This document shows, in pieces, positions 1 to 63,526 of a stretch of 63,526 nucleotides of DNA; the stretch's first letter is position 1; each line of letters starts with the position of its first letter. The stretch covers positions 1-63,526 of IMG/VR virus record IMGVR_UViG_3300044612_000880; one strand, 5' to 3'. Source of the stretch: a virus. A program made the position numbers and the translations under genes. Below the pieces are notes generated by a model. The model made no database searches. It had not been told where the DNA came from and was given only the letters and a program-made list of their open reading frames with translations.

Positions 1-784
1 GGAATACTGACGCTGCACTTACTGTTGGTTGGATAAACCTTCCAGCCTCATTCTCAACAGAGATTGTCTTTAGTCCTCTTGCATATGATATCTCATTGTA
101 TCCAATAGATCCATTTGTAGTTCCCTGAACCATTGCAATTCCATGTGATCCAGAAGCACTGTTCATGTACTGCTTAGATATATCTCCAGGGAATGCGGTT
201 GCAAAGTTTTTGTTTCCTGGCTTTGTCCAGATTGTTGGAGCAACTGCATTAAGATATGAAGTGAAAACCTCTGAAGTTCCAGAACCATCAACACGATATA
301 CAACCCTAATCTTAGTTGCTGGTATCTTTGGTAGTCTTGTTCCTATCATGTTTTCTTTTAGTATCTGTGGGTCATTCCACATTGTTACTTGTCCCGCAAA
401 AACTTTAGCAAGTGTGTCTTTGCTCATCTTAATAGTAACTCTATATCCATCAAGTTTGTAGATAATTCCGATTGGCCCTGCGACTAATGGAACATATACA
501 AACTCTTTTGATGGCTTTACTTCTGTCCCAGAGTAAGGAACATCTGACATAGCAAAGTCTGTTACTCCATTTGAAAACATATTCTTTCCAGCACCTGAAC
601 CAGATGCTCCATACACAACAGAATCTCCTGTTGATTTCATAAATTCGACCCTGCATCTGTCTATAAAATTAGCAGCAAATGTGGATCCAGCACCTTGAAG
701 GTTATCAGCATGTGAGGGGGTAATAAAAAAAGCATTAGCAAATATGGCTAATGCTACTGGTAAAGCAATGAATTTAAATTTCAT
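1..784 (-). CDS. pstS: Phosphate ABC transporter substrate-binding protein PstS (3' end outside window)
   Basis: The minus-strand frame is open from an ATG at 784 to the window edge, so the C-terminus is missing. The start MKFKFIALPVALAIF looks like a signal peptide ending near SHA-DNL. PstS-type features follow: QGAGSTFA, GSGAGKNMF, DFAMSDVP and VDGSGTSEVF. Known role of the family: binds phosphate at the cell surface for PstCAB. Phages use it as an auxiliary metabolic gene under phosphate limitation. TATACT lies exactly 6 nt before the ATG, predicting a leaderless mRNA. Confidence 0.9.
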   Translation of the reverse strand, partial: MKFKFIALPVALAIFANAFFITPSHADNLQGAGSTFAANFIDRCRVEFMKSTGDSVVYGASGSGAGKNMFSNGVTDFAMSDVPYSGTEVKPSKEFVYVPLVAGPIGIIYKLDGYRVTIKMSKDTLAKVFAGQVTMWNDPQILKENMIGTRLPKIPATKIRVVYRVDGSGTSEVFTSYLNAVAPTIWTKPGNKNFATAFPGDISKQYMNSASGSHGIAMVQGTTNGSIGYNEISYARGLKTISVENEAGRFIQPTVSAASVF

Positions 785-860
785 ACTTATAGTATATAGG
801 ACAAGACTATAAATTTTTGTTATAATTGGTAAACAAATAAAGAATTTTGGGTGAATAATG

Positions 861-915
861 GAGCAGTTTATAGACGACTGCTCAGGTCTATTAGCCACGG
901 CTATCAGCCTGCTAA
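861..915 (-). ncRNA. Conserved bipartite hairpin element (copy 1)
   Basis: Read on the minus strand, a TTAGC/GCTAA stem (891-915) is followed by CCTGAGCAG, an 11-nt loop and CTGCTC (861-883). The second hairpin matches six others at 17-23 kb (GAGYA, 11-nt loop ending AAAC, TGCTC). Here it lies between hsp20 and pstS. There is no clear U-tract, so a plain terminator is not certain. Confidence 0.5.
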
Positions 916-982
916 CTCTCTTTTCATCGAGCATCCGTTGTAAAACCTTTTAAAGTCTTATATCGGAATGTTATCTATTATA

Positions 983-1399
983 CTACTTAATTTTAATAGA
1001 TTTAGGCTTCTTTTCTTCAGGAACAATACGAACCACATTAACATGCAGCATACCGTCCTTAAGTTCTGCAGATGTTACTTCCATATACTCTCCCAGTGCA
1101 AAAGATCTTACGAACTTTCTTCCTGCGATTCCCTTATGAACTACCTCTGCATCTGTAACTTCAACAATCTCACCCTTGATGATCAGTGTTCCATTATCTA
1201 CTGAAACATCAATATCGTCCTTTGAAAACCCAGCGACAGCCAGTGAAATCTTGTATGTATCTTCATCTAGTTTGATAAGATCATACGGAGGGTATGACTG
1301 TGAGTTTGTTTTATGTGCTGTATTTAGGCGACTCAACTCTCTGTTGAAGCCAATAAAAAAAGGATCATTAAATAGATCCATAGCGTACTTTGTTACCAT
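983..1399 (-). CDS. hsp20: Small heat-shock protein, Hsp20/IbpA family
   Basis: This 138-residue protein has a typical alpha-crystallin domain: YPPYDLIKLDEDTYKISLAV, the AGFSKDDIDV strand, GTLIIKG, and a C-terminal basic tail. IbpA-like proteins are ATP-independent holdases that bind unfolding proteins in the cytoplasm. Hsp20 genes are known in other aquatic phages. The start has an upstream AAAGGGG ribosome site, and an extended -10 (TGCTATAAT, minus strand near 1457-1465) overlaps the divergent promoter of the next rightward gene. Confidence 0.88.
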   Translation of the reverse strand: MVTKYAMDLFNDPFFIGFNRELSRLNTAHKTNSQSYPPYDLIKLDEDTYKISLAVAGFSKDDIDVSVDNGTLIIKGEIVEVTDAEVVHKGIAGRKFVRSFALGEYMEVTSAELKDGMLHVNVVRIVPEEKKPKSIKIK

Positions 1400-1456
1400 G
1401 TTATTCCCCTTTCAAGCGAATAAGTTAATTTACCCCCCATTTGGGCAGGTGTATTA

Positions 1457-1479
1457 ATTATAGCATAATATGGTATACT
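1457..1479. promoter_or_regulatory. Overlapping divergent promoters (hsp20 / small gene 1486)
   Basis: Minus strand: TGCTATAAT with -10 at 1457-1462 serves hsp20. Plus strand: TGGTATACT with -10 at 1474-1479, six nt before the ATG at 1486. The two polymerase sites overlap and should be mutually exclusive. Confidence 0.6.
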
Positions 1480-1485
1480 AAGTAA

Positions 1486-1629
1486 ATGCCAAAAAGGAAA
1501 TCTCATGCGTTTAATCCAACACAGATTAAAGATGGAAGAATTGTTAGACTAAGAAAAGATGGTACTGTTAAGGCAGACCTAGGGCCATACGAAAACAAAA
1601 ATGACAAAAAGACCTCAGACAGATCCTAA
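1486..1629 (+). CDS. Small basic protein of unknown function (47 aa)
   Basis: ATG at 1486 sits 6 nt after TATACT and opens a 47-codon frame beginning MPKRKSHAFNPTQIKDG. It is rich in Lys and Arg, has no Cys and no membrane segment. Its last 29 nt overlap the start of the next gene in another frame, which suggests translational coupling. The family is not recognised. Support comes from the precise promoter-start spacing. Confidence 0.55.
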   Translation: MPKRKSHAFNPTQIKDGRIVRLRKDGTVKADLGPYENKNDKKTSDRS

Positions 1630-2080
1630 CAGAAACTTTCTTCCGCTTGCTCTTGAAGAGCCAGAAAAGTTTTTTATTATATTACAGCAAGGGTTTGAGA
1701 GTGAGGGGTTTCAATGGACAGAAGAACCATTCAGACACATATATATATTAAAAACACATGACAAACCAAGTCCATACGACGAAGGTTTGTCTGAGTTGGA
1801 AATTCATTCAAGGAAAATTAATAACAATATGTGGTTTGGTATAGAAAAGTCTATGGCTTTATGGGGGCATATAAGAGAACAAAAGACTATTGAGTCTATA
1901 GTAATAGTACAAACTAATGATAGTTTTCTTGTTTCCTCTTTAAAAGAAGAAAATGAGCCTTTGCTTATATTTCTTCCTCAAACAAATGAGTTTGAACTTA
2001 TTGCAGAGCAAGATGAAGTTGATGAGTCAAGGTATACAACTCATAGATACATAGTCAAACTACAACTTATTAATAAATAA
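1601..2080 (+). CDS. Hypothetical protein (159 aa)
   Basis: The protein begins MTKRPQTDPNRNFLPLALEE. It is acidic and soluble, with no signal peptide or Cys motif. The N-terminus (residues 10-60) looks helical and aromatic, and the C-terminal half has alternating hydrophobics typical of beta strands. The start overlaps the preceding small gene. Function not recognised. Confidence 0.6.
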   Translation: MTKRPQTDPNRNFLPLALEEPEKFFIILQQGFESEGFQWTEEPFRHIYILKTHDKPSPYDEGLSELEIHSRKINNNMWFGIEKSMALWGHIREQKTIESIVIVQTNDSFLVSSLKEENEPLLIFLPQTNEFELIAEQDEVDESRYTTHRYIVKLQLINK

Positions 2081-2142
2081 AGTCTCTTTTTCTATTGATC
2101 TGCTTTTTAATCTTTCTTATTCTGAACCACATCTTAATCTTT

Positions 2143-3081
2143 TTAATCATTGAATAACTCCCTTTCATCTATTTTTTCTAAAAACTTTTCAGCCCAATAC
2201 TCATGCCAAAGAACTCCATCGTGCCCATCTCTTCTTATTAAATCATATTTTTCAAGTTTTAGGTCTGGTCTTTTCTTTGATATGAAAGATTCGATCTCAT
2301 TACTTTCATTTAACGGAAAGAACTCATTGCTTTTAATCAATGAATAGTTATCTGATTCTGCATAGTCCCAAGAAGACCAAACTAATTTAACGTTATTGGC
2401 TTTGCAGTATTCTGAAAAAAGTTTCCATCCTATAACAAAATCTAAAAACTTTTCTCTATGTTCTTTAACTGACAACTTTTGCTCTTCAAACCTTGAAGGC
2501 TCAGGAACTTCTTCAGAGTCATGCTTTTTACGCCAATCATTGATTGCATCATAGTCAGTATTTACTGGGTATCTTTGCACATATACCCAATTATTTCTTT
2601 CTTCAGACCATAGGTAGAACCTTCCTATGTTTGGCATAAGTACAAAGAAGTGTGTTGGCATTCCGTATTTTTTTGTGTATAGCATAAACTGTGAGATAAT
2701 TTTTTGCCAGCCATAGCCAGATCTTGCTAAAGTATAAAAGCCACCAACATCAAGCCCACGATCTTTAAGTTGCTTATGAAGAATATTAGTCCATACTGTA
2801 TCAATAGATCCGCCAACACCTTCAGTTTGTGAGCAACCACTAAAAAGAATATGATACTTACCATGATCATTAGAAAACTCATCAGACCTAAAACCATCTT
2901 GATTGTAGTTATAGGATATAGATCCATCATCCCCACCGCTAAATATATTTTCAATAGGAAGTTTTGTAAATGTTCTTTTATCTTTTGGCATACCATGCAT
3001 CCATGTTAGGTCAAACTCATCAAAGAATACATCAGACACATTTGCAGAGTCATTTAACTTTATGTCGTACTTACCAGCCAT
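2143..3081 (-). CDS. SGNH/GDSL hydrolase-like protein
   Basis: This 312-residue protein shows NQDGFRSDEF followed by a strand ending in GCSQTEG, with Ser84 as candidate nucleophile. A C-terminal segment near DGVLWHEYWA offers a candidate catalytic Asp/His pair. This layout matches SGNH hydrolases and O-acyl (de)acetylases. It is a distant paralog of the protein at 7966-8868 (same DGFRS and GCSxTxG blocks). The ATG lies only 1 nt downstream of the methyltransferase stop, so the two form an operon. Known SGNH enzymes act on esters of glycans; the substrate here is unknown. Confidence 0.55.
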   Translation of the reverse strand: MAGKYDIKLNDSANVSDVFFDEFDLTWMHGMPKDKRTFTKLPIENIFSGGDDGSISYNYNQDGFRSDEFSNDHGKYHILFSGCSQTEGVGGSIDTVWTNILHKQLKDRGLDVGGFYTLARSGYGWQKIISQFMLYTKKYGMPTHFFVLMPNIGRFYLWSEERNNWVYVQRYPVNTDYDAINDWRKKHDSEEVPEPSRFEEQKLSVKEHREKFLDFVIGWKLFSEYCKANNVKLVWSSWDYAESDNYSLIKSNEFFPLNESNEIESFISKKRPDLKLEKYDLIRRDGHDGVLWHEYWAEKFLEKIDERELFND

Positions 3082-3082
3082 C

Positions 3083-3778
3083 TTATTGCTCCCTTTTTAA
3101 ATATATATCATAAAATCCAAGATTGTGTAGTGCTAATGCAGAGACTGACCAATTTTTATTTTTATATAAGAATTCATTAACAGTCTGATATGTACCGTAT
3201 GGACCTTCTTCTATGATACCATCAAAAATTAGATAGTCATTTAATCCAATGATTCCACCAATAGGAACAAGATTAGCAGAAAGATTTAAAACTTTTCTTG
3301 TCTGATCACGCTTATTAGAAATATCTATGTATATATAGTCATATTCTTTATTTAGTCCTGGAAGAATATTTATTGCATTTCCTTTAATTGTTGAAACATT
3401 CTTATATTTACTAAATAGTTCTTTTATATATGGCTCATGCGTCTCTGGAGTGTACTTCATTTCGTGCTTAACAGGCTCACACTTGCACTCTCCAAATTTT
3501 CTCCAAGACCAGCACTTAAGGTCAAGATCATAAAAGTCAAGAAGGTCTATACTTTGTGGATTAGCATTTTCTGCTACAAATTCAGAGTAGTATCCCCAGG
3601 CAACACCTATCTCAAGGTACCTCATATTTTTAGGAAGATGCTTGGTATATTCTTCTCTTGAAGCATAGACTTTTGTATTATTTAGTTGAGACTGATCTAA
3701 CTTGTGTCCATCTTCAATTTGATTAAACGGTAGTTCTGGAAATGAATCAATGAATGATGGAACTATTTCTCTTGCCAT
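3083..3778 (-). CDS. Class I SAM-dependent methyltransferase-like protein
   Basis: This 231-residue protein contains the SAM-binding motif I MRYLEIGVAWGYYSE (near residue 51), an acidic strand end DLLDFYD, YDYIYIDIS and GGIIGLNDY. These are typical of Methyltransf_24-like enzymes found in sugar and surface-polymer clusters. A minus-strand TATAAT at about 3800-3805 is followed by a short leader with a weak AGGG. It is the first gene of a two-gene operon with the SGNH protein. Confidence 0.65.
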   Translation of the reverse strand: MAREIVPSFIDSFPELPFNQIEDGHKLDQSQLNNTKVYASREEYTKHLPKNMRYLEIGVAWGYYSEFVAENANPQSIDLLDFYDLDLKCWSWRKFGECKCEPVKHEMKYTPETHEPYIKELFSKYKNVSTIKGNAINILPGLNKEYDYIYIDISNKRDQTRKVLNLSANLVPIGGIIGLNDYLIFDGIIEEGPYGTYQTVNEFLYKNKNWSVSALALHNLGFYDIYLKREQ

Positions 3779-3829
3779 TTAGACCCTATCTGTAGAATAT
3801 AATTATACACCATATGCTACAATTATCTT

Positions 3830-4594
3830 ATGAATAAAAAAGGAACCTTTATAATAGGCTGTAATCATTTAACAGATCCAACAGATACCCCACAGAAAGT
3901 CCTGAACTATCTAAAGTCTGGAGAATTTGTTTGGGTAGAGCACGAAGACCAACTAATTAAAGATATGTTGGCCCTTGGTATAGAAGATAATATTAACTGT
4001 GATGTTTTTCTTGACTACACACTTGCAGAACAATTATCAAAAACAAAAGAAATTCTTGATGCTGGAAAAGATGTAATGCTATTATTACACATGGGATATC
4101 CAGGAATTGCAGATCCAGGCTGCGGACTCATAAGAGATGTTAGAGCACAAGGATATGATGTTTCTATTATTGCTGGCCCAAGTGCTGCACCAATGTCACT
4201 TGCTTTATCTGCACTGGAGGCTGGTGAGGCTGGTTATCTATTAAAAGAATTTTTTAGAAATGATGCAACTCGTGCATTTATTGAAGAAGGAATAGTCGTT
4301 GAGAATGATGCAGCCCAAAAAGAAATTGAAACCTTGCAAAGAATAAAAGATATTCCAGAACTTCTTGTCCTGTTACACTATAGATATAATATATTAGAAC
4401 TGCTAAAAGAAATGTTAGAAATTTTTAATGAGGATCGAGAGGCGTGTTTAGTAATAAATGGTGGGTTGCATAATCAAAATGTTGTTCACGGAAAGTATAG
4501 TCAAATAATTAAACAACTTGAGGAAGACCTTGTTGAACATCTTTTTGATGAGCATGCAGTTGTAACCGTTGTATCTAAAGGTAAACAAAATTAA
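3830..4594 (+). CDS. Tetrapyrrole-methylase-fold (RsmI-like) protein
   Basis: The segment LLLHMGYPGIADPGCGLIRD and then IIAGPSAAPMSLALSAL match the SAM-binding and GPSA blocks of the TP-methylase superfamily. RsmI, which 2'-O-methylates C1402 of 16S rRNA, is the closest type I can name. The N-terminus (FIIGCNHLTDPTDTPQKVL) also fits the first strand and loop. The last 90 residues do not look like RsmI, so the substrate is uncertain. TACAAT lies exactly 6 nt before the ATG, so the transcript should be leaderless. The end overlaps the oxygenase gene by 26 nt. Confidence 0.6.
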   Translation: MNKKGTFIIGCNHLTDPTDTPQKVLNYLKSGEFVWVEHEDQLIKDMLALGIEDNINCDVFLDYTLAEQLSKTKEILDAGKDVMLLLHMGYPGIADPGCGLIRDVRAQGYDVSIIAGPSAAPMSLALSALEAGEAGYLLKEFFRNDATRAFIEEGIVVENDAAQKEIETLQRIKDIPELLVLLHYRYNILELLKEMLEIFNEDREACLVINGGLHNQNVVHGKYSQIIKQLEEDLVEHLFDEHAVVTVVSKGKQN

Positions 4595-5156
4595 CATAGA
4601 GGTATCTTCTGATTTTATTAATAAAGAGGACTGCAAAAGTTTTATTGATTTCATAGATACAAATCAAAAGATATTTGTTGGTCCATTAGGAAGGACTGTT
4701 TTGCAGTTTGGGTTTGATGATCATAGAAAAAACTATAAAGATATTGTTTCTGGAATTGATAAGATAAATAATCTTTCAATTATATATTTTAATAAAATAA
4801 TAAAAGAACTAAAAAAAATTTACAATGATGATAAAGAACTCTATATTGCTTCTTTTTGGCTATCAAAAGGAATGCCTGGCTCAAGGGTAAGGTTACACTC
4901 TGATCAAGAAGATGGACATAACTCACATTTTAAATATAGCACAATAGCATATTTTAACTCAGTTAATTCTGGTAATGAAATAATATTTCCAAACATAGGA
5001 TATAAGTATTCTCCTGTAGAAGGAGACATGCTTTCTTGGATTTCAGGGGATAAAGACTCAATACATGAGGTACCATCAGTAACAGAGACAAGATACTCTA
5101 TGCCAATATGGGTTACAGACAATCCAAAGTACAAACTGAACTATGAAATGATATAA
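4569..5156 (+). CDS. Fe(II)/2-oxoglutarate dioxygenase, prolyl-4-hydroxylase-like
   Basis: The double-stranded beta-helix signature is visible: His110-x-Asp112 (VRLHSDQ), GNEIIFP (135-141), PVEGDMLSW (149-157), distal His166 (SIHEVPS) and Arg175 for 2-oxoglutarate. Such enzymes hydroxylate proline or other side chains using O2. The start is TTG at 4569, because an in-frame stop lies directly upstream; it overlaps the preceding gene by 26 nt. The next gene, a GT60-type glycosyltransferase, begins 7 nt after this stop, with its promoter inside the end of this gene. Confidence 0.75.
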   Translation: MYLKVNKINIEVSSDFINKEDCKSFIDFIDTNQKIFVGPLGRTVLQFGFDDHRKNYKDIVSGIDKINNLSIIYFNKIIKELKKIYNDDKELYIASFWLSKGMPGSRVRLHSDQEDGHNSHFKYSTIAYFNSVNSGNEIIFPNIGYKYSPVEGDMLSWISGDKDSIHEVPSVTETRYSMPIWVTDNPKYKLNYEMI

Positions 5157-5163
5157 TTAAATT

Positions 5164-6276
5164 ATGGAATATATAGAAGATCCTTACATTGTGGATACAC
5201 GAGAAGTACCAAAGTTAGAGTCTCTATCAGTGGTTCCAGAAACAATATATATATCAATAGCATCATACGATGATCCATATCTTATTAGAACTATAAAATC
5301 TATTATAGATAATGCTGACAAGCCAGAAAATATATACCTTGGCATTGCTCTTCAATATGAAAAGATAGAAATACCTGATGTATCATTCATAGATCCACAA
5401 AAGATAATAAAGATTTATTGTGCAGCAGAAAATCGTCCAGGAACTGTAAGAATAAGACATGTCCTTAGAAAACTTATGACGTTCCAAGAATATTTTTTAC
5501 AAATAGACTCACACACACATTTTTGTAAGGGCTGGGACACAAAACTAAAAAATGATTTGAGTGTTCTTAAGAATGAATCAAAGACTGGTAAAGTTATCAT
5601 ATCACAACAAACAAACCAATATCCTGGTGATGCTTTAGTATATAAAGATGGAATACCTTTTGTATGGAATGCAAGGTTTACAGAAAAGAAATCTGTTCTT
5701 CCAGATGAAGAAAGACGGTGGGAGTTGCTTGATAACATGAATCAAGTAGCAAAAGAGTATCCGCTATCTGATGCCAAACTTATTGATAATAGATATATAA
5801 GGACGGGTTTTGTCGGAGGTAATTTTATATTTGCAAGAAAAGAATATATAGAGGATACTTTGTTTGATTCCAGATCTCAATTTGTTTCTGAAGAAATGAT
5901 AGATAGTCTATACACTTATATGTCAGGATGGGATGTCTATGCAAACATAGTTGAGCATTACCTTGGTCATGACAATTTTGATTATAATGAAACAGTATAT
6001 AATAATAAGTACCCAGTAAAATATTTTAGAGGAAAGTTTTGTGGCAACGATACTATTGAAAGACAGCATGCTGATAGGTTTTTTTGTTTAGATGAAAAGA
6101 ATAGATACTCTATGCCTCATGCAACAAGATCTGCAGAAGAGTATTTTAATGAGTTTGATATGCCAGATTTATTTAAAAAATCAAAAGCGTGGTACGAAAA
6201 AAGAATTATAGATAATCAGTCTTATCCTGTATTAGATAAAAATAACTATGATTTTAATTGGAAAGAGTTAAACTAA
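5164..6276 (+). CDS. GT60-type GlcNAc transferase (Skp1 GnT1-like)
   Basis: This 370-residue protein carries the signature blocks of the PF11397/GT60 family: ISIASYDDP (31-38), NRPGTVRIR (90-98), YFLQIDSH (110-117, the DxH-type metal/sugar site) and GWD (123-125). In Dictyostelium the family enzyme GnT1 adds GlcNAc to hydroxyproline of Skp1, after a prolyl hydroxylase has acted. The immediately upstream gene is a prolyl-hydroxylase-like oxygenase, which matches that order of reactions. TATAAT is 6 nt before the ATG. The acceptor here is unknown. Confidence 0.8.
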   Translation: MEYIEDPYIVDTREVPKLESLSVVPETIYISIASYDDPYLIRTIKSIIDNADKPENIYLGIALQYEKIEIPDVSFIDPQKIIKIYCAAENRPGTVRIRHVLRKLMTFQEYFLQIDSHTHFCKGWDTKLKNDLSVLKNESKTGKVIISQQTNQYPGDALVYKDGIPFVWNARFTEKKSVLPDEERRWELLDNMNQVAKEYPLSDAKLIDNRYIRTGFVGGNFIFARKEYIEDTLFDSRSQFVSEEMIDSLYTYMSGWDVYANIVEHYLGHDNFDYNETVYNNKYPVKYFRGKFCGNDTIERQHADRFFCLDEKNRYSMPHATRSAEEYFNEFDMPDLFKKSKAWYEKRIIDNQSYPVLDKNNYDFNWKELN

Positions 6277-6816
6277 GTTAGCACACATAGAGTATAGTTC
6301 TTCATATGCTTTATAGTTTTTTGATAAGTCATATGAGTCTAAGAATTCTTTTACTAAATCATAATGCTTTGTTTTTTGACTACTGACTATGTGCTTTTGA
6401 TCTTTTGTATCGGAGATATTGTTAACATACTCGGCATTTGTTTTTTCTATGTTAAACTTTTTGCTAAGTTTGTCAATGATTTTATCCATGTGGCTATTTA
6501 AAACGGTATAGTCAAAGACTTCTGAAGCATTTCTAATAGCATACTGATGAAACACAAGGTGATCAATAGAGGCCCATTTAGCATAAGAGTCTAAGGTCTG
6601 AGGCTTTCTTGTTGGGTTAAGGTCTTCATGATACAGTTCCATGGCTATCCATGAGGCCATAGCCTCTTTAGGATCTCTGGCTATAGTTATCATCTTGTCA
6701 TAAGTATTTATTTGGCAATCATGTGTCCAGTCAAATTCAACATGCAACTCTTGTAATATGTGATCACGCAATAGATGTTGCCCAGTTCTGGGATAGGTAG
6801 CAAGTAAAAGTTTCAT
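6268..6816 (-). CDS. Sulfotransferase-like protein
   Basis: The protein starts MKLLLATYPRTGQHLLRD, a 5'-phosphosulfate loop like that of sulfotransferases (YPRSGxxxLR). Near residues 42-56 there is MITIARDPKEAMASW, matching the 3'-phosphate site (RDPxxxxxS). A longer in-frame ATG at 6834 exists, but it lies inside the promoter TGGTATACT. I therefore start at 6816, 8 nt after the -10. The 3' end overlaps the convergent GT60 gene by 9 nt. Likely PAPS-dependent transfer to a glycan or protein; the substrate is unknown. Confidence 0.7.
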   Translation of the reverse strand: MKLLLATYPRTGQHLLRDHILQELHVEFDWTHDCQINTYDKMITIARDPKEAMASWIAMELYHEDLNPTRKPQTLDSYAKWASIDHLVFHQYAIRNASEVFDYTVLNSHMDKIIDKLSKKFNIEKTNAEYVNNISDTKDQKHIVSSQKTKHYDLVKEFLDSYDLSKNYKAYEELYSMCANLV

Positions 6817-6834
6817 ATAATTTAAGTATACCAT

Positions 6835-6910
6835 TGGTACCCCTGGCAGGAATCGAACCTGCGACGCTTGGCTTAGAAGTCCAACGTTCTGTCCACTGAA
6901 CTACAGAGGT
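6835..6910 (-). tRNA. tRNA-Arg (TCT)
   Basis: Acceptor ACCTCTG/CAGGGGT, T arm with GTTCGATTC, anticodon loop CTTCTAA giving TCT, and an encoded CCA end. It decodes AGA, a common codon in this AT-rich genome. First of five clustered tRNAs. Confidence 0.93.
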
Positions 6911-6911
6911 A

Positions 6912-6985
6912 TGGAGCGAGTGACCAGAATCGAACTGGCACAATCAACTTGGAAGGATGATGCACTACCATTATGCAACACTCGC
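6912..6985 (-). tRNA. tRNA-Gly (TCC)
   Basis: Acceptor GCGAGTG/CACTCGC, anticodon loop CTTCCAA giving TCC, T loop GTTCGATTC, and encoded CCA. It decodes GGA, heavily used in the late genes. Confidence 0.92.
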
Positions 6986-6986
6986 T

Positions 6987-7062
6987 TGGCTGGGGATGCA
7001 GGCATCGATCCTGCGACATCCGAATTAACAGTTCGGCACTCTACCATCTGAGTTAATCCCCA
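6987..7062 (-). tRNA. tRNA-Asn (GTT)
   Basis: Acceptor TGGGGAT/ATCCCCA, discriminator G, anticodon loop CTGTTAA giving GTT, and encoded CCA. Confidence 0.92.
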
Positions 7063-7066
7063 TTAG

Positions 7067-7140
7067 TACATCTGGAAGGACTTGAACCTTCGGCTCTCTG
7101 CATATAAGGCAGGTACTCTAACCAACTGAGTTACAGATGT
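7067..7140 (-). tRNA. tRNA-Ile (TAT), reads AUA
   Basis: Acceptor ACATCTG/CAGATGT and anticodon loop CTTATAT giving TAT. No CCA is encoded. Most bacteria read AUA with a modified CAT tRNA, so a TAT anticodon is uncommon and fits the high AUA use of the cargo genes. Confidence 0.85.
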
Positions 7141-7144
7141 GTAG

Positions 7145-7219
7145 TACACCAGGTAGGACTTGAACCTACGAATAGCCGAATTATGAGTTCGGTGCCTTAA
7201 CCAACTTGGCTACTGGTGC
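7145..7219 (-). tRNA. tRNA with CAT anticodon (Met, or Ile2)
   Basis: Acceptor GCACCAG/CTGGTGT with a G-T first pair, anticodon loop CTCATAA giving CAT, no encoded CCA. Pairing of position 1 excludes an initiator type. Elongator Met is most likely. A lysidine-modified Ile2 cannot be excluded by eye, but the TAT tRNA next door makes it less needed. Confidence 0.85.
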
Positions 7220-7232
7220 TTATATTATAAGT

Positions 7233-7976
7233 TTACCCTAATACGCCAAAGATGTCAACATAATAATTCTTTGTTAACAAAGATGCTGATCTACTAAATG
7301 CTGACCAAGATGGAACTATAACTGCTGAGTTAAGCATAAAAAGAAATGACTCATACGTACCCATGTTATTTATTATCTTAACATTAGGAAAGTTATCAGG
7401 ATTAATTGATGTTAAGGGATATTCTCCATTGCTATCAGCAACAAGATGTTCTTGTTTCCAGTAATCATCTTGTTTGTCATATGGTTTAAACTTATTTGCA
7501 TTAACTGGAGAATCAGTCAATATAAATATCTCTGGGTTTTCTAATGAAAAAAGTTTTGAGATATTATCTATATTGTCTACAAGTTCTACATATCTTTCTT
7601 CATCTATCCAGCGAGGATTGGTTGGTATAACATTTCCTCTTCTAATATGGATAACAACTCTGTTCTCTTTAACTGTTTCAATATTTAAAAAATTAAAATC
7701 AGTAAGCAGTGAACAGTTTATTTCATTTGTACTAATCTCTTTAATCTTAGAGGTTACGTCTTTAGGATTTGTGTGTAATATAAGATTATTAAACTGTTCT
7801 ATAACTTTATTCTTTTCATCTTCTGTATTTATATTATCAGATTCGTGTATCAAAAAGTCTTTAATAGGTTCATTGTAATATTCATTACCTGTAGATTCAG
7901 CATATGACTTTATAATAATTTTTCTATATAACTGTGCCCCAATTCCATCAGGTATATATTCTTCTTTAACTATCAT
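7233..7976 (-). CDS. Fucosyltransferase-like glycosyltransferase (GDP-sugar type)
   Basis: This 247-residue protein contains VVIHIRRGN (107-115), the HxRRGD-type motif of GT11 and related alpha-1,2/1,6-fucosyltransferases. It also has a C-terminal GTYESFLFMLNSAVIVPSWS block typical of the acceptor side of the GT-B fold, and the N-terminal loop GIGAQLYR. These enzymes use GDP-fucose or other GDP-L-sugars. It overlaps the upstream SGNH gene by 11 nt and has a GGAG ribosome site, so the pair is co-translated. Confidence 0.65.
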   Translation of the reverse strand: MIVKEEYIPDGIGAQLYRKIIIKSYAESTGNEYYNEPIKDFLIHESDNINTEDEKNKVIEQFNNLILHTNPKDVTSKIKEISTNEINCSLLTDFNFLNIETVKENRVVIHIRRGNVIPTNPRWIDEERYVELVDNIDNISKLFSLENPEIFILTDSPVNANKFKPYDKQDDYWKQEHLVADSNGEYPLTSINPDNFPNVKIINNMGTYESFLFMLNSAVIVPSWSAFSRSASLLTKNYYVDIFGVLG

Positions 7977-8868
7977 TTTTTATATTCTCCATTTCTTTGT
8001 AAAAAAAGTCTGCCCAATGTGCATGTCTGTGTGATCCAGGATGAGGATGAAATGGAGGATTTATGTTTCCATGATCGTATCCAAAATCAAATACATCCTG
8101 ATTGTTGTCCCTAACCTGACTATGACAATCTATTTTAGAATCTATAATTGCGTAATGAGTTCTTAAATTATCTATCTTGTCAACTGCAAAGTTAAACTCA
8201 AAATCATTTGGAAACAGTTCTCTGGTTGGATCTTTTTTATAAAACATAAAGTCTTTAGCCAAACAATCTTCAAGTTCATCAGGAATATTATCAGACCATG
8301 TTGTCCAGATTAGTTTTATATTATTAAAATAACAAAACTGCTCTAACATTTTAATGTGATCAAGGTTAGACCAATTAATCCACTGAGAAGGAACTATCTT
8401 GTCCCATTCAAATGGCGCTGTGCCCTTAGTCTTTATGTTTTCTTTTAACCAAAAAAGATTTTCCATATTGTTTAAGTTTTTATTAATAAAATAAAATCTT
8501 TGAAAGTCTGGGAAGTTACACAAAAGATATTCTGGAAGATAGTTATATTTTTTTATAAATGAAAAGAACTGAGATATATTTTTCATTATTGAAGATCCAT
8601 GATCACCAAGATTACCAACCATCTTGTCTTTGCCCAGTAAAGACTGCAACTGTGATGGCCAATTAAAGCCTTCTGGTAGCCCTGTGCCGAACGTAATAGA
8701 GCATCCCAGGGTAATTATCGGGGGCTTAGTTAAAAAGTCTACAGATCTAAAACCATCTTTGTTAACAGTATAACTATACTTATCACTTTTATAATCATGA
8801 GGTGGCTGCATAAGCCCATCTATTAATTTTGATGGATTAAGATCTATATTAAAAGCATCATAGGACAT
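7966..8868 (-). CDS. SGNH/GDSL hydrolase-like protein (second copy)
   Basis: This 300-residue protein has NKDGFRSVDF and LGCSITFGTG, with Ser57 as candidate nucleophile. A His-rich C-terminal block, PHPGSHRHAHWADF, could hold the catalytic Asp/His pair. It shares block order with the protein at 2143-3081. It precedes the fucosyltransferase-like gene in an operon, consistent with (de)acylation of the same glycan. The ATG follows an AT-rich leader without a strong ribosome site. Confidence 0.5.
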   Translation of the reverse strand: MSYDAFNIDLNPSKLIDGLMQPPHDYKSDKYSYTVNKDGFRSVDFLTKPPIITLGCSITFGTGLPEGFNWPSQLQSLLGKDKMVGNLGDHGSSIMKNISQFFSFIKKYNYLPEYLLCNFPDFQRFYFINKNLNNMENLFWLKENIKTKGTAPFEWDKIVPSQWINWSNLDHIKMLEQFCYFNNIKLIWTTWSDNIPDELEDCLAKDFMFYKKDPTRELFPNDFEFNFAVDKIDNLRTHYAIIDSKIDCHSQVRDNNQDVFDFGYDHGNINPPFHPHPGSHRHAHWADFFYKEMENIKNDS

Positions 8869-8937
8869 CAGTATATTCTTTTTGCCTTTTTTATTTTTTT
8901 ATTTTTAATCTTTTGTTTTATTATAAAAATAATCCTA

Positions 8938-9123
8938 TTAATCATTTTGATTTCTTGCTATCTTTGCTGCTAAGATTTTTGTGCCCACGGCGTTTGTTAC
9001 TGAAGACTCTATGTCTATAGCCTCAATAGCCTGGGCAATCTCTTCTCTTAGCCTTCTTACTGCTCTGTGTGTTCCATTACAATCTGGGTAGTCAGTGGAG
9101 TATCCACATGTACATAGGCTCAT
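8938..9123 (-). CDS. CDGSH-type iron-sulfur mini-protein
   Basis: The first 20 residues contain CTCGYSTDYPDCNGTH, which fits the CDGSH/mitoNEET pattern C-x-C-x2-(S/T)-x3-P-x-C-(D/N)-G-x-H with Asn in place of Asp. The three Cys and one His would bind a [2Fe-2S] cluster. The remaining 40 residues form one amphipathic helix. At 61 residues it has a single motif, so a dimer is expected as in mitoNEET. It has a good AAAGGAGA ribosome site. Redox or cluster-transfer roles are known for the family; the role here is unknown. Confidence 0.78.
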   Translation of the reverse strand: MSLCTCGYSTDYPDCNGTHRAVRRLREEIAQAIEAIDIESSVTNAVGTKILAAKIARNQND

Positions 9124-9254
9124 TGATCTTTCTCCTTTTCATTATTTATTCCAAAAGTCATAACAAAGTAGCAAGAAACATAGCCTACTACAAATGCTAA
9201 GAGTGCTGTTATTATCATGTAATTAGTATACACTACTGCTGATATAATGTATAT

Positions 9255-9923
9255 ATGAAAATTCTTATTAACTCATATCCCAATAGTGGAGCCTGGACTC
9301 TTGCAGATATGTGTGTAAGGATTACGAGAGATTCTCAAACAAACAACTATCATCATATGCCAGAGGGTTCTGATTGGATAATCTGGAAGCATGAGGCAAT
9401 AATGTTAATAGCAGATTTTGGAAATGAAGTTACCCAGTACTTTATATTAAGAGATCCAATAGAGTCAATAGCCCACAATGTAGATAGATGGTTTTCTGGT
9501 CATGTTGGAAGAGTGATTGAGGGAAAGTCAATAGTAAAAGAAGGTCAAATTAAAACAAATAGCGAACTAAGTCTTCGTGAAAAAGAATTTATTGATAATC
9601 AGATAATGATTTATATGTCATACCTAAACTGTCTTGATTTAAATAATAAAAATCTTTTACTTCTTTACTCTGAAATGGAAGAAAACCCTTTAGATGTTGC
9701 AATGAGAATATTGAAAAATTCTGGAGTGTCCAGTGATAAAATGAAATATTCCCACATACACAATAAACTTGAAGAACATGTAAAAACAGATGCGTATCAA
9801 TCAGTTGTTGACTATATATACTCACATAAAGATATAAAGTATGTATATAAAAAGTATAACTATTTTATTGATCAGAAGAGTTCTTCTTCATTTCTTCAAC
9901 CATCTCATTTAAAGATGTCCTAA
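9255..9923 (+). CDS. Sulfotransferase-like protein (second)
   Basis: The start MKILINSYPNSGAWTLAD has the SYPxSGxxxL phosphosulfate loop, and FILRDPIESIAHN supplies the RDP...S 3'-phosphate motif. The rest (222 aa) is helical and fits the short alpha/beta P-loop sulfotransferase fold. TATAAT is 6 nt before the ATG, so the mRNA should be leaderless. Its 3' end overlaps the convergent early gene by 59 nt. Confidence 0.68.
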   Translation: MKILINSYPNSGAWTLADMCVRITRDSQTNNYHHMPEGSDWIIWKHEAIMLIADFGNEVTQYFILRDPIESIAHNVDRWFSGHVGRVIEGKSIVKEGQIKTNSELSLREKEFIDNQIMIYMSYLNCLDLNNKNLLLLYSEMEENPLDVAMRILKNSGVSSDKMKYSHIHNKLEEHVKTDAYQSVVDYIYSHKDIKYVYKKYNYFIDQKSSSSFLQPSHLKMS

Positions 9924-10053
9924 TTATTTCTTCACGAAGCCTTTGCTCTCTTTTCTCTACCTTAGACATCTTAGGCTTTGCTTTAATTCTTTGAGTATTT
10001 CTTTCAGCCCTGTTTTGTTTATGTAAAGAGTCTTTGTCGTTTGTTTGTTTCAC
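9865..10053 (-). CDS. Hypothetical basic helical protein (62 aa)
   Basis: I place the start at GTG 10053, which shares a base with the TAG stop of the upstream HAD gene (TAGTG coupling); a TTG at 10113 would give 82 aa with a long overlap. The product is rich in Lys, Arg and Glu (KMSKVEKREQRLREEIIR), probably one long helix or coiled coil. Function unknown. Confidence 0.5.
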   Translation of the reverse strand: MKQTNDKDSLHKQNRAERNTQRIKAKPKMSKVEKREQRLREEIIRTSLNEMVEEMKKNSSDQ

Positions 10054-10502
10054 TATCCCTTTTGTCCATCCCAAGTACCTATCTTCGTTGTAGGTATTCC
10101 ATGATCTTCCCAAAGTCTTATGACATTTGGATTATCATCTACTGCATGTTCAACATTCCAAAGTTCTGATACCTTATCAAGAATATCTTTCTTAACTTCG
10201 TAATCTGGTCTATTGTCATCATCTGCTCTCATAAATAGACCGTGTGATCTAATGTTGTTTTTAGCAAGCCACATAGAGGTTAGTCCACGATACTTTTCTT
10301 TGCGTGATGTAACAATTAAAATTGAATAGCCATCACTAACAGAATTATTTAACATCTCTAACACTTCAATATTTGGTAAGGCATCAATAGAGGCAGAGTG
10401 AAATGCATCGTAATCTCTTTTTTCACCACGAACGTGGTGTAGGAATGGATCAACATTAGCAAGTGTTCCATCAACATCGTATATGTGTGCTATTGGTTTC
10501 AT
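10053..10502 (-). CDS. HAD-superfamily phosphatase, polynucleotide 3'-phosphatase-like
   Basis: This 149-residue protein has HAD motif I HIYDVDGTLANV, motif II ILIVTSRKEKYRG, and motifs III/IV around KKDIL and HAVDDNPNVIRLW. The segment SRxxxxRxxTxxWLxxxxI is typical of the phosphatase half of T4 PseT-like PNKP, without a kinase domain. The family removes 3'-phosphates during nucleic-acid repair. Start and upstream stop overlap as ATGA. Confidence 0.75.
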   Translation of the reverse strand: MKPIAHIYDVDGTLANVDPFLHHVRGEKRDYDAFHSASIDALPNIEVLEMLNNSVSDGYSILIVTSRKEKYRGLTSMWLAKNNIRSHGLFMRADDDNRPDYEVKKDILDKVSELWNVEHAVDDNPNVIRLWEDHGIPTTKIGTWDGQKG

Positions 10503-10603
10503 TTATGACCCTTCATATGTTTTGCTAATGATTCGTTTGCCATAATTCCCCATCGTAAATCCCATTCTTTTTTACACACTGGACATATAATTAGTCTACT
10601 CAT
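10499..10603 (-). CDS. C2H2-like zinc finger micro-protein (34 aa)
   Basis: The ORF begins MSRLIICPVCKKEW and ends LAKHMKGHK, giving a C-x2-C...H-x3-H arrangement like a single zinc finger. It overlaps the upstream gene by 8 nt and the HAD gene by ATGA, so it fills a gap exactly. Possible nucleic-acid binding. Confidence 0.62.
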   Translation of the reverse strand: MSRLIICPVCKKEWDLRWGIMANESLAKHMKGHK

Positions 10604-10892
10604 CTTTATCCCAATAAGCCTTTCCAAACTCGTCGTAGTCATCCCAACCTGCACCATCTAAATCTTTTATCATACCCTTTATATCAAGTTGATAGTATGT
10701 TCCCCACCATTCGTAAGGCTTGTTGAGCACCCTCCACATTTTTGCGTGGTATTTAAACTTAAATCCCAAGTTGTCATCTTCATCTAAATCAATAGCCTTA
10801 ACTAAATGATTCCCAGCGTACTCACCAAGGAAATTTCCTATCCATCGTAATGGAAGGATATTAGTCTTCTGAATTGTTGTCAAGTTGTTCAT
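10596..10892 (-). CDS. Hypothetical phage protein (98 aa)
   Basis: Start chosen at ATG 10892 (MNNLTTIQKTN); longer forms would overlap the upstream small gene more deeply. The protein is aromatic-rich (PYEWWGTYYQLDI) with an acidic C-terminus (DYDEFGKAYWDKDE). It is soluble. Function not recognised. Confidence 0.6.
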   Translation of the reverse strand: MNNLTTIQKTNILPLRWIGNFLGEYAGNHLVKAIDLDEDDNLGFKFKYHAKMWRVLNKPYEWWGTYYQLDIKGMIKDLDGAGWDDYDEFGKAYWDKDE

Positions 10893-10983
10893 CTTTAGGG
10901 ACCCACACTTTCTTTCCATTTTTCCAGACAGGCCAATAACCAAGGCTACGCCAATCCATTTGAGAAATTTTAGGTTCTTTCAT
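10861..10983 (-). CDS. Small hypothetical protein (40 aa)
   Basis: The ATG at 10983 lies 6 nt after TATACT. The product starts MKEPKISQMDWRSLGYWPVW and continues WKNGKKVWVPKDEQ, a Trp-rich beta-like fold. The 3' end overlaps the next gene in another frame. Probably the first, leaderless gene of the 10-kb leftward operon. Confidence 0.6.
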   Translation of the reverse strand: MKEPKISQMDWRSLGYWPVWKNGKKVWVPKDEQLDNNSED

Positions 10984-11039
10984 ATATTAAGTATACCCCC
11001 ACCACGCTCTAATGTCAAATACAATGATATAATAATCTC

Positions 11040-11285
11040 ATGCCAACACCACCAAATTATCAAGGACTATACAACAATGGAGCACTTTATGCTATTGGAG
11101 ACACAGTTATTACTGATGGAGACCCATACGGTATTGACGGAGCATACTTCATTAGAATTAGCAACCCTGGTAATCCAGGATATCCACCTGCAGTAGGTGG
11201 CGGAAGTAACGACAACTGGGCACCATACGGTGTTAAGTCAGTAACTGGATCTGGATCAATTGCTGGTTCGGGCGAAATCGCTTAA
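11040..11285 (+). CDS. Small Gly/Pro/Tyr-rich protein (81 aa)
   Basis: TATAAT is 6 nt before the ATG. The sequence MPTPPNYQGLYNNGALYAIG and repeated GDPYG, GNPGYPP and SGSIAGSGEIA suggest a compact beta protein of virion or secreted type. It is a lone rightward gene between leftward ones, divergent from 10983. Function unknown. Confidence 0.55.
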   Translation: MPTPPNYQGLYNNGALYAIGDTVITDGDPYGIDGAYFIRISNPGNPGYPPAVGGGSNDNWAPYGVKSVTGSGSIAGSGEIA

Positions 11286-11347
11286 TTAGTTTTTAAAGTT
11301 CGGCGAAAATAGAGAGTAACTAAACCCACCTTTGCCCTACACGGGCA

Positions 11348-11584
11348 CTATTGGTTAGCATTCTCGTTTTGCCAGATGACTAAACACCTATCACACTGAA
11401 TGCCCTTTTCACGCATATACCATTTATGTTCACATCTAACAACGTAATCCTTGCCCATTCCTTTACGCTTTAGTTGTTGTCTGAACTTTCCGTTAGGATC
11501 GTGGATATGGCAAAAATGATTTGAGCCAGTTGTATTTGCAAAGCAGGTTTTACCGTTGTTCTTTTTAGCATAACATTTAGTCAT
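11348..11584 (-). CDS. Cys/His-rich putative zinc protein (78 aa)
   Basis: The block MTKCYAKKNNGKTCFANTTG, then HFCHIHD, is the C...C...C-x-x-H pattern of small DUF5763-like phage and actinobacterial zinc proteins. A second pair, RCEHKW and QCDRCL, gives another site. The start at 11584 overlaps the upstream stop by 8 nt. A hairpin (TGCCC/GGGCA) follows the stop. Confidence 0.6.
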   Translation of the reverse strand: MTKCYAKKNNGKTCFANTTGSNHFCHIHDPNGKFRQQLKRKGMGKDYVVRCEHKWYMREKGIQCDRCLVIWQNENANQ

Positions 11585-11750
11585 GATCATCCATCTCAAT
11601 CACACCTTTAGTGTCAAGGCATAGTTTGCATATCTCAAAGAACATCGTGCCAGAAGAATCTATCCTGTAATCGTAATCACATTCATGAGGGGTATTACGC
11701 ATCTCGTTAAACCTTTTCCAAGGGTCCTTAATAAACTCATCAATATCCAC
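11577..11750 (-). CDS. Small hypothetical protein with CxxC (57 aa)
   Basis: GTG start at 11750 inside the end of the upstream gene; product VDIDEFIKDPWKRFNEMRNT, with HECDYDYRIDSSG and ICKLCLD. Two Cys clusters could bind zinc. Overlaps both neighbours by about 8-11 nt, consistent with the chain of coupled genes. Confidence 0.55.
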   Translation of the reverse strand: MDIDEFIKDPWKRFNEMRNTPHECDYDYRIDSSGTMFFEICKLCLDTKGVIEMDDHD

Positions 11751-11952
11751 CTAAGCACTCATTTCTTGTATGATACAAACGAATCTTCATTAAAAGTTTG
11801 CGGGTATTAGCATTAATAAGTTCTCCACAAGCACCACAGTTAACATCCCATTCACCAGTGAAGAAGTCATATCTGGCACCATACTTTTGTTTGGCATATT
11901 TGGCTATACGAAACTCAGTAAATGGATCAGGTATCTCAAGGTTTCTTAGCAT
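11740..11952 (-). CDS. Small hypothetical protein with CxxC (70 aa)
   Basis: Start placed at ATG 11952 (MLRNLEIPDPFTEFR). It contains DVNCGACGELINA and a C-terminal NECLGGY, so a half zinc ribbon. An upstream in-frame ATG at 11973 would overlap the preceding gene more. Function unknown. Confidence 0.55.
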   Translation of the reverse strand: MLRNLEIPDPFTEFRIAKYAKQKYGARYDFFTGEWDVNCGACGELINANTRKLLMKIRLYHTRNECLGGY

Positions 11953-12052
11953 AAGCACACCATATCCTACCATCTGTCATGGTTTGATGTAGTTCCCAGA
12001 ACAAGGGATCTTTAACACTCATCTCACACTTTAGACATTCTTGAGGTTTCAT
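11936..12052 (-). CDS. Micro-protein with CxxC (38 aa)
   Basis: MKPQECLKCEMSVKDPLFW...; its ATG overlaps the upstream membrane-protein stop (ATGA), and its end overlaps the next start. One CxxC pair. Function unknown; kept because of perfect coupling on both sides. Confidence 0.5.
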   Translation of the reverse strand: MKPQECLKCEMSVKDPLFWELHQTMTDGRIWCAYAKKP

Positions 12053-12279
12053 TCTTCACGCTTCCAATGTAAATATGATTTGATATAGACGGCTGCATAG
12101 GCCAGGGCACTGAAAATGAATCCATATTGATCAGTATATAAAGCATAGGCAATCCATAAGCATTCATTAAATAGCAGTACAAACCATCCCCATATAGTCT
12201 TTCGACCAACAAAGAAGATACCTGTAACGCCAATAATAGCAAGCACCCAGGAGGCATAGTCGTTCATGAACAGTTCCAT
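12049..12279 (-). CDS. Small integral membrane protein (76 aa), PnuC-like fragment
   Basis: Three hydrophobic segments are visible: WVLAIIGVTGIFFVG, WGWFVLLFNECLWIAYALYT and GFIFSALAYAAVYIKSYL. The Trp-rich pattern with an aromatic YxHWKR end resembles half of a PnuC-type nicotinamide riboside transporter, and such short forms occur in actinophages. TATACT is 6 nt before the ATG, so this is likely a leaderless first gene. Confidence 0.65.
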   Translation of the reverse strand: MELFMNDYASWVLAIIGVTGIFFVGRKTIWGWFVLLFNECLWIAYALYTDQYGFIFSALAYAAVYIKSYLHWKREE

Positions 12280-12315
12280 ATATTCAGTATACCTTAGATT
12301 GAGGGTTTGGTCAAG

Positions 12316-12450
12316 TTATGAGTTTAAATCCATGATGAGATGATCTTTACACACACCTGAGACAGTGTAGTTTCCAGGTTTGCCAACTAACTGGCTATAC
12401 ATAGCAGCCTTGTCGCAATAGTGACATTTCTCTGGATCTCTGGTAATCAT
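12316..12450 (-). CDS. Micro-protein with treble-clef-like Cys/His set (44 aa)
   Basis: MITRDPEKCHYCDKAAMYSQ, followed by VSGVCKDHL: C-x2-C and C-x2-H, a possible zinc site. TGTTATAAT lies 9 nt before the ATG. Function unknown. Confidence 0.55.
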   Translation of the reverse strand: MITRDPEKCHYCDKAAMYSQLVGKPGNYTVSGVCKDHLIMDLNS

Positions 12451-12575
12451 GATAGGTTAATTATAACACATTGAAATATTTCGGGGGAATTAAAGAAGTG
12501 TTCGTAATCCCTATTATAAGATATAAACCCTATAGCCCCATATGCCCCATATACGAGAACTTTATCCCGTGGTTT

Positions 12576-12704
12576 TTATGTGTCTGATAGGCAAGACAAA
12601 CAGACAAATGGCTCATCATCTGGTTTGATATATAGTTGATCACACTGGGTACAGGCTACTCTATAGCCCATAAACTTAGAATATGATGAGTCTAATTTGT
12701 TCAT
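12576..12704 (-). CDS. Zinc-ribbon micro-protein (42 aa)
   Basis: Product has VACTQCDQLYIKPDDEPFVC then LSCL: two CxxC pairs, a minimal zinc ribbon. The start ATG is 6 nt after TAAAAT. It is the first gene left of the origin-like region, so a link to replication is possible but unproved. Confidence 0.6.
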   Translation of the reverse strand: MNKLDSSYSKFMGYRVACTQCDQLYIKPDDEPFVCLSCLSDT

Positions 12705-12884
12705 AGATGTATTTTATCATATAGTTATCCACAGGTTTGATAGCATAAAAATGTTAGTTATCCACAGGTTTATCCACATATAAATCTTACTGATTATATT
12801 ATTAGACAGAGTAGAAGTGGAGTGAAGTGGAGAGTAGTGGAGGATGGCGCACTTTTAACGAAGGGCGTTCGTAATCCCAAACCT

Positions 12885-12956
12885 CAAACCTTCATATCCC
12901 CAAACCTTCATAGCGGGATTATATCGCAAACCTTCATATCTGTCAAACCTTCATGT
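12885..12956. repeat. Four direct repeats CAAACCTTCAT (iteron-like)
   Basis: Copies start at 12885, 12901, 12927 and 12944. Inverted partial copies (AAGGTTTG) lie at 12987, 13104, 13416 and 13481. They overlap two leftward promoters, so they could be iterons or repressor operators. Confidence 0.65.
12918..12946 (-). promoter_or_regulatory. Consensus leftward promoter in origin region
   Basis: Minus strand: TTGACA (12941-12946), 17-nt spacer, TATAAT (12918-12923). Perfect hexamers. The spacer contains one repeat copy. Could drive a primer RNA or the 12.7-kb genes. Confidence 0.7.
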
Positions 12957-12969
12957 GCATGGTTTGGGC

Positions 12970-12998
12970 ATTGTATCCTATCTTGTAAGGTTTGTCAA
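12970..12998 (-). promoter_or_regulatory. Second consensus leftward promoter
   Basis: Minus strand: TTGACA (12993-12998), 17-nt spacer, TACAAT (12970-12975). It is tandem with the promoter at 12918-12946. Confidence 0.65.
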
Positions 12999-13115
12999 GC
13001 CCATTTCATGCAAAAAAAATCTCCCATAATCAGGGAGAAATTGTCGATAATCGTAATCTTATTTTATAAAACCAATATGAAATTTATAGAAAACCAGGAG
13101 AAAAGGTTTGTTATT

Positions 13116-13367
13116 CTATAGGGGTTTGTTTGGTGTATCTATTTCAATCCCCTGGGAAAATTGGTAGATCTCTCCAAGGGCTACGCCCACGGCTTCGCCG
13201 TCTTTGATAGGATCATTAATGATTTCTAGGGCGGGAGTGAAAGAAAAGAACTTAGACAAACCTATAAGGTGAGTAACACCAACAAAGGAATTCCAAACCT
13301 GATCAGAGAAAGCCTTATAACCCTTTGGATCTCTTTTAGCATATTCTGCAAAGTATCTTGGACTCAT
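13116..13367 (-). CDS. Hypothetical protein (83 aa)
   Basis: I place the start at ATG 13367 (MSPRYFAEYAKRDPKGYKAF), 7 nt after TGATATAAT; a TTG at 13427 would add 20 residues that cover this promoter. The rest has a hydrophobic middle (VGVTHLIGLSKFFSF) and DGEAVGVALGEIYQF. Function not recognised. Confidence 0.5.
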   Translation of the reverse strand: MSPRYFAEYAKRDPKGYKAFSDQVWNSFVGVTHLIGLSKFFSFTPALEIINDPIKDGEAVGVALGEIYQFSQGIEIDTPNKPL

Positions 13368-13480
13368 ACAAACCATTATATCACGATTTGGGAAAATTCT
13401 GATGTCGTTCGTAATAAGGTTTGACAAATGTGGTTTGATATGCTAGGAACTTCAGGGACTTTTTTGGATTGGATCGTAAT

Positions 13481-13512
13481 AAGGTTTGACAAAATGGTTT
13501 GTCCATGGTATC
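13481..13512 (+). promoter_or_regulatory. Rightward promoter with AAGGTTTGACA box
   Basis: TTGACA, 17-nt spacer, TATCAT (about 13507-13512). The box AAGGTTTGACA also occurs at 13416. No rightward gene follows; the next structure is the hairpin at 13546-13573, so a short RNA is possible. Confidence 0.4.
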
Positions 13513-13545
13513 ATATCAAAATTCTAGCGCTTTTTTGCATGCCAA

Positions 13546-13573
13546 AGGGAGCACCCAATTAAGAGCGCTCCCT
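13546..13573 (-). terminator. Hairpin terminator after the 13.6-14.1 kb genes
   Basis: AGGGAGC/GCTCCCT stem, 14-nt loop; on the minus strand it ends CTCCCTTT. It lies 10 nt past the stop of the 13583 gene. Confidence 0.55.
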
Positions 13574-13582
13574 ATCTGCAAA

Positions 13583-13867
13583 CTATTCTTCTGGTCGGTT
13601 CTCTTCTACATACGCCATTAGTTCGTTCATATTAGTAACTCCTTCAAGTTCCTCTTCTGTAACCTCTAATGCCTTTAGCAACAGATCAAATGTCTCTTCA
13701 ATAAATGTTTCTGCCATTGGTGTTTCTTTTACTAACCCCTCAGCAATAAAATATCCAAGAGGTAGCCCAACATCGTTGAACTCGATAAAGTTTTTCATAT
13801 CCTCATCATCTCGGAACTCAATCCAAAACTGTCCCAAGATACCTGCCTTATTTGCGAAATCTATCAT
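13583..13867 (-). CDS. Hypothetical acidic protein (94 aa)
   Basis: Starts MIDFANKAGILGQFWIEF after a GGAGAGG ribosome site, so the ATG at 13867 is preferred to one 15 nt upstream. Strongly acidic C-terminus (EVTEEELEGVTNMNEL). Overlaps the upstream gene by 20 nt. Function unknown. Confidence 0.65.
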   Translation of the reverse strand: MIDFANKAGILGQFWIEFRDDEDMKNFIEFNDVGLPLGYFIAEGLVKETPMAETFIEETFDLLLKALEVTEEELEGVTNMNELMAYVEENRPEE

Positions 13868-14090
13868 TGTAATCCTCTCCAAATTGGTCTGTCATCATTC
13901 TATCATACTCCTCTTGTGCCGTCAAGGCAAGGACATCAAATCTATTAAAGACAATGGCTGGGTGGTTTTGTACTAAATACATTCCCACCTGCTCTAAGTC
14001 AATAGAAAAATCTTCTGTCAATAACTTTGCCAACCTCTGCGCTAAGCGTGAGGCAGGGGTATGTTCCGCTCTCCTAACACTGTAAGCCAT
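13848..14090 (-). CDS. Hypothetical protein (80 aa)
   Basis: MAYSVRRAEHTPASRLAQRL, basic N-terminus then a helical body; ribosome site GAGAGGAG and an upstream TATAAT (near 14110) make it the first gene of a two-gene operon. Function unknown. Confidence 0.65.
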   Translation of the reverse strand: MAYSVRRAEHTPASRLAQRLAKLLTEDFSIDLEQVGMYLVQNHPAIVFNRFDVLALTAQEEYDRMMTDQFGEDYNDRFRK

Positions 14091-14210
14091 AGCATACTCC
14101 TCTCAATTCATTATACCCTAAAGGACAGGGTGGCGCAACCCCCACAGTCACGCCAACCCTATCTTTATTTAGTTAATCAGGAAGTGACCAAACCCCTGAT
14201 TTGAAGGCGC

Positions 14211-14573
14211 CTAAGCGCTTACATTTTGTGGGGCGTATGCATTAATGAAAGCGTCCCAATTGACATTTATGTCTGAGCCAAGTTCATAGATAGTTTTAGT
14301 ATTGAAGTCGATGATTACAGTAGTATCCCAAAATTCATACTCATCGTTATTAATAGCATAGATTCCAAACCCTGTCTCATCTAAGACTGAGTCTTGCATA
14401 AAATAACTAATCATCATCCTCGTGGCATAGGATTGATCAATCCACCGTGGTTTTGAATGCTGCAGGGCCATAGCAAGGTCCCGCTGCCATTCGGTCTCAC
14501 CCCAGTGGCTATAGAGGACCACTGAAGGCTTTGTTAGTGAGTCTTTAAAGACATAGTTGATTCTTGCTCCCAT
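14211..14573 (-). CDS. Hypothetical protein (120 aa)
   Basis: MGARINYVFKDSLTKPSVVL followed by YSHWGETEW and a C-terminal beta region (WDTTVIIDFNTKTIYEL). The pattern SVVLYSHWGE is common in phage early proteins of unknown role. Start overlaps the upstream stop (TAATG). Confidence 0.62.
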   Translation of the reverse strand: MGARINYVFKDSLTKPSVVLYSHWGETEWQRDLAMALQHSKPRWIDQSYATRMMISYFMQDSVLDETGFGIYAINNDEYEFWDTTVIIDFNTKTIYELGSDINVNWDAFINAYAPQNVSA

Positions 14574-14893
14574 TAGTTGTCGTCATCCTCATCATTAACA
14601 AAGTTAACAGTTACACTATGTACTCTGCCGTCTTCTATTTCAGCGTATACAGGATACATTCCGTCACCGTACCCTGTGTTAAATACAACGGCAGAACCTT
14701 TGTTTAGTTCCCCGTATCCTTTTGTCAAGGTAGCGTTACAAGCACCAAGATAACCGTACTCGCCTGCCTTGTTATGGTGCTCATCAAAAGCAATCTTGTC
14801 TGACTCCCAAGGCTTCCATTCTTCTAAGTAGCAAGGGTCGCCAATTAAAGCCTGCCCTGAGTCAACAGCAAAATAACCTATTAGTTGTTTCAT
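14573..14893 (-). CDS. DUF4241-like phage protein (106 aa)
   Basis: Blocks FAVDSGQALIGDPCYLEEW and GYGDGMYPVYAEIEDGR resemble the DSGQ-GDPCY ... G.YPVY pattern of DUF4241-type proteins, widespread in actinophages and of unknown function. ATGA overlap with the upstream gene. Confidence 0.6.
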   Translation of the reverse strand: MKQLIGYFAVDSGQALIGDPCYLEEWKPWESDKIAFDEHHNKAGEYGYLGACNATLTKGYGELNKGSAVVFNTGYGDGMYPVYAEIEDGRVHSVTVNFVNDEDDDN

Positions 14894-15339
14894 TGTGGGG
14901 TATCCGTTTCTATTAGTAGTAGTTCTTCAATTGTAGCACAATTAGGACATTTTTCCAAATCGGCCTCATCAAACTTATCTCTGATTGTATTATCAGGGTC
15001 CTCAAACTCAGCGCTGCAGTTCTCACAGTAGAACCAGTTATAACTAACTCGTATCTGAATATCAGTATCAGGAGGGCAAGGAACTTCAGTGATAAAGTAT
15101 CCTAATCTATTTACAAATCCCCAGCCATTCCAGACATAGGACCCGCCGTCGTCTCCGTCACCATACATCCAGATTTTGTCAGGGGATTGAGATTTAACAA
15201 ACTCTACCTCATCACCATATGTCTCAAACATAATGCCACCATAGCCATTATCAAATGAAGCATTGTTATCTATATGATTAACTATTGGCTTGTATGTATC
15301 ACACCACTCATCAAAGTCCATTTCAATAAAGTTATTCAT
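14890..15339 (-). CDS. Hypothetical protein with zinc ribbon (149 aa)
   Basis: N-terminal acidic and aromatic segment (MNNFIEMDFDEWCDTYKP) and a C-terminal FYCENCSAEFEDPDNTI ... KCPNCATI, two CxxC knuckles of a zinc ribbon. Overlaps both neighbours by 4-8 nt. Possible nucleic-acid or protein binding. Confidence 0.65.
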   Translation of the reverse strand: MNNFIEMDFDEWCDTYKPIVNHIDNNASFDNGYGGIMFETYGDEVEFVKSQSPDKIWMYGDGDDGGSYVWNGWGFVNRLGYFITEVPCPPDTDIQIRVSYNWFYCENCSAEFEDPDNTIRDKFDEADLEKCPNCATIEELLLIETDTPQ

Positions 15340-15610
15340 TGTTCTTCATCCTATCACTGATAGCAAATGCTAATTGATATGTAAGGGCATAGACTTCTAC
15401 AAGAGCGTCCATTCGTCCTTCTGCTCGTGTGCGGTCCATAGAAAGCATTGCGTCAGAGTATCCACCCTCACGCTCCTCTTTCTCAATCTCAATGTAATCA
15501 TTCTCGGCTTCCAGCATTAGGTTCTTAAGTTCACCGTGTAGGATGTCAGTACCTGACTCTCCCATATCAATTAATTTCTGTAGTCGTGGGTCCAGTTTTG
15601 TATTCATCAT
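15332..15610 (-). CDS. Hypothetical helical protein (92 aa)
   Basis: MMNTKLDPRLQKLIDMGESG; highly charged, predicted all-helical with possible coiled coil (LMLEAENDYIEIEKEEREGG). Coupled to both neighbours. Function unknown. Confidence 0.6.
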   Translation of the reverse strand: MMNTKLDPRLQKLIDMGESGTDILHGELKNLMLEAENDYIEIEKEEREGGYSDAMLSMDRTRAEGRMDALVEVYALTYQLAFAISDRMKNNE

Positions 15611-15819
15611 TAGTCTATTGTAGCCTCTAACACTGACAAAAAGTGGTAGCAGGCAAGAATCTGTCCATTGGTGGAGATATCTTCTATCTCTAACTCACGA
15701 TACTCATCGTCTTCATAGTTAGAATAGTTATCCATTTTGGTTTGTAGTTCCTCAGAGTCTTGCTCCAAGGATAGCAGGTGTAGTCTTACATATTGCTCAA
15801 ATGTTTTTAAGTCGTCCAT
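15610..15819 (-). CDS. Hypothetical helical protein (69 aa)
   Basis: MDDLKTFEQYVRLHLLSLEQ; acidic helices, no Cys. Its ATG is 7 nt after a TATAAT that also encodes the last codons (NPYN-stop) of the upstream gene, so it may have its own near-leaderless transcript. Confidence 0.6.
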   Translation of the reverse strand: MDDLKTFEQYVRLHLLSLEQDSEELQTKMDNYSNYEDDEYRELEIEDISTNGQILACYHFLSVLEATID

Positions 15820-15823
15820 AGTA

Positions 15824-16054
15824 TTAATTATACGGGTTCGTGTTTATTTTTACAACTTCACGGGGTGTGACCTTGCTCACATCTGTAATGATAGGCTCCC
15901 AAGCATCTTCAATACTAATATAAGCCATCTTCCTACCACAAGGGCATCTCATCTCTACAGATCCATTAGGGAATCCATAGCCATCCCTGGCGGTAAATTG
16001 AATGAGAGCATCACACTCATCAGGATCGCAAACAAATGTATACTTACTCCACAT
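15824..16054 (-). CDS. Hypothetical protein with Cys cluster (76 aa)
   Basis: Start chosen at ATG 16054 (MWSKYTFVCDPDECDALIQF), 10 nt after AAGGAG; an ATG at 16063 lies too close to that site. Contains VCDPDEC and MRCPCGRKMAYI, a likely zinc ribbon. Confidence 0.58.
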   Translation of the reverse strand: MWSKYTFVCDPDECDALIQFTARDGYGFPNGSVEMRCPCGRKMAYISIEDAWEPIITDVSKVTPREVVKINTNPYN

Positions 16055-16232
16055 TGTGAACATACTCCTTTGCCCATTCAGGCGCTTCGCCTTCTACCCA
16101 GTCTAATTTAACATCAAAGTCTCCACCGCCACCTTCAGGCCAGCCAGTTGTTACTACTAACTCTGTGCCGTCCTCAAAGAAGATTTGCTCAACAATGGTG
16201 CGGTATGTAATTTCACGGGATTCAATGTTCAT
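16044..16232 (-). CDS. Hypothetical protein (62 aa)
   Basis: MNIESREITYRTIVEQIFFE with beta-strand pattern and a Gly-rich turn (GWPEGGGGDFDVKLDW). Coupled to the upstream gene by a 1-nt overlap. Function unknown. Confidence 0.58.
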   Translation of the reverse strand: MNIESREITYRTIVEQIFFEDGTELVVTTGWPEGGGGDFDVKLDWVEGEAPEWAKEYVHNVE

Positions 16233-16438
16233 TAGTCCTCTATGTATTCTACTGAGATGTTGCCCAAGACTTCATCATACTTTACCATAGTATCTATGTC
16301 CTCAGCAAATCGAGCCATTAGATAATCTACTTTATCTTCCGTGCTCATATCAGGTGGACCGTATAGTTCAAACCCTATATCATTAGACATAGCATCATCT
16401 ATATCTATGGTTTGTTCAAGACTGATTCTAACTTTCAT
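16232..16438 (-). CDS. Hypothetical acidic protein (68 aa)
   Basis: MKVRISLEQTIDIDDAMSND; acidic, beta then helix. TAATG overlap with the upstream gene. Function unknown. Confidence 0.58.
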   Translation of the reverse strand: MKVRISLEQTIDIDDAMSNDIGFELYGPPDMSTEDKVDYLMARFAEDIDTMVKYDEVLGNISVEYIED

Positions 16439-16590
16439 TAGTCAAAGTACCCTTCTGACCATAGGCCATCAAAGAAGGACATAGCCTTCTCCAAACCATC
16501 TGTTATCTCATCTGAGAGTCTACCTGATTTGATAGCATCTTCCATAGCATCTGTCATTACTGCAATATCAGTTTCAGTATATCCTAACAT
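16438..16590 (-). CDS. Small acidic protein (50 aa)
   Basis: MLGYTETDIAVMTDAMEDAI, a helical product, DEITDGLEKAMSFFDGLW at the end. Overlaps the next gene by TAATG. Function unknown. Confidence 0.6.
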   Translation of the reverse strand: MLGYTETDIAVMTDAMEDAIKSGRLSDEITDGLEKAMSFFDGLWSEGYFD

Positions 16591-16742
16591 TAGCCTACCT
16601 CTATTCCTGCGTAATGTGCGATAGTATTAAGTGTAGTGTGGATATGGCAGTCGCAAGCCTCTCCACCCATATTTTCCTCAAACTCTAAGTGAGAGTAATT
16701 GCTTTCATATATTTCATTGATTAGGTCGTCAATGGTATTCAC
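16590..16742 (-). CDS. Small protein with CDCH motif (50 aa)
   Basis: GTG start overlapping the upstream TGA (GTGA). Contains GGEACDCHIHTTLNTI, a Cys/His set that could bind metal. TAATG overlap downstream. Function unknown. Confidence 0.55.
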   Translation of the reverse strand: MNTIDDLINEIYESNYSHLEFEENMGGEACDCHIHTTLNTIAHYAGIEVG

Positions 16743-16969
16743 TTTGTATGCCACTCACCTAACTCAGGTAGGAAAACATTTTCTTGTATATCCCATTGGG
16801 CGTCATCCCAACTAAGTTCATCATTCATTACTTTAGCAATCTCATCTATGAAGGTTTGCATAACGGCTTCTGCGTGGTGTCTATTCTTAGCCTTGATATT
16901 TGTAATAGAGATAGCAAGGTCGCAAGAGTAGTAGTCTTGTAGCATTGGGTCTAATACTGTTTGGGTCAT
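16739..16969 (-). CDS. Hypothetical protein (76 aa)
   Basis: MTQTVLDPMLQDYYSCDLAI; ferredoxin-like alternation of strands and helices (ISITNIKAKNRHHAEAVMQT). Overlaps the upstream gene by 4 nt. Function unknown. Confidence 0.6.
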   Translation of the reverse strand: MTQTVLDPMLQDYYSCDLAISITNIKAKNRHHAEAVMQTFIDEIAKVMNDELSWDDAQWDIQENVFLPELGEWHTK

Positions 16970-17184
16970 ACATATTCCTTTTCGTAGGCTGGAAGTGAGG
17001 TTACTACTAATTCTAACATTTCGTCAGGGTATCTGTCAAGCACCCAATTAAGGGCCTGTCCAGCAGTCTTAAAGTCAGAGGCGGTAGTGCTCTCCCCATA
17101 ACCTTGAATGGTTGCTTCCCAGCAGTCAACGCCACCAGGAGAGCAGGAGTAGTTCATTTCATATATTGCCACTTGTTTGGTCAT
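16966..17184 (-). CDS. Hypothetical protein (72 aa)
   Basis: MTKQVAIYEMNYSCSPGGVD; beta-rich N-terminus, helix (FKTAGQALNWVLDRYPDEML). First gene of the 13.6-17.2 kb leftward unit, directly behind the promoter at 17191-17212. Confidence 0.6.
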   Translation of the reverse strand: MTKQVAIYEMNYSCSPGGVDCWEATIQGYGESTTASDFKTAGQALNWVLDRYPDEMLELVVTSLPAYEKEYV

Positions 17185-17190
17185 ATCTTA

Positions 17191-17212
17191 ATTGTAGCGT
17201 AGGGGACTGACA
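17191..17212 (-). promoter_or_regulatory. Early promoter with TGTCAG box (1)
   Basis: Minus strand: TGTCAG (17207-17212), exactly 10 nt, TACAAT (17191-17196). No good -35 at the usual place. Serves the gene block 16966 to about 13600. Confidence 0.65.
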
Positions 17213-17290
17213 AATGGAAGGTTTGGGGGAAATGTCAAGTCCATCTTAATCCTAAATCAGGGAAATATTATTGATCATCTTAATAAAGAA

Positions 17291-17306
17291 TGTGATAAAT
17301 GTCACA
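17291..17306. promoter_or_regulatory. CRP/GlxR-like palindrome TGTGA-N6-TCACA (1)
   Basis: Perfect arms. It lies about 80 nt upstream of the TGTCAG promoter at 17191-17212 and next to a GCTAG box. Confidence 0.6.
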
Positions 17307-17337
17307 CCGCTAGAAATATTTTTACTAGGAAATTTTG

Positions 17338-17411
17338 CGAAGTGTACGGGACTTGAACCCGTGATCTCTACCGTGACAGGGTAGCGCATTAACCAACTAT
17401 GCTAACACTCC
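17338..17411 (-). tRNA. tRNA-Asp (GTC)
   Basis: Acceptor GGAGTGT/ACACTTC, anticodon loop CTGTCAC giving GTC, T loop GTTCAAGTC; no encoded CCA. It lies alone between early genes, just after the hairpin element that follows the DUF932 gene. Confidence 0.9.
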
Positions 17412-17420
17412 AGTTATGGA

Positions 17421-17472
17421 GAGCAGTTTTAATTCTTGCTCAGGAATTTTTTGTTATGCTAAGGACATAACA
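17421..17472 (-). ncRNA. Stop-codon hairpin plus conserved hairpin (copy 2)
   Basis: Minus strand: perfect 7-bp stem TGTTATG/CATAACA (17452-17458 with 17466-17472) that contains the TAA stop of the DUF932 gene. Then CCTGAGCA, 11-nt loop, TGCTC (17421-17441). Confidence 0.6.
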
Positions 17473-18476
17473 TTTTGTACAACTTTTAGCAAACGATTTT
17501 TTTCTGCGTTAATAGCAGGGTCAAATCCTGATGCTGATGCGAGAATGGATTCGTTAGAACCACCACGAGCAGAACGATACCAGTCAAGGCGTTCAGTTAG
17601 CGCATTGAAAGCACCCCACGCATTACCAGCAATCATTCCGTTAAATTCACCAGTGTAAATATCGTTGATGACATCAACTTTATTTTCCCACTTTTTCATT
17701 GAACCCTTAGAATCTTTTTCTGGCTTAGCATAAGCAGCAAGAATGATGTCATTGAATTGCTTAGCAGAAACTTCTTTTTCAATCATAGCCTTAGCCATAA
17801 TATCAAATTCGTCCATATAAGCATTAGCAAGACCAAGAGTTTCACGAGCAATTTGTACCTTGCCGTTAGCGGTCTGTGTGTGGCGAATCTTGAAAGATTG
17901 CTTGATGCCCTTATTCTTCTTACGACCTACGCCACCAAGAGCAAGGTTAAGAGTGTTAGCGCATACAACACGAACTGGTGTGATACTTGCTTGAATAGCA
18001 ATCGAGCCGTCGTGTGATGTGTTGATGAGCAAATAAGTTTTTACCTTATCGCTCACGCCGTTAGGGTCAAGAATTGTTTCACGCTCTAATGCTAAAGCAC
18101 CGAATACAACACGACCACCCTTGATTGAGCCAGCCGTTTCCCAACGACCCCCGCCGTCAAGAATATTGTCACCGAATGAGAATAAATCTTCATTCTGTAG
18201 TGGGTGATAGCGTTCGCCAACAATTCCAAGAATGTCGGTCTGAGCGTTATCTGTAGGATTTGTACGCAATACATATTGGTATTGCTTATCGCTTGTTAAG
18301 TGTGTAGGTGCTTCTAAATCTTCAAGACGAACATTCCAACCATTTAGATTTGCTGCTTCCAACATTTCTGCGGTTGTCTTTTCTTCTGTAAAGACTGTAC
18401 CTAATCCGTGCCAAGCAGGTTCACGGAATGATGCGAATGATGCCTTGCCGTTTTGAGTTTCAATATCGTGAGCCAC
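17454..18476 (-). CDS. DUF932 family phage/plasmid protein
   Basis: This 340-residue protein begins MAHDIETQNGKASFASFREP, followed by AWHGLGTVF, TTAEMLEAANL and VGERYHPLQNED, the hallmarks of the DUF932 (TIGR03299-like) family. It is common in actinophages and plasmids; its function is unknown, but abundance suggests an early nucleic-acid role. It has its own TGTCAG promoter at 18507-18536 and ends in the bipartite hairpin. Confidence 0.88.
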   Translation of the reverse strand: MAHDIETQNGKASFASFREPAWHGLGTVFTEEKTTAEMLEAANLNGWNVRLEDLEAPTHLTSDKQYQYVLRTNPTDNAQTDILGIVGERYHPLQNEDLFSFGDNILDGGGRWETAGSIKGGRVVFGALALERETILDPNGVSDKVKTYLLINTSHDGSIAIQASITPVRVVCANTLNLALGGVGRKKNKGIKQSFKIRHTQTANGKVQIARETLGLANAYMDEFDIMAKAMIEKEVSAKQFNDIILAAYAKPEKDSKGSMKKWENKVDVINDIYTGEFNGMIAGNAWGAFNALTERLDWYRSARGGSNESILASASGFDPAINAEKNRLLKVVQNVMSLA

Positions 18477-18506
18477 GATTTCCTTCTTTCTGTTGTTGAT
18501 AATCTA

Positions 18507-18536
18507 ATCATACACCCATAGGCTGACAAAAGTCAA
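18507..18536 (-). promoter_or_regulatory. Early promoter with TGTCAG box (2), also TTGACT
   Basis: Minus strand: TTGACT (18531-18536), 18-nt spacer containing TGTCAG (18523-18528), 10 nt, TATGAT (18507-18512). Drives the DUF932 gene. Confidence 0.72.
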
Positions 18537-18593
18537 ATCGTATAGCCAGACATAGGGCAATTCGGACATTTTTTAAATGTGATCTTAAACATA

Positions 18594-18609
18594 TGTGATA
18601 AATATCACA
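18594..18609. promoter_or_regulatory. CRP/GlxR-like palindrome (2)
   Basis: TGTGA-TAAATA-TCACA, perfect arms, followed by CGACACGCTAG. A half site (TGTGATCTTAA) lies just upstream at about 18578. Confidence 0.6.
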
Positions 18610-18646
18610 CCGACACGCTAGGAAAATTTTGAGGGAATTAAAAGGT

Positions 18647-18692
18647 GAGCAGTTTTTAAACGTGCTCAGGTTTATTAGTAGCCCCCTACTAA
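18647..18692 (-). ncRNA. Stop-codon hairpin plus conserved hairpin (copy 3)
   Basis: Perfect 7-bp stem TTAGTAG/CTACTAA with a 4-nt loop (18675-18692) includes the TAG stop of the 18689 gene. It is followed by CCTGAGCA, 11-nt loop, TGCTC (18647-18667). Confidence 0.6.
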
Positions 18693-19108
18693 ATATCCAC
18701 TCTGTCAATTGATGATGACAAATAAGCAATTGAATCTGAATTGTAATCAACAGTATCAAAATCAATATCGTGAATTGCATTTGTTGCGTCTTCTTCTGTA
18801 CGAGCATTAACAGTCACTGAGTACATAACAGTAACTTCAACTTCGAATTCTTTTGTTAATTCAAAGCCCATAATTTCTGCAATTGCTTCGGCTTGCTCTT
18901 CTGTGATGTCTTGGTTTTCTAATTCTCCAAGGGTCCACTCTTGCATTGATTCAACCATACGATTCTTATCTGCAGAATCTTGATATGAGCGCTGAGTTAC
19001 TTTTTGGATGTGCTCCTCAAGTTGTTGAATGCGTTCTTTGTTTTGTACAAGAGTTGTTTCTAAAAACTCTCGTGTCATATAGTGATTATCTATTACTGGT
19101 TGGTCCAC
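18689..19108 (-). CDS. Hypothetical protein (139 aa), coiled coil plus beta domain
   Basis: GTG start at 19108 after an AGAGG site. Residues 13-45 form a coiled coil (LVQNKERIQQLEEHIQKVTQ), and the C-terminus is a beta-rich domain (FEVEVTVMYSVTVNARTEED). Single-gene unit with its own promoter at 19140-19169. Function unknown. Confidence 0.62.
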   Translation of the reverse strand: MDQPVIDNHYMTREFLETTLVQNKERIQQLEEHIQKVTQRSYQDSADKNRMVESMQEWTLGELENQDITEEQAEAIAEIMGFELTKEFEVEVTVMYSVTVNARTEEDATNAIHDIDFDTVDYNSDSIAYLSSSIDRVDI

Positions 19109-19139
19109 GGGGGCCTCTTTCTGTTAGTTGGTTAATTTA

Positions 19140-19169
19140 ATTATACTACTGGCCACTGACAATTGTCAA
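19140..19169 (-). promoter_or_regulatory. Early promoter with TGTCAG box (3), consensus -35
   Basis: Minus strand: TTGACA (19164-19169), 18-nt spacer with TGTCAG, 10 nt, TATAAT (19140-19145). The strongest of the set. Confidence 0.75.
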
Positions 19170-19182
19170 GGACCCTTGCGGG

Positions 19183-19249
19183 GAGCAGTTTTGATACTTA
19201 CTCAGGTAGTTACACCTCATTTGACAGTTGGTGTGAACTGGTCCCCCAT
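19183..19249 (-). ncRNA. Conserved hairpin (copy 4) with a 10-codon ORF
   Basis: Hairpin GAGTA, 11-nt loop, TGCTC at 19183-19203. Upstream on the minus strand, a tiny ORF (MGDQFTPTVK, 19217-19249) has its stop inside an imperfect AGTTACACC/GGTGTGAACT stem. The surrounding 140 nt has no larger gene. Confidence 0.45.
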
Positions 19250-19353
19250 CCAGTCTAAGGGGTAGACGCTCTATAGTATTTCTATGATCGCCCTAATCAG
19301 CCTGGCGAATTCTCCACTCTATTTATTTAGCCACGCATTTCTGTGGTCGTGGT

Positions 19354-19400
19354 TGAGCAGTTTAGACTCATACTCAGGAGTTGTATCTAATTATAGATAC
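19354..19400 (-). ncRNA. Stop-codon hairpin plus conserved hairpin (copy 5)
   Basis: Perfect 7-bp stem GTATCTA/TAGATAC (19383-19400) with the TAA stop of the 19391 gene in its 4-nt loop. Then CCTGAGTA, 11-nt loop, TGCTCA (19354-19376); a G-U pair replaces G-C, so pairing is kept. Confidence 0.6.
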
Positions 19401-19813
19401 TGAGCGATTGCGTTGTAGGTTGAGGTATTTACTGTTTCCTCATCTGTCATCTTTAGAATACGAATTGCGTTAGCAATTTCTTTCTTAGACTCTCGGTAGG
19501 TGCTTCCGTGAATAACCTCAAAATCCTTTTCAGGTTCTGTTGGAAAGTCTGTTTCCTTTGTCTTGATGTCAAAATCAACATTTAGTGTTTCTGACCAAGA
19601 ACGATAGTTGGTGCGGAGGTTTTCAGCATTTGAGAAATGAGCAATAGCCCAATTTCCCAATTCTGTCTGCCAAGCCTTGTAAGCAGTTTGGAACTCTGCT
19701 TCTTTTTGTTCTTGTGTTGCGTAGTCTGCCTCTAACTTAGTTAGTGCTTCCTCTAATCCTGCGATTACACGAACTGTTGGGATTTTTACATTTATTGCTT
19801 TTGCTCTTGCCAT
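19391..19813 (-). CDS. Hypothetical protein (140 aa)
   Basis: MARAKAINVKIPTVRVIAGL; a helical protein (KLEADYATQEQKEAEFQTAY) with C-terminal KMTDEETVNTSTYNAIAQYL. Good ribosome site. Single-gene unit behind promoter 19850-19871. Function unknown. Confidence 0.65.
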   Translation of the reverse strand: MARAKAINVKIPTVRVIAGLEEALTKLEADYATQEQKEAEFQTAYKAWQTELGNWAIAHFSNAENLRTNYRSWSETLNVDFDIKTKETDFPTEPEKDFEVIHGSTYRESKKEIANAIRILKMTDEETVNTSTYNAIAQYL

Positions 19814-19849
19814 CTTTTTATCTCTTTTCTGTTTGTGGGGTATTTATCT

Positions 19850-19871
19850 ATTATAGCGTGGGGGTCTGACA
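19850..19871 (-). promoter_or_regulatory. Early promoter with TGTCAG box (4)
   Basis: Minus strand: TGTCAG (19866-19871), 10 nt with a C-run, TATAAT (19850-19855). Drives the 19391 gene. Confidence 0.68.
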
Positions 19872-19877
19872 TTTAAG

Positions 19878-19922
19878 TGAGCCTTTTTAATTCTTGCTCA
19901 GGAATAAGTAATTAGATTACTT
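19878..19922 (-). ncRNA. Stop-codon hairpin plus conserved hairpin (copy 6)
   Basis: Perfect 7-bp stem AAGTAAT/ATTACTT (19906-19922) includes the TAA stop of the 19917 gene. The second hairpin is TGAGC/GCTCA (19878-19900), shorter than the others by one pair. Confidence 0.55.
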
Positions 19923-20084
19923 GGCTGTCCAAGTTGTGTAGCGTGTTGCGCCATTGACATCTAACTTGATACGAACTGATTGTCCGTCCTTGCTTGGTGA
20001 GATTTCTTGGATAGTGCCTGTTACCTTTGACTTCTGTGAAGTGTATAGGTCGCCTACCTTGTAAGTTGCGTTTGTTACTGCCAT
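19917..20084 (-). CDS. Small beta protein (55 aa)
   Basis: Start at ATG 20084 behind AAAAGGAAAA. MAVTNATYKVGDLYTSQKSK ... GTIQEISPSKDGQSVRIKLD looks like an SH3-like or KOW-like barrel. Single-gene unit with two promoters upstream. Function unknown. Confidence 0.62.
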   Translation of the reverse strand: MAVTNATYKVGDLYTSQKSKVTGTIQEISPSKDGQSVRIKLDVNGATRYTTWTAK

Positions 20085-20118
20085 TTTTGTTTTTCCTTTT
20101 CTGTTTGGGTAATACCTA

Positions 20119-20140
20119 AGTATAACATTTCCTACTGACA
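20119..20140 (-). promoter_or_regulatory. Early promoter with TGTCAG box (5)
   Basis: Minus strand: TGTCAG (20135-20140), 10 nt, TATACT (20119-20124), with an extended TGT before the -10. Confidence 0.66.
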
Positions 20141-20216
20141 TTTATCAAATTATTATCTGATAATCTCACTATGTGAAACTGTTTATTTAGTTTTACCTTG
20201 TTTTGTTTATAGTATA

Positions 20217-20246
20217 AGTGTAGCACAAAAATGTCATAAATGTCAA
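20217..20246 (-). promoter_or_regulatory. Leftward promoter TTGACA-N18-TACACT
   Basis: Minus strand: TTGACA (20241-20246), 18-nt spacer, TACACT (20217-20222). A degenerate TGTGATCTTAAACACA lies at 20265-20280. The 20085-20413 gap holds these signals, a possible rightward TTGACA-N17-TAGGAT (20291-20319) and no gene I can see. Confidence 0.6.
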
Positions 20247-20413
20247 ATCGGGAGGGGTTTTGGGTGTGATCTTAAACACATCTTAAATGCTTGACAAACC
20301 AAAAGTTTTGCGCTAGGATTTTTCTAGGCCCTCCACTTTTCAGCGGGGACTTGAAAAAAAAGTAATTATGATTATATATGTTAGTATCATTACAAATGCA
20401 ATTTTCATTTATC

Positions 20414-21154
20414 TCATTTCTTAGTAGCAGAAAAAACTATGTCTGCTTTAGAGTATACACACAATCCGCAAGAAACGCAAGCGCTTCCATTAGTTGAGAT
20501 AAGTGGAATTGATTTTAGATTTTCAGGACACTTAGCACCAGGCTTACCAATCATTTCTTTCATATCTGTTTGGCCAATAGCAAAATTCTTAGCAAGGTAT
20601 GCTAAACGAACACCTTGATTAATTTTTAGATCAACACCAGTTTTTACATTCTCACTATCAGTGCTAAAGTAAAGAGACAGGTTTTCAATATCCTTAAGGA
20701 TGAGAGCAGCAGACTTAACACGAGTGTAAACCCAGAATTGAATATCAGGATTAAGTTTGATTACATCGGACCAGGCAGTGGTATAAGTATCGTTAAAGAA
20801 GTCACCGTCCCAATGAATGCGAAATAGCATAGGGGCGTCTTTCTTTATACAATCAGCCTTAAAATCAGCAATCATCTCACTAATTAAATTAAGCATAGTT
20901 AAATAGTCTGCGTCTTTTAGCAGGGACCAATTGTGTAATAGATTAACCTTTACTGAAGGGAAGACTTTTTCAAGTTTTCCTGCGTAGCAAACACTTTCAC
21001 AAACACTGGTAGCACCAGGGCACGAGTAAGCCTTTCCAGCAGGTAATCCAAAAGTGTTGGCAATTGCGGCTTGCTTTCCATTTTTTGTGACAAGGTTAGC
21101 CACCTTTCTATCGTTAGATCTTTTTAGTTTAAGGGTATTAGTAGTCAAGGCCAA
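20414..21154 (-). CDS. Gp88-family phage protein, Cys-rich
   Basis: This 246-residue protein has AIANTFGLPAGKAYSCPGAT, then VCESVCYAG, RIHWDGDFF, FWVYTRVKSA and a C-terminal ACVSCGLCVYS cluster. This order matches the Gene-product-88 family of actinophages; the CxxxC...CxxC set suggests an Fe-S or zinc site. Function unknown. TTG start at 21154, overlapping the upstream gene by 17 nt. Confidence 0.75.
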   Translation of the reverse strand: MALTTNTLKLKRSNDRKVANLVTKNGKQAAIANTFGLPAGKAYSCPGATSVCESVCYAGKLEKVFPSVKVNLLHNWSLLKDADYLTMLNLISEMIADFKADCIKKDAPMLFRIHWDGDFFNDTYTTAWSDVIKLNPDIQFWVYTRVKSAALILKDIENLSLYFSTDSENVKTGVDLKINQGVRLAYLAKNFAIGQTDMKEMIGKPGAKCPENLKSIPLISTNGSACVSCGLCVYSKADIVFSATKK

Positions 21155-21314
21155 GGCTCATCTCTAAGGCAATGTCTTCATTATAGGTATAAGACATTTC
21201 TTCAAGTAAGCAGTGTGTACACTTTTCTTCATATGCGTCAACGGCATTTTCTTTACATTCAGGGCAGGTTGTTGCGTAGTATTCATCATAGATTTCATCG
21301 TTTTCGAATGTCAT
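21138..21314 (-). CDS. Zinc-ribbon micro-protein (58 aa)
   Basis: MTFENDEIYDEYYATTCPEC ... EEKCTHCLLEEM: two CxxC pairs in an acidic protein. Overlaps the Gp88-like gene, suggesting coupling. Function unknown. Confidence 0.62.
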   Translation of the reverse strand: MTFENDEIYDEYYATTCPECKENAVDAYEEKCTHCLLEEMSYTYNEDIALEMSLGLDY

Positions 21315-21330
21315 AGTGGGGCGACCTTTC

Positions 21331-21474
21331 TTAGTTGTTATATTTTAATTGTAGCAGTTCGGACTGACATTTCTTACGGTTGTAAGCCTTTTTAGAAGGT
21401 ACGGCAGAAGCAGCGTTAGACCTACGGAGTTCCATAAGTCTGCGTAATTCCTCAGCGTTTTTCTTTGTTGTCAT
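21331..21474 (-). CDS. Small basic protein (47 aa), leaderless
   Basis: MTTKKNAEELRRLMELRRSN; basic helical protein. The ATG lies 6 nt after TAAGAT, itself 18 nt from TTGACA (promoter 21481-21510). Its 3' end overlaps the TGTCAG promoter at 21348-21369. Function unknown. Confidence 0.5.
   Translation of the reverse strand: MTTKKNAEELRRLMELRRSNAASAVPSKKAYNRKKCQSELLQLKYNN
21348..21369 (-). promoter_or_regulatory. Early promoter with TGTCAG box (6)
   Basis: Minus strand: TGTCAG (21364-21369), 10 nt, TACAAT (21348-21353), extended TGC. Drives 21138 and the Gp88-like gene. Confidence 0.67.
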
Positions 21475-21480
21475 AAACTA

Positions 21481-21510
21481 ATCTTAGCATACATCATCTT
21501 AAAATGTCAA
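21481..21510 (-). promoter_or_regulatory. Promoter TTGACA-N18-TAAGAT
   Basis: Minus strand, extended TGC TAAGAT at 21481-21486; drives the leaderless gene starting at 21474. Confidence 0.55.
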
Positions 21511-21520
21511 ATCTTAAATC

Positions 21521-21536
21521 TGTGATCAATCTCACA
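21521..21536. promoter_or_regulatory. CRP/GlxR-like palindrome (3)
   Basis: TGTGA-TCAATC-TCACA, perfect arms, followed directly by the CGACACGCTAG box. Confidence 0.6.
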
Positions 21537-21586
21537 TCGACACGCTAGAAAATTTTGTGCGGGGAAGCACACAAAATTAATTCTTA

Positions 21587-21841
21587 TTACTCGTCAGACT
21601 CATCTACAAAAACATAGAGAGGAATTGTATCAGTGTAACTATACTGATTAACTTCTCTTTCGCCAAACTCATTTTCTATTTCAATGTCATAGTTATCTCC
21701 AGTAGAATCACTTTCAATAAAAATAACTTCAACGATGTCATCACCAATTTTAATTAAATCACCAAGCATTAGTTGGTCTGGTGTTAAGTTATCGGCTTTG
21801 ATCAATTCCATAGTTTTCATTGTATCAGACATTTTATCCAT
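21587..21841 (-). CDS. Hypothetical acidic beta protein (84 aa)
   Basis: MDKMSDTMKTMELIKADNLT, then MLGDLIKIGDDIVEVIFIES, an SH3-like strand pattern, and an acidic end. Start overlaps the upstream stop by 8 nt. Function unknown. Confidence 0.6.
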   Translation of the reverse strand: MDKMSDTMKTMELIKADNLTPDQLMLGDLIKIGDDIVEVIFIESDSTGDNYDIEIENEFGEREVNQYSYTDTIPLYVFVDESDE

Positions 21842-21962
21842 CCATCTCTACGCAATCCATAAAACACTCTTCGCAAGTGTCTTCCATTTTTGTGTAATCA
21901 TCTTGATTCTTACAATCGTGTTTAACGCAAGGGCATTTATCTATGGGGGCTAAAGTCATCAT
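21834..21962 (-). CDS. Cys-rich micro-protein (42 aa)
   Basis: Six Cys in 42 residues: KCPCVKHDCKN ... DTCEECFMDC. Likely binds zinc or an Fe-S cluster. Coupled on both sides (TAATG and an 8-nt overlap). Confidence 0.6.
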   Translation of the reverse strand: MMTLAPIDKCPCVKHDCKNQDDYTKMEDTCEECFMDCVEMDG

Positions 21963-22249
21963 TAGTCTTCATCCTCGTATTCGTCTACTGGGTCAATAAA
22001 CCAAGATAGGTGGTGTTGGTCTACAATAGCGTGGGCAGGTGCGTGGCTCATACCCTTATAGAATACGCCTTCGGGCATAGCAATAAATCTATCATAGTCC
22101 TCATCATAGTATGCGTCAATAGCATCAATACAAGGTTGTACCATAGAAAGTGGTACGGGTGGGTAGTGATTACCCTGTAAGTGATAGGCTAATTGTGTTT
22201 CTAAATCTAAAACGCTATCTGCTAATCCAATTGCTGTTACGCTTCCCAT
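21962..22249 (-). CDS. Hypothetical phage protein (95 aa)
   Basis: MGSVTAIGLADSVLDLETQL with AYHLQGNHYPPVPLSMV, a block I associate with early proteins of actinophages; then His-rich KGMSHAPAHAIVDQHHLSW. Function unknown. Confidence 0.65.
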   Translation of the reverse strand: MGSVTAIGLADSVLDLETQLAYHLQGNHYPPVPLSMVQPCIDAIDAYYDEDYDRFIAMPEGVFYKGMSHAPAHAIVDQHHLSWFIDPVDEYEDED

Positions 22250-22252
22250 TAT

Positions 22253-22417
22253 TTATACCTCTACGCTTTCGTTGTTGTTAGTTAATTGATTTATGTCTGC
22301 GACATAGACATTATCTTTATTTATTCCATACTTTAATTGGAATTGAAATGTATCAATAGCCTCATCGTAGGATTCAGCCTCGACATTTATGAAAGTATTA
22401 AACTCAAAAATTTCCAT
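22253..22417 (-). CDS. Small hypothetical protein (54 aa)
   Basis: MEIFEFNTFINVEAESYDEA, beta-helix pattern typical of small ferredoxin-like folds. ATG overlaps the upstream TAA. Function unknown. Confidence 0.6.
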   Translation of the reverse strand: MEIFEFNTFINVEAESYDEAIDTFQFQLKYGINKDNVYVADINQLTNNNESVEV

Positions 22418-22638
22418 TACTTACTCACTACCCTTCTGCCTTCACGATAGAAAGTCTTAGTGTGTAATTTTCCTGAAGGCTCTGAGAAATTAACTGTTGA
22501 GTATTCATCAGCAAATCCCCAATCCTCAAAACTATTAAACACGCTAACTGCGGATACTGCGTCTGAGTAACGCCCTGTCCAATGTACGGGCTTACTGTCA
22601 TACGATACTGTTACTGCGTATAGGTATTCATTTTCCAT
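22417..22638 (-). CDS. Hypothetical protein (73 aa)
   Basis: MENEYLYAVTVSYDSKPVHW; beta-rich, basic C-terminus (FYREGRRVVSK). Coupled to both neighbours. Function unknown. Confidence 0.6.
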   Translation of the reverse strand: MENEYLYAVTVSYDSKPVHWTGRYSDAVSAVSVFNSFEDWGFADEYSTVNFSEPSGKLHTKTFYREGRRVVSK

Positions 22639-22781
22639 TAGTCGTTCTCCTTAGTTGTAAATAGTGCGCCTTCATTAAGTAATCCAACCTCTAACTTAAA
22701 TAACTCATCTGGCGTGGCTTGCTCCAAGTCTACCCAACCTGCGCCTTCGTTGTCAATTCTAAAAATCTCAATGTATCCCAT
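22638..22781 (-). CDS. Small hypothetical protein (47 aa)
   Basis: MGYIEIFRIDNEGAGWVDLE, acidic. Shares stop/start bases with both neighbours (TAATG). Function unknown. Confidence 0.6.
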   Translation of the reverse strand: MGYIEIFRIDNEGAGWVDLEQATPDELFKLEVGLLNEGALFTTKEND

Positions 22782-22948
22782 TAGTGTTGTTCCTCGCAAT
22801 CATTAGAGTAATCAAATTCGCAAAAGTAGCAACCCATACTTTCGCCGTGTGCTTTACAAATGTATTTAAATTGTGACTCATCACAACAAAAACGCATTTC
22901 ATCTTTAATGAGATAAAACTCATTTTGGTCTATTATTACTGAGGTCAT
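22781..22948 (-). CDS. Cys-rich micro-protein (55 aa)
   Basis: MTSVIIDQNEFYLIKDEMRF, then CCDESQ, YICKAHGESMGCYFCEF: five or six Cys with His, likely zinc. First gene behind promoter 22982-23003, ribosome site AGAAGG. Confidence 0.6.
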   Translation of the reverse strand: MTSVIIDQNEFYLIKDEMRFCCDESQFKYICKAHGESMGCYFCEFDYSNDCEEQH

Positions 22949-22981
22949 TTCTGCCTTCTTTCTTTATCTTATTACTATGTA

Positions 22982-23003
22982 ATCCTATCATCTTCGGCTG
23001 ACA
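22982..23003 (-). promoter_or_regulatory. Early promoter with TGTCAG box (7)
   Basis: Minus strand: TGTCAG (22998-23003), 10 nt, TAGGAT (22982-22987). Drives the 21.6-22.9 kb block. Confidence 0.62.
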
Positions 23004-23052
23004 TTTATCTACCTACTGGCGAGTAATTCCAAATAGTAAGACGCTCAACCTA

Positions 23053-23068
23053 TGTGATAAAACTCACA
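23053..23068. promoter_or_regulatory. CRP/GlxR-like palindrome (4)
   Basis: TGTGA-TAAAAC-TCACA, perfect arms. CGTGTCG follows at about 23079, a TGTGGATAA box at 23107-23115, and CGACACGCTAGG just beyond. Confidence 0.6.
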
Positions 23069-23156
23069 AAATTTCGGGCGTGTCGTAAATAACTTCTTAA
23101 ATGACTTGTGGATAACCTGTGGACGACACGCTAGGTAAATTGCCTAGAAAAAATTT

Positions 23157-23194
23157 GAGCAGTTTTAGATCTTGCTCAGGATTTTTATTTATTA
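23157..23194 (-). ncRNA. Conserved hairpin (copy 7) after the 23192 gene
   Basis: CCTGAGCA, 11-nt loop, TGCTC (23157-23177), then AAATTTTTT on the minus strand, the only copy with a good U-tract. The stop-codon stem is weak here (ATTTA/TAAAT). Confidence 0.55.
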
Positions 23195-23383
23195 TGAATT
23201 ACTATTTGCTAAATCATTTACACCACACGCAATTTTAAAAGTCATTGGGTTAAAGCGTGGGTTATCTGATAAAAACATATCTGAAAAGTCATAGATTAAA
23301 TCTTCAAAAGTAAATTGGTCAATTAAATCTGAATAACTTTTTAGAATTTCAGCAGTTGCGACATAGTCTTTTCGTGTCATCAT
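23192..23383 (-). CDS. Hypothetical protein (63 aa)
   Basis: Start at ATG 23383 (MMTRKDYVATAEILKSYSDL), which overlaps the upstream TGA. Helical and acidic, then KIACGVNDLANS. The motif AxILK..SDLIDQFTFEDLIYD is seen in actinophage early proteins of unknown role. Confidence 0.6.
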   Translation of the reverse strand: MMTRKDYVATAEILKSYSDLIDQFTFEDLIYDFSDMFLSDNPRFNPMTFKIACGVNDLANSNS

Positions 23384-23472
23384 TTGTGAGTACACTCGCT
23401 TTCTGATTCGTGTCCAAATTCATCTACCAATTCTTCATAGATTTCATCAATGTAGTCTAAATAGTCGCTCAT
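23380..23472 (-). CDS. Acidic micro-protein (30 aa)
   Basis: MSDYLDYIDEIYEELVDEFG; 11 acidic residues, one amphipathic helix. ATGA overlap with the next gene and a 1-nt overlap with the previous one. Function unknown. Confidence 0.5.
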   Translation of the reverse strand: MSDYLDYIDEIYEELVDEFGHESESECTHK

Positions 23473-23678
23473 TATTCGGCCACCTTTAGAATTGCGTAGG
23501 ACCCGTTAGCATTGATTTCATCAAGCACTGGTTTTAGTTTTGGAGTTAGTAAATCTTTTAGCATTGATTCTAAAAGATGAATTTGAGAAACTTCATCAAG
23601 GCGCAAGAATTCTTGTGCTATTGGATGAGTCTCATCAAATTCGGTAACGAAACGGAGTTTGTGTTCTACTTTTATCAT
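23472..23678 (-). CDS. Hypothetical protein (68 aa)
   Basis: MIKVEHKLRFVTEFDETHPI; one strand then helices (LDEVSQIHLLESMLKDLL). Function unknown. Confidence 0.6.
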   Translation of the reverse strand: MIKVEHKLRFVTEFDETHPIAQEFLRLDEVSQIHLLESMLKDLLTPKLKPVLDEINANGSYAILKVAE

Positions 23679-23696
23679 TTATTTATTTCCTATTCT

Positions 23697-23840
23697 TTAG
23701 TTGTTAAATTGGTTTAGGTCTTGCTCAATGCCAAAATCGCATTCACAAGTTTCGACATCAAAATTATCATTATCGCCAAAAAAGATTAAACCTGTTGAGT
23801 GGCATTCCTCGCAGGGTATCGACATAACTGAGTTTATCAT
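23697..23840 (-). CDS. Zinc-binding micro-protein (47 aa)
   Basis: MINSVMSIPCEECHSTGLIF ... ETCECDFG: CxxC plus CxC, a probable zinc site. Function unknown. Confidence 0.58.
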   Translation of the reverse strand: MINSVMSIPCEECHSTGLIFFGDNDNFDVETCECDFGIEQDLNQFNN

Positions 23841-24050
23841 TTAGTCACCAACCTTTACGGCAAGTATTCGGTATGTATCTTTTAGATTAAATACTGAGGG
23901 ATAGTGAGGGCGTACCTTAACACGATAAGACTCGCAATCTGCGTACCAGACATCAGACTTTTCTGCTGAGATAATTTCACCCTTTAGAGTTTTTGAGTGA
24001 TAAGTTTTTCCTACAAGTAGGTTTTCGATTGTATAAACATTTGCTGACAT
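23841..24050 (-). CDS. Small beta protein (69 aa)
   Basis: MSANVYTIENLLVGKTYHSK, then KGEIISAEKSDVWYADCESY: SH3-like strand pattern. Directly abuts the next gene. Function unknown. Confidence 0.6.
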   Translation of the reverse strand: MSANVYTIENLLVGKTYHSKTLKGEIISAEKSDVWYADCESYRVKVRPHYPSVFNLKDTYRILAVKVGD

Positions 24051-24169
24051 TATTTGCCTTCTTTCATTTGTTCTTGTATTGCTTTTGATTTCAGTAGGGC
24101 TTCTAAGCCTTTACCTAATGAGGCAAGGCGTTGAGCCTCTACCATTTGCTTGTATTCTTCAAGTGTCAT
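24050..24169 (-). CDS. Helical micro-protein (39 aa)
   Basis: MTLEEYKQMVEAQRLASLGK, one long charged helix. First gene behind promoter 24201-24222; TAATG overlap downstream. Function unknown. Confidence 0.55.
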   Translation of the reverse strand: MTLEEYKQMVEAQRLASLGKGLEALLKSKAIQEQMKEGK

Positions 24170-24200
24170 TTATTCTGACCTTTCTTTAAGTGATAATACT

Positions 24201-24222
24201 ATCCTATCAGGGGGGGCTGACA
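24201..24222 (-). promoter_or_regulatory. Early promoter with TGTCAG box (8)
   Basis: Minus strand: TGTCAG (24217-24222), 10 nt with a C-run, TAGGAT (24201-24206). Drives the 23.2-24.2 kb block. Confidence 0.62.
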
Positions 24223-24250
24223 TTTTTGCCACTTATTTGCTAAGGCTCAT

Positions 24251-24266
24251 TGTGATTTATCTCACA
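24251..24266. promoter_or_regulatory. CRP/GlxR-like palindrome (5)
   Basis: TGTGA-TTTATC-TCACA, perfect arms, about 30 nt upstream of the TGTCAG box at 24217-24222. Confidence 0.6.
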
Positions 24267-24371
24267 CTTATTTGCTTAGGCTCATTGGCTAATGTCTTTA
24301 TTTAATTGTTCTTACTATGTAAGTATAGCAAAGAAATGTCAAAAAGTCAAATCTAAACACGGCGTGTCGTA

Positions 24372-24413
24372 TGTGATTAATCTCACATTAGTTATACACA
24401 CCCCTGTGGATAA
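24372..24413. promoter_or_regulatory. CRP/GlxR-like palindrome (6) with paired DnaA-like boxes
   Basis: TGTGA-TTAATC-TCACA (24372-24387), then TTATACACA (24392-24400), 4 nt and TGTGGATAA (24405-24413), an inverted box pair. A leftward promoter (TTGACT, 18 nt, TATACT, near 24325-24350) lies 20-30 nt downstream. Confidence 0.58.
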
Positions 24414-24430
24414 CTTTTTGCTAGGTTTTT

Positions 24431-24523
24431 TTATTCGCCCTTCACGAATAAATAAGATCCATAGAATAAGCAAATAAAAGAAAACCAAAACAATGCGTTA
24501 CCGCTAATAAAAAAGTTACTCAT
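24431..24523 (-). CDS. Single-pass membrane micro-protein (30 aa)
   Basis: MSNFFISGNALFWFSFICLF then YGSYLFVKGE: one membrane helix, no signal for secretion. Its ATG is directly linked to the upstream stop. Function unknown; size and topology allow a small lysis- or host-membrane role. Confidence 0.5.
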   Translation of the reverse strand: MSNFFISGNALFWFSFICLFYGSYLFVKGE

Positions 24524-24613
24524 TTATTTTTCCTCAATTTCATTTAGTAAATCCCAAAGTACTGGCTCTAATTCTAACGCTACTGCGTCAAGTTTTTCTT
24601 GAAGTGTTTTCAT
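24524..24613 (-). CDS. Acidic helical micro-protein (29 aa)
   Basis: MKTLQEKLDAVALELEPVLW, one amphipathic helix. Packed between coupled genes. Function unknown. Confidence 0.48.
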   Translation of the reverse strand: MKTLQEKLDAVALELEPVLWDLLNEIEEK

Positions 24614-24614
24614 T

Positions 24615-24761
24615 TTATTTCTCCATTACGCTAATTATAACTTTAAAATCTTTTTCTGTTAGCAATACACCAGCGCAACCCCATAGACCTGCTAACCAGT
24701 TATCACCGTATTTTTCTTTTGCTAATTTAACTGCTTCATCACGCAATTCATCTTTTATCAT
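24615..24761 (-). CDS. Small hypothetical protein (48 aa)
   Basis: MIKDELRDEAVKLAKEKYGD, then NWLAGLWGCAGVLLTEKDFK. Helical. TAATG overlap with the upstream gene. Function unknown. Confidence 0.55.
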   Translation of the reverse strand: MIKDELRDEAVKLAKEKYGDNWLAGLWGCAGVLLTEKDFKVIISVMEK

Positions 24762-24925
24762 TACTTACCTACCTTATAGAGAAAGTCCCAAGCCTTACGG
24801 CATAGAATAATTGACTCACAGTTATCGCAACAGATAACGCCGTGAGGGTTAAGGTCTAAGTCATAGACATCAACGCTTGCTGATGTTGCGCCACATACAG
24901 AGGCGAGGCTTACATAGGTACTCAT
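24761..24925 (-). CDS. Small Cys-containing protein (54 aa)
   Basis: MSTYVSLASVCGATSASVDV, then VICCDNCESIILC: C-C-x2-C-x5-C, a possible metal site. Coupled to both neighbours. Function unknown. Confidence 0.55.
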   Translation of the reverse strand: MSTYVSLASVCGATSASVDVYDLDLNPHGVICCDNCESIILCRKAWDFLYKVGK

Positions 24926-25089
24926 TATTTTACTCCTTCGAATAATTCTTTACACTTATTAGGATTTTCCCAATAAGGTTGCCCTTCGTGATACAGGGCG
25001 GGGGCTAATACAACCTGACCGCAAGGGCATAGGTTCATTAAGCCTTTAGGGTAATCGCTTACAGTAGCGAACTTAGTCCAAATACTCAT
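24925..25089 (-). CDS. Small Cys-containing protein (54 aa)
   Basis: MSIWTKFATVSDYPKGLMNL, CPCGQVVLAPALYH. CxC plus a later Cys. The N-terminus resembles that of the 24761 product (Met-Ser, strand, then Cys). Function unknown. Confidence 0.55.
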   Translation of the reverse strand: MSIWTKFATVSDYPKGLMNLCPCGQVVLAPALYHEGQPYWENPNKCKELFEGVK

Positions 25090-25266
25090 TTATTTTTCCC
25101 CTCTAATAATTCCGTTAATTGCTAACAGGTCGCACTCTACTTTTAGAGTTGTTGATTTATTTAATTGTGAAGGTAGCGCAGAGATAAACTCACGCAATTT
25201 TTGTTCGGTAACGAAAGGCATTTTCTTAGTGTTACCATTGTAAGATGTAAGTGTAAGAGTAATCAT
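25090..25266 (-). CDS. Small protein (58 aa), paralog of the 25983 product
   Basis: MITLTLTSYNGNTKKMPFVT aligns with MITATLTSVTGTTKKMEFPN of the rightward gene at 25983, and the ends (INGIIRGEK / IHSGWIQGKAKK) also match. The two homologs sit on opposite sides of the divergent control zone. Function unknown. Confidence 0.62.
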   Translation of the reverse strand: MITLTLTSYNGNTKKMPFVTEQKLREFISALPSQLNKSTTLKVECDLLAINGIIRGEK

Positions 25267-25445
25267 TACTTAGACACCTTCCAATCTGTCCACATAGGCA
25301 GACGCTCAGGGTCGGTATCGTTATACCAACGCTCAATGTTATTTTCACAATCTTGGCAGAAAGTAAATTGCTCATCACCAATTTCGGAGATAGCAGATTT
25401 CATAGGGTTATGCTCAACGCATTTTGTTATTGTTAGTGTAGTCAT
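25266..25445 (-). CDS. Small protein with Cys pairs (59 aa)
   Basis: Start at ATG 25445 (MTTLTITKCVEHNPMKSAIS) behind AGAAAGG; longer forms would run through the promoter. It contains CVEH and FCQDCENN, a likely zinc site. First gene of the 24.4-25.4 kb block. Confidence 0.6.
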   Translation of the reverse strand: MTTLTITKCVEHNPMKSAISEIGDEQFTFCQDCENNIERWYNDTDPERLPMWTDWKVSK

Positions 25446-25501
25446 TTTAGACCACCTTTCTTTAGAGGATTTCTTTACCTCTTGTTTTTCTTTATACTGT
25501 A

Positions 25502-25523
25502 ATTGTAGCAGGGGGGTCTGACA
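25502..25523 (-). promoter_or_regulatory. Early promoter with TGTCAG box (9)
   Basis: Minus strand: TGTCAG (25518-25523), 10 nt with a C-run, TACAAT (25502-25507), extended TGC. Confidence 0.67.
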
Positions 25524-25556
25524 TTTTGAGGGGTATAAATAGGGTAAATCGGACAT

Positions 25557-25616
25557 TGTGAGATTAGTCACATATGAGGTACATCACATTACTTATACAC
25601 ATCACCCTGTGGATAA
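25557..25616. promoter_or_regulatory. CRP/GlxR-like palindrome (7) and paired DnaA-like boxes
   Basis: TGTGA-GATTAG-TCACA (25557-25572), then TTATACACA (25593-25601) and TGTGGATAA (25608-25616). A second, imperfect palindrome TGTGG-N6-TCACA lies at 25635-25650. These lie between the divergent promoters. Confidence 0.58.
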
Positions 25617-25688
25617 CTTTTTCTAGGGGATCGATGTGGTGTATATCACATAGACATAGGCCCTATATACGGCGTGTCGAGTTGCTTT

Positions 25689-25710
25689 TGTCAGTCTATC
25701 CTGCTATACT
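25689..25710 (+). promoter_or_regulatory. Rightward early promoter with TGTCAG box (10)
   Basis: Plus strand: TGTCAG (25689-25694), 10 nt, TATACT (25705-25710). It is the only one of the ten that faces right. A CGTGTCG box lies just upstream. Confidence 0.68.
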
Positions 25711-25741
25711 TGCCATATAACAACAAACAAAGGATAAACAA

Positions 25742-25861
25742 ATGATGTACCCAAAGGACACTCTCGCAGAGATGATTACTGCTAACGGATTTGATGTAAC
25801 ACCAGCCCTTATTGAACTACTAAACAAAGCCTATGAATTAGGCGTAGAGGATACATACTAA
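25742..25861 (+). CDS. Small hypothetical protein (39 aa)
   Basis: MMYPKDTLAEMITANGFDVT, then PALIELLNKAYELGVEDTY. Helical. Ribosome site AAAGGATA. First gene of a three-gene rightward operon. Confidence 0.55.
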   Translation: MMYPKDTLAEMITANGFDVTPALIELLNKAYELGVEDTY

Positions 25862-25862
25862 G

Positions 25863-25982
25863 ATGAACCCATTTACATATATGATTGATTGGTTAGATGA
25901 GAACGCTGATTACGCACCAATAGGAGCGTTTATCGGAGTAGTTATAGCAATAGCACTATGTTTTATATTAGGAGGTAAATAA
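25863..25982 (+). CDS. Single-pass membrane micro-protein (39 aa)
   Basis: MNPFTYMIDWLDENADYAPI, then one membrane helix (GAFIGVVIAIALCFILGG). Middle of the three-gene operon; stop and next ATG are adjacent. Confidence 0.55.
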   Translation: MNPFTYMIDWLDENADYAPIGAFIGVVIAIALCFILGGK

Positions 25983-26171
25983 ATGATAACAGCAACACTA
26001 ACAAGCGTTACAGGTACTACTAAGAAGATGGAATTTCCTAACAAGGAGAATGTACTATCCTTCATTGACCGCTATGCGGAAGTGCTACCAATAGGTACGG
26101 CTATCAATATAGACGCACCACTTGCTGGTATCCACTCAGGTTGGATACAAGGTAAGGCTAAAAAGGTTTGA
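25983..26171 (+). CDS. Small protein (62 aa), paralog of the 25090 product
   Basis: MITATLTSVTGTTKKMEFPN; basic end QGKAKKV. Homologous to the leftward 25090 gene. Ribosome site AGGAGG inside the preceding gene. Operon ends at the terminator at 26188-26218. Confidence 0.62.
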   Translation: MITATLTSVTGTTKKMEFPNKENVLSFIDRYAEVLPIGTAINIDAPLAGIHSGWIQGKAKKV

Positions 26172-26187
26172 CAAATAAATAAATCTT

Positions 26188-26218
26188 AGTGCGTCTGTTA
26201 TGGGCGCACTATTTTTTT
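26188..26218 (+). terminator. Rho-independent terminator
   Basis: AGTGCG/CGCACT stem followed by A and seven T. It lies directly after the 25983 gene. Confidence 0.82.
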
Positions 26219-26287
26219 GTCATTTTATTTTTATAAACACGTATCATACATCTGAACAATATTTTCAGATTTATGGTAAAATGAACT

Positions 26288-26494
26288 ATGGGAATTTTAG
26301 ACAATTTGGAGAATGCCTTAGATGATGAATTTAATTTTGAAAGTTCATTATATAAGCCAGAAATGGATAGTCTTGCTGTAAAAATATTTTCAGAAACTGT
26401 CTGTGCAGAATGTGAATCTAAGTCTATGCCAGTAACAGATAACATGGGTAGAGAAATTTTCTGGGAAGACTTAGGAAGACCTACCAACGCTTAG
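26288..26494 (+). CDS. Small Cys-containing protein (68 aa)
   Basis: MGILDNLENALDDEFNFESS, acidic, then VCAECESKSMPVTDNMGRE. TAAAAT lies 5 nt before the ATG, a near-leaderless start. Its 3' end overlaps the convergent HTH gene by 14 nt. Confidence 0.58.
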   Translation: MGILDNLENALDDEFNFESSLYKPEMDSLAVKIFSETVCAECESKSMPVTDNMGREIFWEDLGRPTNA

Positions 26495-26654
26495 GATGTT
26501 TATCCGTATTATACTTTCTATAGATCTGGAAGTCATTTAAAGCATTTATAATAACTTTTCTATCTACATTACACATCTTGGCTAATGTATCAATAGATTT
26601 TTCCTGGTCTACATATTGGATTTCTAACCACTCTTTATTTTCATGGTTTTTCAT
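26481..26654 (-). CDS. Small helix-turn-helix protein (57 aa)
   Basis: Residues 20-45, KSIDTLAKMCNVDRKVIINA, form a classic HTH (IxxLAxxxxV...VxxxL) followed by FQIYRKY. The same arrangement is common before HNH endonucleases or in small phage regulators. Start overlaps the HIT-like gene by 14 nt. Possible DNA-binding regulator. Confidence 0.55.
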   Translation of the reverse strand: MKNHENKEWLEIQYVDQEKSIDTLAKMCNVDRKVIINALNDFQIYRKYNTDKHPKRW

Positions 26655-27147
26655 TAAAAAAGTCTCTCGCTCTCTGATATAAATTTTCAGATTTGCTATG
26701 AGTGGCTATATGTATATGAGGATGCTCCATAAGTCCAATAAAATTCGGGGATCGATCATTAAAATGAATAGATATCTCATCTATATCCAAATACACTCTA
26801 AGATCATTTATAGTTTGCACTATATCTGCAAAGGTACTAAGTCCTTCTTGGCTATTTAACATATCGTTGGTTTGTCGATAATGTTTATTTGGAATAAAAA
26901 CTAATTCAAAAGGTGTATTTGGAAACAACTCTTCATGCACATAGTATTTTTCATTTTGGTATATGGGATTATGTTCATTGTCAAGGTTTAAGGTTTGGTA
27001 TTGTTCAAAATCATGATCTATATACACAGATAGATATCTGGTATCGTTTTGTCCAAAAGTGACCCCTACGTGGTTCCAAATTTTACATTCTTTAGAATTT
27101 TCGGGGCATAGAAAACAAAAGTCTTCTTCACTTTTGGCATCAGTCAT
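26641..27147 (-). CDS. HIT-like nucleotide-binding protein
   Basis: This 168-residue protein has an N-terminal FCFLCPENSKECKIW and a C-terminal GLMEHPHIHIATHSKS, the H-x-H-x-H triad of HIT/GalT hydrolases. LVFIPNKHYRQTNDM fits the conserved middle strand. Family members hydrolyse or transfer nucleotide phosphoramidates and dinucleotides. It overlaps the HTH gene and follows the 27147 gene directly. Confidence 0.65.
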   Translation of the reverse strand: MTDAKSEEDFCFLCPENSKECKIWNHVGVTFGQNDTRYLSVYIDHDFEQYQTLNLDNEHNPIYQNEKYYVHEELFPNTPFELVFIPNKHYRQTNDMLNSQEGLSTFADIVQTINDLRVYLDIDEISIHFNDRSPNFIGLMEHPHIHIATHSKSENLYQRARDFFNEKP

Positions 27148-27332
27148 TATTCTGTAATATGACCGTTATCTTTTAATGCATCGTAAATAATGCCATTCAT
27201 ATAACGAAGTTGATAAGACTGCTCGTTAATGATTTTTTCAATTTCGGCGGGATCCATATTTTGCTGTGCTGCCATTTGTCTATTAAACTGTTCAACAGTC
27301 TCAGACATAATTTCTACTGCTGTATCCTTCAT
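27147..27332 (-). CDS. Small helical protein (61 aa)
   Basis: Start at ATG 27332 behind GAGGAG (MKDTAVEIMSETVEQFNRQM). Helical, with QQNMDPAEIEKIINEQ. TAG/ATG coupling with the HIT-like gene. Function unknown. Confidence 0.6.
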   Translation of the reverse strand: MKDTAVEIMSETVEQFNRQMAAQQNMDPAEIEKIINEQSYQLRYMNGIIYDALKDNGHITE

Positions 27333-27414
27333 TGTATTCTCCTCTGGTGTTAACATGTTAAACCGAAAACGGTTGTATAACTATTATAGCGTATTGGCAA
27401 ATATCCGTCAAACC

Positions 27415-28185
27415 TTATTTCCACTCTATTTCCTGGTCATATGTCACGCTATATTCATCTGTAAATATTTCAGCATATGAGATTATATCTTTTTGATATC
27501 GTACCAAGGTGTTTCGGCCTACTTTGTCAGCCATATACTTAACACCCTGGACTAATGGCTCAAAACTCATCTGCTGGGCTTCTAGGGCCGTATTAAGGGT
27601 ATTGAGGTAACGTTCCTTGCCGTATCTCTTAGATGTAAATGATTGATCAACATATTCAAATCTTGCTTGCTTATCGTTATCCCGTGCAATGTCCGAATTG
27701 TCTATTATGTACTTTATTGCAGGATGTTCCATCCGTGTTGACCAGTTTCGCATGTTGTTGCTGTACTTTTCCATATTGCGTAGAGTTGAATCAGCAAAGG
27801 CCATGCGTATAAGGTCAGATTCGGAGGTTTGAACCTCTGTTGCGAACGAAATTAAAAACGCAGTTGCGTAAGGAAACTTGTCGCTATATGTCGTCACGCC
27901 GAAGTGTACATTCGGATTGAACGACTTAGAAGACATAGCATCCTCTATTAAACGCATATGATTTCCGAGTGAAACAAAACCTTCTCGATTCATGTCACAG
28001 TCTACAAATAAGCATTCCTCTGGGGAGATCCCGTCGGCGAGACATAAAAGATTTTTATCGTACGAACCCACTATTTTCGAACCGTTAAAACGCTCCAATA
28101 ATTTTGCGGTCATAAAACCATCCATGTCAGGGGATATAATTAAATTCTTAGAATGCTCAAGTGTTTTAAGTATCTGTGTTTTCAT
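27415..28185 (-). CDS. DHH-phosphoesterase-like protein (uncertain)
   Basis: This 256-residue protein has NLIISPDMDGFMTAKLL, similar to motif I of DHH enzymes (HxDxDG), and ECLFVDCDMNR like motif II. A clear DHH motif III is missing, so activity is doubtful. Its codon use is less AT-rich than its neighbours, which hints at separate acquisition. Alternative: an unrelated alpha/beta phage protein. Confidence 0.4.
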   Translation of the reverse strand: MKTQILKTLEHSKNLIISPDMDGFMTAKLLERFNGSKIVGSYDKNLLCLADGISPEECLFVDCDMNREGFVSLGNHMRLIEDAMSSKSFNPNVHFGVTTYSDKFPYATAFLISFATEVQTSESDLIRMAFADSTLRNMEKYSNNMRNWSTRMEHPAIKYIIDNSDIARDNDKQARFEYVDQSFTSKRYGKERYLNTLNTALEAQQMSFEPLVQGVKYMADKVGRNTLVRYQKDIISYAEIFTDEYSVTYDQEIEWK

Positions 28186-28217
28186 TTTTAAAATACACCC
28201 CTTATAATAATCTTATT

Positions 28218-28469
28218 ATGACAGTACAAGACTGGGCTTCCCTTATAGTAGCCATTCTAACAATTGTATCATCTATAGCCTTTGCAATCAAGTGGCTGGT
28301 GAGACATTACTTAAGCGAACTTAAACCAAATTCAGGATCAAGTATCAAAGATCAAGTTTCAAGATTAGAGAGTCGTCTAAACGAAGCAGATACCAAAAGA
28401 AAAGATATGGATCGAAAATTAGATCACATGTATGATATTCTTATTGAGTATATTGCAAAATCCAAGTAA
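28218..28469 (+). CDS. Small membrane protein with coiled coil, DUF2746-like
   Basis: MTVQDWASLIVAILTIVSSI gives one membrane helix, followed by a charged coiled coil (DQVSRLESRLNEADTKRK). Size and topology match small actinophage DUF2746-type membrane proteins near lysis or late genes. TATAAT lies 9 nt before the ATG. A holin-like role is only a guess. Confidence 0.58.
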   Translation: MTVQDWASLIVAILTIVSSIAFAIKWLVRHYLSELKPNSGSSIKDQVSRLESRLNEADTKRKDMDRKLDHMYDILIEYIAKSK

Positions 28470-28500
28470 CTATATATACTATATATAAGATATCTTTTAA

Positions 28501-28523
28501 AACTATAAAGATAGTTCTTTTTT
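28501..28523 (+). terminator. Rho-independent terminator
   Basis: AACTAT/ATAGTT stem, AAAG loop, then CTTTTTT. It follows the 28218 gene by about 30 nt. Confidence 0.75.
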
Positions 28524-28664
28524 CTTATATATATTTAGTATACACTATCCAATACATGGCTAAAATAGACTTATAGTAACAAAACGGACATATCCAATTG
28601 TAACAGTTTGGTAAACTTTAATATCATGTCCAGATTGTCCCTTTTTGTGGTACAATTTTATAGT

Positions 28665-28707
28665 CTAATACCATGGTTTGTCCTATACCCACCGATCATG
28701 GTATTAG
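28665..28707. promoter_or_regulatory. 11-bp inverted repeat before the late region
   Basis: CTAATACCATG (28665-28675) and CATGGTATTAG (28697-28707) are perfect complements with 21 nt between. They lie just upstream of CATGGTATAAT (-10 at about 28721). A TGGTACAAT also lies at about 28649. Candidate operator of the first late promoter. Confidence 0.5.
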
Positions 28708-28734
28708 TCATTTTTCATGGTATAATCTAGTATT

Positions 28735-29112
28735 ATGACTATCTGTGGACCTGAAGTTTTTGGCTATGACCCGATAAATATCAAGTGGTCTGTAGTTCGT
28801 GGTGATACTGCAACTATAAGAATCGACTTTTTAGAAAATGATGAAGTCTCATTATTTGATACTACTGGCTGGATTTTTAAAGCAAGTTCCTATGATCCAA
28901 AAACTCAGATAATTGATGATTTAGTAGTTTCTTCACATCCTGGATATGTAGTTGTTACCGCTTCTCCAGATATAACATCTTATTGGGGAACAACCTATAA
29001 AAGTATAGTTTCTGAATTAATTTTTGATCTTCAAGTTAAAATTGACGATACTGTATGGACTCCAGTTATTGGAACAATAAATGTGATTGGCGATATTACA
29101 GGTACCATCTAA
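28735..29112 (+). CDS. Virion protein with BppU-like beta-sandwich (125 aa)
   Basis: The block WSVVRGDTATIRIDF, then GWIFKASSYDPKTQ, matches the WxxxRGDT...GW pattern of small tail/baseplate beta-sandwich proteins. It resembles the products of 29972 and 37824 (RGDT/KGDT, ending in a valine-rich strand). TATAAT is 8 nt before the ATG. It opens the fibre cluster. Confidence 0.5.
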   Translation: MTICGPEVFGYDPINIKWSVVRGDTATIRIDFLENDEVSLFDTTGWIFKASSYDPKTQIIDDLVVSSHPGYVVVTASPDITSYWGTTYKSIVSELIFDLQVKIDDTVWTPVIGTINVIGDITGTI

Positions 29113-29213
29113 TGCCAATTATAAAAGTATCCCATATAACTCCCATTCAATTACCGTCAGCAATAAAAATTTCAACAAATGGAAATGTAAAAGTTTTTAA
29201 AGTTAAAAAATAA
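29112..29213 (+). CDS. Virion-region micro-protein (33 aa)
   Basis: MPIIKVSHITPIQLPSAIKI ... NVKVFKVKK; its ATG shares a base with the upstream stop. The 37824 gene has a similar short partner (38231-38455) right after it, so a small-partner arrangement may be conserved. Function unknown. Confidence 0.45.
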   Translation: MPIIKVSHITPIQLPSAIKISTNGNVKVFKVKK

Positions 29214-29228
29214 TTTACTGGAGGATTT

Positions 29229-29954
29229 GTGGTTTCTAAAAATATGGATTTTCCAATAAGCAAGAAAGCGGCATACGCATCTCAAGTTGAAAACCAGCAA
29301 AGTATAGTTACGGACAACTCAGTCGGATATATTCCAGTTCCTGGCCCTCAAGGACCAAGAGGTCTTCAAGGAGAAACTGGACCTCAAGGCCCTAAAGGTG
29401 AACCTGGACAAGATGGACAAAAAGGACAAAAGGGAGATACTGGACAAAAAGGACAAGATGGAAAAAGTTCTTTACCAAATTACAATCAGCCAGCAGGTTG
29501 GGCAAAGTACGTATCTGATAACCTGATACCAACAAAAACTGGAGCGTCTCAGGGAGAAGATGGTTGGGTATCCTTAACTCTTGGAAATGTTTCACGTGAA
29601 ACAGTTGAAAAATATCTTCCATCAAATTCTCAGGGTCTATATGGAAAAGAAACAAAAAGAATTAACCTTAAAGGATTAGAACTTGGCACCCAACTACAAA
29701 TAACTTATGATTTTGAAATCACTACATATTCTTCAAATACAGAAGTATGGGTTAGATCATTTTTCCCTGAAAGCAAGTCTGAAGTTATATCTTTTGTAGC
29801 ATCTTTAAAATATCAATATTCGTATGACCTCTCTGTCACTCAAACCCTATTTTTAAATTCAGATGCTGATAAGATTTCTGGAATTAGTCCACAGGTTAGA
29901 ACCGATATGGACGCAATAGTATTGTTAAAAAGTATAGCAGTTTCAGTCAGGTAA
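29229..29954 (+). CDS. Collagen-like tail fibre protein
   Basis: GTG start at 29229 behind GGAGG. Residues about 38-81 contain 14 or so Gly-X-Y triplets (GPQGPRGLQGETGPQGPKGE onward), expected to form a triple helix. The remaining 160 residues form a beta-rich C-terminal domain, likely trimeric. Some Y positions carry Pro, a potential hydroxylation target. Probably a receptor-binding fibre. Confidence 0.78.
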   Translation: MVSKNMDFPISKKAAYASQVENQQSIVTDNSVGYIPVPGPQGPRGLQGETGPQGPKGEPGQDGQKGQKGDTGQKGQDGKSSLPNYNQPAGWAKYVSDNLIPTKTGASQGEDGWVSLTLGNVSRETVEKYLPSNSQGLYGKETKRINLKGLELGTQLQITYDFEITTYSSNTEVWVRSFFPESKSEVISFVASLKYQYSYDLSVTQTLFLNSDADKISGISPQVRTDMDAIVLLKSIAVSVR

Positions 29955-29971
29955 CATGGTATAATAAAATC

Positions 29972-30391
29972 ATGGCATTCCCAGGCACAATGAACATTAC
30001 ATACTATAAAGGTGATACCTATGAATTTCGGGTATACCCAAAAAAGTCTGACGGTACACCCTATAACCTTTCTGAATTTGAACATAATGCAGGTACATTA
30101 AAAGGACCAAAATTTACAATTGCGCCAACCAGAGGTCTTGACTATGCGTCAAACCCTGCTGTAGTTAAAGCATATGCTTCAATATCTGCAGATAACACAT
30201 ATTTAACATGTGCAATTAGGCCAGGAGATGGAAATCTTCTAAACTCTACAGTTCAGTATGTCTACGACATACAAATAGTTGATGGACGTTCTGGTAACAC
30301 AGATCCTCAACCATACGATAAGGTAATCACAGTTTTAACTGGTATTATAACTGTTGTTGAAGATGTAACAAACCCAAGTCTGGAGTCTTAA
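29972..30391 (+). CDS. Virion beta-sandwich protein (139 aa)
   Basis: MAFPGTMNITYYKGDTYEFR and the end VLTGIITVVEDVTN resemble the 37824 product (ending VIVIEDVTD). TATAAT is exactly 6 nt before the ATG, so the transcript is leaderless. Coupled to the 30392 gene by an immediate start. Probable baseplate or fibre-adaptor protein. Confidence 0.5.
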   Translation: MAFPGTMNITYYKGDTYEFRVYPKKSDGTPYNLSEFEHNAGTLKGPKFTIAPTRGLDYASNPAVVKAYASISADNTYLTCAIRPGDGNLLNSTVQYVYDIQIVDGRSGNTDPQPYDKVITVLTGIITVVEDVTNPSLES

Positions 30392-30973
30392 ATGGTAGAT
30401 GTATTGATTGACACAGAGGATATCACAGTTCTTGGCGGACCAGAATCAATAAGCGTAGATTTAGATGTCGGTCCAAATGGAGAACGAGGAAGCAGAATAT
30501 TTACTTCTGTAGGGGATCCAAATCTAGTTTCTATAGGTGGCAATCAAACTTTTAAGGTTTTTGATTTGTGTATAAATGTTAATCCTTCACATGAAGACTA
30601 TCAATTTTTATACCAGAGAATAAATGACTCTGGAGATGAAACTTGGGAAAAAATATTTAAAATGACAACAAATCAATACTCAGAGGTTGAGTCAAGAACT
30701 TTTGTTGATGGAGAAGTTGAAATTGTAATAAATTTAATAGATGTGGTTCCAGAAGATATGATAACTACAGTCCAGGCTTCAGATTTTGCCGTAATGCATA
30801 ATATTTCTGGCAGCCAAACCCCAATAGCAAGTTCTATGCTAGTAGGAGATATAATTACTAACGGATCGTCCCGTGGATTACCAATAACTATTCATGGAGC
30901 ATCCCTTCAGGATGGAGCATGGTCCGATTTGGTTGGCAATTTGTCCGTTCATTTGTTTATTAGTATGGTATAA
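30392..30973 (+). CDS. Tail fibre-associated protein (193 aa)
   Basis: MVDVLIDTEDITVLGGPESI, with a beta-rich body (FKVFDLCINVNPSHEDYQFL). The GPNGERG near residue 27 is a single collagen-like turn. It starts directly after the preceding stop. Role not recognised beyond virion context. Confidence 0.5.
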   Translation: MVDVLIDTEDITVLGGPESISVDLDVGPNGERGSRIFTSVGDPNLVSIGGNQTFKVFDLCINVNPSHEDYQFLYQRINDSGDETWEKIFKMTTNQYSEVESRTFVDGEVEIVINLIDVVPEDMITTVQASDFAVMHNISGSQTPIASSMLVGDIITNGSSRGLPITIHGASLQDGAWSDLVGNLSVHLFISMV

Positions 30974-30994
30974 TTTTTTAGAGGTGGTTAACAA

Positions 30995-31441
30995 ATGGCT
31001 CAAGATATAAATCCGAACTTAAACGGACCCTTTAATACCCAGATCCCAGCATATGGTGACGCTGCAGACATTGTCGCAGCATTAAGACTTTTTCTTTATG
31101 GAACAACAACCCCACCAGCCTCAACAGCAGAAATTCAATCAAATTCTATTGCCTATCATTTACAACAAATGAAAAATGATATAACAACAATAAATAATAG
31201 AGGAATTGGTTCTTCAGTAACTGCTACTGCTCCAACTTCTCCACTAGAAGGCTATGTATGGATGAACAAAAATTCTTCCGCATCTAACTCTGTTGTTTTT
31301 CCAAGTGCAATTTTTACTAACACCCCACCAGCAACAAATACAGTAACAGACGGAGCGCTTTGGGTAGATAGAGACTCTGTTCCATTAACTATGTATATTT
31401 TTGATTCATTAACAAATGCATGGAAGCCGATAGGAGTATAA
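30995..31441 (+). CDS. Tail fibre-like protein (148 aa)
   Basis: MAQDINPNLNGPFNTQIPAY, with paired GYVWMNKN and GALWVDRDS strands typical of fibre-tip chaperone or trimeric domains (W-x-(D/N) repeats). Ribosome site AGAGGTGG and an extended -10 (TATGGTATAAT) just upstream. Overlaps the next gene by TAATG. Confidence 0.5.
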   Translation: MAQDINPNLNGPFNTQIPAYGDAADIVAALRLFLYGTTTPPASTAEIQSNSIAYHLQQMKNDITTINNRGIGSSVTATAPTSPLEGYVWMNKNSSASNSVVFPSAIFTNTPPATNTVTDGALWVDRDSVPLTMYIFDSLTNAWKPIGV

Positions 31442-32070
31442 TGTCAACAATTAGCGATGAGGGGAAATTAGCCTACTTATATGATTCAGAAGATGATGCT
31501 TGGTATCCAGTTACTGGAAGCACAAATACAACTGCAAACTATATTTGGAGCGGTACTCATAAGTTTTTAAACTCAGCAACCTATGAATCAGTTCTACGTG
31601 CAAAAGGTGGAGTAAATAATTTTTTAAATCCGTCTTCTCGTAATGATGTTATAGTAAACCCAATTAATGGTCTTGTTTGTTTTATTCAGCAAACAGATAA
31701 TGGAGACATTATAAACCAAATTCAATATTATTATAATGGTTCTTGGAGAGAGTACTCTGATTCTGTTTATTTAACATCTATTACTGCAAGCAAAACACTT
31801 AGTTTGTCTGATGTAGGCAAAACTTTAAAAATTACCTCAAATGACAATGTTATTATCACAGTTCCAACAAACGCAACAGTGCCATTTGTTATTGGCCAGC
31901 GTGTTGACTTGATTAGGTACGGTACTGGTGGTGTATTTATTAGTGAGTCTAGCGGTGTAACTGTTTTAAGTAAAAATTTAAACAAGAAAATTGCTGCAAG
32001 ATATTCTGGTGGGTCACTAGTAAAAACTGATACCGATACCTGGATCCTTATTGGCGATTTGACAGCGTAG
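31441..32070 (+). CDS. Tail fibre-like protein (209 aa)
   Basis: Start at ATG 31441, overlapping the TAA of the previous gene. The C-terminal 80 residues (LSDVGKTLKITSNDNVIITV and ending TDTWILIGDLTA) are homologous to the C-terminus of the 41292 product (ending TNIWILSGDLTA). They are probably a shared tip or trimerisation domain. Confidence 0.6.
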   Translation: MSTISDEGKLAYLYDSEDDAWYPVTGSTNTTANYIWSGTHKFLNSATYESVLRAKGGVNNFLNPSSRNDVIVNPINGLVCFIQQTDNGDIINQIQYYYNGSWREYSDSVYLTSITASKTLSLSDVGKTLKITSNDNVIITVPTNATVPFVIGQRVDLIRYGTGGVFISESSGVTVLSKNLNKKIAARYSGGSLVKTDTDTWILIGDLTA

Positions 32071-32078
32071 GGCTAATC

Positions 32079-34382
32079 ATGGGTTGGATTAGCAAATGGT
32101 CTGCTTCTAAAGGAATGGTTTCAGTACCAAATATCCTTGAAATATCAAAAACAGAAGCCGAAGAATTAATCCAAAGCAATGGTCTAATAGTAGGAACTGC
32201 ATCTACAGTAACTCAAGAAGATAATACAAAGACAAACACTGTTATAACCCAAGCAGCGCCAGCAGGAACATTGGTTGATTATGAAAGCCCAATAGATTTT
32301 ACATATAGACTATTTTCTTTTACTCCGTTTAGTGTATTTACATTTACACCAGTTACACCATTTTCATTCACGCCAGTTACATTTTCAGTGTTTTCATTTG
32401 TACCATTTGGTGTGTTTACTTTTACTCCATACACACCAGCACTAAGTATTTCAAACGTATCGGGCACTGCAACTGGCACAACAACTGCAACAATTAGTTG
32501 GACATCTTCAGGACAAGTATCATTCCATTTAATGGTTGTTCCAAGATTTACAGATAACGAGCCAGGTTTTAGTTTATATGGAACAACAGCAACAAGTGTT
32601 ACCGCAACTGGTCTTACTCCAGATAATATGCACGACATAACTGTTTTTGTATATTCTGGAGCAAATCAAACTGGATCTTCTCAATTAGGACAGGGTACAG
32701 TTAAAACAAATGCCCCACCAGCCGTAGTATTAGATAAAACAGTTCCAAATGTTGTAGGAATGACTTCTGCTGCAGCACAAACTGCACTTCAAACAGCAGG
32801 ACTAGTTTCTGGAAGTGTTACAACAGGAACAACTACAAGCACTGCTGCTAATAGTGGCAAAGTAGAAAGTCAATCTCCAGCATCAGGAACTGCAGTTGCT
32901 TCAGGAACAAATGTAAATTTAACTATGTGGAATTACGTTGCTGCAACATGTACGGTAGCAACAACATACACTTATAATTGGGGAGAATGGGATACATGCT
33001 CTAATGGAACACAGTCTAGATGGGCAACAGATAGAGATTATTCTACAGTTAATGCAGACTGTTCTATCAGCACTGGAACTCAACAATTTTATGTAGTAGG
33101 AAATTCAAGTCCTTGGAGACAGCAAAGAGATTGTGTAGTAACTTGTACTGCTGGAACCTCATATGTTTATAATTGGGACGACTGGGGAACCTGTGTTGGA
33201 TCAATAAGAAAAAGATATGCTCAAAATAGAACTGTAAATATTATTTATTCAGATTGTTCTGTAAATGATTACCTTGAACCATTTTATCAAGCAGGAAGGT
33301 CAAGTCCTTGGGAAGAAAGCGAGGCTTGTACCGTAGCATTTACATTTACGCCATTTTCAGTATTTACATTTACGCCATTTAGTGTCTTTTCATTTACACC
33401 ACTTGCAAAGCCAAATTGTCAGTCTCCAAATGTTCAAACTAAAAATACTACCGCTACATGTGCAGATTTAGGAAGGACCTATCTTGGAGGACCAAACGAA
33501 TATCAAATAGGCGTAGGATATTCATGTTGTGGAGAACTTATAAATACGTTCTCATTTACTCCTGTATTCACATTTACTCCAACATTCTCATTTACTCCAG
33601 TTGCCCCAACATATCCAGCGCTTCTTTCTGGATTCCATTTATGTGCACAGGGGGATGTTCCAAACCCAGCAAGCCCATGCTACCAAGCAGATGTTGGCGT
33701 TAAGTGTGTAGATGGAGGAGCATCAGGTGCTTCTTGTACAGATCCAAATGCCTTCTCATTTACTCCAACCGCACCAGCATTCTCATTTACTCCAACAGCA
33801 GCCTTTACCTTTACTCCAACAGCAGCCTTTACCTTTACTCCAACATTCTCTGTCTTCGGATTCTCACCAGCACGTGGCCCAGGATACTACTCTCTTGGAC
33901 CTAAGACTAAAATTAGAATGGCTGATGGCAGCCTAAAGGAAGCACAAGATATTGTTGTAGGAGATGAACTATTATCTGTAAATTCAGGTGAAATCTCTCA
34001 AACAGATGCAACAACATCTTCACTATTGACTTGGTCAACAATTGACGATGTCATATTTGAAAATGTTATAACAACTGTTAATAGTGTGACTAGACACACA
34101 ACAGACAAGACATACAGAATTAACGGAGATGCATTTAGCCCTAACCACGTAATAATGGTTAAGCGTAATGAAGAAATATTGTTTGTATGGTCAAGAGATG
34201 TTATTTCAACAGATTTAATTAGAGACTACCTTGGAAACTGGGAATCAATAACCGAACTAGAAATGCTTGAGTTCCCAGTTGAAGTAATATCTATAAACTG
34301 TGAGCCATACGACATATACTTTACAGAACACGCCTTGACACATGATGGCAAGCAGTGGTATGATATTTCTAATACAGATTAG
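32079..34382 (+). CDS. Adhesin with PASTA, FnIII, Phe-rich repeats and C-terminal Hint domain
   Basis: This 767-residue protein begins with a PASTA-like unit (VPNILEISKTEAEELIQSNG). Short FTFTP/FSFTP repeats follow near 80-125, then a fibronectin-like domain (ATISWTS) and a second PASTA (VPNVVGMTSAAAQTALQTAG). Two Cys-rich YNWGEWDTC-type modules come next, and more Phe repeats lie at about 425-600. From Ser605, SLGPKTKIRMADG starts a Hint domain with FSPNHVIMV and PYDIYFTEHALTHD. PASTA binds peptidoglycan or adhesin surfaces. Hint usually self-cleaves, but Ser replaces Cys here, so cleavage is uncertain. Confidence 0.75.
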   Translation: MGWISKWSASKGMVSVPNILEISKTEAEELIQSNGLIVGTASTVTQEDNTKTNTVITQAAPAGTLVDYESPIDFTYRLFSFTPFSVFTFTPVTPFSFTPVTFSVFSFVPFGVFTFTPYTPALSISNVSGTATGTTTATISWTSSGQVSFHLMVVPRFTDNEPGFSLYGTTATSVTATGLTPDNMHDITVFVYSGANQTGSSQLGQGTVKTNAPPAVVLDKTVPNVVGMTSAAAQTALQTAGLVSGSVTTGTTTSTAANSGKVESQSPASGTAVASGTNVNLTMWNYVAATCTVATTYTYNWGEWDTCSNGTQSRWATDRDYSTVNADCSISTGTQQFYVVGNSSPWRQQRDCVVTCTAGTSYVYNWDDWGTCVGSIRKRYAQNRTVNIIYSDCSVNDYLEPFYQAGRSSPWEESEACTVAFTFTPFSVFTFTPFSVFSFTPLAKPNCQSPNVQTKNTTATCADLGRTYLGGPNEYQIGVGYSCCGELINTFSFTPVFTFTPTFSFTPVAPTYPALLSGFHLCAQGDVPNPASPCYQADVGVKCVDGGASGASCTDPNAFSFTPTAPAFSFTPTAAFTFTPTAAFTFTPTFSVFGFSPARGPGYYSLGPKTKIRMADGSLKEAQDIVVGDELLSVNSGEISQTDATTSSLLTWSTIDDVIFENVITTVNSVTRHTTDKTYRINGDAFSPNHVIMVKRNEEILFVWSRDVISTDLIRDYLGNWESITELEMLEFPVEVISINCEPYDIYFTEHALTHDGKQWYDISNTD
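32316..33870 (+). repeat. Phe-rich FxF(T/S)P coding repeats, set 1
   Basis: Clusters at about 32316-32440, 33345-33405, 33548-33610 and 33753-33870 encode FSFTP/FTFTP with spacers such as FSV and VAP. The last cluster includes an exact short tandem of the AAFTFTPT unit. Confidence 0.7.
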
Positions 34383-34390
34383 GAGAAAAA

Positions 34391-34624
34391 ATGAAAAATA
34401 AGTTTGATCAATGGATAGAAAACCTTGGAGACACAAGGCCTTGGGATTTTATTAATCCAAATACTGAATATGCTCATAAGAATGTTGCAGACCAAAGATA
34501 TGACATATGTAAATCATGCCCAAACCTTTTAGCAACTAAGCAATGTAGTTTGTGTGGCTGTTTTATGGTTGCTAAGTCAAGACTTTTGCATGCAACTTGC
34601 CCAGCAAACAAATGGCCTACTTAG
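34391..34624 (+). CDS. Zinc-ribbon protein, DUF6171-like (77 aa)
   Basis: The end has RYDICKSCPNLL, KQCSLCGCFMVAK and ATCPANKWPT, the C-x2-C...C-x2-C-x-C...C pattern known from small proteins beside cyanophage fibre genes. Ribosome site AGGAG. Stop overlaps the convergent lysozyme-like gene. Function unknown. Confidence 0.62.
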   Translation: MKNKFDQWIENLGDTRPWDFINPNTEYAHKNVADQRYDICKSCPNLLATKQCSLCGCFMVAKSRLLHATCPANKWPT

Positions 34625-35180
34625 GAAACTTGCTCATCCACATTCTGGTCTTAGGCGTAATGCCCTTCCAAGAAGACCAATCGTCTCCACCGTTTGTCAT
34701 GTAGTATGCAATTTCAGCATTTTTAACGGGATTGAACAGTTCAGCATTAGAGTCAAGATCGAACTTTTCTCTACGGTCAGGACCAAGGTTGTCAATCATA
34801 TTAATTTGGAACATTCCATAAGACGAGTCACCAGTCTTGTGATTGCCATTAAAAGCCAATGGTCGTCCATTAGATTCTTTTTTAGCAACCGCCCAAGCAA
34901 CCACAAGGTCTTTACCCTTAAATCCTACTAGAGAAAGCAGTTCCTTTAGTTCAATATCGGTCAGAGATGTCTTATTCTCAAAACTCTCTAGCCTTTTTGC
35001 TTTAGAAACCAAAAAAACCTCTTTCGAGGCGTTTCCTTGCTCCTGAGCCTGTTCTATACTCAAATTGTTTTTGTCACTTGTTCGTGTTTCAGCATTAGCA
35101 GTGTTTGACAAAGACACTACTAAAGTCAATATACTGAGTGTGCTAATGATCTCTTTGTTTCTTTCGATAAATTTAATCAT
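34617..35180 (-). CDS. Secreted lysozyme/transglycosylase-like protein
   Basis: Start at ATG 35180, 5-6 nt behind AGGAGG. A signal peptide or anchor is seen (TLSILTLVVSLSNTANAE). The catalytic domain has AWAVAKKESNGRPLAFNGN (Glu candidate in KKES), SSYGMFQINM and NAEIAYYMTNGGDDWSSW, like SLT/GH23-type enzymes of actinophages. It probably cuts peptidoglycan. It is the only leftward gene within the late region, with its own promoter. Confidence 0.78.
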   Translation of the reverse strand: MIKFIERNKEIISTLSILTLVVSLSNTANAETRTSDKNNLSIEQAQEQGNASKEVFLVSKAKRLESFENKTSLTDIELKELLSLVGFKGKDLVVAWAVAKKESNGRPLAFNGNHKTGDSSYGMFQINMIDNLGPDRREKFDLDSNAELFNPVKNAEIAYYMTNGGDDWSSWKGITPKTRMWMSKFPK

Positions 35181-35202
35181 AGTTTCCTCCTTAGAAAACA
35201 AT

Positions 35203-35220
35203 AACACCTTGGTAGGTGTT
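35203..35220 (-). promoter_or_regulatory. 5' leader hairpin of the lysozyme-like gene
   Basis: AACACCT/AGGTGTT perfect 7-bp stem with a 4-nt loop, at or just after the predicted start site and before the ribosome site. It may stabilise the mRNA or control initiation. Confidence 0.55.
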
Positions 35221-35227
35221 ACTACCT

Positions 35228-35257
35228 AGTATAGCATGATATTTCTTCAAAAGTCAA
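35228..35257 (-). promoter_or_regulatory. Promoter of the lysozyme-like gene
   Basis: Minus strand: TTGACT (35252-35257), 18-nt spacer, extended TGC TATACT (35228-35233). It resembles the early-region promoters rather than the late ones. Confidence 0.65.
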
Positions 35258-35285
35258 CTCTGAACAATGGTATAATAAAAGTACT

Positions 35286-35828
35286 ATGGCAACAAAATTA
35301 AACGGGCTAGGCTTACCGTATCCCTTAGCAAGCGATAACGTGAATGTACACGGAGATATTAAAGATTTAGTAACTAAACTAGAAGAGATTCTTCCACCTT
35401 TAGGCCTTTCATATTTTCAAATTAGTGTAAGAAATGAAACTGGATCATCAATATCAGCAGGAGACCCTGTTTATGCTTCTGGATATAGTTCAGTATCAGA
35501 AAGAACTCTAATAACAAAACTCACTGGTTCTTCTACACAAACATTATTAGGTTTAGCAAAAACTAATATAGCAAATAATGCTAATGGTGTAGTTGTAGTA
35601 GGAGGAGTTCTTGAAGGTTTAAATACTTCAACATTTGCAAGTGGCTCAATTCTTTATGTTGGTCAAACTGGAGGGCTTATTTCAGGAGCAAACGATTCGT
35701 CAGGAGCAAAACCAGAAAACTCTGGTGTTGCAGTAGGAATTGTTGCTCATTCTGGAAATCCTGGAATACTCATTGTTCAAGCAAAAGGAAATGGAACTTG
35801 GGGAGCATTGAAAAACGGTTTAGCCTAA
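35286..35828 (+). CDS. Virion surface or fibre protein (180 aa)
   Basis: MATKLNGLGLPYPLASDNVN; the C-terminal two-thirds (ISAGDPVYASGYSSVSERTL, and later GILIVQAKG) have the Ala/Gly-rich strand pattern of trimeric decoration or fibre domains (DUF2190-like). TATAAT is 9 nt before the ATG. TAATG overlap with the epimerase gene. Confidence 0.5.
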   Translation: MATKLNGLGLPYPLASDNVNVHGDIKDLVTKLEEILPPLGLSYFQISVRNETGSSISAGDPVYASGYSSVSERTLITKLTGSSTQTLLGLAKTNIANNANGVVVVGGVLEGLNTSTFASGSILYVGQTGGLISGANDSSGAKPENSGVAVGIVAHSGNPGILIVQAKGNGTWGALKNGLA

Positions 35829-36853
35829 TGAAACAGAAAACGGCATTAGTTTTTGGTGCAGGTGGTTTTATTGGAAGCCACATGGTTAAAAGATTAAAAT
35901 CAGAAGGATACTGGGTTCGTGGTGTTGATTTAAAACATCCAGACTTTTCAGAAACACAAGCAGACGAGTTTGTTGAAAGAGATCTTTCGGTATATGAGAA
36001 TGTTGAAAAAGTTATTCAGTTTAAAGGATATCAAGGAAACTTTTACCACGAAGTTCCATATCGTTCTATAGATTCATTTGATGAGATATACCAATTTGCA
36101 GCAGACATGGGTGGAGCAGGATATATCTTTACTGGTTTAAACGATTCTCAGATTATGGAAAACTCTGCTCTAATAAACCTTAACCTATTAAGAGCGCAGT
36201 CTAGACTTAATGAAAAGTATGATATTAATAAAACCAAAATATTTTATTCAAGTTCTGCCTGTATGTATCCTGACTATAAGCAGTTGGATGTTAATAATCC
36301 TGGACTTAAGGAGTCTGATGCATACCCTGCAGATCCTGACAGCGAGTACGGCTGGGAGAAACTGTTTAGTGAGAGAATGTTCTTAGCCTTTAATAGAAAC
36401 AACAAGATCCCTGTAGCCATTGCCAGATATCATAATATTTATGGACCAGAAGGAACTTGGGATGGTGGAAAAGAAAAAGCACCAGCAGCAATATGTAGAA
36501 AAGTTATTCAGTCAGATGGATTTATAGAAATTTGGGGGGATGGAGAACAGACTCGTTCATTCCTATATATAGATGAATGCATAGAAGCAACAAGAAGGCT
36601 TATGGAGTCAGACTTTACTGGACCAGTCAATATTGGGTCTGAAGAAATGGTTACTATTAATCAGTTGGTAGATATTGCTTGTAGCATTGAAGACAAAACT
36701 CTTAGCAAAATGCACATTCCTGGCCCACTTGGAGTTAGAGGCAGAAACTCTAATAATGATTTAGTTAGAGAAAAATTAGACTGGGATTACTCAATGTCTC
36801 TTAAAGATGGAATCAAACAAACATATGAATGGATAAAAAAACAAAATGGATAA
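35828..36853 (+). CDS. GDP-mannose 3,5-epimerase-like SDR enzyme
   Basis: Start at ATG 35828 (overlap TAATG). Residues show the NAD loop VFGAGGFIGSH, YQFAADMGGAGYIF, SSSACMYPDYKQL, Tyr/Lys pair in YGWEKLFSE, RYHNIYGPEGTWDGGKEKAP, WGDGEQTRSF and GPLGVRGRNSNNDL. These are near-identical in order to plant GDP-mannose 3,5-epimerase, which makes GDP-L-galactose. It is 341 residues, close to the family length. A GDP-sugar transferase-like gene follows with an 8-nt overlap. Confidence 0.85.
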   Translation: MKQKTALVFGAGGFIGSHMVKRLKSEGYWVRGVDLKHPDFSETQADEFVERDLSVYENVEKVIQFKGYQGNFYHEVPYRSIDSFDEIYQFAADMGGAGYIFTGLNDSQIMENSALINLNLLRAQSRLNEKYDINKTKIFYSSSACMYPDYKQLDVNNPGLKESDAYPADPDSEYGWEKLFSERMFLAFNRNNKIPVAIARYHNIYGPEGTWDGGKEKAPAAICRKVIQSDGFIEIWGDGEQTRSFLYIDECIEATRRLMESDFTGPVNIGSEEMVTINQLVDIACSIEDKTLSKMHIPGPLGVRGRNSNNDLVREKLDWDYSMSLKDGIKQTYEWIKKQNG

Positions 36854-37796
36854 CTTTTTATTTTACAGATTACACCATGCAGGACTTACAAACAGGCTGT
36901 TTAGTTTAGAAGTAGGTCTGGGTCTTTCTTATATAACAAATAAAAAACTTGTTATCTATAATTTACTTGATAGTCAACAGAACTGGCTTGATAGTTTTCC
37001 AATTAGTGACAATGTTGTTTTTGGAAAAAGAGATTCAATTGTTAAAAGAGAGATGGTAAACTTTTTTGAGTTAATAGATTTTAATAAGTCTTTGGTTTGG
37101 GAGTATATTGCTTTTGGTAAAATAGATCAATTTTCTAAAGATGAAATTAAAATATCTGACAATCTGTTTTCAGATTATGTAAATGTTTCTAAAGAAATTC
37201 AGGTAGGTGCTGAATATTTTAATAAAAAAGAATTAATCTTTGAAGAAAACAAGTCTTATAATATGTCTGGTCCAAACCTGGCCAACCGTGAAACCTTTTT
37301 TGCTAATCAAGATAATGAATTTTTAAATAAAATAAAAGTAACTTTTAAAGAAGATTATATAAATTTAGCAAACAAAATTGCCAACAGTCTTGGAGAATTT
37401 CGTGGCATGCACGTAAGGCTTACAGATCATGCAGAAAGAACATTCAGTTTTTCAGAGAAAGATTTTGACAAAGCGCTTAAAAATAATGATTTAAAAACCG
37501 TAGTATTAACAGATGATGTAAACAATGAAATATTTAAAAATAAAGATATTACGTTTTTAGATGACTATATTGTAGATAATTTTTCAGATGAGTTTTTGGC
37601 TTTACCTAGCCAGTCAGAGATCGTCTTTGGTCTAATTGGATTATTGGTAATGTGTCAGTCAAAGGAGTTTATCGGAACCCCTAGAAGTACTTTTACTGCT
37701 TATATTCAAAGAGATATGATTTCCTCTAAAAAGTCAGATGTTTTTAGTTTTATAGGATATGATGACTTTGCGGAGTTCCCAAAAGACTGGGTATAA
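36846..37796 (+). CDS. Fucosyltransferase-like protein (GDP-L-sugar user?)
   Basis: This 316-residue protein has GLTNRLFSLEVGLGLSYITN, like the G-(L/F)-xNRL start of GT11/GT23/O-FucT proteins, then FRGMHVRLTDH and FIGTPRSTFTAYI near the end. It overlaps the epimerase gene by 8 nt, which suggests that GDP-L-galactose is its donor. The HxRRG motif is weaker than in the 7233 product. Confidence 0.58.
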   Translation: MDNFLFYRLHHAGLTNRLFSLEVGLGLSYITNKKLVIYNLLDSQQNWLDSFPISDNVVFGKRDSIVKREMVNFFELIDFNKSLVWEYIAFGKIDQFSKDEIKISDNLFSDYVNVSKEIQVGAEYFNKKELIFEENKSYNMSGPNLANRETFFANQDNEFLNKIKVTFKEDYINLANKIANSLGEFRGMHVRLTDHAERTFSFSEKDFDKALKNNDLKTVVLTDDVNNEIFKNKDITFLDDYIVDNFSDEFLALPSQSEIVFGLIGLLVMCQSKEFIGTPRSTFTAYIQRDMISSKKSDVFSFIGYDDFAEFPKDWV

Positions 37797-37823
37797 ACCA
37801 AAGATTCGTGGTATAATTTAAAA

Positions 37824-38231
37824 ATGGCAACAAATAGGAATTCTCAAAAATCTCAGTATGATGTTGGCTCAAAGCCACCACAAGTTACTTGGACATTTGT
37901 CCGTGGAGATACTGCATCATTTAAGGTTTACGTTACTGATGATTTAGAGGCACCTCTCAATGTGCCAGATTGGTCAATAGCCATGAAAATCAAAAGACCA
38001 AATACGATTCCAGGCATTATTAGTGATGATGCTTCAGTTGTTATGACTTTAAGTCCCGCTGCAGATCCAGATGACCTTCCAGGAGAATTTACAGTATTTT
38101 TATCAGCAACACAATCTTTAACATTACAGACTGGAGACATATTTGATATTCAGTTGTCTGCCCCAGGAAATGAAACTGTTTGGACAGTTTGCCAGGGTAG
38201 CGTAATTGTTATTGAAGATGTAACTGATTAA
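37824..38231 (+). CDS. Virion beta-sandwich protein (135 aa)
   Basis: PQVTWTFVRGDTASFKVYVT, then DWSIAMKIKRP, and the end VIVIEDVTD. Homologous to the 28735 and 29972 products. TATAAT is 6 nt before the ATG. Overlaps the next small gene by 1 nt. Confidence 0.52.
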   Translation: MATNRNSQKSQYDVGSKPPQVTWTFVRGDTASFKVYVTDDLEAPLNVPDWSIAMKIKRPNTIPGIISDDASVVMTLSPAADPDDLPGEFTVFLSATQSLTLQTGDIFDIQLSAPGNETVWTVCQGSVIVIEDVTD

Positions 38232-38455
38232 TGGCCACATCAATAATCAATAATAATACTAAGAGAAAAGTTTCAGCAATTAATGCTGTAACTTACGGGG
38301 CTATAAAGATCTCAAAACCTTATCCAATAGTTAAGATTAACGAAGTGTTACCATTTAGGATACGGATAACAAACATTCAGATTCCAGGCTACTCAGCAGC
38401 CTCTCCTGCGCCAATTGGCATCGCTGTCATTGGTCTGAATAACTATATACTTTAA
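38231..38455 (+). CDS. Small virion-region protein (74 aa)
   Basis: MATSIINNNTKRKVSAINAV, beta-rich with IRITNIQIPGYSAASPAP. The partner of the 37824 gene. Function unknown. Confidence 0.5.
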   Translation: MATSIINNNTKRKVSAINAVTYGAIKISKPYPIVKINEVLPFRIRITNIQIPGYSAASPAPIGIAVIGLNNYIL

Positions 38456-38476
38456 AATCCATGATATAATCTCAGT

Positions 38477-38923
38477 ATGGCAAAGATATCAGTCCCAGGA
38501 GTTAAAAGTCTATTTCAAACAGGTGATAGACCTACTCAAGAAAACTATGAAGATTTAATCGATACCCTTGTTTCTCAATCAACAGATTTAGGATCAGCAG
38601 GTAACAATGAAAACACAGTCAATGGAATTGAGAACGTAACTGTTATTGATAACTTTGATGCTACAGTTTGGCGTATGGTTAAGTATATTGTTTCAATATC
38701 AAAGACCACAGCAGGGGACAACAAGTTCTACGCAACTGAAATGACAATTCTTGTTGACGGAGACGGTGTTTCTGTCAGTGAGTATGGAACAATCGACAAT
38801 GATGGGAATATTGGCACCATTAATGTCTCTCGCACTGGAAATACCGTGGCCTTAACAGTCACTCCAGATCCTGCGATCAAGCCAGTCACTGTACGATATG
38901 CTCGTATGGGACTTAAGGCATAA
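38477..38923 (+). CDS. Tail fibre-associated protein (148 aa)
   Basis: MAKISVPGVKSLFQTGDRPT, QENYEDLIDTL; the second half (FYATEMTILVDGDGVSVSEY) repeats at the end of the 38942 product (ILLTLDANDNVAITEYG type strands). TATAAT is 6 nt before the ATG. Probably a fibre-tip or chaperone-like domain. Confidence 0.55.
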   Translation: MAKISVPGVKSLFQTGDRPTQENYEDLIDTLVSQSTDLGSAGNNENTVNGIENVTVIDNFDATVWRMVKYIVSISKTTAGDNKFYATEMTILVDGDGVSVSEYGTIDNDGNIGTINVSRTGNTVALTVTPDPAIKPVTVRYARMGLKA

Positions 38924-38941
38924 TAAAAGGAGATATAAAAA

Positions 38942-40753
38942 ATGGCAACAGTAAATAAAGATTTTAAAATTAAGAGTGGTCTCATTGTTGAAGGTACAAC
39001 AGCGACAGTTAACAATTTTGACGTTCTTACAAAGAAAACAGCAGATCAAAATTATATTATTGATCTTATCGGTGGTACAGCAACATCTGCTAACGAAGCA
39101 AACAAGGTTGTAAAGCGTGATGCTAATGGTAACTTTGCTGCAGGAACAATTACAGCAGATTTAACTGGTGATGTAACTGGTCAAGTATCAGATATTTCAA
39201 ATCATACTACAGGTGATCTTACAGAAGGTACAAACAAGTACTTTACTGATCAGAGAGCAGTAACTGCTAACACTGGTCTTTGGGACACGATTGGTGCAGC
39301 AGCACAAGCCGCAACTGATGCAGCAGCAGCCCTTACAGCACACTCTAACCTAACAGAAGCACACGGTGCAACTGGTGCGGTAGTTGGAACAACCAACACA
39401 CAAACATTAACAAATAAGACTATTGGAGATACACTTAACTTCACTGGCGCAGGAGCAATGACAATCAACTCTGATTCTCATATCGTTCTTACTCCAGCAG
39501 CAGGTTCTTCTGTCAAGTGGGGTGCAGATGTTCTTGCAACACAAGGCTATGCAGACCAAGCAGAAGTAGATGCTAAGGCTTATACAGATACTCGTGAAGG
39601 GTTAATTACAACTGCTTACGAAGCATACACAGATCTTCTTATTGGAGATGCAACAATTGATGGAACTGGTGGAAACACAGTTGCAGCAAGAATCTCTCAA
39701 GCAGTTGCTGATCTTGTAGATTCAGCACCAGCAGCATTAGATACACTTAACGAACTTGCTGAAGCACTTGGCGATAACGTAGATGCTGCAGGCCTTGCAG
39801 TATCAATTGGAAACAAACTTCCACTTGCTGGCGGATCAATGACTGGCGAAATTGCAATGGGATCAAACAAGATTACTGGTCTTGGAACACCTACAGCAAA
39901 TACAGACGCAGCAACAAAGCAGTATGTTGATACAGCCGAATCAGATGCAGTAACATCAGCAAATTCTTACACAAATGACCGTGAGACAGCAATCACAACT
40001 GCTTACCAGTCATATGCTGATACAGCAGAGCAAGATGCTAAGGACTATGCAGATGACTTGATCAATGATGCATCATCTTCTTCAACAGAAGTTTGGTCAG
40101 CATACAAGACAAGCACAGAAATTGGTCTTGCACAGCAAGCAGCAATCGATCACGCAGACGCACTTGTTACTTCTGATGTAGCAGAATCAGGAAGTCTCTA
40201 CTTCACAGATACTCGTGCTAAGACTGCAGCAGCAGCACTCATTGTTGGTGCTACAAAGACAAACATCACTATTACTGGTGACGAAAATGGTCTTACAATT
40301 TCAGCAGAAAATGGTGTAGCAGATTCTACAACTAATGATCTGACAGAAGGTTCAACAAATAAGTACTTCACAGCACAAAGAGCAGTAGATGCTCTTGAAG
40401 CAGTTGTTCCAAACTTTACAGCAGTTGAGTTAAACTCAGTTGCTAAGCAGGTTGCAGCAACTCTTGAAGCAGCAACAGCAGGAGTTCAGGTAGCACATGC
40501 CTTTGCAAAGGCTGATTATCGCTCAGCAGAATATCTTGTAAAGGTTGCCTATGGAGATCACACAGAAATCTCAAAGGTACTTTTAACACTTGATGCCAAC
40601 GATAACGTTGCAATCACAGAGTATGGAATTGTTGGAACTAACGGTTCAGCATCAGCAATTTCTGCAGGTATCTCAGGAGCAAATGTACAACTTCTAGTAA
40701 CAACCGCCAACAACACTTCAGTAGTAACTGTTGTCGGAACATTAGTAGCGTAA
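38942..40753 (+). CDS. Long tail fibre protein (603 aa)
   Basis: Ala/Thr-rich repetitive fibre: KYFTDQRAVTANTGLW, TNTQTLTNKTIGDTLNF, GLGTPTANTDAATKQYVDT and DTLNELAEALGD. These are standard phage fibre repeats (coil-coil and triple-beta). The C-terminus, about 100 residues, is a globular tip like the 38477 product. Ribosome site AGGAGA. Confidence 0.78.
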   Translation: MATVNKDFKIKSGLIVEGTTATVNNFDVLTKKTADQNYIIDLIGGTATSANEANKVVKRDANGNFAAGTITADLTGDVTGQVSDISNHTTGDLTEGTNKYFTDQRAVTANTGLWDTIGAAAQAATDAAAALTAHSNLTEAHGATGAVVGTTNTQTLTNKTIGDTLNFTGAGAMTINSDSHIVLTPAAGSSVKWGADVLATQGYADQAEVDAKAYTDTREGLITTAYEAYTDLLIGDATIDGTGGNTVAARISQAVADLVDSAPAALDTLNELAEALGDNVDAAGLAVSIGNKLPLAGGSMTGEIAMGSNKITGLGTPTANTDAATKQYVDTAESDAVTSANSYTNDRETAITTAYQSYADTAEQDAKDYADDLINDASSSSTEVWSAYKTSTEIGLAQQAAIDHADALVTSDVAESGSLYFTDTRAKTAAAALIVGATKTNITITGDENGLTISAENGVADSTTNDLTEGSTNKYFTAQRAVDALEAVVPNFTAVELNSVAKQVAATLEAATAGVQVAHAFAKADYRSAEYLVKVAYGDHTEISKVLLTLDANDNVAITEYGIVGTNGSASAISAGISGANVQLLVTTANNTSVVTVVGTLVA

Positions 40754-40788
40754 TAAAAAATAAAAATAGTTGGAAGAGGGAGCAGTAA

Positions 40789-41238
40789 ATGACAACAGTT
40801 GACAAAGACTTTAGAGTCAAAAATGGATTAGTCGTAGCAAACGGCGGTACATTTGGAGATGCAGTGACAGTAGGAACACCTACAACAGCGTCACATGCAG
40901 CAACTAAGGAGTATGTTGATAGTCATTCAATGGCAGTAGGCCCAACTCCTCCTTCTTCACCAACTAATGGAACACAGTGGTTAGACACTTTAACAAGTAG
41001 AATTAATTTTTATTACAACGGTTCTTGGTATACCCAAGCAACTATTGATGATACAAACACACTTCCAGAGCACATTCACGATACTGCAATTGATGGAACA
41101 GGTTTCATTGTTTCGCAGTTCTATAATGCTGGAACTTTTAATAGCCCATTGGGTGTAGGTTTGGATGCTGGTGGACCAAGTGATACAACTTGGACAGTAG
41201 TATTCGATGGCGGTAGTGCAGTAGATAACTTCAACTAA
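40789..41238 (+). CDS. Tail fibre-like protein (149 aa)
   Basis: MTTVDKDFRVKNGLVVANGG shares its start with the 38942 product (MATVNKDFKIKSGLIVEG), so both probably attach at the same site. It then has GTPTTASHAATKEYVD and a WxD strand. Short fibre or adaptor. Confidence 0.62.
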   Translation: MTTVDKDFRVKNGLVVANGGTFGDAVTVGTPTTASHAATKEYVDSHSMAVGPTPPSSPTNGTQWLDTLTSRINFYYNGSWYTQATIDDTNTLPEHIHDTAIDGTGFIVSQFYNAGTFNSPLGVGLDAGGPSDTTWTVVFDGGSAVDNFN

Positions 41239-41291
41239 TAAATTGATGTTATAATAAGAGAATAATGGGCAGCACCCATAAGGAGATATAA

Positions 41292-43241
41292 ATGGCAACT
41301 AGAATGCAACAGCGTAGAGGTACTGCGTCACAATGGACTGCAGCAAACCCAGTATTAGCAGCAGGTGAAATTGGTTTTGAAACCGATTCAGGCATGTTCA
41401 AGATGGGCGACGGAACCAACTCATGGTCTGCCCTATCATATTTTAAAGATTTTGGAGACCTCGACACTTCAGGTTTCATACTAGACTCAGAAAAGGCACA
41501 GCCTGGTGGTGTTGCCACACTTAATGGCTCAGGACAAATTCCTATCTCCCAACTAGGCTCCCTTATCACAAATGCTCCAGCAGCATTGGATACTCTTGGA
41601 GAACTCGCTTCTGCAGTAGAAATGATCGGAGATGTAGTCTCTGATGCAATCACTACACACAATGGAGATACAACAAACGTTCATGGTATTGCAGATACCA
41701 CTGTACTTGCAACAAATTCATCAGTAAACGATGCAATCTCAGCAGCACTTACAACTTATAGCGCAGATACAACTAACATTCATGGAATTGCAGACACAAC
41801 CGTTCTTGCAACAAATACGTCAGTAAATGATGCAATTACAGCATCAGAAACAAGCATGACAACTTCTAGAAACGCTTATGTTGCAACTGAAATAGAGACA
41901 TCTATTGGTTTACACTCAGCAGACACAACAAATGTTCATGGAATTGCTGACACAGCACTTCTTTCTACAAAGGCTTATGCCGATTCAGCAGCAGATGCTG
42001 CAGAGACAGCAGCAACAACTACAGCAGCATCTTATACAGATACAGCAATTGGAACACATGCTACAGATACAACAAATGTTCATGGAATTGCTGACACAGC
42101 ACTTCTTGCAACTACAGCAAATGTAGCAACTGCAAAGTCAGAGGCTATTTCAGCAGCAGATACCGCTGCAACTACTGCTCTTGGAACACACTCAGCAGAT
42201 ACAACAAATGTTCATGGAATTGCTGATACCTCAGTTCTTGAAACATCTTCTGGAGCACAGGCTAAGGCAGATGCAGCAGTTCTTGCTCACGGATCAGATA
42301 CAACTGATGTTCATGGTATTGCTGATACAACAGCCCTTGCTACAAAGACATACGCTGATTCAGCAGTAGGATCTCATAACACAAGTACAACTGATGTTCA
42401 TGGAATTGCAGATACTTCACTTCTTGCTACAAAGTCATACGCTGATACAGCAGAAGCAGACGCTATTGCTGCAGCAGCAACTGCAGCAGGAACAGCACTA
42501 ACAGCGCACAACGATGATACAACAAACGTTCATGGAATTGCTGATACATCAGCACTTGCTACTAAAACATACTCTGATTCAGCATTGTCATCACATGCTA
42601 CAGACACTACAGATATCCACGGAATTGCTGATACAGCAGCCTTGGCTACTAAAACATATGTAGATACTGCAGATGCTTTGAAGGCATCAGTTGCATCACC
42701 AGCACTTACTGGTGTACCAACTGCCCCAACAGCAGCAGCAGGAACAAATAATACTCAGATAGCAACAACAGCATATGCTGACTCAGCAATTGCAGCATTA
42801 GTCGCTTCAGCACCTGGAACTCTCAATACATTAAACGAGTTAGCAACAGCGCTGGGTAGCGATGCAAACTTCTCAACTACAATTACAAATGCTCTTGCTC
42901 TTAAGGCAAGTAAGACTGAACTTGATTCAGCAACACTGTCATCATTTAATACACAGACAACAAGTTATACACTTGCTCTATCTGATGCAACAAATGTTGT
43001 TGAAACAAACAGTTCAAGCCCAACAAGCATAACTGTTCCACCAAACTCTTCAGTGGCCTTTCCAATAGGAACATCTGTTGACGTTTTCCAAAAGGGAACA
43101 GGCCAGACAACAATTGCAGAGGGAGCAGGAGTAACAATTTATCGTACACCAGGACTAAAACTTCGTGCTCAGTACTCAGGTGGAACGCTAACAAAGCGTG
43201 ATACTAATATCTGGATTCTTTCAGGCGATCTAACAGCATAA
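41292..43241 (+). CDS. Tail fibre with HGIADT repeats (649 aa)
   Basis: The N-terminus TRMQQRRGTASQWTAANPVL, GEIGFETDSGMFKMGDGT is the conserved tropism/fibre head domain of many phages. Residues about 120-450 hold at least eight units built on HSADTTNVHGIADTALLATK. The C-terminus ends TNIWILSGDLTA, shared with the 31441 product. Likely a trimeric long fibre. Confidence 0.8.
   Translation: MATRMQQRRGTASQWTAANPVLAAGEIGFETDSGMFKMGDGTNSWSALSYFKDFGDLDTSGFILDSEKAQPGGVATLNGSGQIPISQLGSLITNAPAALDTLGELASAVEMIGDVVSDAITTHNGDTTNVHGIADTTVLATNSSVNDAISAALTTYSADTTNIHGIADTTVLATNTSVNDAITASETSMTTSRNAYVATEIETSIGLHSADTTNVHGIADTALLSTKAYADSAADAAETAATTTAASYTDTAIGTHATDTTNVHGIADTALLATTANVATAKSEAISAADTAATTALGTHSADTTNVHGIADTSVLETSSGAQAKADAAVLAHGSDTTDVHGIADTTALATKTYADSAVGSHNTSTTDVHGIADTSLLATKSYADTAEADAIAAAATAAGTALTAHNDDTTNVHGIADTSALATKTYSDSALSSHATDTTDIHGIADTAALATKTYVDTADALKASVASPALTGVPTAPTAAAGTNNTQIATTAYADSAIAALVASAPGTLNTLNELATALGSDANFSTTITNALALKASKTELDSATLSSFNTQTTSYTLALSDATNVVETNSSSPTSITVPPNSSVAFPIGTSVDVFQKGTGQTTIAEGAGVTIYRTPGLKLRAQYSGGTLTKRDTNIWILSGDLTA
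41660..42660 (+). repeat. Tandem coding repeats (HGIADT units)
   Basis: Units of roughly 90-150 nt around the codons for NVHGIADT occur at least eight times, with variable Ala/Thr-rich spacers. Nucleotide similarity between units is high, so slippage or recombination is plausible. Confidence 0.7.
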
Positions 43242-43271
43242 TTAAAATACAAATAGGAAAAGGGGAAATAA

Positions 43272-44840
43272 ATGCCAATTCGTAAAGGTGGTAAAGCAGG
43301 AAAGCAGTCAAAGGCTGTTCCAAGATATCAGTCGATTAGCCCAACAGAACCAACAATTGTTTCTGTAGTTAACTCTGGTTTTACATATTTTAGTGGTCAG
43401 TTTACAATTACATTTACACCCCCAACCTACGGTGCAACCCCAACATCTTACACCATTACAGCAACCAGTGCATCTTATGGAACTAAAACATTTGCTGGGG
43501 TAACATCTTCACCATTTATAGCAACTGGACTTCGTGGTGGTACAAACTACACTTGGAAAATAAAAGCAGTTCACGCATCTTATGGAGACTCTTCTGAACT
43601 TGTTGGTGGATCATTTGAGTCTATTACAGTTCCAGATGCTCCAACAGCAGTAACAGCATCTTCACCAACTGGAGCAGCCTATGATAGCGTATCTTGGTTA
43701 GCCCCTGCAGATAATGGCGGAGCAGCAATAACAAACTATGAAATTACATCATCAGATGGAAAGACAGTTTATACTTCTGGAACATCAATAAACGTAAACC
43801 AAGAAGCAGGAACATCACAGACATATCGTGTTCGTGCCTATAACTCAAAGGGATGGTCAGAACTTTCTACCGCTTCTGCTTCTGTTCAGACATTCTCGTT
43901 TACTCCATTCGGAGTATTCTCGTTTACTCCATTTGGAGTGTTCTCGTTTACACCAGTATTCTCGTTTACACCGTTTGGCGTATTCTCATTTGCTCCATTC
44001 GGAGTATTCTCGTTTACACCGTTTGGCGTATTCTCATTTGCTCCAGTGTTCTCGTTTACTCCATTCGGAGTGTTTTCGTTTGCCCCATTCGGAGTATTCT
44101 CATTTATTCCATTTAGCGTATTTACGTTTGCACCTGTAGCACCATTTTCAGTGTTTACATTTACTCCTTTCTACGTATTTGGATTCTCACCATTCGGTGT
44201 CTTCGGATTCTCACCATTCTCACCATTCTCAGTATTTGGATTCTCACCATTCGGTGTCTTTGGATTCTCACCATTCGGTGTCTTTGGATTCTCACCATTC
44301 GGTGTCTTTGGATTCTCACCAGCACGTGGCCCAGGATACTACTCTCTTGGACCTAAGACTAAGGTCAGAATGTCTGACGGAACTCTTAAAGAAGCACAAG
44401 ACCTTAATGTTGGCGATCAACTAAAGTCTATATCTCTTCCAGGACTTTCAGATACACAGACAGCAACAATCTACGATTGGTCTAGTGAGTTTGATCTGTC
44501 TTCAGCAGAAGAAGTTGTAACAACAATTAACAAGATAGATACACATGCTACAGATACAACAATTAGACTAAATGGAGATGCATTCTCTCCAAGCCACTTA
44601 ATTCTTGTACAAAGAGAAGGAGTTTCAACATTTGAATGGGCTAAAAATATAGTTCAAACAGATATGGTTTGGGATTACTCTCTAGGAGCATGGGCACCTG
44701 TTACTGAACTTGAAACTCTTGAGTTCCCAGTAAATGTTATTACAGTTAACTGTGAGCCTTATGACATATTCTTCACCGAGCACTCGCTTACACATGATGG
44801 TAAAGACTGGTACGACCAGACTCAAACACCACAAGCGTAG
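43272..44840 (+). CDS. FnIII adhesin with Phe/FG-rich repeats and C-terminal Hint domain
   Basis: This 522-residue protein has two fibronectin type III domains (about 20-205). A strikingly regular block of 8-residue units, FSFTPFGV then FGFSPFGV, runs from about 209 to 350. From Ser358 a Hint domain begins with SLGPKTKVRMSDG and ends PYDIFFTEHSLTHDG. Ser again replaces the nucleophilic Cys. It shares the fused Hint module with the 32079 protein. Likely a surface fibre; self-processing is uncertain. Confidence 0.75.
   Translation: MPIRKGGKAGKQSKAVPRYQSISPTEPTIVSVVNSGFTYFSGQFTITFTPPTYGATPTSYTITATSASYGTKTFAGVTSSPFIATGLRGGTNYTWKIKAVHASYGDSSELVGGSFESITVPDAPTAVTASSPTGAAYDSVSWLAPADNGGAAITNYEITSSDGKTVYTSGTSINVNQEAGTSQTYRVRAYNSKGWSELSTASASVQTFSFTPFGVFSFTPFGVFSFTPVFSFTPFGVFSFAPFGVFSFTPFGVFSFAPVFSFTPFGVFSFAPFGVFSFIPFSVFTFAPVAPFSVFTFTPFYVFGFSPFGVFGFSPFSPFSVFGFSPFGVFGFSPFGVFGFSPFGVFGFSPARGPGYYSLGPKTKVRMSDGTLKEAQDLNVGDQLKSISLPGLSDTQTATIYDWSSEFDLSSAEEVVTTINKIDTHATDTTIRLNGDAFSPSHLILVQREGVSTFEWAKNIVQTDMVWDYSLGAWAPVTELETLEFPVNVITVNCEPYDIFFTEHSLTHDGKDWYDQTQTPQA
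43896..44320 (+). repeat. Phe-rich 24-nt coding repeats, set 2
   Basis: About 16 near-copies of a 24-nt unit encode FSFTPFGV/FGFSPFGV. The first half uses FSFTP and FSFAP, the second FGFSP. The C-terminal part yields repeated FG dipeptides. Confidence 0.8.
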
Positions 44841-44881
44841 CATGTGATATACTTTATTTACTAGTTGAATAGGGGAAAAAT

Positions 44882-45544
44882 ATGAATTCAAACTACCCAC
44901 CGATGGTGGAAAGTACAAGCAGGTCTCCACAACCTCATAGGTTTTTTGAGAGATTTCTTGGTAATGATTTAAACAAGTTGTCAGCAGATCTTCAAGATCG
45001 ATATACTAAAATTCAAAAAGCAGAAATTATTGGCGTAACTCCAGTTGGAGAAAATGAAATATGGAAGCAGTCAAACAGTGTTTCAACAATGAAGTGGAGA
45101 CAATATAATGTTTTCCAATTTCACAGTAAAGAACTTTATAGCCTATACAAGGCAATTGGCGATATGACAAAAGAAGCATGTGACTATTATGGTGTTGATT
45201 TTAATGCAAACCAATATATGCTTCAAGGATGGTTTAACATTACCAACAAAGGTAAAGGAAAACTAGACTGGCACGATCATGGTCCAGAAGGTGCCCCAAA
45301 CTTCCATGGATACTATTGTGTAAAGGCTGCTCCATCTACAACACACTATCGTGTATTTGATAAGAATGTTGAAAATGTTAACATTGACAATAGGGCAATT
45401 CTTTCTGAAATGGGTCACCCACATGCTATGGCTGACTGGGACTGGGAAGGTCCAAGAATTACTGTTGCATATGATGTTATTCCACTAAGAGACCTAATTA
45501 CTCACGGTATGGGCCAAGAGCAGCATTGGATCCCATTATCATGA
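44882..45544 (+). CDS. Fe/2-oxoglutarate oxygenase-like protein (220 aa), copy A
   Basis: Residues WHDHGPEGAPNFHGYYCV and GHPHAMADWDWEGPRITVAY form H-x-H...H and R clusters like the cupin iron site. It is homologous to the next gene (FHGYYCV, GHPH). Such proteins are seen beside phage fibre genes, with unclear activity. Ribosome site AGGGG. The stop overlaps the next ATG (ATGA). Confidence 0.55.
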   Translation: MNSNYPPMVESTSRSPQPHRFFERFLGNDLNKLSADLQDRYTKIQKAEIIGVTPVGENEIWKQSNSVSTMKWRQYNVFQFHSKELYSLYKAIGDMTKEACDYYGVDFNANQYMLQGWFNITNKGKGKLDWHDHGPEGAPNFHGYYCVKAAPSTTHYRVFDKNVENVNIDNRAILSEMGHPHAMADWDWEGPRITVAYDVIPLRDLITHGMGQEQHWIPLS

Positions 45545-46212
45545 TAGCAATGTCTAAACCACCACATAAGTTTTTTGATAAGATTATTGATAATGATTTA
45601 GATTCTTTATTTGATTACCTTGCTGATGATCAAAAAAAGATGGTTGCAGGACAAAGAGATTTTATTCCAAAAGAAGAACTAGTTGGAGTAGATGAAGATC
45701 ATGGGCCTTCGACACAACTGGCTCATCACTATAATATATTTGATAAAAACACATATAGTCACCCAGGATTAGATAAACTAAAAGACACCCTGAGAGACTT
45801 GGTCTTTGAGGCATCTGCTTACTACGGTATTGATTTTAATGAGCAGAACTATGCGATTAAGGGTTGGTACAACCTTGACAAGAAAATGCTTCCTGGAACT
45901 AAAGAGCAATGGCTTGCTGCTAATCCAGATAAGTCTTCTGTAAAGATGAATCTTCATGACCATATGGGTGGACAAGGCGCTCCAGTTTTTCATGGTTACT
46001 ACTGTGTCAATGCAGAACCATCTGTAACTTTTTATCAAATTGATAGAGTTAAAGATTTTGACAATGTTAATATTAACAATAGAGCAATTGTTTCAGAAAC
46101 TGGTCACCCTCATACAAGAGATTTATGGTGGAGTGAAAAAAGCAGAATCACTATTGCATATGATATTTGTCCAAAAAGTCTTGGCGTAGATTCACTATGG
46201 GTAGAACTTTAA
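45541..46212 (+). CDS. Fe/2-oxoglutarate oxygenase-like protein, copy B
   Basis: Start at ATG 45541 overlapping the upstream TGA. Contains NLHDHMGGQGAPVFHGYYCV and ETGHPHTRDLWWSEKSRITI, as in copy A. It has an extra loop (KKMLPGTKEQWLAAN). Probably arose by tandem duplication. Confidence 0.55.
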   Translation: MIAMSKPPHKFFDKIIDNDLDSLFDYLADDQKKMVAGQRDFIPKEELVGVDEDHGPSTQLAHHYNIFDKNTYSHPGLDKLKDTLRDLVFEASAYYGIDFNEQNYAIKGWYNLDKKMLPGTKEQWLAANPDKSSVKMNLHDHMGGQGAPVFHGYYCVNAEPSVTFYQIDRVKDFDNVNINNRAIVSETGHPHTRDLWWSEKSRITIAYDICPKSLGVDSLWVEL

Positions 46213-46346
46213 TATCTAAAAAGATTTTATGTTTTGTTTTTGGTCACAAGGTTGTTACTAAATCTTGTCCAGTTACAAGTGCATCAAAGTCTTATTGTGA
46301 AAGATGTTTTCCTATTTCTCATGATAGAGGTATGAGTTTTTCTTAA
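46197..46346 (+). CDS. DUF1660-like zinc micro-protein (49 aa)
   Basis: MGRTLISKKILCFVFGHKVV ... SYCERCFP: C, FGHK and CxxC as in the small prophage DUF1660 family. Overlaps the end of the previous gene by 16 nt. A hairpin terminator overlaps its stop. Confidence 0.6.
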   Translation: MGRTLISKKILCFVFGHKVVTKSCPVTSASKSYCERCFPISHDRGMSFS

Positions 46347-46380
46347 CTCTCAACTACACATTAAGGTAGAGTTTTGCTTT
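46345..46380 (+). terminator. Terminator before the reductase gene
   Basis: AACTCT/AGAGTT stem and TTGCTTTTTAT. It is followed by CTGGTATACT (about 46395), a new promoter for the reductase gene. Confidence 0.6.
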
Positions 46381-46434
46381 TTATAAAACTCTGGTATACT
46401 TAAACCTTAATCCGTTTTTGAAAGGACGATACAA

Positions 46435-48465
46435 ATGTCAGATTTTTTTAGTTTTAAACTTCCAGAGGACTTCGTAGAAAAGTACAAGAGCCAAGAAAGC
46501 CCATTCGGGTTTAAGGATGCAGCAGAAAATTCACTTGGAGAAATTACTTTTATTCGTACGTATTCTCGCATGAAAGAAGATGGAACTAAGGAAAGATGGC
46601 ACGAAGTTTGTCGTCGTGTAATCGAGGGTATGTATTCAGTTCAAAAGAACCATGCTAAAGAAAACCGTCTACCATGGAATGACTACAAGGCTCAGAAGTC
46701 TGCACAAGAAGCATTCCAAAGAATGTTTGAACTAAAGTGGACACCACCAGGAAGAGGTATGTGGACTTTTGGTACACCAATGACAATGGAGAAGAAGAAC
46801 TCAGCAGCACTCCAAAACTGTGCAATGGTTTCTACAAAGGACCTTGATAAGAATGATCCAGGAGCCTTGTTTGCTTGGGTAATGGATGCTTTGATGCTTG
46901 GTATCGGAGTAGGGTTTGATACAGTAGGACAGGAAAAGAATTTCTTAATCTCTGCTCCAACAGAACCAGAACAGGTGTTCGAAATTCCAGACACTCGTGA
47001 AGGCTGGGTTGAATCAGTAAGACTTCTTCTTAATTCTTACCTAAGACCAAATCAGTCTATTCAAAAGTTTAACTACGACCTTATCAGACCTCTAGGAGCA
47101 CCCATTAAAGGCTTTGGAGGGGTCGCCAGCGGTCCAGCACCCCTTATTCAACTACATACACAGGTAGATCGTGTAATTGGCGGTAGAGTAGGAGAAACCT
47201 TAGATTCTCGTGCTATCACAGACATAATTAACCTTATTGGTACATGTGTTGTTTCTGGCAATGTTCGTCGTTCTGCAACTCTTGCTTTAGGAGCAGCAGG
47301 AGACGAAGATTTTATTAATCTTAAAAATGCTGAAGTTTTTCCAGAGCGTAACTCTTTTGATCCAGAAAATCCAGGTTGGGCTTGGATGTCAAATAACTCA
47401 ATTTCTGCAACAGTTGGAATGGAATATGAAAAATATACTGATCTAATTGTTAACAATGGAGAGCCAGGATTTATTTGGCTTGATGTTGCTCGTAATTATG
47501 GTCGTCTTGCAGATCCCGCAGATGGAAAAGACTATCGTGTTATGGGCTTTAATCCTTGTGCGGAGCAGCCATTAGAGTCATATGAATTATGTACACTTGT
47601 AGAAGTGCACTTGAATCGTCATGAATCTAAGGAGGACTTCCTCAAGACATTAAAGTTTGCTTACCTATATGGCAAGACTGTCACTCTTCTTCCAACACAC
47701 TGGCCACAAACAAACGGTATCATGCAACGTAATCGTCGTATTGGTACATCCCTTACTGGTATTGCATCATTTGCAGATCAAAAAGGTTTGCCAGCAGTTC
47801 GTGAATGGATGGATGAAGGGTATAACAAGATCCGTCACTATGATCACCAGTATTCAGAATGGCTATGTGTTCGTGAATCAATTCGTGTAACAACAGTTAA
47901 GCCATCAGGATCAGTATCAATTCTTTCTGGTGCAACTCCTGGAGTTCACTGGGGTCCTGGAGGAGAATTCTTCTTACGTGCAGTCCGTTTTGGTGATACA
48001 GATCCAATGCTGCATTTATTCAAGGCAGCAAATTATAACGTTGAAAAAGACGTAGTCTCAGCAAATACATCTGTAGTTTATTTCCCAATTAAGTCAGGAC
48101 AAAAACGTTCTGAAAAGGATGTAACATTATTTGAAAAGATTGCCCTTGCTGCAACTGCTCAGAAGTACTGGTCAGACAATGGAGTTTCTGTAACACTATC
48201 TTTTGACAAGGAAACAGAATCAAAGCACGTTGCTCCAGCACTACATATGTACGAAGGGCAATTGAAGGCTGTTTCGTTCCTACCAATGGGAAATCATACA
48301 TATCCTCAGCAACCATATACTCAGATTACTGAAGAGGAGTATAATGGTTATATTGGCAAATTGAAGCACATTGACTTTGGAGCAATTTACGACGGTGTAG
48401 ATAATCTTGAGGCTCAGGGTGAAGCATATTGCACAACAGACTATTGCGAAATTAAGGTGAAATAA
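46435..48465 (+). CDS. nrdJ: Adenosylcobalamin-dependent ribonucleoside-triphosphate reductase
   Basis: This 676-residue protein matches class II RTPR: Cys129 (NCAMVS), NPCAEQ with Cys375 as thiyl site and Glu377, Cys386 (ELCTLVEV), VKPSGSVSILSG, GVHWGPGGEF and C-terminal shuttle Cys666/Cys671. It reduces ribonucleotides to deoxyribonucleotides with B12, giving dNTPs for phage replication independently of oxygen. It is shorter than the 739-residue Lactobacillus enzyme. The next gene overlaps by 1 nt (TAATG). Confidence 0.93.
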   Translation: MSDFFSFKLPEDFVEKYKSQESPFGFKDAAENSLGEITFIRTYSRMKEDGTKERWHEVCRRVIEGMYSVQKNHAKENRLPWNDYKAQKSAQEAFQRMFELKWTPPGRGMWTFGTPMTMEKKNSAALQNCAMVSTKDLDKNDPGALFAWVMDALMLGIGVGFDTVGQEKNFLISAPTEPEQVFEIPDTREGWVESVRLLLNSYLRPNQSIQKFNYDLIRPLGAPIKGFGGVASGPAPLIQLHTQVDRVIGGRVGETLDSRAITDIINLIGTCVVSGNVRRSATLALGAAGDEDFINLKNAEVFPERNSFDPENPGWAWMSNNSISATVGMEYEKYTDLIVNNGEPGFIWLDVARNYGRLADPADGKDYRVMGFNPCAEQPLESYELCTLVEVHLNRHESKEDFLKTLKFAYLYGKTVTLLPTHWPQTNGIMQRNRRIGTSLTGIASFADQKGLPAVREWMDEGYNKIRHYDHQYSEWLCVRESIRVTTVKPSGSVSILSGATPGVHWGPGGEFFLRAVRFGDTDPMLHLFKAANYNVEKDVVSANTSVVYFPIKSGQKRSEKDVTLFEKIALAATAQKYWSDNGVSVTLSFDKETESKHVAPALHMYEGQLKAVSFLPMGNHTYPQQPYTQITEEEYNGYIGKLKHIDFGAIYDGVDNLEAQGEAYCTTDYCEIKVK

Positions 48466-48995
48466 TGGAAGATTTAAAATCAAAAGTAATATATGTAAAA
48501 GAGTTTATGCCAAAGAATTTGGCAATGTCTATTACAGAATACTCAAAAGCACATACACTTCTTTTTACTGAGTATGGAAATGGCGAAAAAGAGTTTACAG
48601 TACATACATATCACGAAATACAAAGAAATGATCAGTCTTCTTTAGATGTTTTGCAAGAGTATGCTAAAAAGGTTTATGATTTTGTTCTTGAAAATTATGA
48701 AGGGCCATTTCAGCCTTTCTTAGATGAAAAAACACATATTGCAAAGTTTACTCCAGGTGAGGGCATGCACGAGCATTATGATATGAATAGACCAAATGAT
48801 ATTGCAACAATTCTTTATCTTAATGACGACTATACTGGTGGAGATATATATTTCCCAGCATTAGGTATATCTCATAAGCCTGAGCCAGGAGATCTTCTTT
48901 GCTTCCCAGACAATCCAGACTATGTGCACGGAGTTCGGGGAATTCAAGATGGAATACGATACACAACACCACGTTGGTTTACCCGCATTGTATGA
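48465..48995 (+). CDS. Prolyl-4-hydroxylase-like Fe(II)/2OG dioxygenase
   Basis: Typical blocks: MHEHYDMNR (H-x-D type with His/Tyr-Asp), TGGDIYFP, KPEPGDLLCFP, YVHGVRGIQDGIRY with distal His and Arg. This is a full-length phage P4H (176 aa). It is translationally coupled to the reductase. A substrate on virion proteins is possible. Confidence 0.8.
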   Translation: MEDLKSKVIYVKEFMPKNLAMSITEYSKAHTLLFTEYGNGEKEFTVHTYHEIQRNDQSSLDVLQEYAKKVYDFVLENYEGPFQPFLDEKTHIAKFTPGEGMHEHYDMNRPNDIATILYLNDDYTGGDIYFPALGISHKPEPGDLLCFPDNPDYVHGVRGIQDGIRYTTPRWFTRIV

Positions 48996-49016
48996 TAAAA
49001 TAGACTAGGAGGACCT

Positions 49017-52000
49017 ATGTCTATTGCTTCAAATTTATATGCAGAAAAAGTGTTTGCACAGCAACCGACTGTCCTATGGTCTTTAGATGACAAAGCAGAT
49101 TACGTTTCTCAAATTTCAGAAATACAAAGAGGTTTAAACTTTTGGGATGTAGATCCTGACCAAAATATAGACTCTAGTCAAAAAACCTTGTTTGTAACAG
49201 AAGATGCTCCATTCCCTTCAAGTATTGTAACAAAAATAAAAGCAAGACCACTAGCCATAAACGCTAAAGGAATAACAAGATATGTTAGCAAGGATTTAAA
49301 AAACTTTAAAGAACTTGATCAATCTTTAAAGACTTTTGCTGTAGGAACATACTTTAAATCATTAAGCCAAAATGCTTCTACATTCTCAATTGGTTATGAA
49401 TATAATGATGAGGCTTCTGGAACAGTTGTTAAAAAATTAAAATCTTTTGAGACCTCTATAACTGACTCTTGGCTTTTTATCGGAGAAACCTTTAGAATTC
49501 CAGATGACGCCGTGACAGTAAGACTTGTCTTTGAAATTGATTATTTTGGTGATGGAGGTAACAGCAATATAGAGGTTTTAATTAATGGTTTTAGTTTCGG
49601 ACAATGGTGTGAAGAGTTTAGTTCAGAATCTTTAGGTAGTTCTGTAGTAACAGTACCTACAACAATATCTACAACCATTACAAAAGGTATTGAGGCTTTT
49701 GCGTATTCTAGATCAGATCAAAAAGGATACTATTTGCTTAATGGCTCAATGAATTTAAAAGCAAAAAACTTTGGAGTTCCTATTGTTTATGGTTCACAAA
49801 ACTCAACTCAAATTTATTATAATAATGGCAGCCCATCCTTAATCTTGCCTGCAAACGGATTTTTAAACCAGTCTGGTAAAAACAATCAGTATACTCTAGA
49901 GTTTTGGGCAAATATTAATTCTAAAACATACGATAGAAAAAGAATTGTTGGACCATTAAACTCTGAAGATGGAATCTATGTTGATGGAAATTTTGTTGGC
50001 ATTAAGATTGGATCTAACTATCAAACTCACTATGTTGCAGAGTGGGGAAGACCAATGCTGTTTCATTTTTTTGTTAGCAAGAACAGAGCAACACTATCTC
50101 TAAATGGAGAAAAGGTTATAGATGTGTTATTGACAGAAGAATCTTATGTTCCACAAAATAAACTTGATTTAAATGGTAAAGACCAAGACTGGATTGGTTT
50201 TTACGCATATGAGGATATTCCAAATATTTCTATTGACTGTGTTGGGCTTTATCCATACGAGATATCCGATCAACTTGGAAAGATAAGATTTGTCTATGGA
50301 CAAGGAGTTGAGTTTCCAGAAAATATTAATACTGCTTATAGCGGTTCTTCAGTTTATGTAGACTATGCTTTTGCTAATTATGCAAACAATTATTCATACC
50401 CATCTCTTGGAACTTGGTCGCAAGGAATTTCAAATAATCTTTCTGTTAATAACAATAAGTTGACAGTTCCAGAATATCCTCTTCCTGAAATATTTTTATC
50501 TAGTAAAACAGAATCAAGTCTTTTTTCCTCATGTTTACCAGAACAGAATGAGTCTAAAAACTTTATTACGTTTAGACCAACAAATGATTGGGCTTTAGAA
50601 AATGGATATTTAAGATATAACTCTTTGAGTTTTTTAAATGATGAAGTTAACATTCTTTACGGAGTATTTAAAGCAAAGACAGCAGAAGGAACTCAATGCT
50701 TAATTAAAATTAGTGATGATATTTCTGGTAATTATTTTTCAATAGATTTTGTTGGCAGTAGAGTTAGGTACAGCCTTAACTATGGTGGACAAGAAGAAAT
50801 TCTGTATACGTCTACAAACAATATTTCAGTTAATGATATTTTTTCTGTAGGAATAGACATCAGGGTTTTATCTAACTACTATGCACAGAACGTTTCTTCT
50901 TTTTTTGGTAATATTGGGTCTCTTTCTCTTTATGTTGGAGGAACAAAAACATTTGTTAACACTTTTACTGGAAATATATATGCTTTTGGATTTTGTAATG
51001 CAAGAAATGCATTAAAGATAAAAGATCTTTTTAATGAAACTGGCTTACCCATAAACTATTCATCGCTTACAGGCAATAGGCTTTTAAGCCACATGGCAAG
51101 TTGCACAATTCTTCCAAAACAAGATTTTGATTCCTTTAGGCTAGGTATAGATATTAATGGATATTGGGAAGACTCAATACCGTTATCAAATTTAGCAACA
51201 TATGTTAAAGATGCAAGAGGAGATGAATATTATAATCTTGATTTTATTCAGTTTAATATAGACTACGATTCACCAGGCAAGTTAAAACAGAGTGAGACTT
51301 CTTTGGGTTTTTGGAAATATGGAGAAAGAGTGTCAGTAGAAGGAACAACAGAAACAATTGCTTCTTTATACGAAACATATTCAATTCCAATATCACAGAA
51401 ATATTCTTCATTAGATAATCATCTTTATACTGGATATGATGATTATGATGATTTAAAAAATAACGCAGTTAAAACTTATACCTATGACACAACAGACTCA
51501 ATACTAAAGTCATATATATCTTTTAAATTTTCCTCATCCTCTTATAATCAGCCTGATCTGTTTTTTGAAAATACTCAGTCTATTGCTAAAGATGGAATTA
51601 TCTATCCAGACACAGACTGGATAAATACAAAGTATGAAGTTGTTAATAACTCAATCATCTATCCTCCAAAATCATCAAGCGTAAATGACATATCTATCGT
51701 TACACATCTTGACTTTTTTATTAAAGATTCTAAAATAAAAAAGCCTATGCTTAAATTTTTGCAATACTCTTCTCAGGCATTAAACGATACATCTCCAAAT
51801 GCCGTAGGAACAAGATTTGGAATACCAATGTATCCTTATACAAAGACTGGAAGTTATTATGACTACAAATCTAATAACCCATTCTCCATATACAAAGGAA
51901 GTTCTCCATATCTATACCTAACAAAAAGAAGCGGTATCGAACTAAGAGGGCAAAACAACCCAAATATTAATCGTGGTATTTCCATACCACTTAATAAAAC

Positions 52001-52658
52001 AAAATCTGCAGACTATAACCTTATGGTTCTTCAGGCATGCATTAAATATTCAGATGATACATTTCCTTTTTCAGAAGTTGAAGTGTTTGAGATTAAGGCT
52101 TCAAACAAGCACATTAAATTTTATCTAGTTGCAAATAATCCAGATGGTAGTCGTGCAAAGATCTATGCTATAAATGCAAAGACTGGAGCACTTGAGGATG
52201 GGGTTGGATTTTATCTAAATGGAACCCTTGTCTCAAATCCAGTTATTTCTATAGATGAGTGGGCATTTCTTGGAATATCTTTCCCAGAACTACTTTACTT
52301 CTATGGGACTCCTGGATATCTTCACATAAACGGTCCATTGATGATGAACACAATTTCTTATTATCAATCAACAAACCTACAAGAAGTTCAAAAAACAAAT
52401 AAAAGACTTTGGTTTAGAGTTAGATATTCTCCCCAAGGAGAGTACCCATGGACTTTTTGGTACCCAGCATTATGGAACGGAGTTCTTGTTCTTTCTTCAA
52501 AATCTTACTACGGAGTAGACCCTTCTGATATTTATAAGAGTTATGTTGGAACAAATAAGGTTATTATTGATTCAGATTCCATGTTTACGTTAAAAGATTA
52601 TGATTATTTAATTGCTACGGATGTAGGCTGGTCAGCGCAAACCCTAAGTGCAATCTAG
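49017..52658 (+). CDS. Very large LamG-like tail or adhesin protein (1213 aa)
   Basis: Ribosome site AGGAGG. At least two concanavalin/LamG-like segments can be seen: QYTLEFWANINSKT with LDLNGKDQDWIGFYAY, and a later strand set around GVFKAKTAEGTQCLIKI and FWYPALWNG. No transmembrane segments or metal motifs. Its place before the portal, and its size, suggest a minor tail or surface protein that binds carbohydrate. Confidence 0.6.
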   Translation: MSIASNLYAEKVFAQQPTVLWSLDDKADYVSQISEIQRGLNFWDVDPDQNIDSSQKTLFVTEDAPFPSSIVTKIKARPLAINAKGITRYVSKDLKNFKELDQSLKTFAVGTYFKSLSQNASTFSIGYEYNDEASGTVVKKLKSFETSITDSWLFIGETFRIPDDAVTVRLVFEIDYFGDGGNSNIEVLINGFSFGQWCEEFSSESLGSSVVTVPTTISTTITKGIEAFAYSRSDQKGYYLLNGSMNLKAKNFGVPIVYGSQNSTQIYYNNGSPSLILPANGFLNQSGKNNQYTLEFWANINSKTYDRKRIVGPLNSEDGIYVDGNFVGIKIGSNYQTHYVAEWGRPMLFHFFVSKNRATLSLNGEKVIDVLLTEESYVPQNKLDLNGKDQDWIGFYAYEDIPNISIDCVGLYPYEISDQLGKIRFVYGQGVEFPENINTAYSGSSVYVDYAFANYANNYSYPSLGTWSQGISNNLSVNNNKLTVPEYPLPEIFLSSKTESSLFSSCLPEQNESKNFITFRPTNDWALENGYLRYNSLSFLNDEVNILYGVFKAKTAEGTQCLIKISDDISGNYFSIDFVGSRVRYSLNYGGQEEILYTSTNNISVNDIFSVGIDIRVLSNYYAQNVSSFFGNIGSLSLYVGGTKTFVNTFTGNIYAFGFCNARNALKIKDLFNETGLPINYSSLTGNRLLSHMASCTILPKQDFDSFRLGIDINGYWEDSIPLSNLATYVKDARGDEYYNLDFIQFNIDYDSPGKLKQSETSLGFWKYGERVSVEGTTETIASLYETYSIPISQKYSSLDNHLYTGYDDYDDLKNNAVKTYTYDTTDSILKSYISFKFSSSSYNQPDLFFENTQSIAKDGIIYPDTDWINTKYEVVNNSIIYPPKSSSVNDISIVTHLDFFIKDSKIKKPMLKFLQYSSQALNDTSPNAVGTRFGIPMYPYTKTGSYYDYKSNNPFSIYKGSSPYLYLTKRSGIELRGQNNPNINRGISIPLNKTKSADYNLMVLQACIKYSDDTFPFSEVEVFEIKASNKHIKFYLVANNPDGSRAKIYAINAKTGALEDGVGFYLNGTLVSNPVISIDEWAFLGISFPELLYFYGTPGYLHINGPLMMNTISYYQSTNLQEVQKTNKRLWFRVRYSPQGEYPWTFWYPALWNGVLVLSSKSYYGVDPSDIYKSYVGTNKVIIDSDSMFTLKDYDYLIATDVGWSAQTLSAI

Positions 52659-52676
52659 TATGGTATACTTGTGGTT

Positions 52677-53063
52677 ATGGATTCACTAATAGACCCAAAA
52701 ACTGGTCAACCAATTGTAAAGAATGTAAGACGCCAAGTCATTGAAAAGAACTATGACTGGGGTTTATATGTATACAAAAAGGCAAATGGCAAGTGGTTTA
52801 CAGACGGAAATGGCTCTGTTCTAAACATTCCCTCAGACAAAAATGATATTTCTAGAATGGCAGAATTAAAAAAGACTGCAATGTATTATGGAGATCCAGG
52901 AGACGGAACTTGCGTATTTGTTCCAGGGTTAACAAGGGTTTCAGAAGAAGAATATTCTGAACAAGTAGATCGTATGAAGTCTGGACTTCTTCCAAACCTA
53001 AACGATCTTGGTGCTGTTCAAGCAGCCAAAGACACAATCGCTCTTTATGGAGAGGAAGACTAA
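52677..53063 (+). CDS. Hypothetical protein before portal (128 aa)
   Basis: Start at ATG 52677, 7 nt after TATACT; a GTG 6 nt upstream is too near the promoter. Contains RQVIEKNYDWGLYVYKK and TCVFVPGLTRVSEEEYSEQV. Probably a head-region protein; overlaps the portal start by 1 nt. Confidence 0.6.
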   Translation: MDSLIDPKTGQPIVKNVRRQVIEKNYDWGLYVYKKANGKWFTDGNGSVLNIPSDKNDISRMAELKKTAMYYGDPGDGTCVFVPGLTRVSEEEYSEQVDRMKSGLLPNLNDLGAVQAAKDTIALYGEED

Positions 53064-54658
53064 TGTCAGAAGATAACGAATACATCATCGGAGCAAGTAT
53101 TGATGAATCAAATAGAGCAGAAGACTTGTTTTCAAAATCAGATCCTTTTAACGGAAACTGGGATACTCTAAAAGGCCTTGATGGACTAGAAGCAAATTTT
53201 AAAAGACGTATAAGTAGAACTTCAACAAAAATGGTTGAGCCAACAACCCAATACACGACAGCAGCACTTGCTGGAAAAAGCGGTATTGACGGAGCACAGT
53301 CAAAAGAAATAAACCCAGGCCTAGTATATGTAAACGGCTATGGAATGTTTGATGTTATCACACCACCATGGAACCTTTATGAATTGGCAAACTACTATGA
53401 CACATCATTTGCAAACCACGCAGCAATCGATGCCAAGGTAGAAAACATTGTTGGACTTGGATATGAGTTCAAGGTTTCTCCAAGAACAATGTTAAGGCTT
53501 GAATCTTCAGAAGATAACAGTGCTACACAAAAAGCACGTAAGAGAATTGAAAGAGCAAAGATTGAAGTAAGAGACTGGCTAGAGTCATTAAATGATGACG
53601 ATTCTTTTACTGCAACAATGGAAAAAGTTTACACAGACCTACAGTCTACAGGTAACGGATATCTAGAAATTGGCAGAACTACTCGTGGAGAGATTGGATA
53701 TGTAGGACATATTCCTTCCACAACTATGAGAGTTAGAAGAATTAAAGATGGATATGTTCAGATTATTGGAAATAAGATTGTTTACTTCCGTAACTTTGGT
53801 GCAAAGAATCAGAATCCATTAACTACCGATGCAAGACCAAATGAGATTATTCATTTTAAACAATACTCACCATTAAATACATTTTATGGTGTGCCAGATA
53901 TTATGTCTGCAATAAATTCTCTACATGGAGATTCTCTTGCGTCTCAGTACAATATTGATTATTTTGCTAACAAGGCAGTGCCAAGATATGTTATTACTTT
54001 AAAGGGTGCTAAACTATCAAGTGACGCAGAAGATAAGATGTTTAGATTCTTACAGACAAGTCTAAAAGGTCAATCACACAGAACGCTATATATTCCACTA
54101 CCAGGAGATAGCGATACAAATAAAGTTGAATTCAAGATGGATCCCATCGAAGACGGTATACAAGACGGCTCATTTAAAGAGTATCGTAAACAAAACCGTG
54201 ATGATATCCTGGTAGCACATCAAGTGCCACTATCTAAACTTGGAGGTGGCGATTCTGGATCTATTGCAGCAGCACTTGCACAGGATCGCACCTTTAAGGA
54301 GCAGGTAGCAAGACCAGCCCAGCGACAACTTGAGAAAATGATCAATAAAGTCATTAGAGAAAAGACAGATATTCTTGAGTTTACATTTAATGAACTCACC
54401 CTTACAGATGAAATTGCTCAGTCTCAAATTCTTGAACGCTATGTCAAAAATCAAATCATGACTCCAAATGAGGCACGTGTTGTTCTTGATATGCCACAGC
54501 GTGAGGGTGGAGATGAAGTTCTTGAACTCAAGCCTGCTGCAGCAGCAGAGGCAAATACAACAAGAGCAAGAGATTCGGAACGAACAAATAATAATTCAGA
54601 CAGCACATCAACAGTTGCTGGAAGAGGCCCAAAGGGAGAGGGAAGAAAAACTCCCTAA
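53063..54658 (+). CDS. Portal protein
   Basis: This 531-residue protein has VGLGYEFKVS, NGYLEIGRTTRGEIGY, IIHFKQYSPLNTFYGVPDIM, FANKAVPRYVITLKG and LSKLGGGDSGSIAAALAQDR, all typical of PBSX/HK97-type portals. It forms the dodecameric DNA gate at the head vertex. The C-terminal tail is charged. It follows the 52677 gene and precedes the protease. Confidence 0.93.
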   Translation: MSEDNEYIIGASIDESNRAEDLFSKSDPFNGNWDTLKGLDGLEANFKRRISRTSTKMVEPTTQYTTAALAGKSGIDGAQSKEINPGLVYVNGYGMFDVITPPWNLYELANYYDTSFANHAAIDAKVENIVGLGYEFKVSPRTMLRLESSEDNSATQKARKRIERAKIEVRDWLESLNDDDSFTATMEKVYTDLQSTGNGYLEIGRTTRGEIGYVGHIPSTTMRVRRIKDGYVQIIGNKIVYFRNFGAKNQNPLTTDARPNEIIHFKQYSPLNTFYGVPDIMSAINSLHGDSLASQYNIDYFANKAVPRYVITLKGAKLSSDAEDKMFRFLQTSLKGQSHRTLYIPLPGDSDTNKVEFKMDPIEDGIQDGSFKEYRKQNRDDILVAHQVPLSKLGGGDSGSIAAALAQDRTFKEQVARPAQRQLEKMINKVIREKTDILEFTFNELTLTDEIAQSQILERYVKNQIMTPNEARVVLDMPQREGGDEVLELKPAAAAEANTTRARDSERTNNNSDSTSTVAGRGPKGEGRKTP

Positions 54659-54707
54659 TGCCCGATTTGTCCACATTGTGATATAATTGTTAAAAGGGGT
54701 TTATAAT

Positions 54708-56048
54708 ATGATGGTGAGCAATATATCCAAGGCCCATTGGAATTCAGATGGGGACAATCTGCGTCTTTCAATGCCTTTTAGCAAGGTAGACAAAGAGCGA
54801 CGTACCGTATCTGGTTTTGCGTCCCTTGATAACATTGATAAGCAAAATGATATTGTAACAGCAGAAGCATCCATGGAAGCATTTGCAAAATTCCGTGGGA
54901 ACATTAGAGAAATGCATCAGCCATTAGCAGTAGGCAAGATGGTAGACTTCAAAGCAGAAAAGTACTTTGATCCAGAAACAAAGAAATTCTATAATGGAGT
55001 ATTTGTATCTGCATATGTTTCAAAGGGTGCACAAGATACTTGGGAAAAAGTTCTAGATGGAACTCTTGCTGGTTTTTCTATTGGCGGAAGAATGAATAAG
55101 TGGGATGACGGATATGATGAAAAGTCAGACACACAAATTAGAATTATTAAGCAATATGATTTGGTAGAGTTAAGTCTTGTAGATTCACCAGCAAATCAAT
55201 TTGCAAATATTGTTTCTGTTGAAAAAGTTGATGGCGTAGATGTTATTAAAGCAGATGAAACAGTATTAGAAAATGTTTTTTATGATAAAGAATCTGGTAT
55301 CGTTATGGTTTCAGAAAATGAATCCGAAGTCAGCCCAACTTCTGGAGAAGCAATGGAAAATATAGGGTTCGTTGAAAAAACGGATAATGAAAAAATAGAA
55401 ATGATAAAATTCTTAGTTGATAGTGCTAAAGGCATTAATACTTCTAAGATTAACAAGGAGGTAAGTCCTATGACAAAAGCAAAAGCAAAAGTTGAAAAGA
55501 CTGATGTAGTTGAAGATGTTGTGGTCGCTCCAGAGGCAGATGCCGTGGTTGAAGAAGTTACAGAAGAGGTTGCAAAGGCAGAAGAGATTGAAACAACAGA
55601 TGTTGTTAAATCAGATGAAGCACCAGCAGCAGAGACTGAAGAAGCACCAGTTGCAGAAACAGTTGAAGAAGTAGCAGACGCAGACGCAGATGTATCTAAG
55701 TCAGATGACGTAGTTGCTGAAGCAATTACCGAAATCAAGAATAATCTAACATCAGCCTTTAGCGATCTATTGTCAACAGTTAAGTCTTTGCAAGCAGAAG
55801 TAGAACTTCTTAAGTCTTCAAAGGTAGATGTTGATACAGTAAAGAGTTCATTCGAAGCAGTTGCAAAAGATATTGCAGCAGTTTCAGGTGAATTTAATGA
55901 ATTTGGAAAACGAGTAGACGCTGTGGAAGCAGAAACCGCATTCCGAAAGTCTGGAGATATCGGCGATATCTTACAGTCTCAACCTGAAATGGTTGAAAAA
56001 TCCCTATGGGGCGGTAGTTTCCTCAAAACAGCCGATCTATTCAAATGA
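54708..56048 (+). CDS. Prohead protease fused to scaffold (XkdF-like)
   Basis: Start at ATG 54708 behind AAAAGGGG; a TTG at 54687 is inside the promoter. Residues 1-170 form an S78-type serine protease (His70 in MHQPLAVGK, Ser124 in GFSIGGR, VDSPAN). Residues 250-400 are a highly charged Glu/Val/Asp-rich coiled coil (SLQAEVELLKSS), the scaffold. Fusion in one 447-residue protein fits assembly of the capsid shell. Confidence 0.82.
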   Translation: MMVSNISKAHWNSDGDNLRLSMPFSKVDKERRTVSGFASLDNIDKQNDIVTAEASMEAFAKFRGNIREMHQPLAVGKMVDFKAEKYFDPETKKFYNGVFVSAYVSKGAQDTWEKVLDGTLAGFSIGGRMNKWDDGYDEKSDTQIRIIKQYDLVELSLVDSPANQFANIVSVEKVDGVDVIKADETVLENVFYDKESGIVMVSENESEVSPTSGEAMENIGFVEKTDNEKIEMIKFLVDSAKGINTSKINKEVSPMTKAKAKVEKTDVVEDVVVAPEADAVVEEVTEEVAKAEEIETTDVVKSDEAPAAETEEAPVAETVEEVADADADVSKSDDVVAEAITEIKNNLTSAFSDLLSTVKSLQAEVELLKSSKVDVDTVKSSFEAVAKDIAAVSGEFNEFGKRVDAVEAETAFRKSGDIGDILQSQPEMVEKSLWGGSFLKTADLFK

Positions 56049-56071
56049 ACAAATCACTAGGAGGTGACAAT

Positions 56072-57205
56072 ATGTCAGAAGAAATAATCAAAAACCAGCC
56101 AGGCGAGAGTGCAAATCTAGGAGGAACAAATCCAGGTCTGTACCAAGGCCAAGGTGCTTTCGCATCAGGTGGTGTTGGTGGAGTAACAGATCCAGGTGCA
56201 TCGACACTTGGTAATATTCCAACAGCAACTCTTGGATCAACAAGCGGAGCAAATGCTGTTAACCCTAGTGGTTCAGCGGCTTCTGGAATTTTGCGCCCCG
56301 AGCAGGCACGTCGTTTTATCGACTATGTTTGGGACGCTACAGTATTAGCAAAGGATGGCCGTCGTGTAACAATGAAGGCTAATTCTATGGAACTTGAGAA
56401 GGTAAATGTCGGTGAGCGTGTAATTCGTGCAGCAGCGCAAGCAGTTGGTAACTACACAAACACAGGTGCAACATTCTCTAAGGTTGAACTTACTACCAAG
56501 AAGATTCGTCTTGATTGGGAAGTAACAGCAGAATCATTGGAAGATGGTGTAGAAGGTGACGCTCTAGAAGATCACTTAGTACGCTTGATGACCAACGCAT
56601 TCGCAAATGATATCGAAGATCTCGCTATCAATGGTGATGGTGCAACAGGAGCATTCTTGTCAATCATGCCAGGCTTTATCAAGAAGGTAAAGACAAACGG
56701 AGATGCACATGAGTCAGTAGTAACCGTAGCAGATAATGCTTGGACACCTGATGTAATGCAGGGCATCATCAATGCAATGCCACGCAAGTACCGTGCACTT
56801 AAGAACAATCTTAAGTTCTACGCAGGTACAGATGCATTCGGTGGAATCGTTAAGAACAACGGTACACTTGCTGATGCAGTAGCAGAAGCATTTGCAGGCC
56901 AGATGCCAGGATCAACCCAGGCAAACCGCCAATCATACCTTGATGGTATTGGACAGACATTCGGTGGAGCACGTACAACTCGTGTTCTCGGAATTGAAGT
57001 TCAGGAAGTTCCTTACTACCCAGCAGGCTATATCGACTTGACATTCCCTGCAAACCGTGTATGGGGATTCCAGCGTGACATCACTGTAAACCGTGAATAC
57101 GTAGCAAAGAAGGACACAATTGAGTACACAGTATTCGTCCGCTTTGGTATTCAGTGGGAAGAAGAGGATGCAATTGCATTCGCTGACGCTGCTGCAGATG
57201 CATAA
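56072..57205 (+). CDS. Major capsid protein, HK97 fold
   Basis: Start at ATG 56072 behind AGGAGGTGA. The N-terminal 75 residues are Gly/Pro-rich and possibly processed. The core has EQARRFIDYVWDATVLAKDG, NANELEKVNVGERVIR-type strands, RLDWEVTAESLEDG, DIEDLAINGDG, and a C-terminal FQRDITVNREYVAKKDTIEY. A strong terminator follows. Confidence 0.9.
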   Translation: MSEEIIKNQPGESANLGGTNPGLYQGQGAFASGGVGGVTDPGASTLGNIPTATLGSTSGANAVNPSGSAASGILRPEQARRFIDYVWDATVLAKDGRRVTMKANSMELEKVNVGERVIRAAAQAVGNYTNTGATFSKVELTTKKIRLDWEVTAESLEDGVEGDALEDHLVRLMTNAFANDIEDLAINGDGATGAFLSIMPGFIKKVKTNGDAHESVVTVADNAWTPDVMQGIINAMPRKYRALKNNLKFYAGTDAFGGIVKNNGTLADAVAEAFAGQMPGSTQANRQSYLDGIGQTFGGARTTRVLGIEVQEVPYYPAGYIDLTFPANRVWGFQRDITVNREYVAKKDTIEYTVFVRFGIQWEEEDAIAFADAAADA

Positions 57206-57226
57206 TCTGTAAACAGTACCTTTAAT

Positions 57227-57258
57227 GGGGGGCGGGAGTTCACTCTCCTGTCCCCCTT
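57227..57258 (+). terminator. Strong terminator after the capsid gene
   Basis: GC-rich stem GGGGGCGGGAG / CTCTCCTGTCCCCC with a small loop and TT-rich end. It lies just after the capsid stop; reduces read-through into the connector genes. Confidence 0.75.
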
Positions 57259-57295
57259 AATACTTTAATGATATAATACAAACAAGGAGGATATA

Positions 57296-57733
57296 ATGGA
57301 AAATAATTTTAATGAAAACGTAACAGAAGATTCAACAGTTCTTCCAGTAGAAGAAGTTGTAGAAACTCCAGCACCAGAGGTTGTAGAAACACCAGTTGTA
57401 GAAATTGCGGTAGAGCCAAGAACTCTTCCTGTTGAAGATCCAACACCAGTTGTAGCAGAGGCCCCAAAGGCTCCTGATCAGGCTCTAGGCTTTCTAAAGA
57501 GTGGTGCTATTGGTTCAATGGCAGCAGATGGTCCAAAGCCATCAGACGCTCCAAAGGCTGATAATTCTGACAAGGTCGCAATTCATTCTACAAGAAATGT
57601 TTCATGGCCAGAGGCTGGCAAGGTTTATCGTGGATTTAATATTGTTACTAAGGCTGCTGCTGATAAGTGGTTGTCTCGTGATCATATTAGACTTGCAACA
57701 CCAGATGAACTAAAAGCAGCATTGGAAAACTAA
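57296..57733 (+). CDS. Acidic head protein (145 aa)
   Basis: The N-terminal 70 residues are Val/Glu/Pro repeats (VVETPAPEVVETPVVEIAVE), disordered. The C-terminus is a compact domain (WPEAGKVYRGFNIVTKAAAD). Possibly a decoration or head-tail protein. Extended -10 and AAGGAGG upstream. Confidence 0.5.
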   Translation: MENNFNENVTEDSTVLPVEEVVETPAPEVVETPVVEIAVEPRTLPVEDPTPVVAEAPKAPDQALGFLKSGAIGSMAADGPKPSDAPKADNSDKVAIHSTRNVSWPEAGKVYRGFNIVTKAAADKWLSRDHIRLATPDELKAALEN

Positions 57734-57734
57734 T

Positions 57735-58628
57735 ATGGAAATATTGAGAGTTCCGCCATATGATGTTATTTTTATAGAGCACTATTTGGTGCCAATTGGG
57801 TCTGACGACTTTGTTGTAAAAGTAATAGATATGGCGGATCTTTCAGTAACAGAGACAACATATGCAAATCCTCAAACAGGGGCAAGACTATCCTCATCAG
57901 TTTCAGGAAGACATGATAATGACTATAAAATAGAAGTTTTTGCTAATGATAGTTCTGATGCTACAAATTTAGTTTACGAAGAGTTTTATGAAATAATTAG
58001 ACCATACTCAAACCCAGAAGACAACGGAACAACTGCATCCGAAATTGCGGAGTATGCACTTAAAGAAGAAATTGCAAGAGCAGTGATTGATTCAGTAATC
58101 CCAGAAGGATTTTACTATGAAAAAAAGGTTTTAGAGGTATCAGGAAATGGTTCTGACTATGTTCCAGTTTGGGATAATGTAAAGAAAATATTAGCAGTAT
58201 ATGAAAACAATGTTCTTGTTGAAGACAGATCTTATTCTGTGACTCCAGACAAATCTGCAATTGTTGAGTCTTCTTCAGACTTAATTGACAGAATGGAAGG
58301 CGCTCCAATTATTATTCCTGCTGGACAATCAGATACAATTGATACAACATTTATTTATCGTGGTTTTGCAAGAGGCTGGGATTATCGATTTGTTGTTGAG
58401 CACGGATACGAAACTGTTCCATCAGATATAAGACGTGCTACAGAGATGTTAATTCATGATATTGATTGTGGAAAATTAGACTACTATAAGAGATATATTT
58501 CATCATATAATACAGACCAATTTAAAATACAATTTGATAAAGGTCTTTTTGAGGGAACAGGAAATATAATTGTAGACAAAATACTTTCAAAGTATGCAAA
58601 GTCTATTAAAAAAATTGGGGTTTTATAA
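57735..58628 (+). CDS. Head-tail connector-like protein (297 aa)
   Basis: MEILR..., a beta-rich N-terminus, then ASEIAEYALKEEIARAVIDS, and a helical C-terminus (SDIRRATEMLIHDIDCGKLD, YYKRYI) like the adaptor family. It directly follows the acidic head gene and is coupled to the next. Role from context and helices. Confidence 0.55.
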   Translation: MEILRVPPYDVIFIEHYLVPIGSDDFVVKVIDMADLSVTETTYANPQTGARLSSSVSGRHDNDYKIEVFANDSSDATNLVYEEFYEIIRPYSNPEDNGTTASEIAEYALKEEIARAVIDSVIPEGFYYEKKVLEVSGNGSDYVPVWDNVKKILAVYENNVLVEDRSYSVTPDKSAIVESSSDLIDRMEGAPIIIPAGQSDTIDTTFIYRGFARGWDYRFVVEHGYETVPSDIRRATEMLIHDIDCGKLDYYKRYISSYNTDQFKIQFDKGLFEGTGNIIVDKILSKYAKSIKKIGVL

Positions 58629-59077
58629 TGGCCGTGTGCGAAGATCCAGACTTTATGTTTCCAATGCAAGCGTCTTTATACTACCCAATAGTTGAGCAAG
58701 GAAATTATGGAGCAATTAAAAAGCAATGGATATTAGACAGAACAGTAGCCTGCAACTTCACATCTGGCGGATCAGCATTTAAAGAAGAAGTTAAGCCTAA
58801 TGTAAATATAACAACAAACTCAATTTTGGTTGGAAGAACAAAAAGCGATATTCGTTTTTCAAGCAGAGAAGATGCTCAGGCAATGACAAATATATTGCTT
58901 ACAGATATTTCTGATCAAACTGGAAACAGGATATTTCTTGAAACATCTGGACCGAGAGTTGGAAAGCCAACACTATTTGAAATTGCAACATTTGAACCTG
59001 TAACTGGAGCCTTTGGCAGTATTGAATACTATAGAATAATTATTCGTAGATCAGAAAATCAAACAGGTGACCTATGA
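58628..59077 (+). CDS. Head closure or head-tail adaptor (149 aa)
   Basis: MAVCEDPDFMFPMQASLYYP; beta-rich. Position between connector and tail completion protein fits the head-closure role. Start overlaps the preceding stop; end overlaps the next start by 4 nt. Confidence 0.55.
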   Translation: MAVCEDPDFMFPMQASLYYPIVEQGNYGAIKKQWILDRTVACNFTSGGSAFKEEVKPNVNITTNSILVGRTKSDIRFSSREDAQAMTNILLTDISDQTGNRIFLETSGPRVGKPTLFEIATFEPVTGAFGSIEYYRIIIRRSENQTGDL

Positions 59078-59751
59078 GAGTTACTACAGAAAGTAAAAGA
59101 TTTAAAAAAGAAATGGACAACATTATGTCTTATTCTTTTGGATTTCTAGATGGAGTTCAAAAAGGAAAGACGCAATTATTTAATGACTTAGCCCCACAGA
59201 TTGTTGAACTTGCTTCACAGTATATTGATTCAAATGCTAGAGTTACGCCAGAACTTTTACACCACGTTTATGAATGGACACTGACTGGTAGTCCAAAAGC
59301 AAGATTGTTTGACATAGACTATACAATTAGTCCTCTTGGAATTTCTTTTAAATCAAATCTACGCCAATCAACATCTATAAAAGAAGGTTCTAACGTTCCA
59401 TTTTCTGACAAAGCAAAGATTATGGAAGCAGGTCTTCCCGTAACAATTAAGCCAAAGAAAGCAAACGTTCTGTCTTTTGATATTGACGGAGAGCAAATAT
59501 TTACATCAAACCCCGTTGTAGTTACTAATCCTGGAGGAGAAACAAAGGGTCAGTTTGAAAAAGTAATCAATGAATTCTTTGGAGTATATTTCCGTCAATC
59601 ATTTTTAAAAACAAGTGGTTTATCTAAACAGTTTAAATATCCAAAAGCATACAAAAAAGATCTGCCAGCAGGAAGCAAGTCTGGAAGATCTCAAGGGATA
59701 AAAACAGGGTATCGCTGGATTGCTAATGCAAGTTTGATAGGAGTTAAATAA
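59074..59751 (+). CDS. Tail completion protein, HK97 gp10-like (225 aa)
   Basis: MRVTTESKRFKKEMDNIMSY; C-terminal basic segment (KAYKKDLPAGSKSGRSQGIK). Position and basic charge fit the neck/tail-completion family. Coupled to both neighbours. Confidence 0.55.
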   Translation: MRVTTESKRFKKEMDNIMSYSFGFLDGVQKGKTQLFNDLAPQIVELASQYIDSNARVTPELLHHVYEWTLTGSPKARLFDIDYTISPLGISFKSNLRQSTSIKEGSNVPFSDKAKIMEAGLPVTIKPKKANVLSFDIDGEQIFTSNPVVVTNPGGETKGQFEKVINEFFGVYFRQSFLKTSGLSKQFKYPKAYKKDLPAGSKSGRSQGIKTGYRWIANASLIGVK

Positions 59752-60272
59752 TGTCAGCACTAATACATCATCCACCAAGTATAATCAATAAGTATCTTGC
59801 AGCAAAGATAGATGAAAGATTTGGAACTGGAGAGGCAACATATTTCTTTCCAACTCTTCCAACAGACATTGACTCTTTGACACAGACTTTTCCAAACAGC
59901 AATGGACTTTTTGCGGTATATGACAGAATGTTTAGAATGCGTAGAGGCCCATTTCCACATATAAAGTGTGAGCAGGTCTTATACTACTTTTATGCTACAG
60001 GTAATGCAACAATGCTTCCACAGGAGCAAATGGTTCACATCCAGCAGTATGTCAGCGACCTACTAGACTCTGGAGATGAGTCTGCAGAAGAAATTAACAA
60101 CTGGGCAAGAGAAAATGTAGGACTATGGTCAGCAGAATCTAAGCCTGTATTCTTCCATCATTTTAAGATCTATCAACTAGAAGAAGTAAGAGATATCATT
60201 GATTTCGGAACAGCCCGAACATATGCGGGGAATAAGATGATCATCGACTACGACTGGCACAAATCAGACTAG
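59751..60272 (+). CDS. Tail terminator-like protein (173 aa)
   Basis: MSALIHHPPSIINKYLAAKI; alpha/beta small protein with IKCEQVLYYFYATGNATMLP. Next to the major tail protein, as in long-tailed phages, where the terminator caps the tail tube. Confidence 0.55.
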   Translation: MSALIHHPPSIINKYLAAKIDERFGTGEATYFFPTLPTDIDSLTQTFPNSNGLFAVYDRMFRMRRGPFPHIKCEQVLYYFYATGNATMLPQEQMVHIQQYVSDLLDSGDESAEEINNWARENVGLWSAESKPVFFHHFKIYQLEEVRDIIDFGTARTYAGNKMIIDYDWHKSD

Positions 60273-60343
60273 TAAAAATGGTGATATAATAAGAACGAGG
60301 AAACAAGCGCTTCAAATTCTAACAAGGAAAAAGAGGTGGAAGC

Positions 60344-60967
60344 ATGGCATATCAAAAAGGTAATTCCAGCAACATTATTGTTGGTGCAGCAGCACTGTTC
60401 GTAAAGAACGCAACTGGAACTATGGCAACAACACCAGCATTCGTACCTGGGACAAAGTATGTTGATACACTATCAGCAACTTCAGGTCCAACAGGTTTTA
60501 CAAATGTTGGTTATACAAGCAACGGACTAGAACTACAGTTCCAACCAGACTTCGGTGAAGTTAACGTGGATCAGGTTCTTGACGTAGCAAAACTATTTAA
60601 GCAGGGCATGCAGGTAACAATGGCAACATCTTTCGCAGAGGCAACTCTAGAAAACTTGCTAATTGCAATTGCTCGTCCAGACGCAGATCTAGATGACTCA
60701 GATCTTGATAAGGTTACACTTGATATTTCTGCAGGAGACTTGGGCGATGTCCCAGTTGAGCGTGGTCTTATTGCAGTAGGTTCAGGTTATGGTGGAGCAG
60801 ACAAGGCTGTTGAGCGTATTTACTCAGCATACCGTGCAATCTCAATTGAGAATGTTTCTGTATCATCAAAGCGTGACGAGGCTTCAATGTTTGAAGTTTC
60901 ATTCCGTTTGCTACCAAACAATGACGGTTCATACGGCAAGATCGTAGACCGTACAGATCTAGCATAA
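60344..60967 (+). CDS. Major tail tube protein (207 aa)
   Basis: SSNIIVGAAALFVKNATGTM, GPTGFTNVGYTSNGLELQFQ, RDEASMFEVSFRLLPN; beta-sandwich tube pattern. It has its own TATAAT (about 60282) and AGAGGTGG site, and a strong terminator behind it, as expected of a highly expressed gene. Confidence 0.78.
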   Translation: MAYQKGNSSNIIVGAAALFVKNATGTMATTPAFVPGTKYVDTLSATSGPTGFTNVGYTSNGLELQFQPDFGEVNVDQVLDVAKLFKQGMQVTMATSFAEATLENLLIAIARPDADLDDSDLDKVTLDISAGDLGDVPVERGLIAVGSGYGGADKAVERIYSAYRAISIENVSVSSKRDEASMFEVSFRLLPNNDGSYGKIVDRTDLA

Positions 60968-60987
60968 TACAACTTAATAAAGCAGAT

Positions 60988-61016
60988 AGCCCAGTCTTTC
61001 GAGATTGGGCTTTTCT
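60988..61016 (+). terminator. Terminator after the major tail gene
   Basis: AGCCCA/TTGGGCT stem with a TTTCGA-type loop and TTTTCTGTTT. Immediately followed by the next promoter (TGGTATACT at 61023-61028). Confidence 0.85.
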
Positions 61017-61034
61017 GTTTGGTATACTTGTTTT

Positions 61035-61715
61035 ATGACAACAAAAATATACGACTCTTTGACTATTCATTTAATTGATGATACTCCTGTTGAGGTTTCT
61101 CCATTAAAAATAAAATACTTAAGAGAGTTTATGATTGCTTTTGAAGTTGTCAAGGAATCTAAAAATGATGAAGAAGGTATGGAAGCATTATCAGAGTGTG
61201 TAAGAATATCTATGAAACAATACTATCCTCAAATATCTAATAGTGTAGAAGATATCCAAGATAATTTAGATATGCCAACGGTATACGAAATACTAGCGAT
61301 TGCTGCTGGAATCAAAATAAACGAAAAAGAAGAAGAGCCAGTTGTAGAGCAGGCAAAAGAAAGCGGTACATCTTGGGAAGGCTTAGATCTTGCAGCATTA
61401 GAATCAGAAGTGTTTCTTCTTGGTATATGGAAAGACTACGAAGAACTAGAACTATCTTTGTCAATGCCAGAACTGTCTGCTACCTTGGCAGCAAAAAGAG
61501 ACCAGGAATATCGACATAATAAGTTTTTAGCAGCAATGCAAGGGGTAGATTTAGATAAGAGTCTTGGCAAAAAAGATGAATGGGAAGAAATGAAGTCAAG
61601 AGTATTCGGTAAAGGCGAAGCAAGAGATGCAAATGATATCCTTTCTTATCAAGGAATAAAGGCAAAGCAGGCTGGTTTTGGTATAAATATGGGTCTAGAG
61701 TACGAAACAATTTAG
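61035..61715 (+). CDS. Tail assembly chaperone-like protein, long form (226 aa)
   Basis: Start ATG 61035 lies exactly 6 nt after TATACT, so it is leaderless. The N-terminal 105 residues (TVEVSPLKIKYLREFMIAFE, then PTVYEILAIAAGI) are homologous to the next gene. The C-terminal part is charged (EEWEEMKSRVFGKGEARD). In other phages two such forms arise by frameshifting; here they are separate genes. Confidence 0.65.
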   Translation: MTTKIYDSLTIHLIDDTPVEVSPLKIKYLREFMIAFEVVKESKNDEEGMEALSECVRISMKQYYPQISNSVEDIQDNLDMPTVYEILAIAAGIKINEKEEEPVVEQAKESGTSWEGLDLAALESEVFLLGIWKDYEELELSLSMPELSATLAAKRDQEYRHNKFLAAMQGVDLDKSLGKKDEWEEMKSRVFGKGEARDANDILSYQGIKAKQAGFGINMGLEYETI

Positions 61716-61771
61716 TTAAAAATAGGCTCTCAGCGTGGTATAATTAATTACTACCACAAGGGGGAAATACA

Positions 61772-62095
61772 ATGGCAGCAAAGACTCAAGAGAAAAATGA
61801 AATATCATTTCTTGATGGAACAACGATTGAAGTAAGACCACTTAAACTGTCTCTTCTTAAGCCTTTCATGAAGCGCTTTGGAGAATTGGCGACAGTGGCA
61901 GATGATAACGAAAAGTCAATGGATGTATTAGTTGATTGCGTACAGATTGCCCTAAAGCAGTACAAGGCAGATATCGCAGAAGATAGAGAAAACCTAGAAG
62001 AAATCTTAGATCTTCCAACGGTATATAAAATTATTGAAGTAGCAGCAGGAATCAATCTTGGTGATACAGCAAATATTGTAAATTCAATTCGATAG
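61772..62095 (+). CDS. Tail assembly chaperone-like protein, short form (107 aa)
   Basis: MAAKTQEKNEISFLDGTTIE, VRPLKLSLLKPFMKRFGELA, PTVYKIIEVAAGI: a clear paralog of the N-terminal half of the preceding product. Extended -10 at about 61733 and a good AAGGGGG site. Probably G-type chaperone. Confidence 0.65.
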   Translation: MAAKTQEKNEISFLDGTTIEVRPLKLSLLKPFMKRFGELATVADDNEKSMDVLVDCVQIALKQYKADIAEDRENLEEILDLPTVYKIIEVAAGINLGDTANIVNSIR

Positions 62096-62124
62096 ACAAA
62101 AAATGAAAAGGGGTGTTATGAATA

Positions 62125-63526
62125 GTGTCTGATGTAAATGCTAACATAGGTATACATTTTGACACCGCTGGTGCGCTGGCAGAGTTGCGTAGACTCCAAG
62201 GAGCACTTAGTAAATTTCATCAATCCCTAGCACAAGGTAACGTTGCAGCAGCAAATGCCCAAAAGGGTTTAAATGCTGCAATGCTTCAGTCTATAAATGC
62301 GACTGGGCAGTTTTCTGCAAGTCAGATTAGGGCGCAAACTAGTACACATGCTTTCACCTCTGCACTAGAAAAAAACCAGTTAAGCCTTAAGCAATACTTC
62401 AGATATTCCGCTGCTGCTGCAACTGCCAACACTAAGGTTTTTAGTCGTGCTTTTGCAGCAGAGCGTGAAATCTTTAACCGTGCAAGACGTGACAGAGTAA
62501 AGGCAATTCAGTCTCAGTATATTCAGTTGGCAAAGGCTAACGGAGGGCTTGTCGATGCGATCAGGGTAATGCCAAGAACCCTTGCAATGACTAATGGTAA
62601 GTTTACAGAACTTGGTACACGCATACAATACGCAGCACAGAGACAGCAACTTCTTAATCAATTATTAAAGCAAGGCTCTACTAGCCTTCTAAATTACGGT
62701 AAGAATATGCAGTGGGCTGGTCGTCAGTTAATGGTTGGTTTGACAATACCATTAATGATGTTTATGGGTGCAGCATCGAAGGCTTTTAGAGAACTAGAAA
62801 AAGAAACAGTTAACTTTAGACGTGTTTATGGAAACATGATGACCTCTGACGCAGAGGCAAATACAGCAGTTGAAAATATTAAACGAATTGGTGTTGAGTA
62901 CACAAAGTTTGGTCTATCAGTAAAAGACACAATGGCAATGGCAGCCAAGGCTGCTGCTGCAGGTTTTTCTGGCAGGGCACTTGAAGAGCAAGTAAAGACA
63001 GCAACTAAGTTAGCAGTTCTTGGTCAAGTTGATCAACAGCAAGCACTTGAAACAACAATATCATTGACTAACTCTTTTGGCATCGCAGCAGAAGACCTTG
63101 CAAAGAAAATTGATTTCCTTAACGCAGTAGAAAACCAGACAGTCCTTTCTATTGAAGATTTAACAATTGCTATTCCTAAAGCAGCACCAGTTGTTAAGCA
63201 ACTTGGTGGTTCTGTAGAAGATCTTGCATTCTTCCTTACAGCAATGAAGGAAGGCGGAATTAATGCATCAGAAGGTGCCAACGCACTAAAGTCTGGTCTT
63301 GCAGCATTAATTAACCCAACCAAGAAAGCATCAGCAATGCTTGCTGGTATGGGTATTAACGTACAAGGAATTGTTGAACAGAATGCTGGAAATCTAAAGA
63401 ATACTGTTATTGGTTTTGCACAAGCACTTGATACTCTTGATCCACTTAACCGTGCAAGAGCAATTGAGCAGATGTTCGGTAAGTTCCAGTTTGCTCGTCT
63501 ATCAACTTTATTTCAGAATATAACAG
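62125..63526 (+). CDS. Tape measure protein (5' part)
   Basis: GTG start at 62125 behind AAAAGGGG; the window ends after about 467 codons. The TP901-type core is visible: GLTIPLMMFMGAASKAFREL, RVYGNMMTSDAEANTAVENI, DTMAMAAKAAAAGFSGRALE, TSLTNSFGIAAEDLAKKIDF. It sets tail length and carries coiled coils. Two short ATG starts at 62103/62118 read another frame and stop at once. Confidence 0.9.
   Translation, partial: MSDVNANIGIHFDTAGALAELRRLQGALSKFHQSLAQGNVAAANAQKGLNAAMLQSINATGQFSASQIRAQTSTHAFTSALEKNQLSLKQYFRYSAAAATANTKVFSRAFAAEREIFNRARRDRVKAIQSQYIQLAKANGGLVDAIRVMPRTLAMTNGKFTELGTRIQYAAQRQQLLNQLLKQGSTSLLNYGKNMQWAGRQLMVGLTIPLMMFMGAASKAFRELEKETVNFRRVYGNMMTSDAEANTAVENIKRIGVEYTKFGLSVKDTMAMAAKAAAAGFSGRALEEQVKTATKLAVLGQVDQQQALETTISLTNSFGIAAEDLAKKIDFLNAVENQTVLSIEDLTIAIPKAAPVVKQLGGSVEDLAFFLTAMKEGGINASEGANALKSGLAALINPTKKASAMLAGMGINVQGIVEQNAGNLKNTVIGFAQALDTLDPLNRARAIEQMFGKFQFARLSTLFQNIT

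Follow-up and report, generated by a model that had tools for sequence, protein, structure and literature searches.

A recurrent pairing of prolyl-hydroxylase-like oxygenase and GT60 glycosyltransferase genes, present in a probable actinophage, suggests hydroxylation-coupled protein glycosylation in bacteria and their viruses

We identified two adjacent genes, encoding a prolyl-hydroxylase-like 2OG-Fe(II) oxygenase and a glycosyltransferase of family GT60, in a 63,526-nucleotide stretch of viral DNA (IMG/VR record IMGVR_UViG_3300044612_000880; hereafter the window). The best reading of this pair, to which we assign a probability of about 0.5, is two-step hydroxylation and glycosylation of protein by a compact cassette that a large actinophage carries. 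In the first step, the oxygenase would hydroxylate an amino-acid side chain of a protein, with proline as the likeliest residue. In the second, the GT60 enzyme would attach a sugar, N-acetylglucosamine being the best candidate, to a hydroxyl group of a protein; the simplest choice would be the one newly made. The two enzymes would then act sequentially on one residue of a virion fibre or of a host protein. Beyond the window, the link between 2OG oxygenases or prolyl hydroxylases and GT60 is general and is seen as recurrent adjacency, as gene pairs in SAR86 bacteria and as a fusion protein.

The window, probably of freshwater origin and with a G+C content of 37%, is probably a fragment of a large actinophage. 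We infer this host from the resemblance of its portal protein (47%) and maturation protease (~56% over half its length) to those of large Streptomyces siphoviruses, together with the WhiB-like genes on contigs of its relatives, the near relative L005 included. An earlier note on this DNA had reported the two genes at 4569–6276 with 7 nt between the oxygenase stop and the GT60 start, and both the positions and the gap were borne out (Table 1). The N-terminus of the oxygenase is without a nearby ATG, and its best start is the TTG at 4569, which falls within the last codons of the TP_methylase-fold gene. In comparison with L004, dN/dS is 0.13 in the oxygenase gene and 0.085 in the GT60 gene, a sign of purifying selection on both genes, which thus encode selected proteins.

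Table 1. Features of the window and, where a record is named, of related contigs
Feature	Position	Strand	Basis
SGNH-like protein	2143..3081	-	by eye; no Pfam match; mutual phmmer match with 7966-8868 (homologous)
Methyltransferase (Methyltransf_24, just under cut-off)	3083..3778	-	Pfam
TP_methylase-fold protein (PF00590), upstream, overlaps oxygenase gene	3830..4594	+	Pfam
2OG-Fe(II) oxygenase, prolyl-hydroxylase-like (PHD/P4H type), 195 aa, TTG start	4569..5156	+	HxD/H/R triad, profile, AF2 model
AATTAA, 5' copy, left edge of segment missing from L005	4589..4594	+	comparison with L005
AATTAA, 3' copy, right edge of segment missing from L005	5155..5160	+	comparison with L005
GT60 (PF11397) glycosyltransferase, 370 aa	5164..6276	+	Pfam, DxH site, AF2 model
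Sulfotransferase-like protein	6268..6834	-	PF00685 21.6 bits, cut-off 22
NodZ-like protein, possible fucosyltransferase	7233..7976	-	PF05830 22.2 bits, cut-off 28.3
SGNH-like protein	7966..8868	-	by eye; mutual phmmer match with 2143-3081
Tail-fibre-like protein, collagen-like GXY stretch 29343-29468 (candidate substrate only)	29229..29954	+	
PASTA protein, FSFTP repeats (candidate substrate only)	32079..34382	+	
fn3 protein, FSFTP/PFGVF repeats (candidate substrate only)	43272..44840	+	
Second 2OG oxygenase of the window (PF13640), after ribonucleotide reductase gene	48465..48995	+	counterpart in L005 record
GT60-like/2OG/2OG cassette	L005 record 22189-24329; L110 record 3181-5324; L029 record 4995-7132		
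GT60-like/2OG/2OG cassette	L200:2388-4560; L026:4065-5993		

The oxygenase contains the residues H110-S-D112, H166 and R175 that the earlier note had picked out, and all are invariant in 32 aligned sequences. Assignment to a 2OG-FeII family by HMM search, which the note had proposed, succeeded for the relatives, 30 of the 32 sequences matching PF13640 at E<0.01, whereas the best Pfam match of the window protein alone is PF03171 at 19.7 bits, below the cut-off of 23. Using the 32-sequence profile to search the PDB, we obtained prolyl 3-hydroxylase 1 (P3H1) as the best match (5.5e-8), followed by B. anthracis P4H (3e-7), P. putida PPHD (8.6e-5), PBCV-1 P4H (2.5e-4), another P4H and PHD2 (2e-3). 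The note had considered that the enzyme might align only with non-protein hydroxylases; instead, protein prolyl hydroxylases align first. The AlphaFold (AF2) model (pLDDT 92) has a clear 2OG fold, the double-stranded beta-helix, and its nearest fold is again P3H1 (Z 18.7, 2.5 Å over 175 residues), with PPHD (Z 18.2), PBCV-1 vCPH (17.8), PHD2 (17.2) and algal P4H (17.2) further down (Foldseek was also used). The non-prolyl 2OG enzymes PolD and SnoN reach Z ~16, so the margin by which prolyl hydroxylases are the nearest fold is small. The spacing H-x8-R-Y-x4-W is found as in Trichoplax PHD in the alignment, and its four named residues (H, R, Y, W) do not vary across the family. By profile and predicted fold, the protein thus appears to be a 2OG enzyme closest to prolyl hydroxylases, a nearness that is not proof of a prolyl substrate. 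No relative of it was found among GenBank phages. Its PHROG 2297 label, “DNA endonuclease”, was rejected as a misannotation, the profile matches identifying the family as 2OG oxygenases.

The second protein was confirmed as a member of GT60, as the earlier note had proposed, by an HMM search with PF11397 (88.1 bits, cut-off 21, E=1e-24). It contains the motifs D115-S-H117 and G123-W124-D125 as well as E243; an alignment of 29 sequences shows no variation at R98, D115, H117, W124, D125 or E243. The AF2 model (pLDDT 84.6) adopts the expected GT-A fold, so that neither the fold nor the DxH site, whose absence would have spoken against the assignment, is missing. All of the top 29 structure entries matching this model are polypeptide GalNAc-transferases of the GT27 type (Z 18.6–20.9), and the next fold follows at 15.4. 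GT60 is described as a family of polypeptide alpha-GlcNAc-transferases (PMC8724618). On the predicted structures, the oxygenase and the GT60 enzyme both group with protein-modifying families. A GT60 profile gave no match to PDB sequences, and GenBank phages yielded a single distant GT60 (XacN1). Elsewhere, tandem overlapping GT60 pairs occur in phages (L020:6025-8545 and L022:6013-8530), and some GT60 proteins of Pseudomonadota carry a C-terminal methyltransferase domain (L284, L293).

To place the pair in a wider context, we compared loci collected by GT60 searches only, counting genes within 150 nt as neighbours. A 2OG gene lies directly beside GT60 in 12 of 25 lineages, as against 15 of the 215 other genes (7%) of the same loci, with a Fisher p of 7e-7 that is indicative only because lineages sharing a clade are not independent of one another. 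Side-by-side genes are found in L026, L028, L029, L030 and, in the order GT60-2OG-GT60, in L019; in the L182 group the two genes overlap. A P4H-type gene also adjoins GT60 at L025:2768-4345, on a contig where the remaining genes resemble those of eukaryotic nucleocytoplasmic viruses. The pair is further carried by the SAR86 bacterium L018. GT60 is present in 46 of the 107 genomes of its family, and every one of the 21 GT60 loci examined from the family (L264–L283 and L309) has an adjacent 2OG gene in divergent orientation; the partner that was checked is a true P4H (E ~5e-33 to an algal enzyme). Among other GT60 loci of Pseudomonadota, one 875-residue bacterial protein (L306:490-3114, minus strand) combines 2OG-FeII_Oxy_3, PF11397 and a TTL/ATP-grasp-type domain, and its oxygenase part is a P4H (9e-33). 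A GT60 search of 198 genomes of the same order yielded no second fusion. On the GT60 tree, the association with 2OG requires 10 changes, at least 7 of which are forced by well-supported branches, so the association is recurrent and has been gained or lost repeatedly. Phages also hold a large GT60 clade without a 2OG neighbour. The recurrence, the SAR86 loci and the fusion together suggest that hydroxylation-coupled protein glycosylation, known in amoebae and parasites, also occurs in bacteria and their viruses. Our literature search, covering open-access papers only, turned up no description of a P4H–GT60 pair from prokaryotes or phages, which is no proof of novelty.

A related arrangement, a three-gene cassette of GT60-like, 2OG and 2OG genes, was observed in five phage contigs, all from actinophages (Table 1); its GT60-like member seems to be without the DxH site.

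The pair in the window itself is less tightly bound. In the close relative L005, the neighbourhood and a 90%-identical GT60 are kept and the oxygenase is missing; the missing segment measures 566 bp and is cleanly bounded by the two AATTAA copies. The nearest relatives of the window oxygenase (35–40% identity) are mostly without an adjacent GT60, and a GT60 occurs anywhere in 6 of their 30 records, which are mostly fragments. The clean absence and the lone relatives indicate a movable oxygenase unit, either recruited or lost, and a GT60 that does not strictly depend on it. Since the nearer relatives are unpaired, we also dropped the idea of a conserved orthologous pair in the window, L029 and L030. 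Four further 2OG genes are present in the L005 genome, including two within the three-gene cassette, so lack of one oxygenase need not entail lack of the chemistry. The window pair looks recruited rather than obligate. Within this phage group the oxygenase was gained or lost as a unit, so a GT60 enzyme can also function in its absence, presumably modifying either Ser/Thr or a residue that a different phage oxygenase hydroxylates. The two-step system proposed in the earlier note is therefore favoured by the general P4H–GT60 link and weakened by the state of L005 and of the closest oxygenase relatives; coupling of this exact pair is plausible in the light of that link.

The same observations bear on the possibility that the two enzymes act independently, GT60 on Ser/Thr of a virion protein, like GT60 of the T. 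cruzi type and GT27, and the oxygenase on another protein, their adjacency stemming from joint expression within a plastic decoration region. This would account for a GT60 retained without the oxygenase in L005, for window-type oxygenases that mostly stand alone, and for the many GT60s without a 2OG neighbour in phages where 2OG genes are abundant. The enrichment of 2OG genes beside GT60 relative to other genes of the same loci, the invariable pairing in the SAR86-family loci examined and the existence of a fusion protein argue against it, and we regard it as doubtful, if the most serious competitor of the two-step reading.

Several genes around the pair could instead belong to a pathway for a complex cell-surface or virion glycan, in which the oxygenase would act on a sugar or lipid while GT60 and the sulfo-, methyl-, carbamoyl- and SGNH enzymes add groups. 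Sulfotransferase-like, NodZ-like, methyltransferase and SGNH-like genes lie nearby, and carbamoyltransferases occur in related clusters. The fucosyl- and sulfotransferase-like neighbours described in the earlier note proved weak, as one match each falls under its Pfam cut-off (Table 1) and 9255–9923, its other “sulfotransferase”, has no relevant Pfam match. The profile and fold of the oxygenase, closest to protein prolyl hydroxylases, the fold of the glycosyltransferase, closest to polypeptide transferases, and the description of GT60 as a polypeptide GlcNAc-transferase family (PMC8724618) make a glycan pathway improbable. Comparable neighbours were seen elsewhere: a protein similar to the methyltransferase lies near the L029 pair, and NodU-type carbamoyltransferase genes lie near GT60 in the unrelated phages L006, L019, L028 and L015, three of which also have SGNH-like genes there. 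In L012, L013, L024 and L006, a protein family without a Pfam match, which we take to be possibly DUF6065, is encoded beside or near GT60, and in L012 and L013 its gene sits within the tail-gene region.

For other phages, oxygenase–glycosyltransferase pairs with DNA as their substrate have been suggested. Modification of that kind, with a TET/JBP-like oxygenase hydroxylating a base that the glycosyltransferase then glycosylates, would also suit the frequent proposal that phage glycosyltransferases protect DNA (e.g. PMC10202952); it is very unlikely here, as TET reached only 0.64 in the profile search that gave 5e-8 for prolyl hydroxylases, and the folds are closest to prolyl hydroxylases and polypeptide transferases. 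That two accessory genes with no relation to each other came to lie side by side by chance in a hypervariable stretch would fit the clean presence or absence of the oxygenase at the AATTAA repeat, and is just as hard to credit given the adjacency enrichment, the SAR86 loci, the fusion and purifying selection on both genes.

Among characterized systems, the proposed cassette has the same two enzyme classes as PhyA/Gnt1 of Dictyostelium and Toxoplasma, in which a PHD-type prolyl 4-hydroxylase and then a polypeptide alpha-GlcNAc-transferase modify Skp1; the class match rests on Pfam for GT60 and on profile, fold and motif spacing for the oxygenase. Skp1 is a eukaryotic protein, and we know of no Skp1 substrate to be expected in the host. 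Unlike the Skp1 pathway, the genes described here are viral or bacterial and are linked or fused, and the window oxygenase is distant from its structural relatives (15–20% identity in structure alignments). For the specific Skp1 pathway and its fucosylation step, to which the earlier note had pointed, we found no supporting evidence, the nearby fucosyltransferase candidate being only weakly NodZ-like. Protists also fuse enzymes of the Skp1 pathway (PMC8724618). By analogy, the pair resembles the first two steps of that pathway, as well as lysyl hydroxylase LH3, and we do not claim membership of the pathway. Mimivirus L230 likewise brings a hydroxylase and a glycosyltransferase, joined in one polypeptide, to collagen lysine. 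LH3, which is among the lower fold matches of the GT60 model (Z 14.9), hydroxylates collagen lysine and glycosylates the new hydroxyl with one polypeptide (PMC6082870). Both differ from the window in using lysine rather than proline and another glycosyltransferase family, and the window has separate genes. The folds closest to that of the oxygenase include P. putida PPHD and the viral collagen prolyl hydroxylase of PBCV-1; the part of the literature cited gives EF-Tu as the known PPHD substrate (PMC7864055) and, unlike the case of the window, mentions no glycosyltransferase linked to either enzyme. The mycobacteriophages Che8 (gp110), Corndog (gp38) and Myrna use their own glycosyltransferases to modify capsid and tail proteins (Freeman et al. 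2023, via PMC12363180), and in the section cited neither GT60 nor an oxygenase is named.

As to the target, a host protein such as EF-Tu is as open a choice as a virion fibre, for which the collagen-like protein and the FSFTP-repeat proteins of the window are candidates (Table 1). The PASTA and fn3 proteins have a common C-terminal region that, judged by eye, resembles Hint/intein domains, and L026:109-771 is another tail-region protein rich in FSFTP/PFGVF repeats. In whole-contig searches, FSFTP proteins turned up in four contigs (L005, L026, L030 and L184), each of which has a GT60 belonging to the wider clade of the window enzyme, and two 2OG-only contigs yielded none; in L182, which has the pair, no FSFTP-type repeat was found. 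From this whole-contig look and a dedicated scan, the numbers are too small and the contigs too partial to decide on co-occurrence with GT60. A 71.9-kb contig with an identical FSFTP protein ends, by its coordinates, before the expected GT60 position.

In the literature surveyed, GlcNAc on hydroxyproline belongs to a protist system tied to oxygen sensing. We tentatively propose that hydroxyproline-linked protein glycosylation is also prokaryotic and viral, carried out by paired P4H and GT60 enzymes of phages, of SAR86 and of a contig resembling nucleocytoplasmic viruses, and also by a fusion protein, with the protist Skp1 pathway as one branch, and that the phage of the window decorates its fibres or a host protein in this way. 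The main interest of our finding lies in the general P4H–GT60 link uncovered here. If true, this chemistry would be older or wider than protists, extending to phages, a dominant marine bacterial lineage and a bacterial fusion, and the linked pairs and the fusion would supply tractable models. It would also give a concrete, testable role to some of the many unassigned 2OG oxygenases of aquatic phages, and proteins, not DNA, would become the probable substrates of phage glycosyltransferases, for which DNA protection is the usual assumption.
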